A DNA stretch of 41,841 nt, taken from NCBI GenBank assembly GCA_017557345.1, contig JAFYZR010000025.1, positions 1 through 41,841 of the forward strand, read 5' to 3'. A model generated the notes under the pieces. It was not told the DNA's origin. It was given only the letters and a program-made list of their open reading frames with translations, and did not search any database. Of this stretch, positions 1 to 41,841 are shown piece after piece (the stretch's first letter is position 1; every line of letters starts with the position of its first letter). Source of the stretch: Paludibacteraceae bacterium (GTDB lineage Bacteria > Bacteroidota > Bacteroidia > Bacteroidales > Paludibacteraceae). Made by a program: the position numbers and the translations under genes.

Positions 1-281
1 AGTCAAACTACTGCCAAAAGGTCCCTTCTTATATTGCGCTAATTCATCCAACGTCGTCCACTCCCACGATGCCGGTATCTCAAACGGGACGTTCCCATAA
101 TGTGGCGTATCGGAAGCTTTTGCTTTCGACTTTTTGAGTTTGCCCGCTGCAATTAGTTGCTCCTTCTCCTTACGGATACGCTCCAGCAGAACCGATGCCG
201 GTTCATCATTCGGATCTTGCGGCACGAGTTTGCCTCGTATAGCAAGGTCGAGTATCTTTTGTTTGAGTTGCTTCGTATCCA

Positions 282-282
<1 letters not shown>
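1..282 (-). CDS. hsdS: Type I restriction enzyme specificity subunit HsdS, N-terminal part (cut by window edge)
   Basis: The 94 visible codons begin MDTKQLKQKILDLAIRGKLV, then PQDPNDEPASVLLERIRKEKEQL, the usual opening of Bacteroidetes HsdS proteins; the first target-recognition domain begins around WEWTTLDELAQYKKGPFG before the sequence leaves the window. HsdS chooses the DNA target for the HsdR-HsdM complex. Its ATG overlaps the hsdM stop by one base (TAATG), so the two are translationally coupled and the order is R-M-S. The two recognition domains that set specificity are not in the window, so neither the target nor integrity can be judged. Identification is firm; the gene is partial only because of the window edge. 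Confidence 0.93.
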
Positions 283-4453
<4,171 letters not shown>

Positions 4454-4513
4454 TTAGTTCCAGATAACAAACATTATCGGAAGTTGTTAACAGCATTTTT
4501 TCGTTTGACGCTG

Positions 4514-4545
4514 CAAAAGTACTGCTTATTTTCTATCTGTGCAAA
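4514..4545 (-). promoter_or_regulatory. Predicted Bacteroidetes-type promoter of the hsdRMS operon
   Basis: Reading the minus strand, a TTTG box (4545-4542) and TACTTTTG (4521-4514) are separated by 20 bases, matching the -33/-7 pattern TTTG and TAnnTTTG of Bacteroidetes. It lies about 60 bases before the hsdR ATG in an AT-rich gap, so restriction may be expressed independently of the genes further upstream. Confidence 0.65.
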
Positions 4546-4587
4546 TATTTTGATGCGATAAATGCGACATCGCAAATATCGCAGGAT

Positions 4588-5178
4588 TTAGTCGTTATTT
4601 TCTAATATTTTCTTCAAATCTGAGGTATAACGAGTATCCCCTTTCTTATCCATCGCTCGCTTATACGCTTCATTGAAATGCACTTTATCATCGTCTTTCA
4701 AGCCGGTAACATTCTCCACCCACAGACGAAGATTATTATAGTCACCAGCATCTTCCAAAAGTCCCAAACTCTTTAACGTTGCCAATAGTGTTGCTACTTC
4801 CGAACGGTTCATTTTATTAGAGCCATCACTGGGTTTAGCTGCGCGTTTCAGCAGACGCAATATCTGTTTCTCTTGTTCCGGCGTTACACCAATCAGATGG
4901 GAAGGAAGTTGCTCGTCTAATGTTTGTGCTTGATTCCGTTCCGCAATCCGAAGTTTAATGAAAAGCCATCCTAAAGCAATAAGGATACCAAGAGTACCCA
5001 ATGCTTCTGCCATATATACCGACATAAACGCTACCATCTGGCACCATTCTGCATCTTCGTCATAATACATTACCAATTTTGCAATAATGTATAAGCCAAC
5101 AGCGGTAAAACAGAAAACTATACCTAATATTCTGAATACTTTCAGTAACTCATCTATTTTCTCTTGAGATAGTTTCAT
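4588..5178 (-). CDS. Small two-helix membrane protein of unknown function
   Basis: 196 aa, not recognised. Two hydrophobic segments at about residues 14-38 (VFRILGIVFCFTAVGLYII) and 48-72 (ending ALGTLGILIALGWLFI) should form a membrane hairpin. A soluble C-terminal part of about 120 residues follows; its end (LRLWVENVTGLKDDDKVHF) resembles small accessory domains I have seen at the ends of Bacteroidetes mobile-element proteins, without a known function. It lies just upstream of hsdR on the same strand, but hsdR has its own promoter, so a shared role is not implied. A clean reading frame and a proper ATG support a real gene. Confidence 0.7.
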   Translation of the reverse strand: MKLSQEKIDELLKVFRILGIVFCFTAVGLYIIAKLVMYYDEDAEWCQMVAFMSVYMAEALGTLGILIALGWLFIKLRIAERNQAQTLDEQLPSHLIGVTPEQEKQILRLLKRAAKPSDGSNKMNRSEVATLLATLKSLGLLEDAGDYNNLRLWVENVTGLKDDDKVHFNEAYKRAMDKKGDTRYTSDLKKILENND

Positions 5179-5182
5179 ATCC

Positions 5183-5413
5183 TTATCCTATTAGTGTAAC
5201 GATGTTTTCCAATCGTTCGCGTATCTTGTCAAATTCCAGATTGAGGTCGAGGAAGTTCTGTTGCCTGCTAACAGACGTGCGCTCGGAGAAGGCGTCGTAT
5301 AACGCATCTTCACATGCTTTGCAGAGGTCTTCCTAACAATATCTGCCGTGCTTCGACCGCAAGCATCGGTCGATGGCTCTGTAACGTACGATTGCTCCTT
5401 TATTCTGTGCCAT
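5183..5413 (-). pseudogene. Broken N-terminal fragment of a WYL-type transcriptional regulator
   Basis: From an ATG at 5413 the frame reads MAQNKGAIVRYRAIDRCLRS and continues KHGRYC, then an in-frame TAG at 5335-5333, then EDLCKACEDALYDAF and a divergent tail ending LEFDKIRERLENIVTLIG with TAA at 5185-5183. The opening closely resembles the winged-helix start of Bacteroidales WYL regulators (pattern NKxAxxRYxxIDRCLR... LEDLxEAC). Only about 76 of the roughly 300 expected codons remain, with no WYL core, so this is a decayed remnant. The last 25 codons do not look like the family and may mark a deletion joint. It sits directly behind the AAA/DUF4143 gene. Confidence 0.6.
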
Positions 5414-5430
5414 GGTTTTAATTTAGTTAG

Positions 5431-6804
5431 TTATACTGGCATTTTGGGTAAGGATAAAATCATATCATCGGTGCTATTATTCCCTTGTATAAACATAGAA
5501 TAATAAACCGGCATGTATGTTACTCCGTCTTTGTCCGTTTTGACCTCACGTTTGTTGCAAAGGACGATAGCATCCTTTACTGAATAATCCTTGTTGGAGA
5601 TGAACTTATCCAACGCGCTATGCACGTAATAATCCTTGCCCGACTTGACCTCTATCGGGAGTATGGATAGGTTCGTATAATCGTCGATTATGAAATCCAC
5701 CTCTCCGAGTTTTTTGTTATCGTAATAAAAGAGCGGACATCCATGTGCGTGCAGTTCCTGCGCAACGGCGGACTCATATACCGTTCCCAAGTTGATGCTC
5801 TTAATGTCCTCCAGAATAGCATTCACGTTCATTTTGTACAACAGGTATGTCAGCAGTCCTACATCATTGATATACAGCTTCAGCAGGTTCTTCTGCTCGC
5901 TTTCTTTCAGTGGGAAATGTGGATTGCTGATTGCGCGCACAGCCATTGCTACACCCGAAGCGGTTAAGTACTCAAATTCCTCCTCATAGTGTTCATAGCG
6001 TTTGTTTTTGTTGTGCTCGATGTCGCGATAAACGACGCGTTTTTTCTTGTTCTCCAGTAGCGATGGGATAAGGTCGTAAATAGTACGTATTTTCAGCTTC
6101 CTTTCTTCGTCGTATTGAGAGGCATCCACACGATACAATTCAATAATATCTTGCTGGATGGCACGTACTTTGGTTATATTCTGATCTTGCACAAACTGAT
6201 TAACCGCTTCCGGCATACCGCCTACAATCAGGTCGAAACGGAACATCCTCATTACATATTCGTGAAGCGATTCATTCAGCATCTCGCGTTTCTCGAACTG
6301 TGAACGAATAGCGGAGATGGACTCCGAGTTGGCTCCCATCGCCCATAGAAACTCCTCAAAATCCAACGGGTACATCTGCTTAATGGCCACGCTACCCATC
6401 GGTGTGGAAGGGGTCATCTTCAATGCTATTCCTAATTGCGAACCGCTGGCTATATAGCGGTAACGTGCGTCCTGGTTAAGGAACTTGAGCATAGTCAACA
6501 GATGGGGGTAAGCCTGTATCTCGTCCAGGAAAATGATGGTGTCCTCGCGACTACCTAACTCATTGCCGGCAAAGATGCCTAATTGCACATAGAAATCCTG
6601 CACGGAATGAACGTTCGCAAACGTCCGTGGACCATCCTTGTCTTCTTGTAGATTAATCTCTATATAGTGAGCAAATAGTTGTTGGCTCACATAACGGATA
6701 AGATATGACTTGCCAATCTGACGGGCTCCGTTTACAAGCATGATCTTGTCCGGCTCTTCCTGCAAAAAACGAGATAACTCTGTAGTAAATTTACGTTGTA
6801 ACAT
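5431..6804 (-). CDS. AAA-family ATPase with C-terminal DUF4143 nuclease-like domain
   Basis: 457 aa, normal for the family. The AAA domain has Walker A GARQIGKS at 26-33 and Walker B IIFLDEIQ with D94-E95. A winged-helix region follows, then a DUF4143 C-terminus with a PD-(D/E)xK-like signature (LGEVDFIIDDY... LPIEVKSGKDYY). Such proteins are common in Bacteroidetes and archaeal genomes, often in accessory regions; roles in DNA handling or defence have been proposed but their biochemistry is poorly known. It has its own promoter (6827-6858), and the broken WYL fragment follows 17 bases after its stop. Family assignment is firm; function is open. Confidence 0.9.
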   Translation of the reverse strand: MLQRKFTTELSRFLQEEPDKIMLVNGARQIGKSYLIRYVSQQLFAHYIEINLQEDKDGPRTFANVHSVQDFYVQLGIFAGNELGSREDTIIFLDEIQAYPHLLTMLKFLNQDARYRYIASGSQLGIALKMTPSTPMGSVAIKQMYPLDFEEFLWAMGANSESISAIRSQFEKREMLNESLHEYVMRMFRFDLIVGGMPEAVNQFVQDQNITKVRAIQQDIIELYRVDASQYDEERKLKIRTIYDLIPSLLENKKKRVVYRDIEHNKNKRYEHYEEEFEYLTASGVAMAVRAISNPHFPLKESEQKNLLKLYINDVGLLTYLLYKMNVNAILEDIKSINLGTVYESAVAQELHAHGCPLFYYDNKKLGEVDFIIDDYTNLSILPIEVKSGKDYYVHSALDKFISNKDYSVKDAIVLCNKREVKTDKDGVTYMPVYYSMFIQGNNSTDDMILSLPKMPV

Positions 6805-6826
6805 ATTTCTGTTATAAAATCCGCCG

Positions 6827-6858
6827 CAAAGTTACTACTTTTTTTCGAATTATGCAAG
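6827..6858 (-). promoter_or_regulatory. Predicted promoter of the AAA/DUF4143 gene
   Basis: On the minus strand CTTG (6858-6855) is followed after 20 bases by TAACTTTG (6834-6827), a good -33/-7 match. The predicted start leaves a leader of about 20 bases before the ATG at 6804. The rest of 6,860-7,045 is AT-rich with no gene that I can support. Confidence 0.65.
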
Positions 6859-7049
6859 AGTTTACACGCTTTTTCTGTAATTTTTACACCAAAAATACAC
6901 GCTTTTCCTATAAAATATCATCCAAGATCGCGCACTTTTCCGATTTTGTGGGTATTTTGTGGTAGTATAGGCGTACTTCGATTTTCAGAGTTTTTTTGTG
7001 GAAATCCACAAATTTGCGCTGCGAAACGGTCATTTTCGGCAGTCTGGTC

Positions 7050-7074
7050 AAAATGAAAAGCGGGTTGCCCCGCT
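7050..7074 (-). terminator. Terminator-like hairpin behind the ardA relic
   Basis: A 6-bp stem (agcggg at 7059-7064 with cccgct at 7069-7074, loop TTGC) is followed on the minus strand by TTTCATTTT. The intact ardA gene has a hairpin with the same TTGC loop at the matching place but different stem bases, suggesting that the two downstream regions are homologous and that pairing was conserved. Confidence 0.5.
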
Positions 7075-7078
7075 GTGC

Positions 7079-7123
7079 TCATGCTCTGAAGATATAACGA
7101 TCAACCTTTGTATAATCACCGTC
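7079..7123 (-). pseudogene. Relic of an ardA 3' end
   Basis: Minus-strand translation gives DGDYTKVDRYIFRA and a TGA stop at 7081-7079. The intact ArdA at 19,129 ends GGDYTEVDGYIFRA: 11 of 14 residues match, the stops coincide, and the DNA matches at 35 of the last 42 bases with several silent differences. The relic begins exactly where the ADP-ribosylglycohydrolase gene stops (TAA at 7126-7124), so it marks a recombination joint, not a gene. It has no start and cannot be expressed as ArdA. Confidence 0.8.
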
Positions 7124-8311
7124 TTACACAATCCGGTTGTACTTGTCTATCACATCCCAGAAGCACTGCGGCAGATAGACATTCGGCAGCGCAGCTGCTT
7201 CAAGGAACATCGGTGCTACCTCGTCGGGTGTGTAACCGGCGATACCACAACCTACAGCAGTGACGAGGTAGTTATGGTCTGGGTCGGCTAAGGCATGTTC
7301 CGTGAAACGTTGCACAGCATTATCCAGTTCTACTATTCCTTCCATCGTTGGGAGTGCATAGCATAAGCCGGTGATGCCTTCACCCACACCCCATTCCGCA
7401 TGGAAATACTTATGGGCGTACGCAGCCGCACCTCCGTAGTGCTGACCCTCTTTGTTGCTGCCGAAGACAAAGATCTGTTCCGATTTGAGAAAGTCGATGT
7501 TATCGGGCGAGACTTTGTGGTTCTCGAAAGCTTTGATGCGCCAGATGATATGCCACCATTCGGATGGCAACCGTTTGTACATCTCATGGATGATGTCGGC
7601 TGGTATCACTTTGTAAAAAGCTTCTGCAAAAGCACCGGTGATACAGGCCACAGTATCGCTATCGCCACCGATGGAGATGGCATTGCGGATGGCATCTTCG
7701 AACGAGGCTGACTCACCAAAGGCGGTGAAAGCAGCAGGGATAGTTCCTTGACAGGTCTCGTCGAAGGAATAAGTGCTACGGAGCGAAGTAAGATCTTCAT
7801 CGAAGGTGTAGCCGAGTTTTTGCGTCAGGAACTCCGCTACATCGCATTTGAGTGCTCCGTGACGCATCATCCATACACCGGCTGCAACCGCTTGCGCACC
7901 TTTAATGCCTTCGGGGTGGTTGTGCGTTATCTCGGCAGAGATTTTGGCAAGACGCATGGCTTCTTGGCGACTATGTGCCACCCACCCGCAGGCTGAGGCT
8001 CGCATGGCTGAACCATTGCCGAAGGAGTTGTAGGGTTGTTTGAGTGCAGAGGGCGTGGAGAGCCAAACACCGAAGCGGTTTCCATAACCGCCCATAGGGT
8101 CTGGGAACTGATGGTAATAATCACTCATAATCTCGATGAGAGATGAGTAGGTGTGCTGTTCATCTGTCAGTAGCCACTCCGCTACCGCCATATTCATGAT
8201 ACTATCGTCCGTGAAAGTACTATTCGGACTGAACAGAGGAAACTCCGTTGTGTGGATGTTGTTATACTCGTAGATACTGCCTACAACATCGCCTATGATT
8301 GCACCTAACAT
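7124..8311 (-). CDS. ADP-ribosylglycohydrolase fused to a second conserved domain
   Basis: 395 aa. Residues 1 to about 245 are a DraG/ARH-type hydrolase that would remove ADP-ribose from targets: the metal-binding motif TDDSIMNMAVAEWLL lies near residue 35 and GGDSDTVACITGAF near 218, so both di-metal sites are present. From about residue 260 a second domain reads EQIFVFGSNKEGQHYGGAAA, then GVGEGITGLCYALPTMEG and VTAVGCGIAGYTPDEVAPMF. This glycine-rich FGSN...GAA family occurs alone in phages and other bacteria; I infer a macrodomain-like, nucleotide-binding fold but cannot confirm it. Last gene of the HIRAN cassette, overlapping the preceding gene by 7 bases. It could reverse ADP-ribosylation as an immunity or anti-toxin function. 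Its stop abuts the ardA relic. Confidence 0.85.
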   Translation of the reverse strand: MLGAIIGDVVGSIYEYNNIHTTEFPLFSPNSTFTDDSIMNMAVAEWLLTDEQHTYSSLIEIMSDYYHQFPDPMGGYGNRFGVWLSTPSALKQPYNSFGNGSAMRASACGWVAHSRQEAMRLAKISAEITHNHPEGIKGAQAVAAGVWMMRHGALKCDVAEFLTQKLGYTFDEDLTSLRSTYSFDETCQGTIPAAFTAFGESASFEDAIRNAISIGGDSDTVACITGAFAEAFYKVIPADIIHEMYKRLPSEWWHIIWRIKAFENHKVSPDNIDFLKSEQIFVFGSNKEGQHYGGAAAYAHKYFHAEWGVGEGITGLCYALPTMEGIVELDNAVQRFTEHALADPDHNYLVTAVGCGIAGYTPDEVAPMFLEAAALPNVYLPQCFWDVIDKYNRIV

Positions 8312-8814
8312 ACTTTGTTCTCTATTTCTCCCGCAGGCGGGAATTCTAAATATTCTCCGGTTGGAGGTTCTGTACTGAGTAACATCTTGTGGTCATTATG
8401 GAAGCACGAACACATATCGCCAAATGCAAAGAAGATATAACCGCGTTGTGCGAGGTCATTGGCTTTCTTGAACCACTCTTTATATTCAGGATCTTTGCCC
8501 TTTCCCCATTTCGCCAAGTGCGGATAGTGCTCAATAAACTGCTCTGCTATCTCGTGAGGCGTTTTGCCTTGCCATCCATCCCAGTTGAATTCGCCTGCGG
8601 ATGTATTAGCCGCCGTATGTGGTTCGTTGCTTCGATAGATAGCACCGCAAGTTTTGAGGGTGTACTTCTTGACGGTCGTCGCACAACGCCAGTTAGCACC
8701 ATTCGGAGATACACTCGGGCAGACACGGATGAGTTCGTATCCCATTTCGTGTAACTCTCGTATCACAAGGAAGTACTGCTTGATGCCTTCCATATAATCG
8801 TTATGCTCAGCCAT
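8305..8814 (-). CDS. Hypothetical protein of the HIRAN/ADP-ribosylglycohydrolase cassette
   Basis: About 169 aa from the chosen start MAEHNDYMEGIKQYFLVIRE, five bases after the upstream stop. A longer form from ATG at 8850 would add 12 residues overlapping the upstream gene and is less likely. Not recognised. The protein is soluble, rich in Cys, His and Trp (GANWRCATTVKKYTLKTCGA; FAFGDMCSCFHNDHK), with conserved-looking blocks NWDGWQGKTPHEIAEQFIEH and PEYKEWFKKANDLA. The N-terminal half has an alpha-beta look around a segment (YELIRVCPSVSPNGANWR) that could be a small binding domain. The 7-base overlap with the ADP-ribosylglycohydrolase gene indicates coupled translation and a shared process. 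Confidence 0.75.
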   Translation of the reverse strand: MAEHNDYMEGIKQYFLVIRELHEMGYELIRVCPSVSPNGANWRCATTVKKYTLKTCGAIYRSNEPHTAANTSAGEFNWDGWQGKTPHEIAEQFIEHYPHLAKWGKGKDPEYKEWFKKANDLAQRGYIFFAFGDMCSCFHNDHKMLLSTEPPTGEYLEFPPAGEIENKVC

Positions 8815-8819
8815 AAGTA

Positions 8820-9326
8820 TTATTCTTTGAGCTTCAAATAATTTATCCAACTATCTATTATGTGTTCGTTTATCTCATCTCCTACGAACTCAATCGCTCG
8901 TCCTAAGCGTTTACCTTCTTGTAAAAACAAGCACATGTCTTCCTCTGGGATAGGGACATCGTAAGAATATTTGTTCACAGCTTGAAAAATATCTCTGCAA
9001 TACAACCTCTCTTCTTCGTTTGCAAATTCATATGCAAAGAACTTCCTTTTGATTTCATCTAAGATGGCTCGACCTTTCTTCAAGTAATCATAGTCGGGGA
9101 AATCTTTCGGAGGTTCGCTGTGTGTATAGAAGTGTCCGCCCTTCTCGGTAAGTAATATATAATGGAAGCCAGAAGTTTGCACGTTACGATTGGTGTTGTA
9201 ATGCGGAATAAATGCAAGGCAGTTATGTTTACGAGTGCGGTAGTGCCCCATGTACACAGCAAATTCAAAGCCATGTTCTATGGCTATTTTATCTGCTTGC
9301 CGATGATATGTGGCATTATACCTCAT
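8820..9326 (-). CDS. Hypothetical protein of the HIRAN/ADP-ribosylglycohydrolase cassette
   Basis: 168 aa, unknown. It is soluble and rich in Tyr and His at the N-terminus (MRYNATYHRQADKIAIEHGF; VYMGHYRTRKHNCLAFIPHY), followed by a beta-rich stretch (SGFHYILLTEKGGHFYTHSE) and an acidic helical C-terminal half. I see no signal peptide, membrane segment or classic enzyme motif. The frame lies two bases after the stop of the 504-aa gene and five bases before the next gene, so it belongs to one tight operon. Its partner gene suggests a link with ADP-ribose chemistry, but that is inference only. Confidence 0.72.
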   Translation of the reverse strand: MRYNATYHRQADKIAIEHGFEFAVYMGHYRTRKHNCLAFIPHYNTNRNVQTSGFHYILLTEKGGHFYTHSEPPKDFPDYDYLKKGRAILDEIKRKFFAYEFANEEERLYCRDIFQAVNKYSYDVPIPEEDMCLFLQEGKRLGRAIEFVGDEINEHIIDSWINYLKLKE

Positions 9327-9328
9327 CG

Positions 9329-10843
9329 TTAATTTTTCTCTACAATAAACCGTACAAGTTCGCGGAGTTGTGATAAAGGATGTGACGGAAACATAGAATC
9401 GTATTCGGCTTGCTCAGATAAATTCATTAGGAATCCTGTTTTGATGTTTTCGTCGTAAGGATCTCTAGTCCATCCGACTACGCCGTCATCCTCAAATTGA
9501 ACGTTATTCTTTCTGCGCTCTAACTCAAAGACTACTGCATCTCGGTGACCGGTTACACCCTCTTCGATACCGGCACATGCTATAACCATCACATCACTAC
9601 CAGCCTGTACCAACATAGTAAGCTGGTATATAACGCCATTTTCCTCATGGCCTTTCATAAGGTTATAGCAGAAATGGTTGCCCGCTTTAGTGTGACCTTC
9701 CTCTACCTCTATTAAGCCAAATTTATCGCTGGCTTGCTCACGAAAATTTCTAATAGATTCTTCCTTGTCTGCAATTGTCTCATTGAGAAGGCAAGGAAGT
9801 ACATCAAAGAATAGAGTGAAGTCATTTGACCATAGAATATAATCAGGAGCTTTTTGCCCTTCTATTTCAGCATTGTCTTTTGTTTTCTTGAATTCGGATG
9901 GAATAGCGAGTTGGTGATCGGATTCGGAAAGATATTGTACATCACCTTTGAAGCAAGCACTGCTCCATGATGATTCTGCAAAGAAGTCGTCTTCTTGATA
10001 TACTTTTGCATCAGCGAGCATATCATCAAAATCCTCTTTAGTAAGTGGCTCTTTAAGGACATACTGCCATTCATCAATGTGCTGGAATTTATCCAAGGGT
10101 AAGATATGAGCAAGGTATTTGAAGCGTGCCAATGCCATATCATTATTATCTTGATTCATTATGCATATTAAGTCGGCATATGACACGTATTCAAAGTCAC
10201 ATACTTTGCCATTCTTCAACGCAATCATGGAGAGGCTAAGCTTTTGCTCTTTATTCTTTGGGTTGGAAATTGCCAGTTGGGTGGCTGTAGATGTCATATC
10301 TTTGACTGCCCACTGATTAGTAAATAGTAGATACCCCAAACGCTTGTAGTCTTCACCTCCGGTCGGGTTGTCTAAATCAATGGAATATGCATTCAAGAGA
10401 CCTTTTCCAATAACAAAAGGAGCAAACAATCCATTCATAATGACAGGATCATCTGAATTTTTCACGAGTGCGCACGTGATATTCCAAGAGCCTTCAGTTT
10501 GTTCCCGACGCCATTTAAGTCCGAAGCGTTTCTTAGGATCTTTAAGCGGCTTCTCGTTCTCCTCGTCATATACATCGCCACCGGTTAATTCCTGAATGGC
10601 ACATACGACCTTTGGAAACAACTGATAGTCTGCCATAGAACTCATGGAGAACGCACGCACCTCATAGCCATCCTCCTCTTGGTTTACTTCCACACCACGG
10701 AGCGCGTATTTGAACGAACCAAAGTGCAGACATGGGAATTCGGCAGAAGTGACTACTATTTGTTCGCCTGCGTCGGCAAGTGCCTTGAATAATGATTGAG
10801 GCTCAATTTTCGTAAGGGTACGAATGTTAGCGCAATAACTCAT
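9329..10843 (-). CDS. Large hypothetical protein (504 aa) of the HIRAN/ADP-ribosylglycohydrolase cassette
   Basis: Not assigned to a family. It is acidic, soluble and probably of two parts. The N-terminal half carries FPCLHFGSFKYALRGVEVNQ and GSWNITCALVKNSDDPVIM. The C-terminal half (about 335-504) has GLIEVEEGHTKAGNHFCYNL and ends with WTRDPYDENIKTGFLMNLSE, then YDSMFPSHPLSQLRELVRFI. A similar RDPYD...LMNLSE...FP.HPLSQ tail occurs in uncharacterised Firmicutes proteins as I remember them, so this half is probably a widespread domain of unknown role. No catalytic motif is evident. It starts about 20 bases after a terminator-like hairpin that separates it from the EVE gene, with no room for a promoter of its own. 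Confidence 0.8.
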   Translation of the reverse strand: MSYCANIRTLTKIEPQSLFKALADAGEQIVVTSAEFPCLHFGSFKYALRGVEVNQEEDGYEVRAFSMSSMADYQLFPKVVCAIQELTGGDVYDEENEKPLKDPKKRFGLKWRREQTEGSWNITCALVKNSDDPVIMNGLFAPFVIGKGLLNAYSIDLDNPTGGEDYKRLGYLLFTNQWAVKDMTSTATQLAISNPKNKEQKLSLSMIALKNGKVCDFEYVSYADLICIMNQDNNDMALARFKYLAHILPLDKFQHIDEWQYVLKEPLTKEDFDDMLADAKVYQEDDFFAESSWSSACFKGDVQYLSESDHQLAIPSEFKKTKDNAEIEGQKAPDYILWSNDFTLFFDVLPCLLNETIADKEESIRNFREQASDKFGLIEVEEGHTKAGNHFCYNLMKGHEENGVIYQLTMLVQAGSDVMVIACAGIEEGVTGHRDAVVFELERRKNNVQFEDDGVVGWTRDPYDENIKTGFLMNLSEQAEYDSMFPSHPLSQLRELVRFIVEKN

Positions 10844-10863
10844 GACGATTATTTTTAGAGGTT

Positions 10864-10920
10864 AAAAACAAAAGGAGCAGGCTAAGATGGAGTCACTAAA
10901 TGGACTGTCAGGCCTGCTCC
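10864..10920 (-). terminator. Terminator or attenuator hairpin inside the HIRAN cassette
   Basis: A perfect 9-bp stem (ggagcaggc at 10874-10882, gcctgctcc at 10912-10920) encloses a 29-base loop with a weak inner pairing; on the minus strand it is followed by TTTTGTTTTT. It has all the marks of an intrinsic terminator for transcripts from the HIRAN and EVE genes, yet four same-strand genes follow at once. Partial readthrough or regulated attenuation is more likely than a full stop. Confidence 0.75.
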
Positions 10921-10931
10921 AGAGCAGATTA

Positions 10932-11441
10932 TTACCTGCTCATATAAATCAAGTCAACTAAATTGTCTTTCTTCATGGCAGCAGAGAAAGCAGCTTCGTT
11001 CTTCTTCAAGAAGTCAGCCCAAACTTGTTCCAATTTCTCTGCTTGCTCATCGGTAAGAACCAAACCGGAATGACCTTTATCCCACTCGAAGTCAGGGATG
11101 GCTTTTACCAATTCCTCGCACGTGAGGATAGGAAGCGCATCGGGATTGATTGCAACGTCGGGAAGGAAGTTAACATAATATGTCTCCCGTCCTCTACCGG
11201 ACCAGTCTTCATCTTTGTACGGCTTCGAAGTGATTTTTCCGGAAGCAACGATACCTGTTTGACCGTACATGCCGACTTTCACCCAGAAGAATCTATCTCC
11301 TTCGTGAATCTGGTTCCAATCCCATACCGACCAGTTATAGTCTGGTTCGTACTCTGTAACCATATCAATCAAGTCGGAGAGATAGTGGTGCATGTTATAC
11401 GATGAGAACGCGGGGTTCCATTTCAAAATAACCGTTTTCAT
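10932..11441 (-). CDS. EVE/PUA-like domain protein
   Basis: 169 aa, probably a single-domain protein. It begins MKTVILKWNPAFSSYNMHHY and contains WDWNQIHEGDRFFWVKVG, then GIVASGKITSKPYKDEDWSG and YYVNFLPD: a WNP start, a GD.FF..K strand and GIVA.G.I.S.P strands typical of EVE/PUA-fold modules. EVE domains bind modified bases in DNA or RNA and are found fused to or beside restriction and defence enzymes (McrBC-like and others), so a sensing role for modified nucleic acid is likely. It starts 16 bases after the HIRAN stop and is followed by the hairpin at 10,864-10,920. Fold assignment is by pattern only. Confidence 0.75.
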   Translation of the reverse strand: MKTVILKWNPAFSSYNMHHYLSDLIDMVTEYEPDYNWSVWDWNQIHEGDRFFWVKVGMYGQTGIVASGKITSKPYKDEDWSGRGRETYYVNFLPDVAINPDALPILTCEELVKAIPDFEWDKGHSGLVLTDEQAEKLEQVWADFLKKNEAAFSAAMKKDNLVDLIYMSR

Positions 11442-11456
11442 GATAGTATCAATTTA

Positions 11457-11879
11457 TTATTTCTTCTCTAACAAGTTTACCCGTATTTGCACTTGCTGGT
11501 TCGGGTGAGCCTCTTTGTCAACGTATGTGATGACGCACTCGAAGATGTCTTTGTGACCAAAGTCCATCAGTTGTGCCAGTTGGGTGTTGTCACGACCGGG
11601 AATGTAACCAACGTGCAACGCTTCCACCGTTCGCTCTTGTGCGTTCGCTTTCTTGGGCTTGCCTAATGAGATACTGAACAGCTGTGTGTCTTTCGGCATC
11701 TCGTGCTTCGGAACGTAGAACAACGCAATGGCATCTAGATCATGCTTGTTCTCATCTTCGCGAACCATGTACAGTTTGTCACCCGGACGCATCTCGTCCA
11801 ATACCAAATACCCCTCTGTGTGACCGAATCCGGCCAAGTTGCAGTTTAAGAACTCTGCTTTGTTTTTCTTCAGTTCCAT
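11457..11879 (-). CDS. HIRAN-domain protein
   Basis: 140 aa, nearly all one HIRAN domain: NCNLAGFGHTEGYLVLDEMR, PGDKLYMVREDENKHDLDAI, VGYIPGRDNTQLAQLMDFG and a final strand FECVITYVDKE. HIRAN domains, known from Rad5/HLTF helicases, grip free 3' DNA ends or stalled forks; standalone bacterial copies often sit with nucleases and helicases in mobile regions. It is the first gene of the minus-strand cassette that ends with the ADP-ribosylglycohydrolase, behind the promoter module at 11,922-12,000. It may recognise damaged or invading DNA for the cassette. No catalytic residues are expected. Confidence 0.88.
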   Translation of the reverse strand: MELKKNKAEFLNCNLAGFGHTEGYLVLDEMRPGDKLYMVREDENKHDLDAIALFYVPKHEMPKDTQLFSISLGKPKKANAQERTVEALHVGYIPGRDNTQLAQLMDFGHKDIFECVITYVDKEAHPNQQVQIRVNLLEKK

Positions 11880-11921
11880 AGTAGTATTTTTTTGCAGTTT
11901 AACATCTCGATTTTTTAATTT

Positions 11922-12000
11922 CGCTGCAAAATTACTACATAGGTAGTGACACTTGAAGTCCGAAGGTGCAAAAAAATGTCAAAAAAGTGCATTTTTTTGC
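11922..12000 (-). promoter_or_regulatory. Promoter/operator module A (HIRAN cassette)
   Basis: The minus strand carries TAATTTTG (11934-11927) as a -7 box, but the -33 position reads CTTC instead of TTTG. Upstream lie GACTTCAAGTGTCA and an A/T-tract repeat around TGCA (11981-11998). The whole block is a near-copy of module B in front of the DUF6361-PLD-helicase operon: 20 of the first 21 bases agree, and a 10-base core tgacacttga plus gtccgaag are shared. A weak -33 plus shared upstream sites suggests control by a common regulator; the WYL gene between the modules is the obvious candidate. Confidence 0.6.
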
Positions 12001-12930
12001 TTAACAGTACATTTTTTGCATGTTTTCGGCTTCTTCTTGGAACTTTTTGCGCAGGCTGGCAGGCTCCAGCACCTCCAGCGTCGAACCGAACTTGCGCAAC
12101 TCCTGTATGAAGTCATAAGTAGGTGCTACATAGAAACTGAAATACGTAAACCCATCTTCCTCTTTCAGTTCGGTTTGACTATGGTGGATAGGTAGCGAAC
12201 GCATGAAGTTAGCATCGTAGTTCGTGAGGCGAACCAAAATCTTCTCCGCTTCCGTGGTAGTCCTATCTACGCCATATTGATTCTTAAAGAACTCCTTGGC
12301 ATTGAATTTCTTGGGCATCTCATACGGCTTATCCACCGTCACCAAATCTTTCATGCGATCCAAGGCATACACACGAGGCTCCTTCTCTTCCGGATGGTCT
12401 TCTGGTTTGCCTACCACATACCAACGGCGACGGCATACCTTCAGACAGTAGGGCGCCAATAGGAACGAGTGAGGTTCGGAGCGTTTGAAACCCTGATACG
12501 TCGCATAAAGCATTCGGTGTTCTTTCATAGCACTAACGATGGTAGATAAATAGCGCGAACCTTCGGAGGTCTCTTCAAAGATGATACGGTCTTTCATGTC
12601 ACCGGCAAGGTTAACCATGTTGCTCACAGCAAACGTGTCCACCAGCCATGCACGGAGGCTGTTGCGGTCGATGTCGCCACGTTCACCGATAGAATACAAA
12701 TTGGTAGCACGGTCACACACTATCTCAATGCCGAATAACTCAGCGATGTCCTCACGGTGACGATGCAGATTGCGCTTACCGTACTCGTGTTCGTGCTTCT
12801 CGTTGTAATGCGACTGCTCCCAGCGCTTGTCTATCTGCGGGAGAGAAATCTGTTTGGCGGAATAGATGGTGTCTAAGAGCCAAAACAAACGATGAAAGAG
12901 TTTAATTTGTGCTGCCATTGTATTATTCAT
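12001..12930 (-). CDS. WYL-domain transcriptional regulator
   Basis: 309 aa. An N-terminal winged helix-turn-helix (about 8-75, with the YGKRNLHRHREDIAELFGIE recognition region) precedes a WYL domain (about 130-230: LYATYQGFKRSEPHSFLLAP, then RRWYVVGKPEDHPEEKEPRV and YALDRM) and a C-terminal WCX-like extension (ILVRLTNY... YFSFYVAPTYDFIQELRKFG). WYL regulators sense ligands such as single-stranded nucleic acid and often repress defence operons. The ATG at 12930 overlaps the helicase stop by 8 bases; MAAQ at 12918 is an alternative start. It is the last gene of the DUF6361-PLD-helicase operon and lies just upstream of the HIRAN promoter, so it could control both cassettes. Confidence 0.9.
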   Translation of the reverse strand: MNNTMAAQIKLFHRLFWLLDTIYSAKQISLPQIDKRWEQSHYNEKHEHEYGKRNLHRHREDIAELFGIEIVCDRATNLYSIGERGDIDRNSLRAWLVDTFAVSNMVNLAGDMKDRIIFEETSEGSRYLSTIVSAMKEHRMLYATYQGFKRSEPHSFLLAPYCLKVCRRRWYVVGKPEDHPEEKEPRVYALDRMKDLVTVDKPYEMPKKFNAKEFFKNQYGVDRTTTEAEKILVRLTNYDANFMRSLPIHHSQTELKEEDGFTYFSFYVAPTYDFIQELRKFGSTLEVLEPASLRKKFQEEAENMQKMYC

Positions 12931-15889
12931 CTTTATTATATGGACTGAGATTAATTGTCAACTTCTTCAATTCTTCATCTGAGAGGTCTTGCGAGGATAG
13001 AATCTGAGAAAGTTCCTCTTGTCTCGGTTGTCCCATTGTCAACCTATACAGCGACAAGACCTCTAGCAAATGTTTGTATTTTGCATGTTCACTACTATAT
13101 GGGTACATCGGGACTAATCGCTCTACATACTCCATGCAGGCTTTTTCTTCTTCGGTAAGACATTCAATCGGGATACACCAATATGGAACCATCTGTGAAT
13201 AACCATCTCCCATAGCTTTTCGTGCTTTTTCAAATAAGGTTTGCCATACCTGATCGTCGAAAGTGTTTTGTAGCGTTTGGGCATCTCCATATAAATGAGC
13301 GATACTGCGCCTTATTGCGTGACATGCATAGCGATTGACACGACCTTCTCGCTGCTCCATGTCCACGGGATTGGATGGAAGGTTCCAATGCACTAACTTG
13401 CGGGCGTACCAATGGAAGTTCAATCCTTCCTGCCCCACAGAAGTGGTCGCTAATATGAACGGTCTAAATGGAGAGTTGAACACGTCTTGCATAGTCTTGG
13501 TTCGCTGAGTAGATTCATCGGTTGCTATTTTATCAACATATTGCGATGCAAAATGGGTTCTCATACTAAGCGTCTCATCACCTCCCATTAGTGCACTTTT
13601 ATTGTCTATTAACAAATTATTGGACGCCGCTATATTCATAGCATCGCCAAGTTTATCACCACCTATTGTGAACTTGTACTCATCCAAAACTGCCTGCAGA
13701 TTTCCTAACACACAATAGGATAACACCTGTTGGTAATAGCGATCTTCCTTACAGATTGTATCCACAATAGCCGCACTCTCCGGTTTGTTGAAGAGCGTAA
13801 TCATCTTAGTGCCGACTTGCATAGCGCTCTGCTCGTCCTGTTCAATACGATATGCACATACAGCAGGAGAAGCAATCGCAGAATCTACCAGTATGCTTAC
13901 CGTATTGGGGTGGATGGTTTGCGGAATATCTATTTGAAGTCCATCCAGACGTTGCATGATTTCCAATACTTGCTCAGCGCTATTACGCATATTGGCATCG
14001 AACGAGACAATACCCACTTGGTTCAAGGCACTCTCTACTAACGGCCGCAGATATTCCTGAATTTCTTTAACCGTCTTGTCTATATGCAGCAACGGGGCAT
14101 ATAGTTCGGACAACTTCTTGCATGGGTAATTCAAGAAGGATAGTTCCACTTTCTTCTCAAAGACACGTTTGGTTTTGGACTTTTGTGAGGTCTTGTATGA
14201 GAAGCCACCACGCTGTTTGCGGTATGCGCCTAAGGTGTACCGCTCAGCATAGTACGACATCATCACGGCAATCATACGCGGAACCATTTCCCACGAAGAA
14301 AAGATAAGGAACTTGCTAAAGTTCTTTGATGACTCTTCTTCAAAAACACCACCAGCTTTGTAGTAAGGTCTCGAAGCCGGTACCCAAAGCAATTGATGAA
14401 TATGGTTCTTTGGTTCGTTCTTTGCATTTAATTCGCCGAACACAGCATCGTGCAAGAACTGCAATTTTCCATTATTGGTGGGTATCGCTTCGTAGTTGTT
14501 GATACGTTGCTCATTGAGACACAGAGAGGTGTTGCGTTTGGAAATAGCTTCTCTTACGCATTTCGCATTGTTCATCACATACTTCTTCAACTGATACTTA
14601 TCCATGAAGGATAGCAAGTATGGCGATGACATGACATAGTCCAATGGCACTCTCTTGAAGCTGACATTGCGTGTATGGCCTGCAATAGTATCCAATAAAT
14701 GCTGCGCTTCAGCGAACGATAACATATCTACATCTGCTACAGGGACATCAAACACCGTCTGAGCAGATGGATCCATATTGTTGGTAATGCGTTCGGTTCG
14801 ACACATTACTTTGTATAGTTCTTCTTCAGCTACGCTTTTGGACTCCAGTACGCAATCTTTATTCTCCGTAGAGATAAGCCGCAAATCATTCGAGAAGCGT
14901 TTCCAGATAGTTTGGAACTGCCCTGCCTCGTCTTTCGTGACGAATAGAAAATCTATTACTTTCAAGAAATCACGATAGGCATCAACGTCTCCTTCATTGA
15001 TTTCTGCCAGCGTTGAGAATGGTTTATAAGGGGTGGCAGATAAAAGTAGGATCTTCGTTTCGGGATTAGAGAAGAAACGTTTAACCAACATGGACTGCTC
15101 ATCATCTCCGGGGTGCAACAGATCAGAGAAACGTTGGAACTCATCCATGACGATTAAATCGGGTTCGAGCATATCCATACTGATTTCAGCAAACGTACGA
15201 CGCAGCATTGTGAGAACCGACTTGCGTTCTGCTTTATCCCCGTTCATGCATGCCGCATTGAGTCTATCGGTCAGTTGGGTTTCGCGGTCCTTTTCAGCAA
15301 ATGCCTTTTGCATGTTACTGATATAATCGCTTTCATTGATAGACTCTATCTCTTGGTTATATCTATTGACGTACCACTCCCAGTATTTCACATCCATGCT
15401 CAAAAAATCACTCAAAGCGGACTCGTCCTCAATGTGCGTAATCTTAGGTAGAAGCGCGCACATTAACGCACGCTCACGCGCGGTACCAGTTGAATTGACA
15501 ATCTGGAAAGATGTGCAGGGGGTTAACGGGATCAACCGTTCGGGCATGACTCCTTTTTTCTCTGCTTCTTTAGAAATGATGTATTCGTTCTTGGCTATTT
15601 GCAGATGCTGCATCGACAGACGGCTATCGCCGAAGTCCGAACTATTCTGTACGCCCAACTCGCGTATGTTCTGCTTTGAGATGTTCGCGTTGGAACAGAT
15701 ATAGACAACTTTATAGAAATTATCCTTTGCATCCTCGCGCCAACCACGAATCAGTTCTATGACACGTCGAGCGACAATGGTCTTTCCCAAGCCCACTTCG
15801 TCTGCCAGAAGAACGCGACTGCGACCATTGATAAGCAAGTCTGCTATACGTTTCGCTGTTTTTTCTTGAAAATCTTTAGGTTCAGCCAT
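12923..15889 (-). CDS. SNF2-like SF2 helicase of a DUF6361-PLD-helicase defence operon
   Basis: 988 aa. It begins with helicase motif I ADEVGLGKTIVARRVIEL (Walker A G33-T37 region), a DEAH-box variant DEFQ at 249-252 (LIVMDEFQRFSDLL), motif III SATP at 284-287, and a helicase-C lobe near 840-880 with TTSVGQEGLNFHWYARKLVH and motif VI EQREGRVNRY. A large helical insertion separates the lobes. The ADEVGLGKT opening is typical of SNF2-type ATPases in DISARM-like and related defence systems. It would move along or remodel invading DNA with the PLD nuclease partner. It starts two bases after the PLD stop; the WYL start overlaps its end. From memory, DUF6361 + PLD + helicase matches Azaca (ZacC being the helicase); not verified. 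Confidence 0.88.
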   Translation of the reverse strand: MAEPKDFQEKTAKRIADLLINGRSRVLLADEVGLGKTIVARRVIELIRGWREDAKDNFYKVVYICSNANISKQNIRELGVQNSSDFGDSRLSMQHLQIAKNEYIISKEAEKKGVMPERLIPLTPCTSFQIVNSTGTARERALMCALLPKITHIEDESALSDFLSMDVKYWEWYVNRYNQEIESINESDYISNMQKAFAEKDRETQLTDRLNAACMNGDKAERKSVLTMLRRTFAEISMDMLEPDLIVMDEFQRFSDLLHPGDDEQSMLVKRFFSNPETKILLLSATPYKPFSTLAEINEGDVDAYRDFLKVIDFLFVTKDEAGQFQTIWKRFSNDLRLISTENKDCVLESKSVAEEELYKVMCRTERITNNMDPSAQTVFDVPVADVDMLSFAEAQHLLDTIAGHTRNVSFKRVPLDYVMSSPYLLSFMDKYQLKKYVMNNAKCVREAISKRNTSLCLNEQRINNYEAIPTNNGKLQFLHDAVFGELNAKNEPKNHIHQLLWVPASRPYYKAGGVFEEESSKNFSKFLIFSSWEMVPRMIAVMMSYYAERYTLGAYRKQRGGFSYKTSQKSKTKRVFEKKVELSFLNYPCKKLSELYAPLLHIDKTVKEIQEYLRPLVESALNQVGIVSFDANMRNSAEQVLEIMQRLDGLQIDIPQTIHPNTVSILVDSAIASPAVCAYRIEQDEQSAMQVGTKMITLFNKPESAAIVDTICKEDRYYQQVLSYCVLGNLQAVLDEYKFTIGGDKLGDAMNIAASNNLLIDNKSALMGGDETLSMRTHFASQYVDKIATDESTQRTKTMQDVFNSPFRPFILATTSVGQEGLNFHWYARKLVHWNLPSNPVDMEQREGRVNRYACHAIRRSIAHLYGDAQTLQNTFDDQVWQTLFEKARKAMGDGYSQMVPYWCIPIECLTEEEKACMEYVERLVPMYPYSSEHAKYKHLLEVLSLYRLTMGQPRQEELSQILSSQDLSDEELKKLTINLSPYNKDE

Positions 15890-15891
15890 AG

Positions 15892-17691
15892 TTATTCGCG
15901 TTTAAGTTTTTCTATCTTCGGTATTGCGCGTTGCATTTGACTCAGAAGCGTTCTGAATCCTTCAATTTCGGCTGCAATACGACACTTGTTCAACGTTTCC
16001 ACTGCTCGCTTGATTCGCTCAGGATTACTATATGCAGTCCGCAATAAGTCTTCATATAATGACAATCCACTGAACGAAGCTGTGTGTACATCCGTTCTTT
16101 TACCAACGAGTTCCCTATTGGTCATTTCCTCCATATACCCATCGGGATTGCCGGAAAGCATGTACGCTAAGTAGTCCATCACCTTGTCGGGAGTGTTCAG
16201 CAAGCGATCGTATATCCGTTGCTTACGGTCGGATGGCATATTACGCGTGTTGATTTTAACAACGACACGCACATCATGACACTCCATGATATATAACTCA
16301 GTCAAGTCAGTGAGATACAGTCCGCCAAACACCATCTGCGTACTCAATGCTTGCTTTAGGGAAGGGCTATAGATAGGAGAAATAAACACATCTTCCTGCG
16401 GGCACTTGCATTTGACGACAATGCGGTATGTGTCCGGCGTCTCTTCTTCCACTTCTGCATATTGTATTGCAGCTATCGCACGGCGAATACATAGCTGTAT
16501 GGTGCGCTGTTCATTTTGAGAAGCGGAGTCTATGGAGCATGGAGTGGCTTTCTCAAATGCACAATCTTTGCCTTCAAAGATAAATTGTTCCTTAATCTTA
16601 TTAAACGAGGCCTTATGAGGCTGAAAACGTAGCGATAGCAACAGTTCTACATTGCGTTGGAAGCCATTTTTCGTAGCATTGGTAGAACCTAAGAGCAGCC
16701 TATTTCCTCGGTAGTCGCTTGTGAAATATATCTTTTCGTGCAGGTTGACGATAGCGCCGTCCTCATCAGGCGTAGCCAGTGCTAATTTAGTCGAATAGAC
16801 CTGGTCCGGTAACAACCCAAGGATATCATGCGAACAACTATTCGGCTGTGTGACAAGTAACTTTTGACCTTTGCGTTGAGAAATCCGCTCCATTGTCGGC
16901 AGATCAATGAAAGGCGAGATGACTATCGTGTCTCCCGAATACCTCAGCATGTCATCCAGACACTCCTTTCCGTCATATCCAGGGACACCCATAAGATGGA
17001 AATCATAATCGCCAAACGTATCTCCATCGATGTCAAATTGCTCCACACGAGGGATAGCGTCTTTCAGTACGCGAAGAATCTCTTTCTGTTGCTTGGACTT
17101 GCTGAATTTCTCCAACCAATCCAAAAGAGCCACTAATGGTTGATGCTTCTCTTGGGCTTGGTGTGACGCATTTCTTCTCATCACTTTACCGGTAAGCACA
17201 CAACTCACGTCGATGTCTGTTGAGTACGTGAGATTCTTGCTCATGACCAAGAGTTTCAACTGCCGTTCTTCCGCCCCTTTCTGTTTCTCCAAGATTATCC
17301 ATACTTTCGGATGGAAACTGGCAAAGGAATTACGATGACCAACCGGTTGCACTTGGCAAACCGATTCTTCCAGAAGAGTCAGAATACGTTCGCCCAATAA
17401 AGCGTTTGGATGGATCTCTCCATTCTCATCCTTGCGCAGCGGGCTATATATGCTACCCGCATTACAATAGACACAGAATTTGCTCGACACTTTGTTGATG
17501 ACATCCAGCAAATAATAGGGACGCTGGATGTATTGCTCCGCACTCGCAGTCAATTCGCCTAAAGCAAGAGGCACTTCCAGCAACGTTTCCAAATCAAGGC
17601 TATACGTTGTTCCTATAGCAGCTTCTACTATATAGCCGGGAGTCAGCAAAGCTTCGTTATAGAGCACTTCTCCCATTAACTCTTTTGCCAT
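15892..17691 (-). CDS. Phospholipase D-like (HKD) nuclease of the DUF6361-PLD-helicase operon
   Basis: About 599 aa from ATG at 17691 (MAKELMGEVLYNEALLTPGY). A second ATG at 17676 forms a TAATG junction with the DUF6361 stop and is equally plausible; a longer frame from 17739 is less likely. Two HKD-like motifs are visible: FHPKVWII with MSKNLTYS (H and K near residues 127/129) and LHEKIYF with GSTNATKNG (near 318/320), so two half-sites could form one PLD active site. PLD-fold enzymes in defence operons are usually nucleases acting through a histidine intermediate. The C-terminal 200 residues are not recognised. It overlaps DUF6361 by about 16 bases and is two bases from the helicase, indicating a complex. 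Confidence 0.85.
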   Translation of the reverse strand: MAKELMGEVLYNEALLTPGYIVEAAIGTTYSLDLETLLEVPLALGELTASAEQYIQRPYYLLDVINKVSSKFCVYCNAGSIYSPLRKDENGEIHPNALLGERILTLLEESVCQVQPVGHRNSFASFHPKVWIILEKQKGAEERQLKLLVMSKNLTYSTDIDVSCVLTGKVMRRNASHQAQEKHQPLVALLDWLEKFSKSKQQKEILRVLKDAIPRVEQFDIDGDTFGDYDFHLMGVPGYDGKECLDDMLRYSGDTIVISPFIDLPTMERISQRKGQKLLVTQPNSCSHDILGLLPDQVYSTKLALATPDEDGAIVNLHEKIYFTSDYRGNRLLLGSTNATKNGFQRNVELLLSLRFQPHKASFNKIKEQFIFEGKDCAFEKATPCSIDSASQNEQRTIQLCIRRAIAAIQYAEVEEETPDTYRIVVKCKCPQEDVFISPIYSPSLKQALSTQMVFGGLYLTDLTELYIMECHDVRVVVKINTRNMPSDRKQRIYDRLLNTPDKVMDYLAYMLSGNPDGYMEEMTNRELVGKRTDVHTASFSGLSLYEDLLRTAYSNPERIKRAVETLNKCRIAAEIEGFRTLLSQMQRAIPKIEKLKRE

Positions 17692-18875
17692 AAGTCCTCC
17701 TTTCTTAATTCCTGCAACATCAGACGCACCGTCTCCCAACGGTAAGACAAATAATAATGATGAATAGGCATCTTGTACTCGAAGTCCGGGTTATTGATTT
17801 TTCTTCGTCCGCTCTTGATAGCAATCTCACGGCTGACAATCAAATTTTCCAATTGATTCAAGTCGCCTTTCAGCAACGAATGATAGCAGTCTTCTACAAA
17901 ATGCAGGGAATTGTTTAGCAGCCTATTTGCTCCAGAGTGTAACGGAAAAAGACTGGCTATGATATCTGGTTGGTTCTCCTTGAAACGGCTGTAACATTCT
18001 TCCCATTCACGCACAATCTCTTCATCTTGGCTGTTAGAAAGAATGACGTTGTATCGCAGGAAAAGCAGATAGACAAATTCAGAGATCTCACAACTACGAT
18101 GAATCATATCACGGAACTGCGGCGGGAATTCGTCTCTGTCCAACGTAAAGAAATCGCCTTCAATCTTGATCTCGTCATGTTCAAGCAAATAGCCCAGCAA
18201 CGAGTGACGAACATGAATGGCCGTGAGCATGTGTTCCTTGATATAGTCACGCTCAGCAAAATTGACGTCCAGATGACATTCTTCCGGGAACTTGTAACCT
18301 AATTCGCGCGGGAACTCACAGAACGGACGGTAACTAATCGTCTCGTTTGCATCATTGGCGACATCTGCGGATTCAGTTCGCATCTGTTCCGGTCTGCTTT
18401 GCCATTGGAGCGCATAAGACCGTATAGCAGACGCGATAGTCGTCCGTTGGTCTAATTGCAAGAACCCGTACGTGCGCAGCGCAGAATTGTAGATGTATGT
18501 AGGGTCATACTTTACGAACTGATTATTAGACCGCAGCGAGTCAGCTCCAGTGATTCCAGGAGCATTAGGAGTGTTCTTGCTTAAATGACGAGTCATCGAG
18601 ATCTCCTCCTCGATAATCATCTGTTGTACTTGACGCAAGCTGACATCTTCAATCCGTCGGGCTTTCTCCCATACTTTCTGATACACTTGCGGCAGTAAAA
18701 CAAAGTATTTGGCATGTTGATGCAGGGTGGATATTCCGGGGAACATCTCATCAGCCAAAGCATCGCGGATACTACCGAATCCTAATTCATCGATAGCGCC
18801 CTGCTCAATTCGTCGCATGGCAAGTATCTGCTTTGCCTGCTCGGTCTTGTTTAGATGTATGTTACCTAACTGCAT
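17676..18875 (-). CDS. DUF6361 protein, first gene of the DUF6361-PLD-helicase-WYL operon
   Basis: 399 aa from ATG at 18875 (MQLGNIHLNKTEQAKQILAM). A TTG 11 codons earlier keeps the frame open but lies on the predicted promoter, so the ATG is preferred. The start LGNIHL, then GAIDELGFGSIRDALADEMF and PGISTLHQHAKYFVLLPQVY, follow the DUF6361 pattern LGWIDFS...DELG.G.IRD..ADLFFPGTST...RAKYF. The molecular role is unknown; the protein is mostly helical and accompanies PLD and helicase partners. From memory this trio is the Azaca system (ZacA/B/C), which protects against phages; I could not check that. The WYL gene at the operon end is an extra, presumably regulatory, component. Confidence 0.85.
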   Translation of the reverse strand: MQLGNIHLNKTEQAKQILAMRRIEQGAIDELGFGSIRDALADEMFPGISTLHQHAKYFVLLPQVYQKVWEKARRIEDVSLRQVQQMIIEEEISMTRHLSKNTPNAPGITGADSLRSNNQFVKYDPTYIYNSALRTYGFLQLDQRTTIASAIRSYALQWQSRPEQMRTESADVANDANETISYRPFCEFPRELGYKFPEECHLDVNFAERDYIKEHMLTAIHVRHSLLGYLLEHDEIKIEGDFFTLDRDEFPPQFRDMIHRSCEISEFVYLLFLRYNVILSNSQDEEIVREWEECYSRFKENQPDIIASLFPLHSGANRLLNNSLHFVEDCYHSLLKGDLNQLENLIVSREIAIKSGRRKINNPDFEYKMPIHHYYLSYRWETVRLMLQELRKEDLWQKS

Positions 18876-18905
18876 GGCGTTTTTATTTTGATAATTTTGC
18901 GACTG

Positions 18906-18937
18906 CAAAATTACTTCTTTTTATTGACATGTGCAAG
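18906..18937 (-). promoter_or_regulatory. Proximal promoter of the DUF6361-PLD-helicase operon
   Basis: CTTG (18937-18934) and TAATTTTG (18913-18906) on the minus strand are 20 bases apart, a full -33/-7 match. Transcription would begin about 25 bases before the DUF6361 ATG. A second TAATTTTG box lies in module B 82 bases upstream, so the operon may have tandem promoters, one constitutive-looking and one with a poor -33. Confidence 0.65.
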
Positions 18938-18981
18938 TAATTTACTTATTTTGTTGCGTTTGCGCGCATATTTCTTGAAAA

Positions 18982-19060
18982 TCGCGGCAAAATTACTACA
19001 TACCCTATGACACTTGAGGTCCGAAGCTTTAATAAAATGCAAAAAAATGCATTTTTTTGA
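18982..19060 (-). promoter_or_regulatory. Promoter/operator module B with an 18-bp palindrome
   Basis: This near-copy of module A has TAATTTTG at 18995-18988, a non-consensus -33 (CCTC) and the shared tgacacttga/gtccgaag core. Upstream is a perfect 18-bp palindrome at 19041-19058 (seven A, TGCA, seven T) with a weaker copy (aaaatgcactttttt) just beyond. Such symmetric A/T-flanked sites suit a dimeric regulator; binding by the WYL protein is an inference. Confidence 0.55.
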
Positions 19061-19099
19061 GAAAATGCACTTTTTTGAGCCAAAATGGGGGTGAAAATG

Positions 19100-19122
19100 G
19101 GTCAAAGAGCAGCTTGCGCTGC
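19100..19122 (-). terminator. Weak terminator-like hairpin behind ardA
   Basis: A 5-bp stem (gcagc 19109-19113, gctgc 19118-19122, loop TTGC) follows the ardA stop on the minus strand and is trailed by CTTTGACC. It is short and lacks a clean T run; its main interest is its likeness to the hairpin behind the ardA relic at 7,059-7,074. Confidence 0.35.
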
Positions 19123-19128
19123 CCTTAC

Positions 19129-19692
19129 TCATGCCCTGAAGATATAGCCATCGACCTCAGTATAATCGCCACCGGTATCGAGTGAGCGCCACACTGCCGA
19201 ATAATCAATGCAGCACTGGAGCCACTGCGGGAGGTTCTTAAAGTAGCCGCACTCCTCGCACAGGTACTCGGCGAAATCTTCTGCGCTATCGTACTTGCCC
19301 TCGTAGCGCTCCTCGAAATCTTCGAGCGTGCCCTCATCCCAATAGGTAAGATACGCTTCGTATGCTTCGCGCTTTTCCTCGCTCAGCTCGGCATAAGCTT
19401 TGATTTTATCGAACGTGCTTTCGCCCATGCAGCCCTCACAATACCACTGCGACGGGTAGTGCTCGTAATCCTGAAACATCAGCTCCGCATCCGCTTCATC
19501 CGCGTGCAGGCGGTTGCAGAACTTAATAAAATCTGCGTACTCATCAAAGGTGCTCAAATCAATCCACATGCCGTAGAGACTGCCGTTGTTATACTTGGCA
19601 TACGTGCCGCAATAGACTGCGGGGTTGCTGTTCTCATAGTGCGCTGCGTGCTCACGAATTTCGTTCTTCGTTAATGGTTCTCTGTAGTTCAT
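19129..19692 (-). CDS. ardA: ArdA-family antirestriction protein
   Basis: 187 aa. The hallmark blocks are PAVYCGTYAKYNNGSLYGMW, ID(L)STFDEYADFIKFCN, RLHADEADAELMFQDYEHYP and a C-terminal GYIF. The protein is strongly acidic, as expected for ArdA, a dimer that mimics bent B-form DNA and blocks type I restriction enzymes, typically carried by plasmids and conjugative elements to survive entry into a new host. The full ArdA length is present and the motif residues look intact. It stands between the primase-side genes and the DUF6361 operon. A 45-bp relic of another ardA 3' end lies 12 kb away. ArdA and a type I system in the same island suggests a mobile-element origin with acquired defence genes. 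Confidence 0.93.
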   Translation of the reverse strand: MNYREPLTKNEIREHAAHYENSNPAVYCGTYAKYNNGSLYGMWIDLSTFDEYADFIKFCNRLHADEADAELMFQDYEHYPSQWYCEGCMGESTFDKIKAYAELSEEKREAYEAYLTYWDEGTLEDFEERYEGKYDSAEDFAEYLCEECGYFKNLPQWLQCCIDYSAVWRSLDTGGDYTEVDGYIFRA

Positions 19693-19714
19693 AGTTGTAA
19701 AAATTTGATTGTTA

Positions 19715-20014
19715 TTAAATTATGTTTATATTGGCGGCTCTCATAGCCATCATATTATCAAGCGCTTTTTGTTGTGCGCGCTCCCATGCAAGCTCACGCT
19801 CTAACTGCTTATACAGCCAAGCACCACGACCGGACATCAAATCGCGTTCGAGTTCTTGCTGCGCCTTGAAATCCTCCACACTGCAAGTGTATCGTACCAT
19901 TTCTTTAACTACCTCGCTCTTGGTGCTTTCTATAACGGGAGCGGCTACGGATGATTCACTCCATAAAAGAGGGAGTTCTAACTGACTTTGCTGATGTGAA
20001 ATGTGCTTGTACAT
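19715..20014 (-). CDS. Small acidic/helical hypothetical protein
   Basis: 99 aa, unknown. The C-terminal half is a long charged helix (EDFKAQQELERDLMSGRGAW and YKQLERELAWERAQQKALDN), probably a coiled coil, after a disordered-looking Gln/Ser-rich start. No signal peptide or known motif. It sits 22 bases before the ardA ATG on the same strand, so it likely belongs to the same transcript, as do other short genes near ardA in mobile elements. Confidence 0.6.
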   Translation of the reverse strand: MYKHISHQQSQLELPLLWSESSVAAPVIESTKSEVVKEMVRYTCSVEDFKAQQELERDLMSGRGAWLYKQLERELAWERAQQKALDNMMAMRAANINII

Positions 20015-20026
20015 AATTGCTGAATT

Positions 20027-20275
20027 TTATTTACGGTGCATCCGAAGTGCTTTGGTGAGATTGGTTGCAAGACTCAACCGACAAATACAACCGTCTGCGT
20101 GTGGAGATTTTTCGAGACGACTTGTATAGCCTTGCTTATCGAGAGAAAGTAGTAACTTCGCGCCGGAAATAGAATCAGCAGGCCAAGCACAACGGCAGCA
20201 AAGCATGAACTTCCTATGGAGTGGACCATCTGTCGCTTCCGGAAAGCCACAAGAGTACAGCACGTGCGTCAGCAT
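20027..20275 (-). CDS. Possible small Cys-rich protein
   Basis: 82 aa from ATG at 20275 (MLTHVLYSCGFPEATDGPLH); an upstream TTG would add 8 residues and is unlikely. Five cysteines lie in CCRCAW and DGCIC, with a basic end (TNLTKALRMHRK). I recognise no family. In favour: same strand and 12 bases from the next gene, reasonable composition, and a TAnnTTTG-like box (20304-20297) just upstream. Against: short, no homologue recalled, and that box lacks a -33. Treat as tentative. Confidence 0.4.
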   Translation of the reverse strand: MLTHVLYSCGFPEATDGPLHRKFMLCCRCAWPADSISGAKLLLSLDKQGYTSRLEKSPHADGCICRLSLATNLTKALRMHRK

Positions 20276-20326
20276 GTAAACGCCCAAAAGAAAAAACAAA
20301 AATATATTTGAGCAGTCATAGAGTGC

Positions 20327-20543
20327 TTCAACGCTTTCAACATTCTACAATATATGCTAAATGCCTTATATACAGTACTTTATAAATAATATATTTGTTG
20401 AAAATATAGAAAAATAGTAGTATATTGTTGAAAAGGCACTATCTTCCGTGCTTATTTGTTGAAAGGTGTTGAATGGCGTTGAAAAAGGACATATGTCAGA
20501 AATGCCGTAAAATCAATGCGTTGCAATTGTTGAATGTGTTGAA
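20327..20543. repeat. Array of phased GTTGAA hexamers, candidate origin or initiator-binding region
   Basis: Seven GTTGAA copies on the plus strand start at 20397, 20427, 20458, 20468, 20478, 20529 and 20538; two inverted copies (TTCAAC) lie at 20327 and 20336. Steps are 30, 31, 10, 10, 51 and 9 bases, close to whole turns of B-DNA, so all face the same side. An AT-rich stretch (20341-20430) separates the inverted pair from the direct copies. The array fills the otherwise gene-free gap 20,300-20,577 next to the primase-helicase gene, the layout of an iteron-type replication origin. Confidence 0.6.
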
Positions 20544-20577
20544 CGGCTTTTGTCGGCAATCATATCGAGATGAGGAA

Positions 20578-20606
20578 ATAAAAAAAGTGCCGCCCGAAAG
20601 CGACAC
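20578..20606 (-). terminator. Rho-independent terminator of the primase-helicase gene
   Basis: A 7-bp stem with one G-U pair (gtgccgc 20587-20593 with gcgacac 20600-20606, six-base loop) is followed on the minus strand by TTTTTT and a further T-rich stretch, 21 bases after the primase stop. It also insulates the hexamer array from primase transcription. Confidence 0.8.
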
Positions 20607-20626
20607 TGGCATGAGATAGTCATCTA

Positions 20627-23600
20627 TCAATCGTCGTATTCGACATCGAGATTGACGCCATATTGCTCAACAATCTTTTCATAATCGAAGCAATACGCTT
20701 GGTCAAGGATCGACTCTTGTTTGATGGTATCTTTGACTCCTTCCTTGACAAGACCTGTCTGCTGGAAGCCTTGGATGATGTTCTTGAAACGGCAACTGCG
20801 TTTCTTACCCAAGTACGCCGGCGAGTGCTCCATGTAATACGGAAGCGACGACTTCGGCAATAGTGCTTCGCCGATCTTTTTGCCATGAATCTGATAGAGT
20901 TCGAAGATACGTTTGTAGCGCAAGTACAGGATTTTCTTGGGCGCGTCAAACTCCATTTCGCTGGATGAGTTATCGACCTTGAGTCGTTGTACCGCCTCCA
21001 CACGATAGTCAGAAGCCATGGCTATCTGTCCGTCCTCACGGAGGTAATTGACGATATCCCAGAAGGTAGCAATCTCGTTGTTACGCTTCGTCTCGCCGTT
21101 CTGCTCGATGATACCTTTGGCCGCGATAGCCAGCAGTTCCTGATAGGTAAACGGCAGATCAAGGCGGTCTTGCAAGCAATGAAAAGCCGCCACCGCTGCT
21201 GCCCAGTTATTGGAGATACGGTCTTCGACGATAGCGCCATTGAGTGCGGTAATCAAATCTTGACGGACACGATTATAGGAGTGCGCAAACTCCGCCTCGA
21301 AGAGGCTACGATGACGAAGAATCTCCAACGTGAGATGCGAGCATCCCAGTTTGCGGACATCTTTTAGTTGTTGGAACTTGGCTTTTGCTTGTGGTGTGAA
21401 TTCTGACTTATTGTAACGCAAGAAGATAAAACGCGAGAAGAGTGCTATATCAGCCGTAGCCATCTCCTGACCTGAAAGAATAATGGCACTATCCACACGG
21501 GTAACCTCACGTTTCTTATCCTTATCCATATTCATTCGGTTACGACCGGTGCCATCCCATAGACCTTTGAGGAATTCACGTTTGTCGATATCGATGGTGT
21601 TCTTGAACTCATCTATATGCACGAGTGCATTGGCGCATTGGGCAACGGCATCGGCAAGAGCAGGAAGGGTCGAGTTCTGGATATTCGGCGGTGTATTCTC
21701 AATGATGAAGAACGACATGAGCGAGTGACCAAGTTCGGACTTACCAGAGCCTTTCGGACCGAATAGATTGAGGATGGGGAACGACTTCGTTTGTGCCGTG
21801 ACAACGTCGCGGAACAAAGCAGCAAGCAGGAAGGATAGTCCGACTTTGGCGTTGTCGCCGAAGACGTCTATCAACTGCTCAGCGTACTGGCGAAGAGTGA
21901 CCGCCCCAAGATTGCGGTGGACGAAACTCCGTTCGAACTGATATAGCGATTTTTGTTTCTCATAGATAGACGAGAATGCCGGCAGATAGAAGTTGCCTTG
22001 GTCGCCCAAGCGCACGATTCCAAAGTCGTCCACTTTATGCCACGTACGACCATCAAAAATGCCGTTGCCAAAGGCAAAGAAGCCTTTTTCCTGCCAACCG
22101 AGTTGGGTAATAGGTTCAGCTGTTTCGGTGGCTTTATAAAGGAACTGTTTGAGGCGAGTCAACTGTTCCTCTTTTGCCAGCCAGATATAGTTACCAATAC
22201 TCTCAACCTTTTGTTTGAAGCGACTCAGGCTGACAAGGTCTTCGGATTTGAACTCGATGATGCGCTTCTCATGATCTTCGTTCTCTATCTCGAACAGACG
22301 CAGTGCAGACGTACTACCATCGGAGATATGAAATAGCGGTTTGAGCGTGAAGTTAGACCATTTGATGGTCTTACCGTTCACGCCGATAGAGATGTACGTC
22401 TGACCTTGCGCCTGGAAACCGTATTGGTCGAAGAGCTTGGCGCTAAGCATGTTCATGTCACTTTGCTTGAGCGCTTCTTCGCGGCGATCTTTCTGTGCAG
22501 CATGGATAGCCTTGCGCCACATCGACTTGCCATTGATGACGTCGTGAAGTAGATTGATGTATCGGTCTACTTCATACTCACGTTCAAGACGGCCAAGGAG
22601 TGCTGCTACCTTATCAACGATACCGGTTGGCGTTAAGCCGGGTGTCTGAACCAACTTATTAGCATACCAGATGGGGAAGTCCTCCGTTTCAAGATCGTCG
22701 TACAGCATCCGCGATTTGCAGAATGAATCGGGGTCTTGTTTACGACCTTCTTGACCAAGCGGAATCTCCTTGATGCTTACTTCAAAGCCGAGGTTCCATG
22801 CTTGGACGGCGGACTTCATCACTTTGGCGATACCTGTTCCATACGGAGTGCCCACTTTCGGGCAGTCCGCATCGGGCAGGAAGATGAGCCGTTTGGCATT
22901 GCGCATCAGCACTTTGAACTGCTCGTCCGTCCAGTCGGAGCCAAGTGATGCGACCGCGTTAAGAATACCAATGGACTGCAGGCGTAGCACATCAGGTGCA
23001 CCTTCGACGAGGATGTAGGTTTCTTCTTTAGCTGCTGCGCGCATAGCCATGTCGATACCAAAGACCGAGCGGTTCTTTTGATACAAAACGTTGTTTGCAG
23101 TGTTAAGGTACTTAGGTTCTTTCTCATTATCGGACATCGTGCGGGCGGTATAACCGATGATACGACTGTAGCGGTCGCGGATGGGAATCATGATGCGACC
23201 GTGGAAGAAATCGTAATCTTTGCCCGAACGTTTGGACGGACTGATGAGCCCCATCTCCTTGAGCATCTGGAGAGATACCGCATTGTTCTGTGCGTACGCG
23301 ATAAGACCTTCCCACGTATTATACGCGTAGCCGATGCCGCTTTCTTCCACGAACTCCTTGCCCCAACGGTTGATAGCATAGTTATAAGCGAGACGAGCTT
23401 CCTCGTCTTGATTATGAATGTTGTCAACGTAGTGCTTCTGAACGTGGGCGTAAGTAGCCAGCATAGCTTCGCGCATTCTGTCCTCTTCCTGTTCCTCGGC
23501 GGTCTGTTCGCGTGTCTCTTCCTCGATGGAGATATTGTTCCGGCTCGCAAGAAAACGCACGGCATCCGGGAAAGAGAGACTTTCCTTCTTTTGGATGAAG

Positions 23601-23806
23601 GCGATAGCGTCACCGCCTTCGCCGCAACCGAAGCAATGCCATGTGTTGCGCGCCGGATCAATCATCAGAGAAGGTGTCTTCTCCTGATGAAGCGGACAGC
23701 AGCACTTCGACCTGCTACCGGCTTGCTGTAACTTCGCATAGCCGGCAATCACATCGCGCACATTGACCTGCAGACGGACTAATTCAATAGTTCTGTTGGA
23801 TAACAT
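20627..23806 (-). CDS. Primase-helicase fusion: CHC2 zinc finger, Toprim and SF3/AAA-like helicase domains
   Basis: 1059 aa. The N-terminus is a DnaG-type CHC2 zinc finger (C37-P-L-H40 ... C58-F-G-C61). A primase core follows: GRIMIPIRDRYSRIIGYTAR and YLNTANNVLYQKNRSVFGID, then Toprim VEGAPDV (about 270) and LPDADC (about 317). A middle domain leads to an ATPase with Walker A GPKGSGKS (near 670), Walker B LVHIDEFKN and a sensor region GQEMATADIALFSRFIFLRY. One protein could therefore prime and unwind DNA for autonomous replication of a plasmid, satellite or integrative element. It follows the small DNA-binding gene by 22 bases, ends in a good terminator and borders the hexamer array. Length is typical for such fusions; all key residues are present. 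Confidence 0.9.
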   Translation of the reverse strand: MLSNRTIELVRLQVNVRDVIAGYAKLQQAGSRSKCCCPLHQEKTPSLMIDPARNTWHCFGCGEGGDAIAFIQKKESLSFPDAVRFLASRNNISIEEETREQTAEEQEEDRMREAMLATYAHVQKHYVDNIHNQDEEARLAYNYAINRWGKEFVEESGIGYAYNTWEGLIAYAQNNAVSLQMLKEMGLISPSKRSGKDYDFFHGRIMIPIRDRYSRIIGYTARTMSDNEKEPKYLNTANNVLYQKNRSVFGIDMAMRAAAKEETYILVEGAPDVLRLQSIGILNAVASLGSDWTDEQFKVLMRNAKRLIFLPDADCPKVGTPYGTGIAKVMKSAVQAWNLGFEVSIKEIPLGQEGRKQDPDSFCKSRMLYDDLETEDFPIWYANKLVQTPGLTPTGIVDKVAALLGRLEREYEVDRYINLLHDVINGKSMWRKAIHAAQKDRREEALKQSDMNMLSAKLFDQYGFQAQGQTYISIGVNGKTIKWSNFTLKPLFHISDGSTSALRLFEIENEDHEKRIIEFKSEDLVSLSRFKQKVESIGNYIWLAKEEQLTRLKQFLYKATETAEPITQLGWQEKGFFAFGNGIFDGRTWHKVDDFGIVRLGDQGNFYLPAFSSIYEKQKSLYQFERSFVHRNLGAVTLRQYAEQLIDVFGDNAKVGLSFLLAALFRDVVTAQTKSFPILNLFGPKGSGKSELGHSLMSFFIIENTPPNIQNSTLPALADAVAQCANALVHIDEFKNTIDIDKREFLKGLWDGTGRNRMNMDKDKKREVTRVDSAIILSGQEMATADIALFSRFIFLRYNKSEFTPQAKAKFQQLKDVRKLGCSHLTLEILRHRSLFEAEFAHSYNRVRQDLITALNGAIVEDRISNNWAAAVAAFHCLQDRLDLPFTYQELLAIAAKGIIEQNGETKRNNEIATFWDIVNYLREDGQIAMASDYRVEAVQRLKVDNSSSEMEFDAPKKILYLRYKRIFELYQIHGKKIGEALLPKSSLPYYMEHSPAYLGKKRSCRFKNIIQGFQQTGLVKEGVKDTIKQESILDQAYCFDYEKIVEQYGVNLDVEYDD

Positions 23807-23828
23807 AACAGTTAAGGTTGAAGGTTAG

Positions 23829-24059
23829 TTACTTTGCTCTGTAGTAATTATCCACAAAGCGTTGCTCGGCACGAATCTCTCGCTTGAGCAAATTGATGAT
23901 GTCATAGATGGCTTCATACTCTAAACGAGTGATGTTTCCATGCACACTTTTGTAGTAAAAAGTAGAGTTGCTCCATCCGGTACGTGCCATCACGGTCTGC
24001 TTGAAATTCTTGCGCTTCGGAGCGGGGAGCTGCAAGTAAAAATTGCGTAAATAATTCAT
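23829..24059 (-). CDS. Small DNA-binding protein, first gene of the replication operon
   Basis: 76 aa, basic and helical. The segment TGWSNSTFYYKSVHGNITRL, then EYEAIYDIINLL, has the helix-turn-helix look of small XRE-like proteins in Bacteroidetes prophages and islands, with the upstream KRKNFKQTVMA helix as a support. It is the first gene before the primase and is divergent from the larger XRE regulator, like the cro/cI layout of temperate elements. Its role as repressor or replication accessory is inference. ATG at 24059 is preceded by a leader of about 100 bases if the promoter at 24,164-24,195 is used. Confidence 0.7.
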   Translation of the reverse strand: MNYLRNFYLQLPAPKRKNFKQTVMARTGWSNSTFYYKSVHGNITRLEYEAIYDIINLLKREIRAEQRFVDNYYRAK

Positions 24060-24126
24060 AATAGGTTATAGTTTTATGTTAATATTGTTACAAAATCCTA
24101 AAAAAGTACAAAATTTGCGCATTATA

Positions 24127-24158
24127 TTTGCATAATTGCGATATTTGTAGTACTTTTG
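24127..24158 (+). promoter_or_regulatory. Predicted promoter of the XRE regulator
   Basis: TTTG (24127-24130), 20 bases, TACTTTTG (24151-24158): a full consensus match. The start point would be near 24,165, giving a leader of about 120 bases that contains the inverted repeat at 24,213-24,246. Confidence 0.65.
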
Positions 24159-24163
24159 TGGTG

Positions 24164-24195
24164 CAAAATTAGTGCTATTTGGTGACATACACAAT
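24164..24195 (-). promoter_or_regulatory. Predicted promoter of the small DNA-binding protein and primase operon
   Basis: On the minus strand ATTG (24195-24192) and TAATTTTG (24171-24164) are 20 bases apart. Its -7 box lies six bases from the -7 box of the opposite XRE promoter, so polymerase bound at one must block the other. Confidence 0.6.
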
Positions 24196-24212
24196 TTAAT
24201 ACAGCACAAAAT

Positions 24213-24246
24213 CGTATTATATTGACATTTTATTCATTATAATACG
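24213..24246. promoter_or_regulatory. Inverted repeat, candidate operator of the XRE switch
   Basis: Perfect 9-bp arms cgtattata (24213-24221) and tataatacg (24238-24246) are 16 bases apart, so arm centres are 25 bases (about 2.4 turns) apart. It lies between the divergent promoters and the XRE start, where an autoregulatory site is expected. Confidence 0.5.
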
Positions 24247-24283
24247 CAATTTCGCACTATAGTGATTTTTGAACACAAAAACT

Positions 24284-24844
24284 ATGTACAACGGAGAAGA
24301 AATCAAGCATTTATTGCTTAAGCAGAACAAGTCGAAGACAGAATTATCGAAAGCTGTAACGGGCAGATCGAACAGCAGTCTGCATCATATATACAAGAAT
24401 CCGACTGCAGCCACGCTGGAGAAGATAGCGGATTTCTTTGGAGTGAGCATTGACTCCTTATTTAATCGCGCGCACCCGTACGTAGATTATGAAACGGAGA
24501 AGGATGCAGAGAATGGATACTTGAAGAAACTCATCAAGTTGCAAGAAACTCAGATGAGCGCTTACCAAATGCTCAACGAATCCAATGACTTTGTGCTTGA
24601 GCAACTGAAACGTCGTGTAGCAGAGTTGGAGAGTAGATTGAAATACATTCAAGATCATCCGGAAGCGATAGCGGAGTTGAAACCGCTACCGGAGTTCACG
24701 TTGATGGTGCCCTTTGTGAAAGGAGTTGGTGACCCTCATGTATATACAAACCCAACTCCGGAAGAGAAAAAGAAGCAACGTATCCACAAGAAATTGCGGA
24801 AGCAAATTGAGGATAAAATCCGCAAAGAAACACTCCCGGAATAG
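24284..24844 (+). CDS. XRE-family transcriptional regulator with coiled-coil tail
   Basis: 186 aa from ATG at 24284 (MYNGEEIKHLLLKQNKSKTE); a TTG five codons earlier also keeps the frame open but is unlikely. The N-terminal XRE helix-turn-helix is SKTELSKAVTGRSNSSLHHI, then PTAATLEKIADFFGVSIDSL. A predicted coiled coil (about 85-130, LNESNDFVLEQLKRRVAELE) should make dimers, and the tail is basic. It is the only clear plus-strand gene of the island and is divergent from the replication operon, so a repressor controlling that operon and itself is the likely role. The gene may be the element's master regulator. Confidence 0.85.
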   Translation: MYNGEEIKHLLLKQNKSKTELSKAVTGRSNSSLHHIYKNPTAATLEKIADFFGVSIDSLFNRAHPYVDYETEKDAENGYLKKLIKLQETQMSAYQMLNESNDFVLEQLKRRVAELESRLKYIQDHPEAIAELKPLPEFTLMVPFVKGVGDPHVYTNPTPEEKKKQRIHKKLRKQIEDKIRKETLPE

Positions 24845-24891
24845 CCATTCAGAGAAAAAACAATCCTAAATTAAAGTTTATGGCCAAAAAA

Positions 24892-24923
24892 TTTGGTCAT
24901 GTCAAAAATTTGTAGTAATTTTG
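24892..24923 (+). promoter_or_regulatory. Outward-facing promoter at the right end of the island
   Basis: TTTG (24892-24895), 20 bases, TAATTTTG (24916-24923). It points at the putative att site and its transcript would meet the hairpin at 25,077-25,097 after about 160 bases without a convincing gene. In a circularised element it would instead read into the left end. Confidence 0.6.
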
Positions 24924-24944
24924 CGGTCGAAAATGAGTTTTTGG

Positions 24945-24978
24945 CGTGTCAAAATCGTGTCACAAACTCGCACAAAAT
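24945..24978. repeat. Three tandem 11-bp repeats, possible recombinase arm sites
   Basis: Units CGTGTCAAAAT (24945-24955), CGTGTCACAAA (24956-24966) and CTCGCACAAAAT (24967-24978) are imperfect copies in direct tandem. Short direct repeats beside the core site are typical arm-binding sites of tyrosine integrases. Confidence 0.5.
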
Positions 24979-24998
24979 CCTAATTTTGAACAAAATCA

Positions 24999-25015
24999 TT
25001 GCTGATTTACAGCAA
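24999..25015. repeat. Inverted repeat TTGCTG/CAGCAA near the putative att site
   Basis: Arms at 24999-25004 and 25010-25015 flank a 5-base spacer. It resembles a recombinase or accessory-protein site more than a terminator, because no T run follows on either strand. Role unknown. Confidence 0.35.
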
Positions 25016-25051
25016 GTTATGAAAATTACATCAACCGTGGGTTTGTCTGGG

Positions 25052-25191
25052 TTCGAGTCCTGGTTGAGCAACATAGAAGAGACCTTGTGGGTCTCTTTCT
25101 TGTTGTCATACCGACTCTCACCCAGGTTCTCCGCCGCTTCGCTCTGTCGATTAATCAGCAGACTGATTTTTCGAGTCCTGGTTGAGCAACA
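25052..25191 (+). repeat. Duplicated tRNA 3'-end-like sequence: candidate right attachment sites
   Basis: A 22-bp identical block beginning TTCGAGTCC and ending GAGCAACA occurs at 25052-25073 and 25170-25191. The TTCGAGT heptamer is a canonical T-loop and what follows could be the 3' T-stem and acceptor strand, but no complete tRNA lies upstream of either copy. Identity starts abruptly at the T-loop, and each copy is followed by a related hairpin. This is what repeated integration into the 3' end of a tRNA gene leaves behind. Everything to the left is accessory, everything to the right chromosomal. The 96 bases between the copies hold no gene. Confidence 0.55.
25077..25103 (+). terminator. 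Terminator behind the first att-like copy
   Basis: Stem aagagacc (25077-25084) with ggtctctt (25090-25097), loop ttgtg, followed by TCTTGTTG. It would stop the transcript from the outward promoter at 24,892. Confidence 0.6.
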
Positions 25192-25193
25192 AA

Positions 25194-25225
25194 AAGAAGA
25201 GACTTTCGGGTCTCTTCTTTGCTTC
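25194..25225. terminator. Bidirectional terminator between the att-like site and DUF4301
   Basis: A perfect 10-bp stem (aagaagagac 25194-25203, gtctcttctt 25210-25219, loop tttcgg) has T-rich flanks on both strands. It can end DUF4301 transcription from the right and any tRNA-side transcript from the left. Confidence 0.75.
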
Positions 25226-25267
25226 AAAGGGATTTTCACCCAAGTTGAGTGATAATTAAGGAACAAA

Positions 25268-26629
25268 TTATTGGTGTTGCTCTCTTAAGAGATCGTTGAC
25301 CGTTTTAACCGGATTGAAAGTCGAAACGGGTACTTCAACGAAAATGGTATTCCATTTCGCCATTGCTCCATTCCAGAGTCCCGGTAGTTCAAGTGCCAAC
25401 AATTCTTTGCCATCCTTCGATTTATTGGAGATAAATCCTGTTTGCGGATCAACAAACTTCGGCAGATCAAACGGTTTGCCTTCGAAATCACGAATAGCAC
25501 AAACGAGATCAACGGGATTGAAATGTGTGGATTGCGCCATCAAAGCCGGATCGCTGATTTGCGTGGATTCGAGAATCTGGCAACTGATTGATCCATCGGC
25601 ATCGCGTACCAAGAACGGTCCACCGCCAGGTTCGCCAGTATTCTTTACCACACCGCAGACGCGGATAGGACGATTCAGTTTAGCGCGTTCTTCATCGGTG
25701 AGATTCGGATTCTTCAGCGCCTCAAATACCCGTTTTTGTTCCGTTACCAAAACTCCGGCAAGAATTTGCTTATAGCGAATGGTATCTTTCTTGAGTCTAT
25801 CCGGAACGACATTATCGATATTCTTGATGAAAACGATATCCGCATCTTGCTGATTCAGATTCTCAATCAACGCACCATGTCCACCCGGCCGGAAGAGCAA
25901 TTTGCCATCTTTCGTTCTGAACGGCGTGCCATCCGGATTAGCAGCAAGCGTATCGGTTGAAGGCAACTGTTCGCTAAAAGTGACATCATATTTCACACCG
26001 AATTTCTCTTCGAACTTCTGCAAGTTATCCGCTATATGCTGACGGAAAAGCGGCAGATGATCATGGCTAACCGTGAAATGCAGATAAACCGTCGGTTTCT
26101 CACCTTTCTTAGCCGGAGCCACGCAATATTGCGCGCCTTCTACGAGATGCTCCAATGCAGGTGTCCGCGCGCCATCGCGATATTTATGGAAGAGCAACAA
26201 TCCCTTCGGCAGATCTCCGTAATGCATATCTTTCAGCAAGAAACGCACCGCCTCTTGGCCTTCTTTTCCTGCCAGTTGCGGACCAAAAGCGAATTGATCT
26301 TTATGCGCCAGGAAATCTTGAATAAACGGTGTTTCGATACCATCTTCGAGGTATTGGAACAAGTTTTTAAACATACGGCTGGCTGCGCCGGAAGCAGGAA
26401 CGAATTTCAAGATTTTATGTCCCTCTTCGAGATATTTCTGCCAAGCAGCAATAAACTCTTCCTGCTCAGCGCGCTTCGGAGCCAAAATTCCCTTTTTGGT
26501 GGAAGCCGGAGCAACGATGTCCAATTGAGGAAAACCATTACGGAAACATTCCAATTGCGCCTCCGCTTTTTCTACAGAAATGCCTCGAGCTTGCAGTTGC
26601 TCCAGGTCTTGTGCAGTAAATTCATTCAT
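25268..26629 (-). CDS. DUF4301 family protein
   Basis: 453 aa. MNEFTAQDLEQLQARGISVE, then QLECFRNGFPQLDIVAPAST and LKFVPASGAASRMFKNLFQY, are characteristic of DUF4301, a family largely limited to Bacteroidetes. Later blocks FRPGGHGALIENLNQQDADI, NIDNVVPD and TGEPGGGPFLVRDADG resemble a nucleotidyltransferase-like fold (the GHGALIENLN region recalls sugar-phosphate uridylyl/nucleotidyltransferases), but no activity is established. It is the first chromosomal gene right of the island, divergent from the sugar kinase and sharing an interlocked promoter region with it. Starts at ATG 26629 with a leader of about 60 bases. Confidence 0.9.
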   Translation of the reverse strand: MNEFTAQDLEQLQARGISVEKAEAQLECFRNGFPQLDIVAPASTKKGILAPKRAEQEEFIAAWQKYLEEGHKILKFVPASGAASRMFKNLFQYLEDGIETPFIQDFLAHKDQFAFGPQLAGKEGQEAVRFLLKDMHYGDLPKGLLLFHKYRDGARTPALEHLVEGAQYCVAPAKKGEKPTVYLHFTVSHDHLPLFRQHIADNLQKFEEKFGVKYDVTFSEQLPSTDTLAANPDGTPFRTKDGKLLFRPGGHGALIENLNQQDADIVFIKNIDNVVPDRLKKDTIRYKQILAGVLVTEQKRVFEALKNPNLTDEERAKLNRPIRVCGVVKNTGEPGGGPFLVRDADGSISCQILESTQISDPALMAQSTHFNPVDLVCAIRDFEGKPFDLPKFVDPQTGFISNKSKDGKELLALELPGLWNGAMAKWNTIFVEVPVSTFNPVKTVNDLLREQHQ

Positions 26630-26694
26630 GGGTATCAGCGATTAATGATTAATGATTAGCGATTCGTGATAAACGATTTTACAAAATCTGGGTG

Positions 26695-26742
26695 CAAAGA
26701 TACTAAAAAATTTGCATATATGCAAAAAAAATTGTAATTTTG
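26695..26742. promoter_or_regulatory. Interlocked divergent promoters on a palindrome (DUF4301 and sugar kinase)
   Basis: Minus: TTTG (26726-26723), 20 bases, TATCTTTG (26702-26695), driving DUF4301. Plus: TTTG (26711-26714), 20 bases, TAATTTTG (26735-26742), driving the kinase. Both -33 boxes are the ends of one perfect palindrome, tttgcatatatgcaaa at 26711-26726, so the two sites overlap and may compete or share a regulator. Confidence 0.7.
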
Positions 26743-26762
26743 TGCCAAAATTCTAAATAACC

Positions 26763-27626
26763 ATGATTCTAATAGCAGATAGCGGCAGCACAAAAGTGCA
26801 TTGGTGTTTGTTAACCGCCAGCGGTCAAAGTTCAGATGTATTTACGGATGGCATCAATCCGCTTTTTCAGACATGCGACGCGATGCGCAACAGTATCAGC
26901 AATCAACTTCTTCCGCAAATAGCATCCTCTCTGTGGGCAGGCACGCTGACTCACGTTTTCTTTTATGGTGCAGGCTGTACTCCGGAGAAGAAAGTATTTG
27001 TGAAAAAAGCGCTGGAGAGTGTTTTCAAAAAAGCGGAAGTGTTTGTTGCTTCCGATATGTTAGGCGCAGCCCGCGGCCTTCTCGGTCATAAAGCGGGTGT
27101 AGCATGCATTCTCGGAACAGGAAGCGGAAGCTGTTATTATAACGGCGAAGAAATCGAATGGTGTGTGCCTTCTTTGGGTTATATTCTTGGCGATGAAGGA
27201 AGTGCGGCTGTGCTTGGGAAACGGCTGGTTAGCGATTTGCTGAAAAACCAGTTAGGCGATGATCTCAAAGAAGCATTCTTCAAAGAATACGAGACATCGA
27301 TGGCGGATATTATTGAAAATGTGTATCGCCAGCCATTCCCGAATCGTTTCTTGGCGAAACTATCGCGTTTCTGCGCGGATCATATCGACGACAAGCGCAT
27401 TCATGATTTGGTTTATGACCATTTTGTGCAATTCATACGTAGGAACTTGAAGCAATATAATGCCACCACGCCAATTGGTTTTGTCGGTTCGATTGCATAT
27501 TATTATCGTCCCATTTTGGAAGAAGCGATGCAGGCGGAAGATTTGCCTTTAGGAACTATTCTTCAAGATCCTATCGAAGGTCTAAAAGCATATCATAAAG
27601 AAGCACTTGTTCCGACCACAGATTGA
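26763..27626 (+). CDS. BadF/BadG-type ATPase, probable N-acetylglucosamine kinase
   Basis: 287 aa. An ASKHA fold with phosphate-1 motif ILIADSGSTKVHWCLL at the start, a second phosphate loop CILGTGSGSCYYNGEEIEW (near 115) and GYILGDEGSAAVLGKRLV (near 140). This is the BadF/BadG/BcrA/BcrD family, whose short bacterial members act mostly as N-acetylglucosamine or related amino-sugar kinases; ADSGSTK and GDEGSAA are typical of the kinase branch. It would feed cell-wall sugars back into metabolism. ATG at 26763 sits about 20 bases after the -7 box. The 228 bases after its stop hold only short inverted repeats and no gene. Confidence 0.85.
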   Translation: MILIADSGSTKVHWCLLTASGQSSDVFTDGINPLFQTCDAMRNSISNQLLPQIASSLWAGTLTHVFFYGAGCTPEKKVFVKKALESVFKKAEVFVASDMLGAARGLLGHKAGVACILGTGSGSCYYNGEEIEWCVPSLGYILGDEGSAAVLGKRLVSDLLKNQLGDDLKEAFFKEYETSMADIIENVYRQPFPNRFLAKLSRFCADHIDDKRIHDLVYDHFVQFIRRNLKQYNATTPIGFVGSIAYYYRPILEEAMQAEDLPLGTILQDPIEGLKAYHKEALVPTTD

Positions 27627-27854
27627 ACGCGCTTAAGCTAAGGCTCGTGCGACTGCGTGCTCTGCACTTGTAAAGCACTACGCCTTGCTCTACGCTTTCC
27701 CCACTGCAACCTTACAGGTTACATCGGGGACCCCAAATAAAAGAAAAATTGAACATTTTTACATAGGTGTTGCATAGGTAATAACCTCGACTTAATACCG
27801 ATAAGATACCGATTGGAAAAATAGAACATTTTTCGAAAATACTACTATTAAAAT

Positions 27855-29216
27855 ATGATTAAAACTTTTTATTTGCCCGGACGCGTATGTTCGACCGTTG
27901 CGATTCGAGAAATTGCGGCAAAAGCAGACACAAAATTCACGATGATTTGTCTCAAACCCCATATTGAGTGGGTTTATCTGGGACAAGAACGGATGGTGCA
28001 AGTGATGGAAATGACCGATGCCACGATGGTTTATGCAGACCATTTTGCCAAGATGGGCGAATCGATTGTTGAAGCACCCGTTATTGATTATCAGATTGGC
28101 GCTTTGCGTGACGATTTTGATTTCGGAAGTGTGCTACTTTGGAACACAGAGAAATTGAAAGCTCTTGTCGCTCAAATGGATACGAACTATGAGTTTGCAG
28201 GGTTGTATGACTTGCGATTGCGGGCAAGTCATGCTATCAGTCTTCAGCCGTCAGCCATCAGTCATATTCCGGAATATTTGTATTACGAAGTTGAAGAGGA
28301 CACGCGCAAATCGGGTGAGAAATTATTTGATTATGTCGATCCAAGAAATAGGCAAGTGCAAATAGAAATGGAAGCGTGTGTGACCGCGCATCTCAAACGA
28401 ATTGGCGCATATCTGAAGCCGGGTAAATATAAATCCTTGCCGAAAGCAGATGATACCTATCCTGTTACCGCGAGTGTTATTATTCCTTGCAAGAACCGCG
28501 TTCGCACCATCGCGGATGCCATTCATAGCGCGTTGAGCCAAGAAGTGCGAGAAGGATATTCATTCAATGTGATTGTCGTGGACGATAACTCGACCGATGG
28601 AACTGCTGAAGCCATTCAAAGCATCAAAGACGACAAACTCATTTATATTGCGCAAGACAAGACCTGGCACGCGATTGGCGGCAACTGGAATGTGGCCATT
28701 CATGATCCGCGATGCGGGAAATATGCCATTCAGTTGGACTCGGATGATACCTATTTTGATGAGACAACCGTTCAGAAATTTATTGATGCCTTCGCCGGTT
28801 TAGAACCGGAGCAAGCCATCCATGCGGCGCCCCAATACGGCATGGTGATTGGCACATATCAATTGACGAACATGGCAGGCGAAGTTTTGCCTCCGGGTAT
28901 TATTGATCATCGCGAATGGACCGAAGAGAACGGAAGAAATAATGCACTGAGAATCAACGGCTTAGGCGCTCCGCGAGGTTTCTACGTTCCACTTCTTCGT
29001 ACCATCAATTATCCGACTACTAAATATGGCGAGGACTACGCAGTAGGTTTGCGTATCAGCCGCGAATGGCGAATCGGACGAATTTATGACGTGGTATATA
29101 ACTGTCGGCGTTGGGAAGATAACTCTGATGCCAACTGTAACATCGTGGCGATGAATCGCAACAACTGGTACAAGGACTGCTTGCGCACATGGGAATTGCT
29201 ATCAAGGTTGGCATAG
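27855..29216 (+). CDS. Family 2 glycosyltransferase with an extra N-terminal domain
   Basis: 453 aa. Residues about 206-420 are a GT-A (GT2) domain: [39 protein letters not shown] and the acidic metal site [19 protein letters not shown]. The first 200 residues are a separate domain seen in Bacteroidetes homologues ([20 protein letters not shown]), perhaps a degenerate second transferase. A 30-base tract at 28236-28265 of 7-bp period encodes ISLQPSAIS inside that domain and looks inserted. No signal peptide or membrane helix, so it is cytosolic or peripheral. It overlaps the SpoIID-like gene by 28 bases, which links it to cell-envelope polysaccharide or peptidoglycan work. Confidence 0.88.
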
Positions 29217-30205
29217 TCACAGCGCCGAAAATTGCGTATGAGTCGCGCGCGCACACGTTCCTTTTGAAGAACGTGCGTATAGGAATTGGTTTTCATTGGG
29301 ACAGAAAAGAAGACCAAGAATTCGCGGGAACACTCGAGATTCGCAATAACCCAGATGGCACACAAACTGCGATTAATACCATCGATTTAGAAGACTATCT
29401 TTGCTCTGTCATTTCATCTGAGATGAACGCCAACAGTCCAATGGAACTGCTTAAAGCCCATGCCGTTATCAGCCGTTCCTGGGCCATTCGCGCTATGCAG
29501 AAACCCAATCACGAAGGTTTTGATGTTTGCGCCGATGACCATTGCCAGCGTTATGAAGGTCTCAAACGGATGAATGAACGAGCTATTGAAGCCGTACGAG
29601 CAACGACAGGCCAAGTGCTGACCTATAATGGTGAGATTTGTGATTGCCGATATTACAAATGTTGTGGCGGCCGAACAGAGATTTGGCGGACATGCTGGGA
29701 AGATATTGATGTGCCGTATATTCAGTCCGTCAAATGCGACTATTGCAAGAATCCTTCGCCATCTGTTTTGCGATTGGTTCTTAATGACTATGATCAAGAA
29801 ACCAAGGATTTTCGAGATTGGAAAGTGCAATATTCGGACGAAGAATTAGATGCTATCGTGGCAGAAAAGTCCGGTATTGATTTTGGACATATTACTGCAT
29901 TAAAACCCATCCATCGCGGCGTTTCCGGGCGAATCGACAGCCTGCTTATCGTTGGCATGAAGCATACAGAGACGATTGGCAAAGAACTGAAGATTCGCAT
30001 GTGGTTAAGTCGCAGTTGTTTATACAGTTCGTGGTTCGATATTTCGCACGAAAACGGCATTTGGACCTTGATTGGTCATGGCTGGGGTCATGGTGCAGGA
30101 CTTTGTCAAATAGGCGCTGCGGTTATGGCAAGCGAAGGAAAGACATACGAAGAAATACTGAGTTACTACTATGCGGGCACAAGACTTAGCACTACAACGC
30201 GATAA
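29189..30205 (+). CDS. SpoIID/LytB-domain protein, possible peptidoglycan lytic enzyme
   Basis: 338 aa. The SpoIID core is clear: [20 protein letters not shown] with the conserved E of SSEM, then [18 protein letters not shown], the [13 protein letters not shown] Cys-rich insert, and the C-terminal [20 protein letters not shown], then [14 protein letters not shown]. SpoIID cuts glycan strands stripped of stem peptides during spore engulfment; in non-spore formers such as Bacteroidetes the role is in wall turnover. No signal peptide is visible, which is odd for an enzyme acting on the wall: either it uses another exit route or the start is wrongly set. The frame starts within the glycosyltransferase end and runs 35 bases into the methyltransferase. 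Confidence 0.87.
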
Positions 30206-31301
30206 ATACAAACATCTTTCCGATGCTGAATGGCGATGGATGCTGCAACAAGTTGATGGCCGCGAACGCACGGCTGATAAGTTGCCTACTTTCGCTGAGA
30301 TAGAGGATTGGTGGTATCCCGTACGCCTAAGTTGCGAGCAATGCTCCTCAGAATTGGCGGCCAAATACAAAGCATCGCTAATCGCCAACCGCCAGAAACA
30401 AATGGTCGATTTGACCGGCGGTTACGGTGTAGATACATTCTTTCTCAGCGAACTTTTCGATCACACAGACTACGTAGAGCAAGACGCAGAATTATGTCGT
30501 ATAGCAAAGCATAATTTTGCGAACAAACCGATAACGATTCATAATACTCCAGCAGAGGATTTCTTGAAGAACGCGGGTTTATACGACTTGATTTTTCTTG
30601 ATCCGGCAAGACGAAACAACTATGGAGGAAAGGTTTTTCGCCTTGAAGATTGCACACCGAATGTGGTAGAGTTATTGCCAAATTTGCTATCGCATCTATC
30701 GCCCGACGGACATTTATTACTCAAACTTTCGCCAATGCTTGATATCACGCAAGCCGTAAATCAACTTTCGGCTGTGCCTTGGGATGTTTATGTTGTCGCG
30801 ATTAAGAATGAGGTGAAAGAAGTTTTACTTTTAAGTGGCGGAAATGGCATAATTACGACAATCGAATTAGATAAGCAGCACCAAGTTTTTGTTTTTACCA
30901 AAGAGGAAGAAAAAAATTCTTCTTACACATTGCCGCTCTCGTCTTTCAACTATCTTTATGAGCCCAATGCCGCTATTCTTAAAGCCGGAGCGTATAAATT
31001 AATAGCGGAGCGGTTTGGTTTGTATAAATTAGACGCCAATACACATCTATATTGTTCGGATGAGATAATAGCTGATTTTCCGGGAAGGATTTGGAAGGTC
31101 AAGGAGCAAATATCCAATCATAAATTAGCTGTCAACCGTGCAAATATCTTGACGCGCAATTATCCCTTAACGCCAGAGCAATTGAAGAAAAAGCTGCACC
31201 TTCAAGATGGAGGTACAGATTTCGTTATCGGTTGCCGTGTGAATAATAAGCCTACCTTGTTTTTAGCCGAGCGGACTGAAAATATCCATTCCGAAAGCTG
31301 A
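30171..31301 (+). CDS. Class I SAM methyltransferase with THUMP-like domain
   Basis: 376 aa. The methyltransferase core has motif I MVDLTGGYGVDTFFLSELF (about 79), an acidic ribose-binding VEQDAELCRIAKHNF, and motif IV DLIFLDPARR (about 145). The C-terminal third (YEPNAAILKAGAYKLIAERF, then YCSDEIIADFPGRIWKVKEQ and ANILTRNYPLTPEQLKKKL) matches the THUMP-like family found next to such methyltransferases in Bacteroidetes, suggesting an RNA substrate, probably tRNA or rRNA. It overlaps the SpoIID gene by 35 bases, and its last 39 bases overlap the convergent ABC ATPase gene, so antisense interference is possible. Confidence 0.87.
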   Translation: MRAQDLALQRDKYKHLSDAEWRWMLQQVDGRERTADKLPTFAEIEDWWYPVRLSCEQCSSELAAKYKASLIANRQKQMVDLTGGYGVDTFFLSELFDHTDYVEQDAELCRIAKHNFANKPITIHNTPAEDFLKNAGLYDLIFLDPARRNNYGGKVFRLEDCTPNVVELLPNLLSHLSPDGHLLLKLSPMLDITQAVNQLSAVPWDVYVVAIKNEVKEVLLLSGGNGIITTIELDKQHQVFVFTKEEEKNSSYTLPLSSFNYLYEPNAAILKAGAYKLIAERFGLYKLDANTHLYCSDEIIADFPGRIWKVKEQISNHKLAVNRANILTRNYPLTPEQLKKKLHLQDGGTDFVIGCRVNNKPTLFLAERTENIHSES

Positions 31302-31982
31302 TGTAAAAGCATCGGCCTTTTTAAGATTTTCCGCGCTATCCAACTGCACTCCCTTTCTCGGTGTCATCAGTAATATACGGTCTCCCAACGCAAGCGCCAA
31401 ATCCAACTCATGCGTAGAAATAAGCACCGTTTTACCTTGTGTATGCGCCAAATTACGCAACAAGCGCAAAATTAGTATTCTATGCGGCAAGTCAAGGTGC
31501 GCCGTAGGTTCGTCAAGAAGAATAAGCGGAGTTTGCTGTGCCAGCGCTTTGGCAATCAAGATTCGCTGTTTTTCTCCGTCAGAATGAGCATTAAACATTG
31601 TATTTGCGACGGATTCATCATCAAAGCCCACTTGCTGCAAAGCCTCAGCAATAACTTCTTCATCCTTTGCCGCCAAACCGCCCAAGAACGATGTATACGG
31701 ATAACGTCCCATCGCTACCACATCATGTACTGTCGTATTATCCATCGACAAACGCTCCGTAAGAACCAGTGCTATCGATTTGGCATCACAATGCGTAAAT
31801 TCTCCGCCTAGCGCCGGTTGAAGTCCGGCAAGTGTCCGTAATAAAGTTGATTTGCCGCAGCCGTTAGGCCCCAACATGCAAACCATCTCGCCAACTTGTA
31901 GCGAGAAAGTCAAATCAGACTGAATGACGGTTTCAGAGTAACCAATCGTCAGTTTATTCGTAGAAATAGAGACGTTGGACAC
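31263..31982 (-). CDS. ABC transporter ATPase of the FecE/BtuD (iron-siderophore/cobalamin) type, no permease nearby
   Basis: 239 aa with Walker A GPNGCGKSTLLRTLAG, the HDVVAMGRYPYTSFLGGLA segment typical of iron-chelate and B12 importers, signature AHSDGEKQRILIAKALA and Walker B LILLDEPTAHLD with the switch His in LISTHELD. It would power uptake of iron chelates, haem or cobalamin, but neither the FecCD-type permease nor the binding protein is near. The start is a GTG at 31982, 29 bases inside the racemase gene; no ATG lies before Walker A, so GTG is needed for a full domain. Last gene of the long minus-strand operon, converging on the methyltransferase with a 39-base overlap. Confidence 0.9.
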   Translation of the reverse strand: MSNVSISTNKLTIGYSETVIQSDLTFSLQVGEMVCMLGPNGCGKSTLLRTLAGLQPALGGEFTHCDAKSIALVLTERLSMDNTTVHDVVAMGRYPYTSFLGGLAAKDEEVIAEALQQVGFDDESVANTMFNAHSDGEKQRILIAKALAQQTPLILLDEPTAHLDLPHRILILRLLRNLAHTQGKTVLISTHELDLALALGDRILLMTPRKGVQLDSAENLKKADAFTSAFGMDIFSPLG

Positions 31983-33765
31983 GACGACTAACGGATGTTA
32001 AAATTTCGTATGTTATTGTACCGAGTTTATCTGCAAGTTCCTGCAACGGCATTTTATCCCCAAACACCTCAGCAATATCTCCAGGACGAGCATCGGTGCC
32101 TGTAACGTCAATCATGGCTTGGTCCATGCATACATTTCCTACAACCGGACAACGTTTTCCGCGAACCCACACTTCGCCGCCATAGTTAGAGAAACGACGA
32201 TCAAAACCATCGGCATAGCCAATAGGAATGACGGCGATTACACGATCTTCGTTAAGTTTTGTATGTCGTCCATAACCGATAGTCTCACCTGCCTTGACCG
32301 TTTTTACGGAAAGAATAGTAGTTCGCAGGGTACATACATTGCGCAATTTGGCACCAACAAATGAGAAGCCGTAAAGACCTATTCCCAAACGACACATATC
32401 GAACTGATAGTCGGCAAAGCGTTCGATACCGGCAGAATTACATATATGCTTCATTATCGGATAACTCAGCCCTTTCTTTAGTTCCTCGGCACAACTATCA
32501 AAATAACGAATCTGATCGAGCGTAAACGCATCGAATTGCGGTTCATCACTACCCGCCAAATGGGAGAATATGGATTGCACACGCACTACTTTCTGTCCAC
32601 TCAACTTATTGACAAGCCAGGGTATATCTTCCTTGTAAAATCCCAAGCGGTGCATACCACTGTCGATTTTAATATGAATCGGCACATTCTCCAAACCCTT
32701 CGCCTCTGCCGCTGCCATCACCGTTTTGAGTGATTGATGGGAATAAACATTGGGCTCAAGATTATTTTCCAAGATCAAATCCATCGCTGCAACTTCCGGA
32801 TCCATGATAATAATTGGCAACGTAATTCCAGCACGCCGCAACTCCACTCCTTCATCCGCTACTGCTACCGCCAAATAATCTACCAAACCACTATCTTGCA
32901 GAGCTTTGCTTACTTCTACACTTCCTGCACCGTATGCAAAAGCCTTCACCATACATGTCAGTTTGGTTTCCGGTTTCAACAAGTTCTTGAAGTAACGTAC
33001 ATTATCCACCAGCGCCGAGAGATTCACTTCCAACACCGTTTCATGTGTCTGCTGGAGAATACGTGATGCTATTGTTTCCTCATCGTAGCCAAGCGCACGC
33101 ATCACAGCCGCACAAGTACGAACGTTTTGATGCGAAGGATCTTCTATCACCTGCTTTGAATGAACAAACAGTTTCATTTTCTCCGCGCGTTTCTGCTCCA
33201 ACGACTCGAAATTCTCATCATGCTCATGACCTATATACGTGATTACTCCAATGGTAGGACGAATAATCCGCTCTAATTTCTCCATTTCGCCAGGTTGCGA
33301 AATACCGGCTTCGAAGATAGCAAGCGCCGATGGTTGGTTAGCAACGGTTGTTAACTGCCAAACGCTCAATGGAACGCCGATTTGCGAGTTATAGGACTTC
33401 GGAGAACGGATAACTGTATAGTCATCTTTGAGCAATTGGTACAACCATTCTTTGACAACTGTTTTCCCATTTGAACCGGTTATACCTATTACCGTTCCGT
33501 TAAACTGCGAACGAACATATGCAGCTAAATCTTGCAGTGCCGCCAAGGCATCACCCGTCACAAACGCACGAACTCCTTTCGCCTGCAATTCCGGAATATA
33601 TTTCGCGCCATCGTTTTTTGCCGTCTTGATGGCAAAGAAGAGCGTCGATTCAGGCTCGTTTCCTAACTGACGGCTATCGGTCAGTAGAAAACGGATATCC
33701 AAATCTTCATTCCCTACAACCGTCAAACGGTCACCAATTATTTTTCTTATCTCCGAACATTTCAT
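31954..33765 (-). CDS. MurF-alanine racemase fusion with shortened MurF half
   Basis: 603 aa; the usual Bacteroidetes fusion is about 800-840 aa. The C-terminal alanine racemase (about 240-603) looks complete: PLP lysine in CMVKAFAYGAGSVEVSKAL, FSHLAGSDE, TIGYGRHTKL with the second catalytic region, and PVVGNVCMDQAMIDVTG. It makes D-alanine for peptidoglycan. The MurF half keeps its start (DSRQLG), P-loop GITGSNGKTVVKEWL and IGHEHDENFESLEQKRAEKM, then jumps to NVRTCAAVMRALGYDEETIA, losing roughly 200 residues of the central and substrate-binding region. It cannot be a working ligase, so a separate murF must exist elsewhere. It lies 13 bases after the TolC stop and overlaps the ABC gene. Confidence 0.88.
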   Translation of the reverse strand: MKCSEIRKIIGDRLTVVGNEDLDIRFLLTDSRQLGNEPESTLFFAIKTAKNDGAKYIPELQAKGVRAFVTGDALAALQDLAAYVRSQFNGTVIGITGSNGKTVVKEWLYQLLKDDYTVIRSPKSYNSQIGVPLSVWQLTTVANQPSALAIFEAGISQPGEMEKLERIIRPTIGVITYIGHEHDENFESLEQKRAEKMKLFVHSKQVIEDPSHQNVRTCAAVMRALGYDEETIASRILQQTHETVLEVNLSALVDNVRYFKNLLKPETKLTCMVKAFAYGAGSVEVSKALQDSGLVDYLAVAVADEGVELRRAGITLPIIIMDPEVAAMDLILENNLEPNVYSHQSLKTVMAAAEAKGLENVPIHIKIDSGMHRLGFYKEDIPWLVNKLSGQKVVRVQSIFSHLAGSDEPQFDAFTLDQIRYFDSCAEELKKGLSYPIMKHICNSAGIERFADYQFDMCRLGIGLYGFSFVGAKLRNVCTLRTTILSVKTVKAGETIGYGRHTKLNEDRVIAVIPIGYADGFDRRFSNYGGEVWVRGKRCPVVGNVCMDQAMIDVTGTDARPGDIAEVFGDKMPLQELADKLGTITYEILTSVSRRVQRLYFYE

Positions 33766-33778
33766 AGTTCAAAATGTA

Positions 33779-35266
33779 TTATTCCTTATTATGGCCGAGG
33801 TATCGTTGTAACTGTGCCTCGGTTGTTTTAGCTTCTACTTGCGCGTCAACCAAATCGGTTGCAGCCGATAGCCATAGCGTCTGAGCCTGCATAAGTTCCG
33901 ATGCTGTTATCAATCCGGCCGCAAATGATTCTTGCGCCATGCGCAACACTTCTTCTGCATTCTTTTGCGTTAGCTGGGCCAATGTTATTTTTTGCTGTGC
34001 CTCTGCTAATTTCTGATTAGCCTGTGTAGTTTGCAATGTGAGCAATTCGCGCGTCTCTTCAGTCTTTAGAGTAACCACGTTCGCCGCATGTTTAGCAGCC
34101 TTGTAGCGTAAGATATCCTCCGCATGCACGATCGGTACATTCACTACAACACCTGCAGAGAAAAATCCCTTTCCGTCCCAATTACTGCTCACTCCATTTT
34201 CCGCATTTGGGTTGGTATACATATAACTTGCTTGCGCAATGATATTGGGTTGCAAACCCGCGCTGGCCAGTTTGACACTACTCTTCGCTATTTTCTCTGC
34301 TTGCTCGAGCAACTGCATCTCGCTTCGGCTATTCACCATTCCTTCTGCGTCAAAAGAGTCTGTAGGCAATGTCGTTTCCGACAATCCGGAATCGTCAAGT
34401 TTGAAACGTGTCGATAAGGATAAGCCGCATACTTGAGCCAAGGCCATTTGCGATAATGTGAGTCCATTCTCTGCTTGCAGTCTTTTCACATCCGCATCTC
34501 CGCGTTGAGTTGTCACTTTGAGCAAGTCGGACTGAGTGGCCAGACCTTGCGAAACGGCTTCTTGTACATCTAACTCCAATTGAATCAGCAATTGCTGGTA
34601 TTGTTCTGCCAATTGTTTTTTCTGCGCTACAGCCACTACACGCCAATACGCTTCATCGACCGAATAAAGGATTGACTCTTTCTGTGCGTCGGATTCAATA
34701 TTGGCAATATTCTCCGTAGCCTTTGCTATCTTGTACATCTGCGTCAAACGTCCGCCGGAATATATCGGTTGCATCACGCTCACTTGCGCCACCACTACAT
34801 GCGTCAAATCAACGGTTGCTGCATCATAGACATATTTATATACCTCTGCTATTCGTTGCGCAACATCATCCGATAAATCAGCAAGCGGCTTCTCAAATGG
34901 TGTTCCTTCCAACGACTGCGCATATTCTGAAAGCACACTTCCTTTAGTCCATTCAAAAGAAGGCACTCCTTCCGCATTGATAGAAGCTACACCAAACGGA
35001 AATTCCGTCTGATTAGCAACCAAATGTGCATCTTTTGAATTCCATAAATAACCGGCATTGGCACTTATACGCGGGAACATGGCTGCCAAAGCCGCCTTGC
35101 GGTTATACTCAGCCGCCAAGCGTTCTTCCTCTTTCGACTTAACAGATGGGCCATGCTCTAACGCCATCTCACGGCATTGCTGCAACGTATATAAGATGGT
35201 ATCATCCGCATATACGGCTATCGTCATGCTACAAAGTAGCAAACATATGTATCGATATATTTTCAC
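33779..35266 (-). CDS. TolC-family outer-membrane efflux channel
   Basis: About 495 aa from a GTG at 35266 that overlaps the PqqD stop (GTGA) and gives a clean signal peptide (MKIYRYICLLLCSMTIAVYA); an ATG at 35290 would put eight polar residues in front. Two outer-membrane efflux repeats are visible: LQQCREMALEHGPSVKSKEE... AAMFPRISANAGYLW in the first half and NSRSEMQLLEQAEKIAKSSV... LQPNIIAQASYMYTNPNAEN in the second. Long helical segments rich in Gln, Glu and Ala form the periplasmic tunnel. It would join an inner-membrane pump and adaptor to export peptides or small molecules; none is adjacent. It sits between PqqD and the racemase in a tight operon. Confidence 0.88.
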   Translation of the reverse strand: MKIYRYICLLLCSMTIAVYADDTILYTLQQCREMALEHGPSVKSKEEERLAAEYNRKAALAAMFPRISANAGYLWNSKDAHLVANQTEFPFGVASINAEGVPSFEWTKGSVLSEYAQSLEGTPFEKPLADLSDDVAQRIAEVYKYVYDAATVDLTHVVVAQVSVMQPIYSGGRLTQMYKIAKATENIANIESDAQKESILYSVDEAYWRVVAVAQKKQLAEQYQQLLIQLELDVQEAVSQGLATQSDLLKVTTQRGDADVKRLQAENGLTLSQMALAQVCGLSLSTRFKLDDSGLSETTLPTDSFDAEGMVNSRSEMQLLEQAEKIAKSSVKLASAGLQPNIIAQASYMYTNPNAENGVSSNWDGKGFFSAGVVVNVPIVHAEDILRYKAAKHAANVVTLKTEETRELLTLQTTQANQKLAEAQQKITLAQLTQKNAEEVLRMAQESFAAGLITASELMQAQTLWLSAATDLVDAQVEAKTTEAQLQRYLGHNKE

Positions 35267-35544
35267 TCTATCACTCCTGCTTCCTGCCATGCAGACAAGG
35301 TATTTTCAATATCGTTCATCGCCTGTGCAGGTTGAACATCATATTCTTCGCAAAGAGCCTTGCATAACTCATCGGAAGAGAAAACGCCATGCTCGATGGT
35401 TAATCTCTCCGCTTCTTTCCAAAGGAAAGCCGCGGTCTCATTAAGCGTTATCATCTTATTGAAATTGATAAGCGCCATCGACTCTCCCACCAAAATATAC
35501 TCATTGCCTAACTTGCGCAGGCGGAAACCATCAATTGTTCTCAT
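35263..35544 (-). CDS. PqqD-like peptide-binding protein
   Basis: 93 aa. IDGFRLRKLGNEYILVGESM, then INFNKMITLNETAAFLWKEA and ELCKALCEEYDVQPAQAMND, with DIENTLSAWQEAGVIE, match the PqqD fold: a winged-helix-like RiPP recognition element with LNETAAFLW as signature. In RiPP pathways such proteins bind leader peptides and present them to modifying enzymes or proteases; in Bacteroidetes they also occur with S24/S26-type peptidases. No radical SAM enzyme or evident precursor peptide lies nearby. It overlaps the peptidase gene by 14 bases and the TolC gene by 4. Confidence 0.87.
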   Translation of the reverse strand: MRTIDGFRLRKLGNEYILVGESMALINFNKMITLNETAAFLWKEAERLTIEHGVFSSDELCKALCEEYDVQPAQAMNDIENTLSAWQEAGVIE

Positions 35545-36001
35545 ATTTCCAAATAAGCCACGTATGGCGATAAATCTTCAACAGCCATTTGCGAATCGGT
35601 CTTAAAGTGTACCATAGTCGTCCGCGAGACAAATATTTGCGTTTCCCGTTAGGACGTTCAATGCGCATAACGCGAGCAATAATATCTTCGCGTCCGCATA
35701 TTTCTTCGCCCTCTATATTCCCATCGCCTTGCAGTATATAGGATGTCTGACCCTTTTTATCATTCACAATGCGAATGAGACGATGCAACACATAATTCAC
35801 TTTTCCGTTTGCGTTTTGTACGCGTGCCAGCAAAATATCGCCTTTTTTCGGGTTGCCTGTCAGCACCGACATAACCACACTGTCTCTATCTCCCTCAATA
35901 AACGGACGCATACTTATGCCGGATGGTGTAAAGCGAACTTCCTTTTCTTCACGGATCAACCGCTCCAGTTCCGGAATCAATATATCATTCGCAATCTTCA
36001 T
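35531..36001 (-). CDS. S24/S26 signal-peptidase-like protein
   Basis: 156 aa from ATG at 36001, which forms a TAATG junction with the upstream stop; an ATG at 36034 lies inside the preceding gene and is rejected. The catalytic serine motif is VRFTPSGISMRPFIEGDRD, with GDILLARVQNANGKVNYVLHRLIRI and the later QGDGNIEGEEICGREDIIARV, as in S26 peptidases and the S24/S26 family of Bacteroidetes. A lysine in the KVNYVLHR strand could be the general base. The end is basic and partly hydrophobic (LWYTLRPIRKWLLKIYRHTW), possibly a membrane-surface anchor. With PqqD and TolC alongside it may process an exported peptide. Confidence 0.82.
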   Translation of the reverse strand: MKIANDILIPELERLIREEKEVRFTPSGISMRPFIEGDRDSVVMSVLTGNPKKGDILLARVQNANGKVNYVLHRLIRIVNDKKGQTSYILQGDGNIEGEEICGREDIIARVMRIERPNGKRKYLSRGRLWYTLRPIRKWLLKIYRHTWLIWKYENN

Positions 36002-36504
36002 TATGGCGCCACAACGGTAAAGCAGTTTGGACAAGTGGTCATATAATATTCCATTTCAGTAACCTGTATATCTGTATTGGAACCATACGTATTAGTCATT
36101 TTAACATAATAATTTCCACTTAATCCTTCTACTGTCACATTTTTTGTGTTTTGTGTACCTGCAACCGGTGTCCATGAAATACTATCCGTAGAAACGGATA
36201 CTTGCATGCTTACAGTATTACTAATATGATGAATAATGATTTCATTTAATCCTTGCTTGGCTGGTGAGACTATAACTGCACTATTTTGCGGAATCTTTAG
36301 ATAAATTCCATAGTCTTTTCCTCCTATCGTCGCATTTGTAAATGCCGCATTTCCGGTACATGTATATATCGTACCATCGGTTGTTATTGCTTTAGTATAA
36401 TTAATGAGGAAAGATGCTATTGCACCTTCATTGAAATGATGTTCTACTCCTCTTGCCACCAGCGAGAGGATCAACAAACATACTATAAAGATACTCCGTT
36501 TCAT
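36001..36504 (-). CDS. Secreted beta-rich protein of unknown function
   Basis: 167 aa with a signal peptide (MKRSIFIVCLLILSLVARGV). The mature part is beta-rich (TTDGTIYTCTGNAAFTNATI, then YGIYLKIPQNSAVIVSPAKQ, LNEIIIHHISNTVSMQVSV and YYVKMTNTYGSNTDIQVTEM) and resembles the ligand-binding-like beta sandwiches seen in T9SS cargo. It ends in CPNCFTVVAP, a CxxC pair, and lacks the T9SS tail of its neighbours. Its start overlaps the M6 protease stop by four bases (ATGA) and its stop overlaps the peptidase start. A role as the operon's exported product or an accessory to the protease is possible; nothing decides it. Confidence 0.7.
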   Translation of the reverse strand: MKRSIFIVCLLILSLVARGVEHHFNEGAIASFLINYTKAITTDGTIYTCTGNAAFTNATIGGKDYGIYLKIPQNSAVIVSPAKQGLNEIIIHHISNTVSMQVSVSTDSISWTPVAGTQNTKNVTVEGLSGNYYVKMTNTYGSNTDIQVTEMEYYMTTCPNCFTVVAP

Positions 36505-38276
36505 TCTTCAAATACTGCATAATACGTTGCTACCGACTCTACTTTGCCGCTGATTTCCGCGAAGAGATCATCGGGCTGATAGAACGGACTGCACCAGTCG
36601 CCATGCTCTGTCCAGCCGATAAATGTTGCACCCTCGCAATTATCAGGAGCGCTCGGCATTTCTATATCTTCCGAGCCATCCAACGCATACTCACGACTGC
36701 TGATCACTTCGCCATCTACAATCCACTGCACTTGATAATTCGTCACTTCTTCTACAGAGAACAGCGTTATATCGTTCCCATCGCGCGTAATTTTCAACAG
36801 CGGTTTACCACTCACGCCTCCCCATGAATCTTTGTGTGCATACGGCCAGACATTTTGACCGCCGGTTCCATAACCTATTTGTGTGCCGGAAGGAATGACG
36901 AGCGTATATCTGGGTTTATAAGCTGTGTTATTCGGGGAATTCATCATCCATGCCAGAGCATCAAAATCCACTTTCCATATCACCATGCCTGAATCTGGTA
37001 CATAAGTATCCCAGCCATGCTGCTGACGATTTTCTATGAAATAACATAGTCCCTCATCCGTTGGACCTTGTTGTTTGCCGCTGGTATTAATCTGATATGC
37101 TTTGTATCCTTCTGTGCCATTCGGCTTGAGTCTTAGCCACCGCGCGTTATTACCCAAGTTTTGTGGAGTCATCCAGCCCATGAAATATTTTTCCCAAGGA
37201 TCGTAGTTTGGAGGACAATGCCCGCCGCCGTTGTAGCTACCGCCATCCATCACATTCCATTCGTTAGGGGTTAAACTATTCTTATAGTTTACGCCATACT
37301 CTGTATCATAGAAATCCGGCAAACCCATAACATGCCCGAACTCATGGCAAAGCGTTCCAATTCCGCCCAAACGACCTCTGCCGTCCAATTCTGCCGACAT
37401 CGCATAGTTATTCAGCATCACACTATCAATCATGATACTATCTTCCGTATAACAGCACGATGCGCGTGTACCGAATATCGGATCATATCTGCCTTGCTCA
37501 TTAAACGGATACACATGGTAAATGATCTCCCAGTTATGCGGCCAAATGGTATTTTTATCACCGCCGTTTGCTTCTCCTTTGCCAGCATACATCACATAGA
37601 CAAAATCGACAAAACCATCCTCATCCGAATCATAATCGGCAAAATTCAGTTCCGGGAATTGCCTGTTTGCCAAAAGACAAGCTTCTATCACAGCATCCGT
37701 CGCATATTTATCGTTATCATAGTTATCCGGATCATTCTGACCGTAAAAAGCATATTCCCTGCTTAAAGTCACAGGACCGAAAACATCAAACTGCGGATGA
37801 TATTGGCCATTTGATTGCGAAGCAAAATACTCTGCTGCGGACGGATAGTCTATGCCTCTGTTTTTATTTACAGTACAAGAATCAGAGTTGCACAGTTCGT
37901 CAAAAACCTCATGCGTATGCTCCGCTTGCATAGCGGTATCCGCAAAATTAACGAGAATGACGATTCCTTTCGGTGCAAGATTAGGTTTCAATCCTACATC
38001 TTTGCGTTGACGGCGAGCCTGTCCTTGCGCACGGCGAGCTCTCACTTGTTGCGCCGTAGGAGCGTTGCCAACCACTTCAAACATACCATTCTCGCGCTCA
38101 CGAACTTCTTTTCCGTCACGGTTTATCATATAATGATAAAACTCATCGCCCAAGAGTTGCACTTCTATGGTCGAGCCATCGGCCTGTGTATAGGTTTGCC
38201 AACCGCGGTAAGCCGGAACGGCGTTTGCCAGCATAGCCAGACCGCATACTATTGCTATCAAAAATATCTTTTTCAT
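36501..38276 (-). CDS. Secreted M6 family (immune inhibitor A-type) metalloprotease
   Basis: 591 aa with signal peptide MKKIFLIAIVCGLAMLANA. A propeptide-like region (YRGWQTYTQADGSTIEVQLL) precedes the M6 catalytic domain: PKGIVILVNFADTAMQ, then SAAEYFASQSNGQYHPQFDV and the zinc site CHEFGHVMGLPDFYDTEYG, with two His and the distal Asp, and the downstream NEWNVMDGGSYNGGG. The end holds small beta domains (YQVQWIVDGEVISSREYALD, and ATFIGWTEHGDW of the InlB B-repeat type). No T9SS tail is seen, so it may stay periplasmic or use another route. It overlaps both neighbours by four bases and likely degrades proteins outside the cytosol. Confidence 0.93.
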   Translation of the reverse strand: MKKIFLIAIVCGLAMLANAVPAYRGWQTYTQADGSTIEVQLLGDEFYHYMINRDGKEVRERENGMFEVVGNAPTAQQVRARRAQGQARRQRKDVGLKPNLAPKGIVILVNFADTAMQAEHTHEVFDELCNSDSCTVNKNRGIDYPSAAEYFASQSNGQYHPQFDVFGPVTLSREYAFYGQNDPDNYDNDKYATDAVIEACLLANRQFPELNFADYDSDEDGFVDFVYVMYAGKGEANGGDKNTIWPHNWEIIYHVYPFNEQGRYDPIFGTRASCCYTEDSIMIDSVMLNNYAMSAELDGRGRLGGIGTLCHEFGHVMGLPDFYDTEYGVNYKNSLTPNEWNVMDGGSYNGGGHCPPNYDPWEKYFMGWMTPQNLGNNARWLRLKPNGTEGYKAYQINTSGKQQGPTDEGLCYFIENRQQHGWDTYVPDSGMVIWKVDFDALAWMMNSPNNTAYKPRYTLVIPSGTQIGYGTGGQNVWPYAHKDSWGGVSGKPLLKITRDGNDITLFSVEEVTNYQVQWIVDGEVISSREYALDGSEDIEMPSAPDNCEGATFIGWTEHGDWCSPFYQPDDLFAEISGKVESVATYYAVFEE

Positions 38277-38683
38277 TTCAGCCGTCCTCCCAAAACATTA
38301 TATTCTCTGCCATCACGAATGATGATCAACTGACCGTCACGCAGAACTTTCTGAACACTGACTTCTGACTTCTGAACACTTACTATGCCTTGGTCATCTG
38401 CCCAAACAGGGACAAGAACCACATCTTCATCCGGCATCACAAATTCCGAACCTGCTTTATAGTTCTCGCCATTATAACTCCAGGCAACAATCACTTCGCC
38501 ATTCTCATTTCTCGGACTACCTTTTGCCAAAATAACCGTATCACCCGGTACATACGATGGATATTCGCACGTGGTACGTTTATACGGAAAACCCTGATAA
38601 GTCAGGCGCACTTTTTGTGTCTCTGCAGCATAACTCATGCCAACCAGCAGTAGCGCCAAAAACAATGTGAAAAAATGTCTCAT
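38273..38683 (-). CDS. Small T9SS-type secreted protein
   Basis: 136 aa with a signal peptide (MRHFFTLFLALLLVGMSYAA). A short beta domain (VRLTYQGFPYKRTTCEYPSY, then PGDTVILAKGSPRNENGEVI and EFVMPDEDVVLVPVW) resembles a small InlB-type B-repeat. It ends VQKVLRDGQLIIIRDGREYN and VLGGRLK, the type A C-terminal signal of the type IX secretion system, though the mature part is tiny. The linker just before the tail is encoded by a 7-bp-period tract (38351-38382). It is the first gene of the long operon, behind the promoter at 38,710, and overlaps the protease start by four bases. Confidence 0.78.
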   Translation of the reverse strand: MRHFFTLFLALLLVGMSYAAETQKVRLTYQGFPYKRTTCEYPSYVPGDTVILAKGSPRNENGEVIVAWSYNGENYKAGSEFVMPDEDVVLVPVWADDQGIVSVQKSEVSVQKVLRDGQLIIIRDGREYNVLGGRLK

Positions 38684-38709
38684 TTTTTATTTTTATTCAA
38701 ATTAGCGTG

Positions 38710-38741
38710 CAAAGATACAACTTTTTTTTGATATAAACAAA
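38710..38741 (-). promoter_or_regulatory. Predicted promoter of the M6 protease-PqqD-TolC-racemase operon
   Basis: TTTG (38741-38738) and TATCTTTG (38717-38710) on the minus strand are 20 bases apart. The -33 box is part of the T tract of the upstream terminator, so the signals of two transcription units overlap. No other promoter was found between here and the ABC gene, so D-alanine synthesis may depend on it unless internal promoters exist. Confidence 0.7.
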
Positions 38742-38767
38742 AAAAACGCCCAAAATGAGCGTTTTTC
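38738..38767 (-). terminator. Rho-independent terminator of the 967-aa T9SS gene
   Basis: Stem acgccc (38746-38751) with gagcgt (38757-38762) plus flanking A/T pairs, loop aaaat, followed on the minus strand by TTTTTTTTG. It lies about 20 bases after the stop. Confidence 0.8.
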
Positions 38768-38786
38768 TATTAATTCCACAATCCGC

Positions 38787-41690
38787 TTAACGCATTATTG
38801 CGCCTTGAGCGTTGTAAAGCACACCATTCTTCAGAATGAACAATTGTCCGTTGCGAATGACTTTCTGACTATTGATTTCCGAAGCCTGAACACTATCAAT
38901 TCCTTGCTGCGGTTCCTCTGCTCGCGTGACAATCACCTTATATTCTTTTGTAGTTACTTTATCCTCGGCGGTTACTTTGATAACAGCCTGTGTCGCACCC
39001 ATATCCGGATTATCAGGAACAGCTACTTTGAACGGATTATCTCTATCCGCCGTTGCTTTATCTGCCAGAATGAATGCCACTTCCACTTCCGTCTGTTTCG
39101 AATCAAAGGCCACTTCGTATTCAAACTTACCGTCATTCTCTGCAATCACTTTTCCGTCAATCTTCAATTCTTGGATGGAAGCCTCTGTACTTGGAGCAAC
39201 GCGTGAAACACGGATGATATACTCCGCTTTTGTCTCGCCGTCTTCGGCTGTTACAGTCAGTTTGGTATCAATTGGAGCTGTTGCACCGAATTCCGGAACA
39301 GAAGCCAGGAACGGACTTTTCTTGTCAGCCATGGCATTGGCGTCATGTAATTCGAATGTAACCGTCAGATCCGATTCCTTAAAGTCAACCGGCACTTGAT
39401 AAGCATAAACCTTATTCTCATCGGCTGTCACTGCTTTATCTTCAATCTTAAGCCAATTCAGCGTTACATCATTACTCAGCGGAGCGCCGCCTTCGAATGT
39501 AATATGCTTAACCACTACTGTTCCGCCGGTTGTTGTGCGCAATTCGATATATGCATCTCCGCCTTCTGCCTTATAGGTAAACGGATCCGCCAATTCAGCA
39601 GGAGTTTTGGTCAATTCTGCGCCATTAGCGATAAACTTCACATCAGCCGCAACATTTCCAAACTTCACTTCTACCGTTGCATCTTGCTTTATCCAGCAAC
39701 CGATAAAACCGCCTGCAGTCTTAATCTTAAGACCAAGGAACGGTTCATTATTGAAATCTTTAGCATCATTCAAACTATCCAAACCGCTCAGACTACCAAA
39801 ATCATAGCCGCGTTTGGTCAGTTCGCCTTGGATGTCAAAGTTCACTCCGTTATCCATAACCAACTGCTCGATATCGATGGATTTTGCATAAGTCTTCTTG
39901 AGGTTTGCCGAATAAGCGATATCCACTTTCTTCGTCAACTCACCTACGGTGAGACTCAATTCGCCATTTGCGCCGAGAACATCTACTGCGCTCTCAAAAG
40001 CAACCGTCACTTCTGCTGCCAGTTTGCCATCTGCATCAACCGTCACGCTTGTTGGATTGACACTCAAACCTGCAACTTCTGTCAACGCCAAGTTATATGT
40101 TCCGGCAGCCAAATGTCTTCCGGTAAATTTAACTTTTGCCTCTGCTTTGCCGTTATTCTTTGCAGTAGCTGCCAATTCAATCGATGCAGGACTAACATTC
40201 AATTTTGCCTCACCATCATCGCAAGGACGATTGACTGCAACATAACTGAACGTCGGATTCCAGTCATTTCCATCGCCACGACGAACATAGAGTGCAGATT
40301 TTCCGGCAACTTCTGCTGGCAATTCCCAACTATTCTCACCTTCTTCGCCAATTTCTGACGATTCAAAGAGTTTCTCTGTGCCATCTTTATCCGCGTACAA
40401 TTTCATTGTACCCATCGTTGCTCCGGCTGCGGAGGTAATATTCATAACAAATACATCGCCTTCAGCAAAAGTACCTGCCGCTAAAGAAATTCCGAAATAT
40501 TTCTTTTTATCCAATTTTTTCGCATCACCTTTACTTAAATTGGTATCAACTGTGCCGCCGACAACACCTGTAACCTCTTGTTGTGTTGTTGCCTTGATAA
40601 GTTCGCCGCAAACTTCAGTTACATTAATGGTCAACTCATTGGATTTAATCGGTTCGGTGTTATTCTTGTTCGATGCCTCGCAGAAGAAGACAAAACTTCC
40701 TTTCGCATCTGATGTAAATGTATAGGTTGCTTCTGTCGCGCCATCAATCTTCGCATTATTTTTATACCACTGGAATGCAGTAGCCTCAGCCGCAACGCAA
40801 GTCAGCTCTACTTCTTCGCCGATAACCGCACTTGTCTTGCCGCTAATCGTTGCTGCTGTCACAGGATCGTTGGAAACAACGGTTAACTTCAGTTCTACGG
40901 AATTGCCGCAAACGCCATCTTTCACTTCTTGCGTAGCGATAAATGTATGCTCACCTTTGGTGGCTGTCCATTTATTATCGGTAATCGTTTCGCCGTCTTT
41001 GCCTGCAATCGTCACATCTCCGCCATTTCCTCCGCTTGTCGAGAAAGTAATCTCATCGCCTACAATAATATCCGTTTTCTTATCTGCATCCAAAGCCAAA
41101 GCCTCTGCCGGCGCTTCGCAAGAAGCAGCAATTTTAACGGCATAAACATAAATAGCATTATTACTCGAAATGTATGCCAATCCTTCACTTTCTGCATAAC
41201 CATTAACTATTTTATCGATGTCATCATCGGTAAGAGCTGGCAACTGGGAAACGTAAATTGTTTTTGATACAACAGGATTTTGCGTTTCTCCATCATATAA
41301 TTTTGCCCCTTTATTCGAAGCAGTCGCATAAGAAAGTGTGAGCGTAGTATTTGTTGTATTGGTAGCAAACCAATATACTGTTATTTGGTCGCCTTTAGCC
41401 AAACCTTTTACGGCCACTCGCTTGTTTTCCGCTAATTTTGCGCCTAAATCACTTGTACCTGATATTTTGCTGTAATAGGTACCTTCAGACTGTGTGCCAG
41501 CAGGAAATCCGATTTCTGCCGCCGGATCAGGGAAAATGACATTAGCTTGATTGCTTCCACTACTATTGGAGCCATAGATGGTATAACTTCCATCTGTAGT
41601 TACTTGCGATGCTTCAGTAAAGACTGTCACGCCTGCCCAGATACTTAATGAAGCGAAGAGAGCTGCAAAAAGTGTTAAGAATTTTCTCAT
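38787..41690 (-). CDS. Large T9SS-secreted multidomain surface protein
   Basis: 967 aa with signal peptide MRKFLTLFAALFASLSIWAG. The N-terminal third is beta-rich (FTEASQVTTDGSYTIYGSNS). An Ig-like domain follows (EVELTCVAAEATAFQWYKNN, near 290-355), then a pair of about 85-residue cadherin-like repeats (DVTLNWLKIEDKAVTADENK... and ASIQELKIDGKVIAENDGKF...) near 760-930, each ending in a T(A)ED..T.EY.V strand. The tail SQKVIRNGQLFILKNGVLYN plus AQGAIMR is a type A T9SS sorting signal, so the protein is exported and probably surface-attached. A structural or adhesive role is likely; no enzyme motif is seen. It has its own terminator; no clear consensus promoter is visible in front. Confidence 0.88.
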   Translation of the reverse strand: MRKFLTLFAALFASLSIWAGVTVFTEASQVTTDGSYTIYGSNSSGSNQANVIFPDPAAEIGFPAGTQSEGTYYSKISGTSDLGAKLAENKRVAVKGLAKGDQITVYWFATNTTNTTLTLSYATASNKGAKLYDGETQNPVVSKTIYVSQLPALTDDDIDKIVNGYAESEGLAYISSNNAIYVYAVKIAASCEAPAEALALDADKKTDIIVGDEITFSTSGGNGGDVTIAGKDGETITDNKWTATKGEHTFIATQEVKDGVCGNSVELKLTVVSNDPVTAATISGKTSAVIGEEVELTCVAAEATAFQWYKNNAKIDGATEATYTFTSDAKGSFVFFCEASNKNNTEPIKSNELTINVTEVCGELIKATTQQEVTGVVGGTVDTNLSKGDAKKLDKKKYFGISLAAGTFAEGDVFVMNITSAAGATMGTMKLYADKDGTEKLFESSEIGEEGENSWELPAEVAGKSALYVRRGDGNDWNPTFSYVAVNRPCDDGEAKLNVSPASIELAATAKNNGKAEAKVKFTGRHLAAGTYNLALTEVAGLSVNPTSVTVDADGKLAAEVTVAFESAVDVLGANGELSLTVGELTKKVDIAYSANLKKTYAKSIDIEQLVMDNGVNFDIQGELTKRGYDFGSLSGLDSLNDAKDFNNEPFLGLKIKTAGGFIGCWIKQDATVEVKFGNVAADVKFIANGAELTKTPAELADPFTYKAEGGDAYIELRTTTGGTVVVKHITFEGGAPLSNDVTLNWLKIEDKAVTADENKVYAYQVPVDFKESDLTVTFELHDANAMADKKSPFLASVPEFGATAPIDTKLTVTAEDGETKAEYIIRVSRVAPSTEASIQELKIDGKVIAENDGKFEYEVAFDSKQTEVEVAFILADKATADRDNPFKVAVPDNPDMGATQAVIKVTAEDKVTTKEYKVIVTRAEEPQQGIDSVQASEINSQKVIRNGQLFILKNGVLYNAQGAIMR

Positions 41691-41708
41691 AATGTTTGTA
41701 TTTTAAAG

Positions 41709-41740
41709 GTTGTATATTTAAAATATTTTTTGTATCTTTG
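41709..41740 (+). promoter_or_regulatory. Predicted rightward promoter leaving the window
   Basis: GTTG (41709-41712), 20 bases, TATCTTTG (41733-41740). It faces away from the 967-aa gene and drives a transcript whose gene lies beyond the window. Confidence 0.6.
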
Positions 41741-41757
41741 CACCCGATTTAACATCT

Positions 41758-41823
41758 AAGTATGGATTAAGGCCGAGTTTAGGATGGTTTTAAAACCGTA
41801 ATTAACGTTCCGTCCCCATACTT
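41758..41823 (+). ncRNA. Possible structured 5' leader
   Basis: The transcript from the promoter above would begin near 41,747. An 8-bp helix (aagtatgg 41758-41765 with ccatactt 41816-41823) encloses an inner pairing ggatgg/ccgtcc and a ggttttaaaacc self-complementary stretch. This nested layout is typical of autoregulatory leaders (for instance of ribosomal protein genes) or small riboswitches. I recognise no named class. The first downstream gene is out of view. Confidence 0.4.
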
Positions 41824-41841
41824 TATACATCCAAAAACTGG

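Follow-up and report, generated by a model that had tools for sequence, protein, structure and literature searches.

The window, that is, the whole stretch of 41,841 nucleotides analysed here (positions 1 to 41,841 of contig JAFYZR010000025.1, assembly GCA_017557345.1, from a Paludibacteraceae bacterium), carries an intact ardA gene, a relic of an ardA 3' end and a 12-kb block between the two:

19129..19692, minus strand: intact ardA, a mosaic of alleles (Pfam ArdA, E 7.7e-27)
19105..19126, minus strand: hairpin I, GCAGC-GCAA-GCTGC type, after the intact ardA stop (folding)
19058..19100, minus strand: left junction zone, from the end of backbone homology (19101) to where homology to the zac leader sets in (about 19057) (relatives comparison)
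17676..18908, minus strand: zacA (DUF6361; PADLOC, E 1.8e-64)
15892..17739, minus strand: zacB (PADLOC, E 1.9e-102)
12923..15889, minus strand: zacC, helicase (PADLOC, E 6e-260)
12001..12930, minus strand: WYL/WCX regulator, with a sharp identity jump at its start relative to L241 (profile match, block comparison)
11457..11879, minus strand: HIRAN-domain gene (profile match)
10932..11441, minus strand: gene of unknown family (profile search, block comparison)
9329..10843, minus strand: gene that weakly resembles DUF4299, below the cut-off (profile match)
8820..9326, minus strand: gene of unknown family, not seen in related blocks (block comparison)
8305..8850, minus strand: gene of unknown family, conserved in the L240-L242 block (block comparison)
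7124..8311, minus strand: ADP-ribosylglycohydrolase gene, the last of the block (profile match)
7118..7121, minus strand: right junction, block flank ...TAAGACGG joined to ardA TGATTAT, GG shared (L241 comparison)
7079..7120, minus strand: ardA 3'-end relic, 40-42 nt including the stop, read as a displaced resident tail (sequence repeat, translation, L241 comparison)
7059..7074, minus strand: hairpin II, GCGGG-GCAA-CCCGC type, after the relic stop (folding)

As the sequence-only reading had stated, the relic is an ardA tail, made of the final 13-14 codons: its strand translates as DGDYTKVDRYIFRA followed by a stop (7,079-7,123, minus strand), the C-terminus of the intact gene being GGDYTEVDGYIFRA followed by a stop, with 11 of 14 residues identical. 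The corresponding DNA repeat (7078-7120 and 19128-19170) is 84% identical, and a 39-nt pattern derived from the two ends has no other match in the window and none in 100 shuffles. The relic had been extended to 7,123; TAAGAC and the next GG, however, are flank of the ADP-ribosylglycohydrolase gene in the relative L241, the GG being common to ardA, so that the ardA-derived stretch begins at 7,118-7,120. Accordingly, the right junction reads ...GACGG/TGATTAT (slash, joint), with an overlap of 2 nt between ardA and the natural block flank read from L241. The alleles differ, which supports the proposal that the relic represents an independent ardA allele and no fresh duplication. Folding also bears out the hairpins noted after each end (9 bp, z -3.6, and 6 bp, z -3.1), whose loop is GCAA on the coding strand (TTGC on the plus strand) and whose stems are of two types. 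All 20 occurrences of hairpin I lie directly behind an ardA end. Two loci carry a whole ardA together with a relic in cis, and in each of them hairpin I follows the former and hairpin II the latter.

The genes zacA, zacB and zacC, present together as in the Zac system of PADLOC, suggest a putative defence role for the cargo, predicted from PADLOC matches. The label of defence block thus suits zacABC, with its strong ZacA, ZacB and ZacC matches, and more weakly the WYL and HIRAN genes, but not the other five genes, which have no PADLOC match; a literature search for the Zac names returned unrelated results only. A second breakpoint lies between zacC and the WYL gene, since zacABC is 29-41% identical to its relatives and the WYL gene up to 99.7%. 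In four genomes (G187, G282, G298, G234), contigs without an ardA end carry the same gene set, again closing with the ADP-ribosylglycohydrolase gene. This is an outcome that the sequence-only reading had named as refuting; the idea that the block itself is linked to ardA does not hold, which leaves that of ardA as an anchor untouched.

On either side of ardA and the relic lie the backbone of the element and what appears to be an older layer of cargo:

25050..25190, plus strand: two tRNA-Gln 3' ends (25050-25072, exact; 25168-25190, 2 mismatches), likely the right attachment site
24269..24844, plus strand: repressor-like regulator (profile match)
20627..23806, minus strand: primase, element backbone (profile match, relatives comparison)
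19715..20014, minus strand: backbone gene encoding 99 aa; its counterparts in L030 and L032 are 94-95% identical
6816..6947, minus strand: leader found directly after ardA and hairpin in L030 (75.8% identity over 132 nt)
5431..6804, minus strand: AAA_14/DUF4143 ATPase, with which the older cargo layer begins (profile match)
5241..5428, minus strand: second WYL gene (MAQNKG... type), broken 5' part (relatives comparison)

Primase and tRNA-Gln ends mark an integrative element whose left end lies beyond the contig and whose phage or satellite status is putative. The backbone is common to the window, L030 and L032 up to the hairpin (19101-19104) and the three sequences diverge beyond it; a conserved element gene is thus followed by variable cargo at one place, as in defence hotspots of phages and satellites. 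In L030, ardA directly precedes a leader that has 76% identity over 132 nt with window positions 6816-6947, in support of the sequence-only reading. The second WYL gene is also broken in L032, L101 and L109 and whole in L040.

The clearest view of an insertion comes from locus L105, in which 2.1 kb containing an amidohydrolase gene lie between ardA and a displaced ardA tail, with a duplicated overlap of 43 nt; prophage L114 lacks the insert and provides the one clean filled/empty pair, and with it an empty site of the kind that had been anticipated. The whole gene with a displaced, duplicated 3' end, the arrangement left by integration that restores a gene 3' end, is found both in this pair and in the window, and the right junctions of the window and L105 are no more than about 3 nt apart. 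The ardA of L105 is 100% L114-like up to position 521 and changes within the last 43 nt. The window copy is L110/L112-like from about 440 on, and recombination within ardA is indicated by an observed value reached by 0 of 1000 permutations at range 10 and 34 of 1000 at range 20.

We consider it about an even chance that, in a family of prophages and related integrative elements, cargo docks recurrently at the ardA 3' end and its terminator-like hairpin. The front of the incoming DNA would bear an ardA tail and a hairpin of its own, and recombination into the resident ardA would keep the gene whole; the whole gene and displaced tail are observed, and a homologous crossover is inferred because the gene is mosaic. 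At its far end the cargo meets the resident ardA some 42 nt short of the gene end, as the sequences of L105 and the window show, and the resident tail with its hairpin would be left behind as the relic, making the dock homologous on one side and joined near one point on the other. In the window, zacABC and the module from WYL to ADP-ribosylglycohydrolase would have been placed before the older layer of AAA_14/DUF4143, the broken WYL gene, further genes and the type I hsdR/hsdM. Being common to prophages and elements, ardA may supply the homology that keeps cargo exchangeable.

The late sequence change in L105 could also fit site-specific exchange. Here the ardA end would be an attachment site, and cassettes lacking a recombinase but carrying an ardA tail would enter in trans around GGCGATTA; the gene would be made whole again and the resident tail displaced. 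The restored gene, the 43-nt duplication, the resident-to-incoming switch and the closely spaced right junctions speak for this reading, as does GACCGCGAT or AACCGCGAT immediately 5' of GTGGC/GATTAC at eight relic loci. We nevertheless regard it as unlikely, though with some real chance of being right: the window block contains no recombinase by Pfam or PADLOC, its junction shares only GG, relic junctions are spread over 39-350 nt, and the last 13 ardA codons do not show lowered synonymous change (rank 61 of 162 windows). Near 21 loci, no recombinase family is matched by at least two ORFs among the best 25 of 149 families (147 of 151 listed ORFs), and tblastn with the tRNA-Gln integrase finds no match in 32 loci. 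It is a doubtful proposition, too, that ardA tail and hairpin serve, integron-like, as an attachment site common to prophages and satellite-like relatives for recombinase-less cassettes, each carrying a replacement tail.

In all, 48 ardA 3' ends were read, from the window and 45 loci of its genus; ArdA is present in 22 genomes of the family, and the loci followed up belong to the same genus. A search of 178 genomes of the genus with a 30-nt ardA-end pattern gives 47 matches, spread over 39 of them; its backward control is zero in all rows listed. Truncated or damaged relics make up 20 of the 48 ends, and an AbiEi-type gene lies within 500 nt behind 12. Five of 11 distinct relic junctions fall within 39-47 nt (p 1e-4 under a uniform null, 0.06 and 0.29 under short-biased nulls); homology combined with random joining does not predict this cluster under the uniform null, and the short-biased nulls weaken the point. 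Several relics stand at chromosomal genes without a whole ardA, for which the dock could account solely by later loss. An alternative is passive decay, in which there would be no dock, ardA copies erode by deletion and tails persist by chance in gene-poor spots. The little cargo behind relics L094, L099 and L100 and the joining of several relics to a dispersed repeat at differing lengths are in its favour; the L105/L114 pair, the whole ardA that accompanies a relic in cis but has another hairpin, and the AbiEi-type genes behind 12 of the 48 ends argue against it, and we find it quite improbable. Compared with shuffles, the repeat that precedes several relics shows no better folding, and Rfam reports nothing at E 1 for six repeat loci. 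A structured RNA or group II intron before the relics was rejected, Rfam yielding one unrelated cobalamin riboswitch for ten relic loci.

Prophage loci L029, L031 and L033 share with the window ardA at 81-86% identity and otherwise only primase (64-68%) and a 56-nt piece; a head maturation protease near ardA identifies L029 as a prophage carrier, and prophage ardA sits between this type of head gene and a replication-type module with primase. Such a position, and ardA being the main DNA stretch common to prophages and the window element, would suit a packaging cut near the ardA end whose DNA ends are joined to other DNA, much as the Discussion of PMC9122126 (2022) proposes in linking cargo exchange in P2/P4 hotspots to cos. 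To this we attach a very low probability, with no terminase identified near ardA, uninformative ends in 6 and 5 viral contigs and the last ardA codons free of constraint. Annotated phage records gave 15 matches, every one below 60% identity.

In this gut Bacteroidales group, the ardA end thus looks like a recurrent docking point for phage-defence and other cargo; the proposed role of ardA as an anchor for exchanging defence cassettes is upheld by the cargo behind it, the filled/empty pair and the relics, with the amendment that the cargo, as in L105, is not only defence. In tRNA-type integration an element enters the 3' end of a gene, which is restored. The ardA insertions likewise have the whole gene at one end and the displaced 3' end at the other, in the same orientation, but lack a recombinase and a long identical core, and their junction is only nearly fixed. 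Homology-facilitated illegitimate recombination, homologous on one side with a tiny overlap on the other, resembles the ardA dock in both respects, except that at ardA the illegitimate joins recur close to a single point. The hotspots described in PMC9122126 likewise contain variable cargo with defence genes beside conserved anchor genes of phages and related elements, with cargo changing in a region common to both element types; at the ardA sites, by contrast, an anti-restriction gene serves as the anchor, insertions are marked by displaced gene tails, the hosts are Bacteroidales and the cargo includes a 12-kb block.

Literature searches found no title describing an ardA-anchored cargo site. 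The locus would offer a short, concrete DNA anchor for defence cargo exchange in uncultured gut bacteria, seen filled and empty, and give a single junction at which the movement of defence genes among phages, satellites and chromosomes can be tested; with ardA tail and hairpin as a search tag, cargo junctions may be located in fragmentary genomes too. Restriction and abortive-infection genes would gain entry to mobile elements over the doorstep of an anti-restriction gene. Among the 147 ORFs near 21 loci are 12 AbiEi and 10 AbiEii genes, and in L032, L039 and L040 a DUF6088/AbiEi gene adjoins an AbiEii nucleotidyltransferase gene, a pair as in AbiE type IV toxin-antitoxin systems that is distinguished here by its position, the AbiEi gene lying directly behind ardA ends at 12 places.

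Cargo sits between a whole ardA gene and a displaced ardA tail. In the window, the relic and the intact gene are as the sequence-only reading had described them, the relic translating to DGDYTKVDRYIFRA*, and the hairpins with different stems that it had placed behind both ardA stops are present as well, each with a GCAA loop:

7059-7074, hairpin II, behind the relic
7,079-7,120, minus strand, ardA 3'-end relic
19105-19126, hairpin I, behind the intact ardA
19,129-19,692, minus strand, intact ardA

The repeat formed by the two ardA ends is 84% identical across 43 nt, and a joint 39-nt pattern finds both ends, no other place in the window and nothing in 100 shuffles. The ADP-ribosylglycohydrolase gene of L241, a locus of a related genome (L numbers denote fetched loci), has a different flank: both sequences read ...AACCGGATTGTGTAAGACGG, continuing with AAGGGG in L241 and TGATTAT in the window. 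Since similarity to the L241 zac leader starts near 19,057 and backbone homology stops at 19,101-19,104, the insert is bounded by about 7,119 and 19,058-19,100; its right junction has a 2-nt overlap. The window spans its contig from end to end. Left of the relic lie an AAA_14/DUF4143 ATPase gene, a second WYL gene present as a broken start, a gene without assigned family and type I hsdR/hsdM, and right of ardA follow a 99-aa gene, a primase gene, a small gene, a repressor-like gene and two tRNA-Gln 3'-end copies.

In L105, hairpin I and an amidohydrolase gene separate ardA from a relic, which has hairpin II and is followed by prophage late genes; L114 is the same site without this insert. Positions 1-718 of L105 align with 7090-7852 of L114 at 90.7% and positions 2831-4197 with 7810-9175 at 98.2% (98.6% over the following 2.2 kb); because these left and right alignments overlap on L114, 43 nt have been duplicated. 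L097 agrees with L105 in both its cargo end and its relic. In L030, ardA is directly followed by the leader that follows the relic in the window (75.8%, 132 nt), a weaker comparison than L105/L114 because the genes behind the leader differ.

Such inserts may arise by homologous crossover on their ardA side and end joining on their far side. If the ardA end were instead a dedicated attachment site for site-specific integration, the confinement of the sequence switch in L105 to the last 43 nt and the near identity of the right junctions of both filled loci, L105 and the window, would be accommodated; we consider this unlikely, however, as the last 13 ardA codons show no constraint (rank 61 of 162), Pfam and PADLOC found no recombinase in the window block, none is among the 25 of 149 families listed for ORFs near the loci, and a junction clustering test varies with the null chosen (p 1e-4, 0.06 or 0.29).

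As for crossover within ardA, the anchor gene is a mosaic. The window ardA begins closest to the prophage allele L114, is nearest to L032 and L127 in its central part and resembles L112 and L110 most towards its end; in a site-compatibility test (16 alleles, 103 sites) the value was 0.400 versus 0.453 (sd 0.013) after permutation, and 0 of 1000 permutations gave a value as low (34 of 1000 at range 20). The ardA genes of prophage loci L029, L031 and L033 match that of the window at 81-86%, and beyond ardA only the primase (64-68%; L029, L031) and a 56-nt piece (L031) are common to the window. The closest known system is the P2/P4 defence hotspots, for which the authors suggest recombination from cos ends (PMC9122126); the logic is common to both cases, and the ardA case adds an anti-restriction gene as anchor and visible scars.

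Within the genus, 43 of 178 genomes have an ArdA match, and the ardA 3'-end pattern occurs at 47 places in 39. The window and 53 fetched loci, 54 sources in all, were scanned with up to 4 mismatches; 46 of them contain ends, 48 altogether. L035, whose ardA has in-frame gaps and has lost the pattern, was left out of the count. Half of the ends (24) are those of genes that are complete or almost so, including the interrupted L121 and the internally damaged L123 and first end of L105; a contig edge cuts off four (L039, L120, L122, L125), and the other 20 are relics, either truncated or damaged (window, L038, L040, L094-L104, second end of L105, L106-L110). A separate search placed hairpin I at 20 sites in 19 of the 178 genomes, always directly behind a pattern-matched ardA end.

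The gaps in the ardA of L035 (G171:C12, contig 12 of genome 171) span about 22 and 10 codons, and the same genome carries relic L097 on another contig. In L121 (G334:C25), ~3.5 kb interrupts ardA near codon 40. Just before the last 13 codons of L109 and L094, ~20 nt of ardA are replaced by a common 125-nt stretch. A dispersed repeat, roughly 200 nt long (L134-L163, L116, L094, L102-L107), matched in 75 of 178 genus genomes, usually lies immediately after a gene terminator among the loci listed and is joined to ardA relics at several different lengths; it has no Rfam match and no special fold.

Of the 178 genus genomes, 58 have DUF6088 matches, 72 in all. Twelve of these matches follow an ardA end at a distance of no more than 500 nt (two in G185; one each in G021, G187, G315, G237, G308, G318, G191, G290, G183 and G209). 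In G284, an AbiE-type pair immediately precedes a relic, placed like the block in the window. The remaining 59 places lie elsewhere, so AbiE-type cargo is not bound to ardA. For the 147 ORFs near 21 loci, PADLOC found 12 AbiEi, 10 AbiEii, 2 mad3, 2 mad8 and some methyltransferases, and the Pfam families listed include one DpnII. A DNA methylase gene lies behind the L103 relic on the opposite strand; no obvious defence gene stands directly behind those of L094, L099, L100, L102 and L107.

In the window block, PADLOC gave strong matches for zacA, zacB and zacC, weaker ones for the WYL and HIRAN genes and none for the remaining five genes, and Pfam recognized WYL, HIRAN and ADP-ribosylglycohydrolase. 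ZacC is matched strongly (E below 1e-240) in 9 of the 358 family genomes, the window's own among them. On the ZacC contigs of the six other genomes of the genus, some of them short (G234:C1, 10.4 kb), there is no ardA end or ArdA match, and G156 and G133 (G133:C176 is only 5.1 kb) are absent from the ArdA matches of the family search. The run from zacABC-WYL-HIRAN to ADP-ribosylglycohydrolase recurs in L240, L241, L242 and L244, with fewer intervening genes in L241 and L244, and none of the four matches the window gene at 8820-9326. Identity to the window is 29-41% for zacABC in L240-L245 (25-38% by segment in L246, outside the genus) but 85-99.7% for WYL in L240, L241, L242, L244 and L245 (43% in L243), and thus the window has undergone a further exchange where zacC meets WYL. 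WYL genes also stand at the edges of other cassettes: L040 has a whole one, whereas the window, L032, L101 and L109 have broken starts.

On contig C63 of the window's own genome, a Phage_integrase gene (L187, 13292-14509) directly adjoins an intact tRNA-Gln; this site is possibly the other end, or a sister, of the window element. An 87-nt leader is repeated at 75% before the HIRAN gene (11911-11997) and zacA (18972-19058), and resembling leaders precede zacA in relatives.
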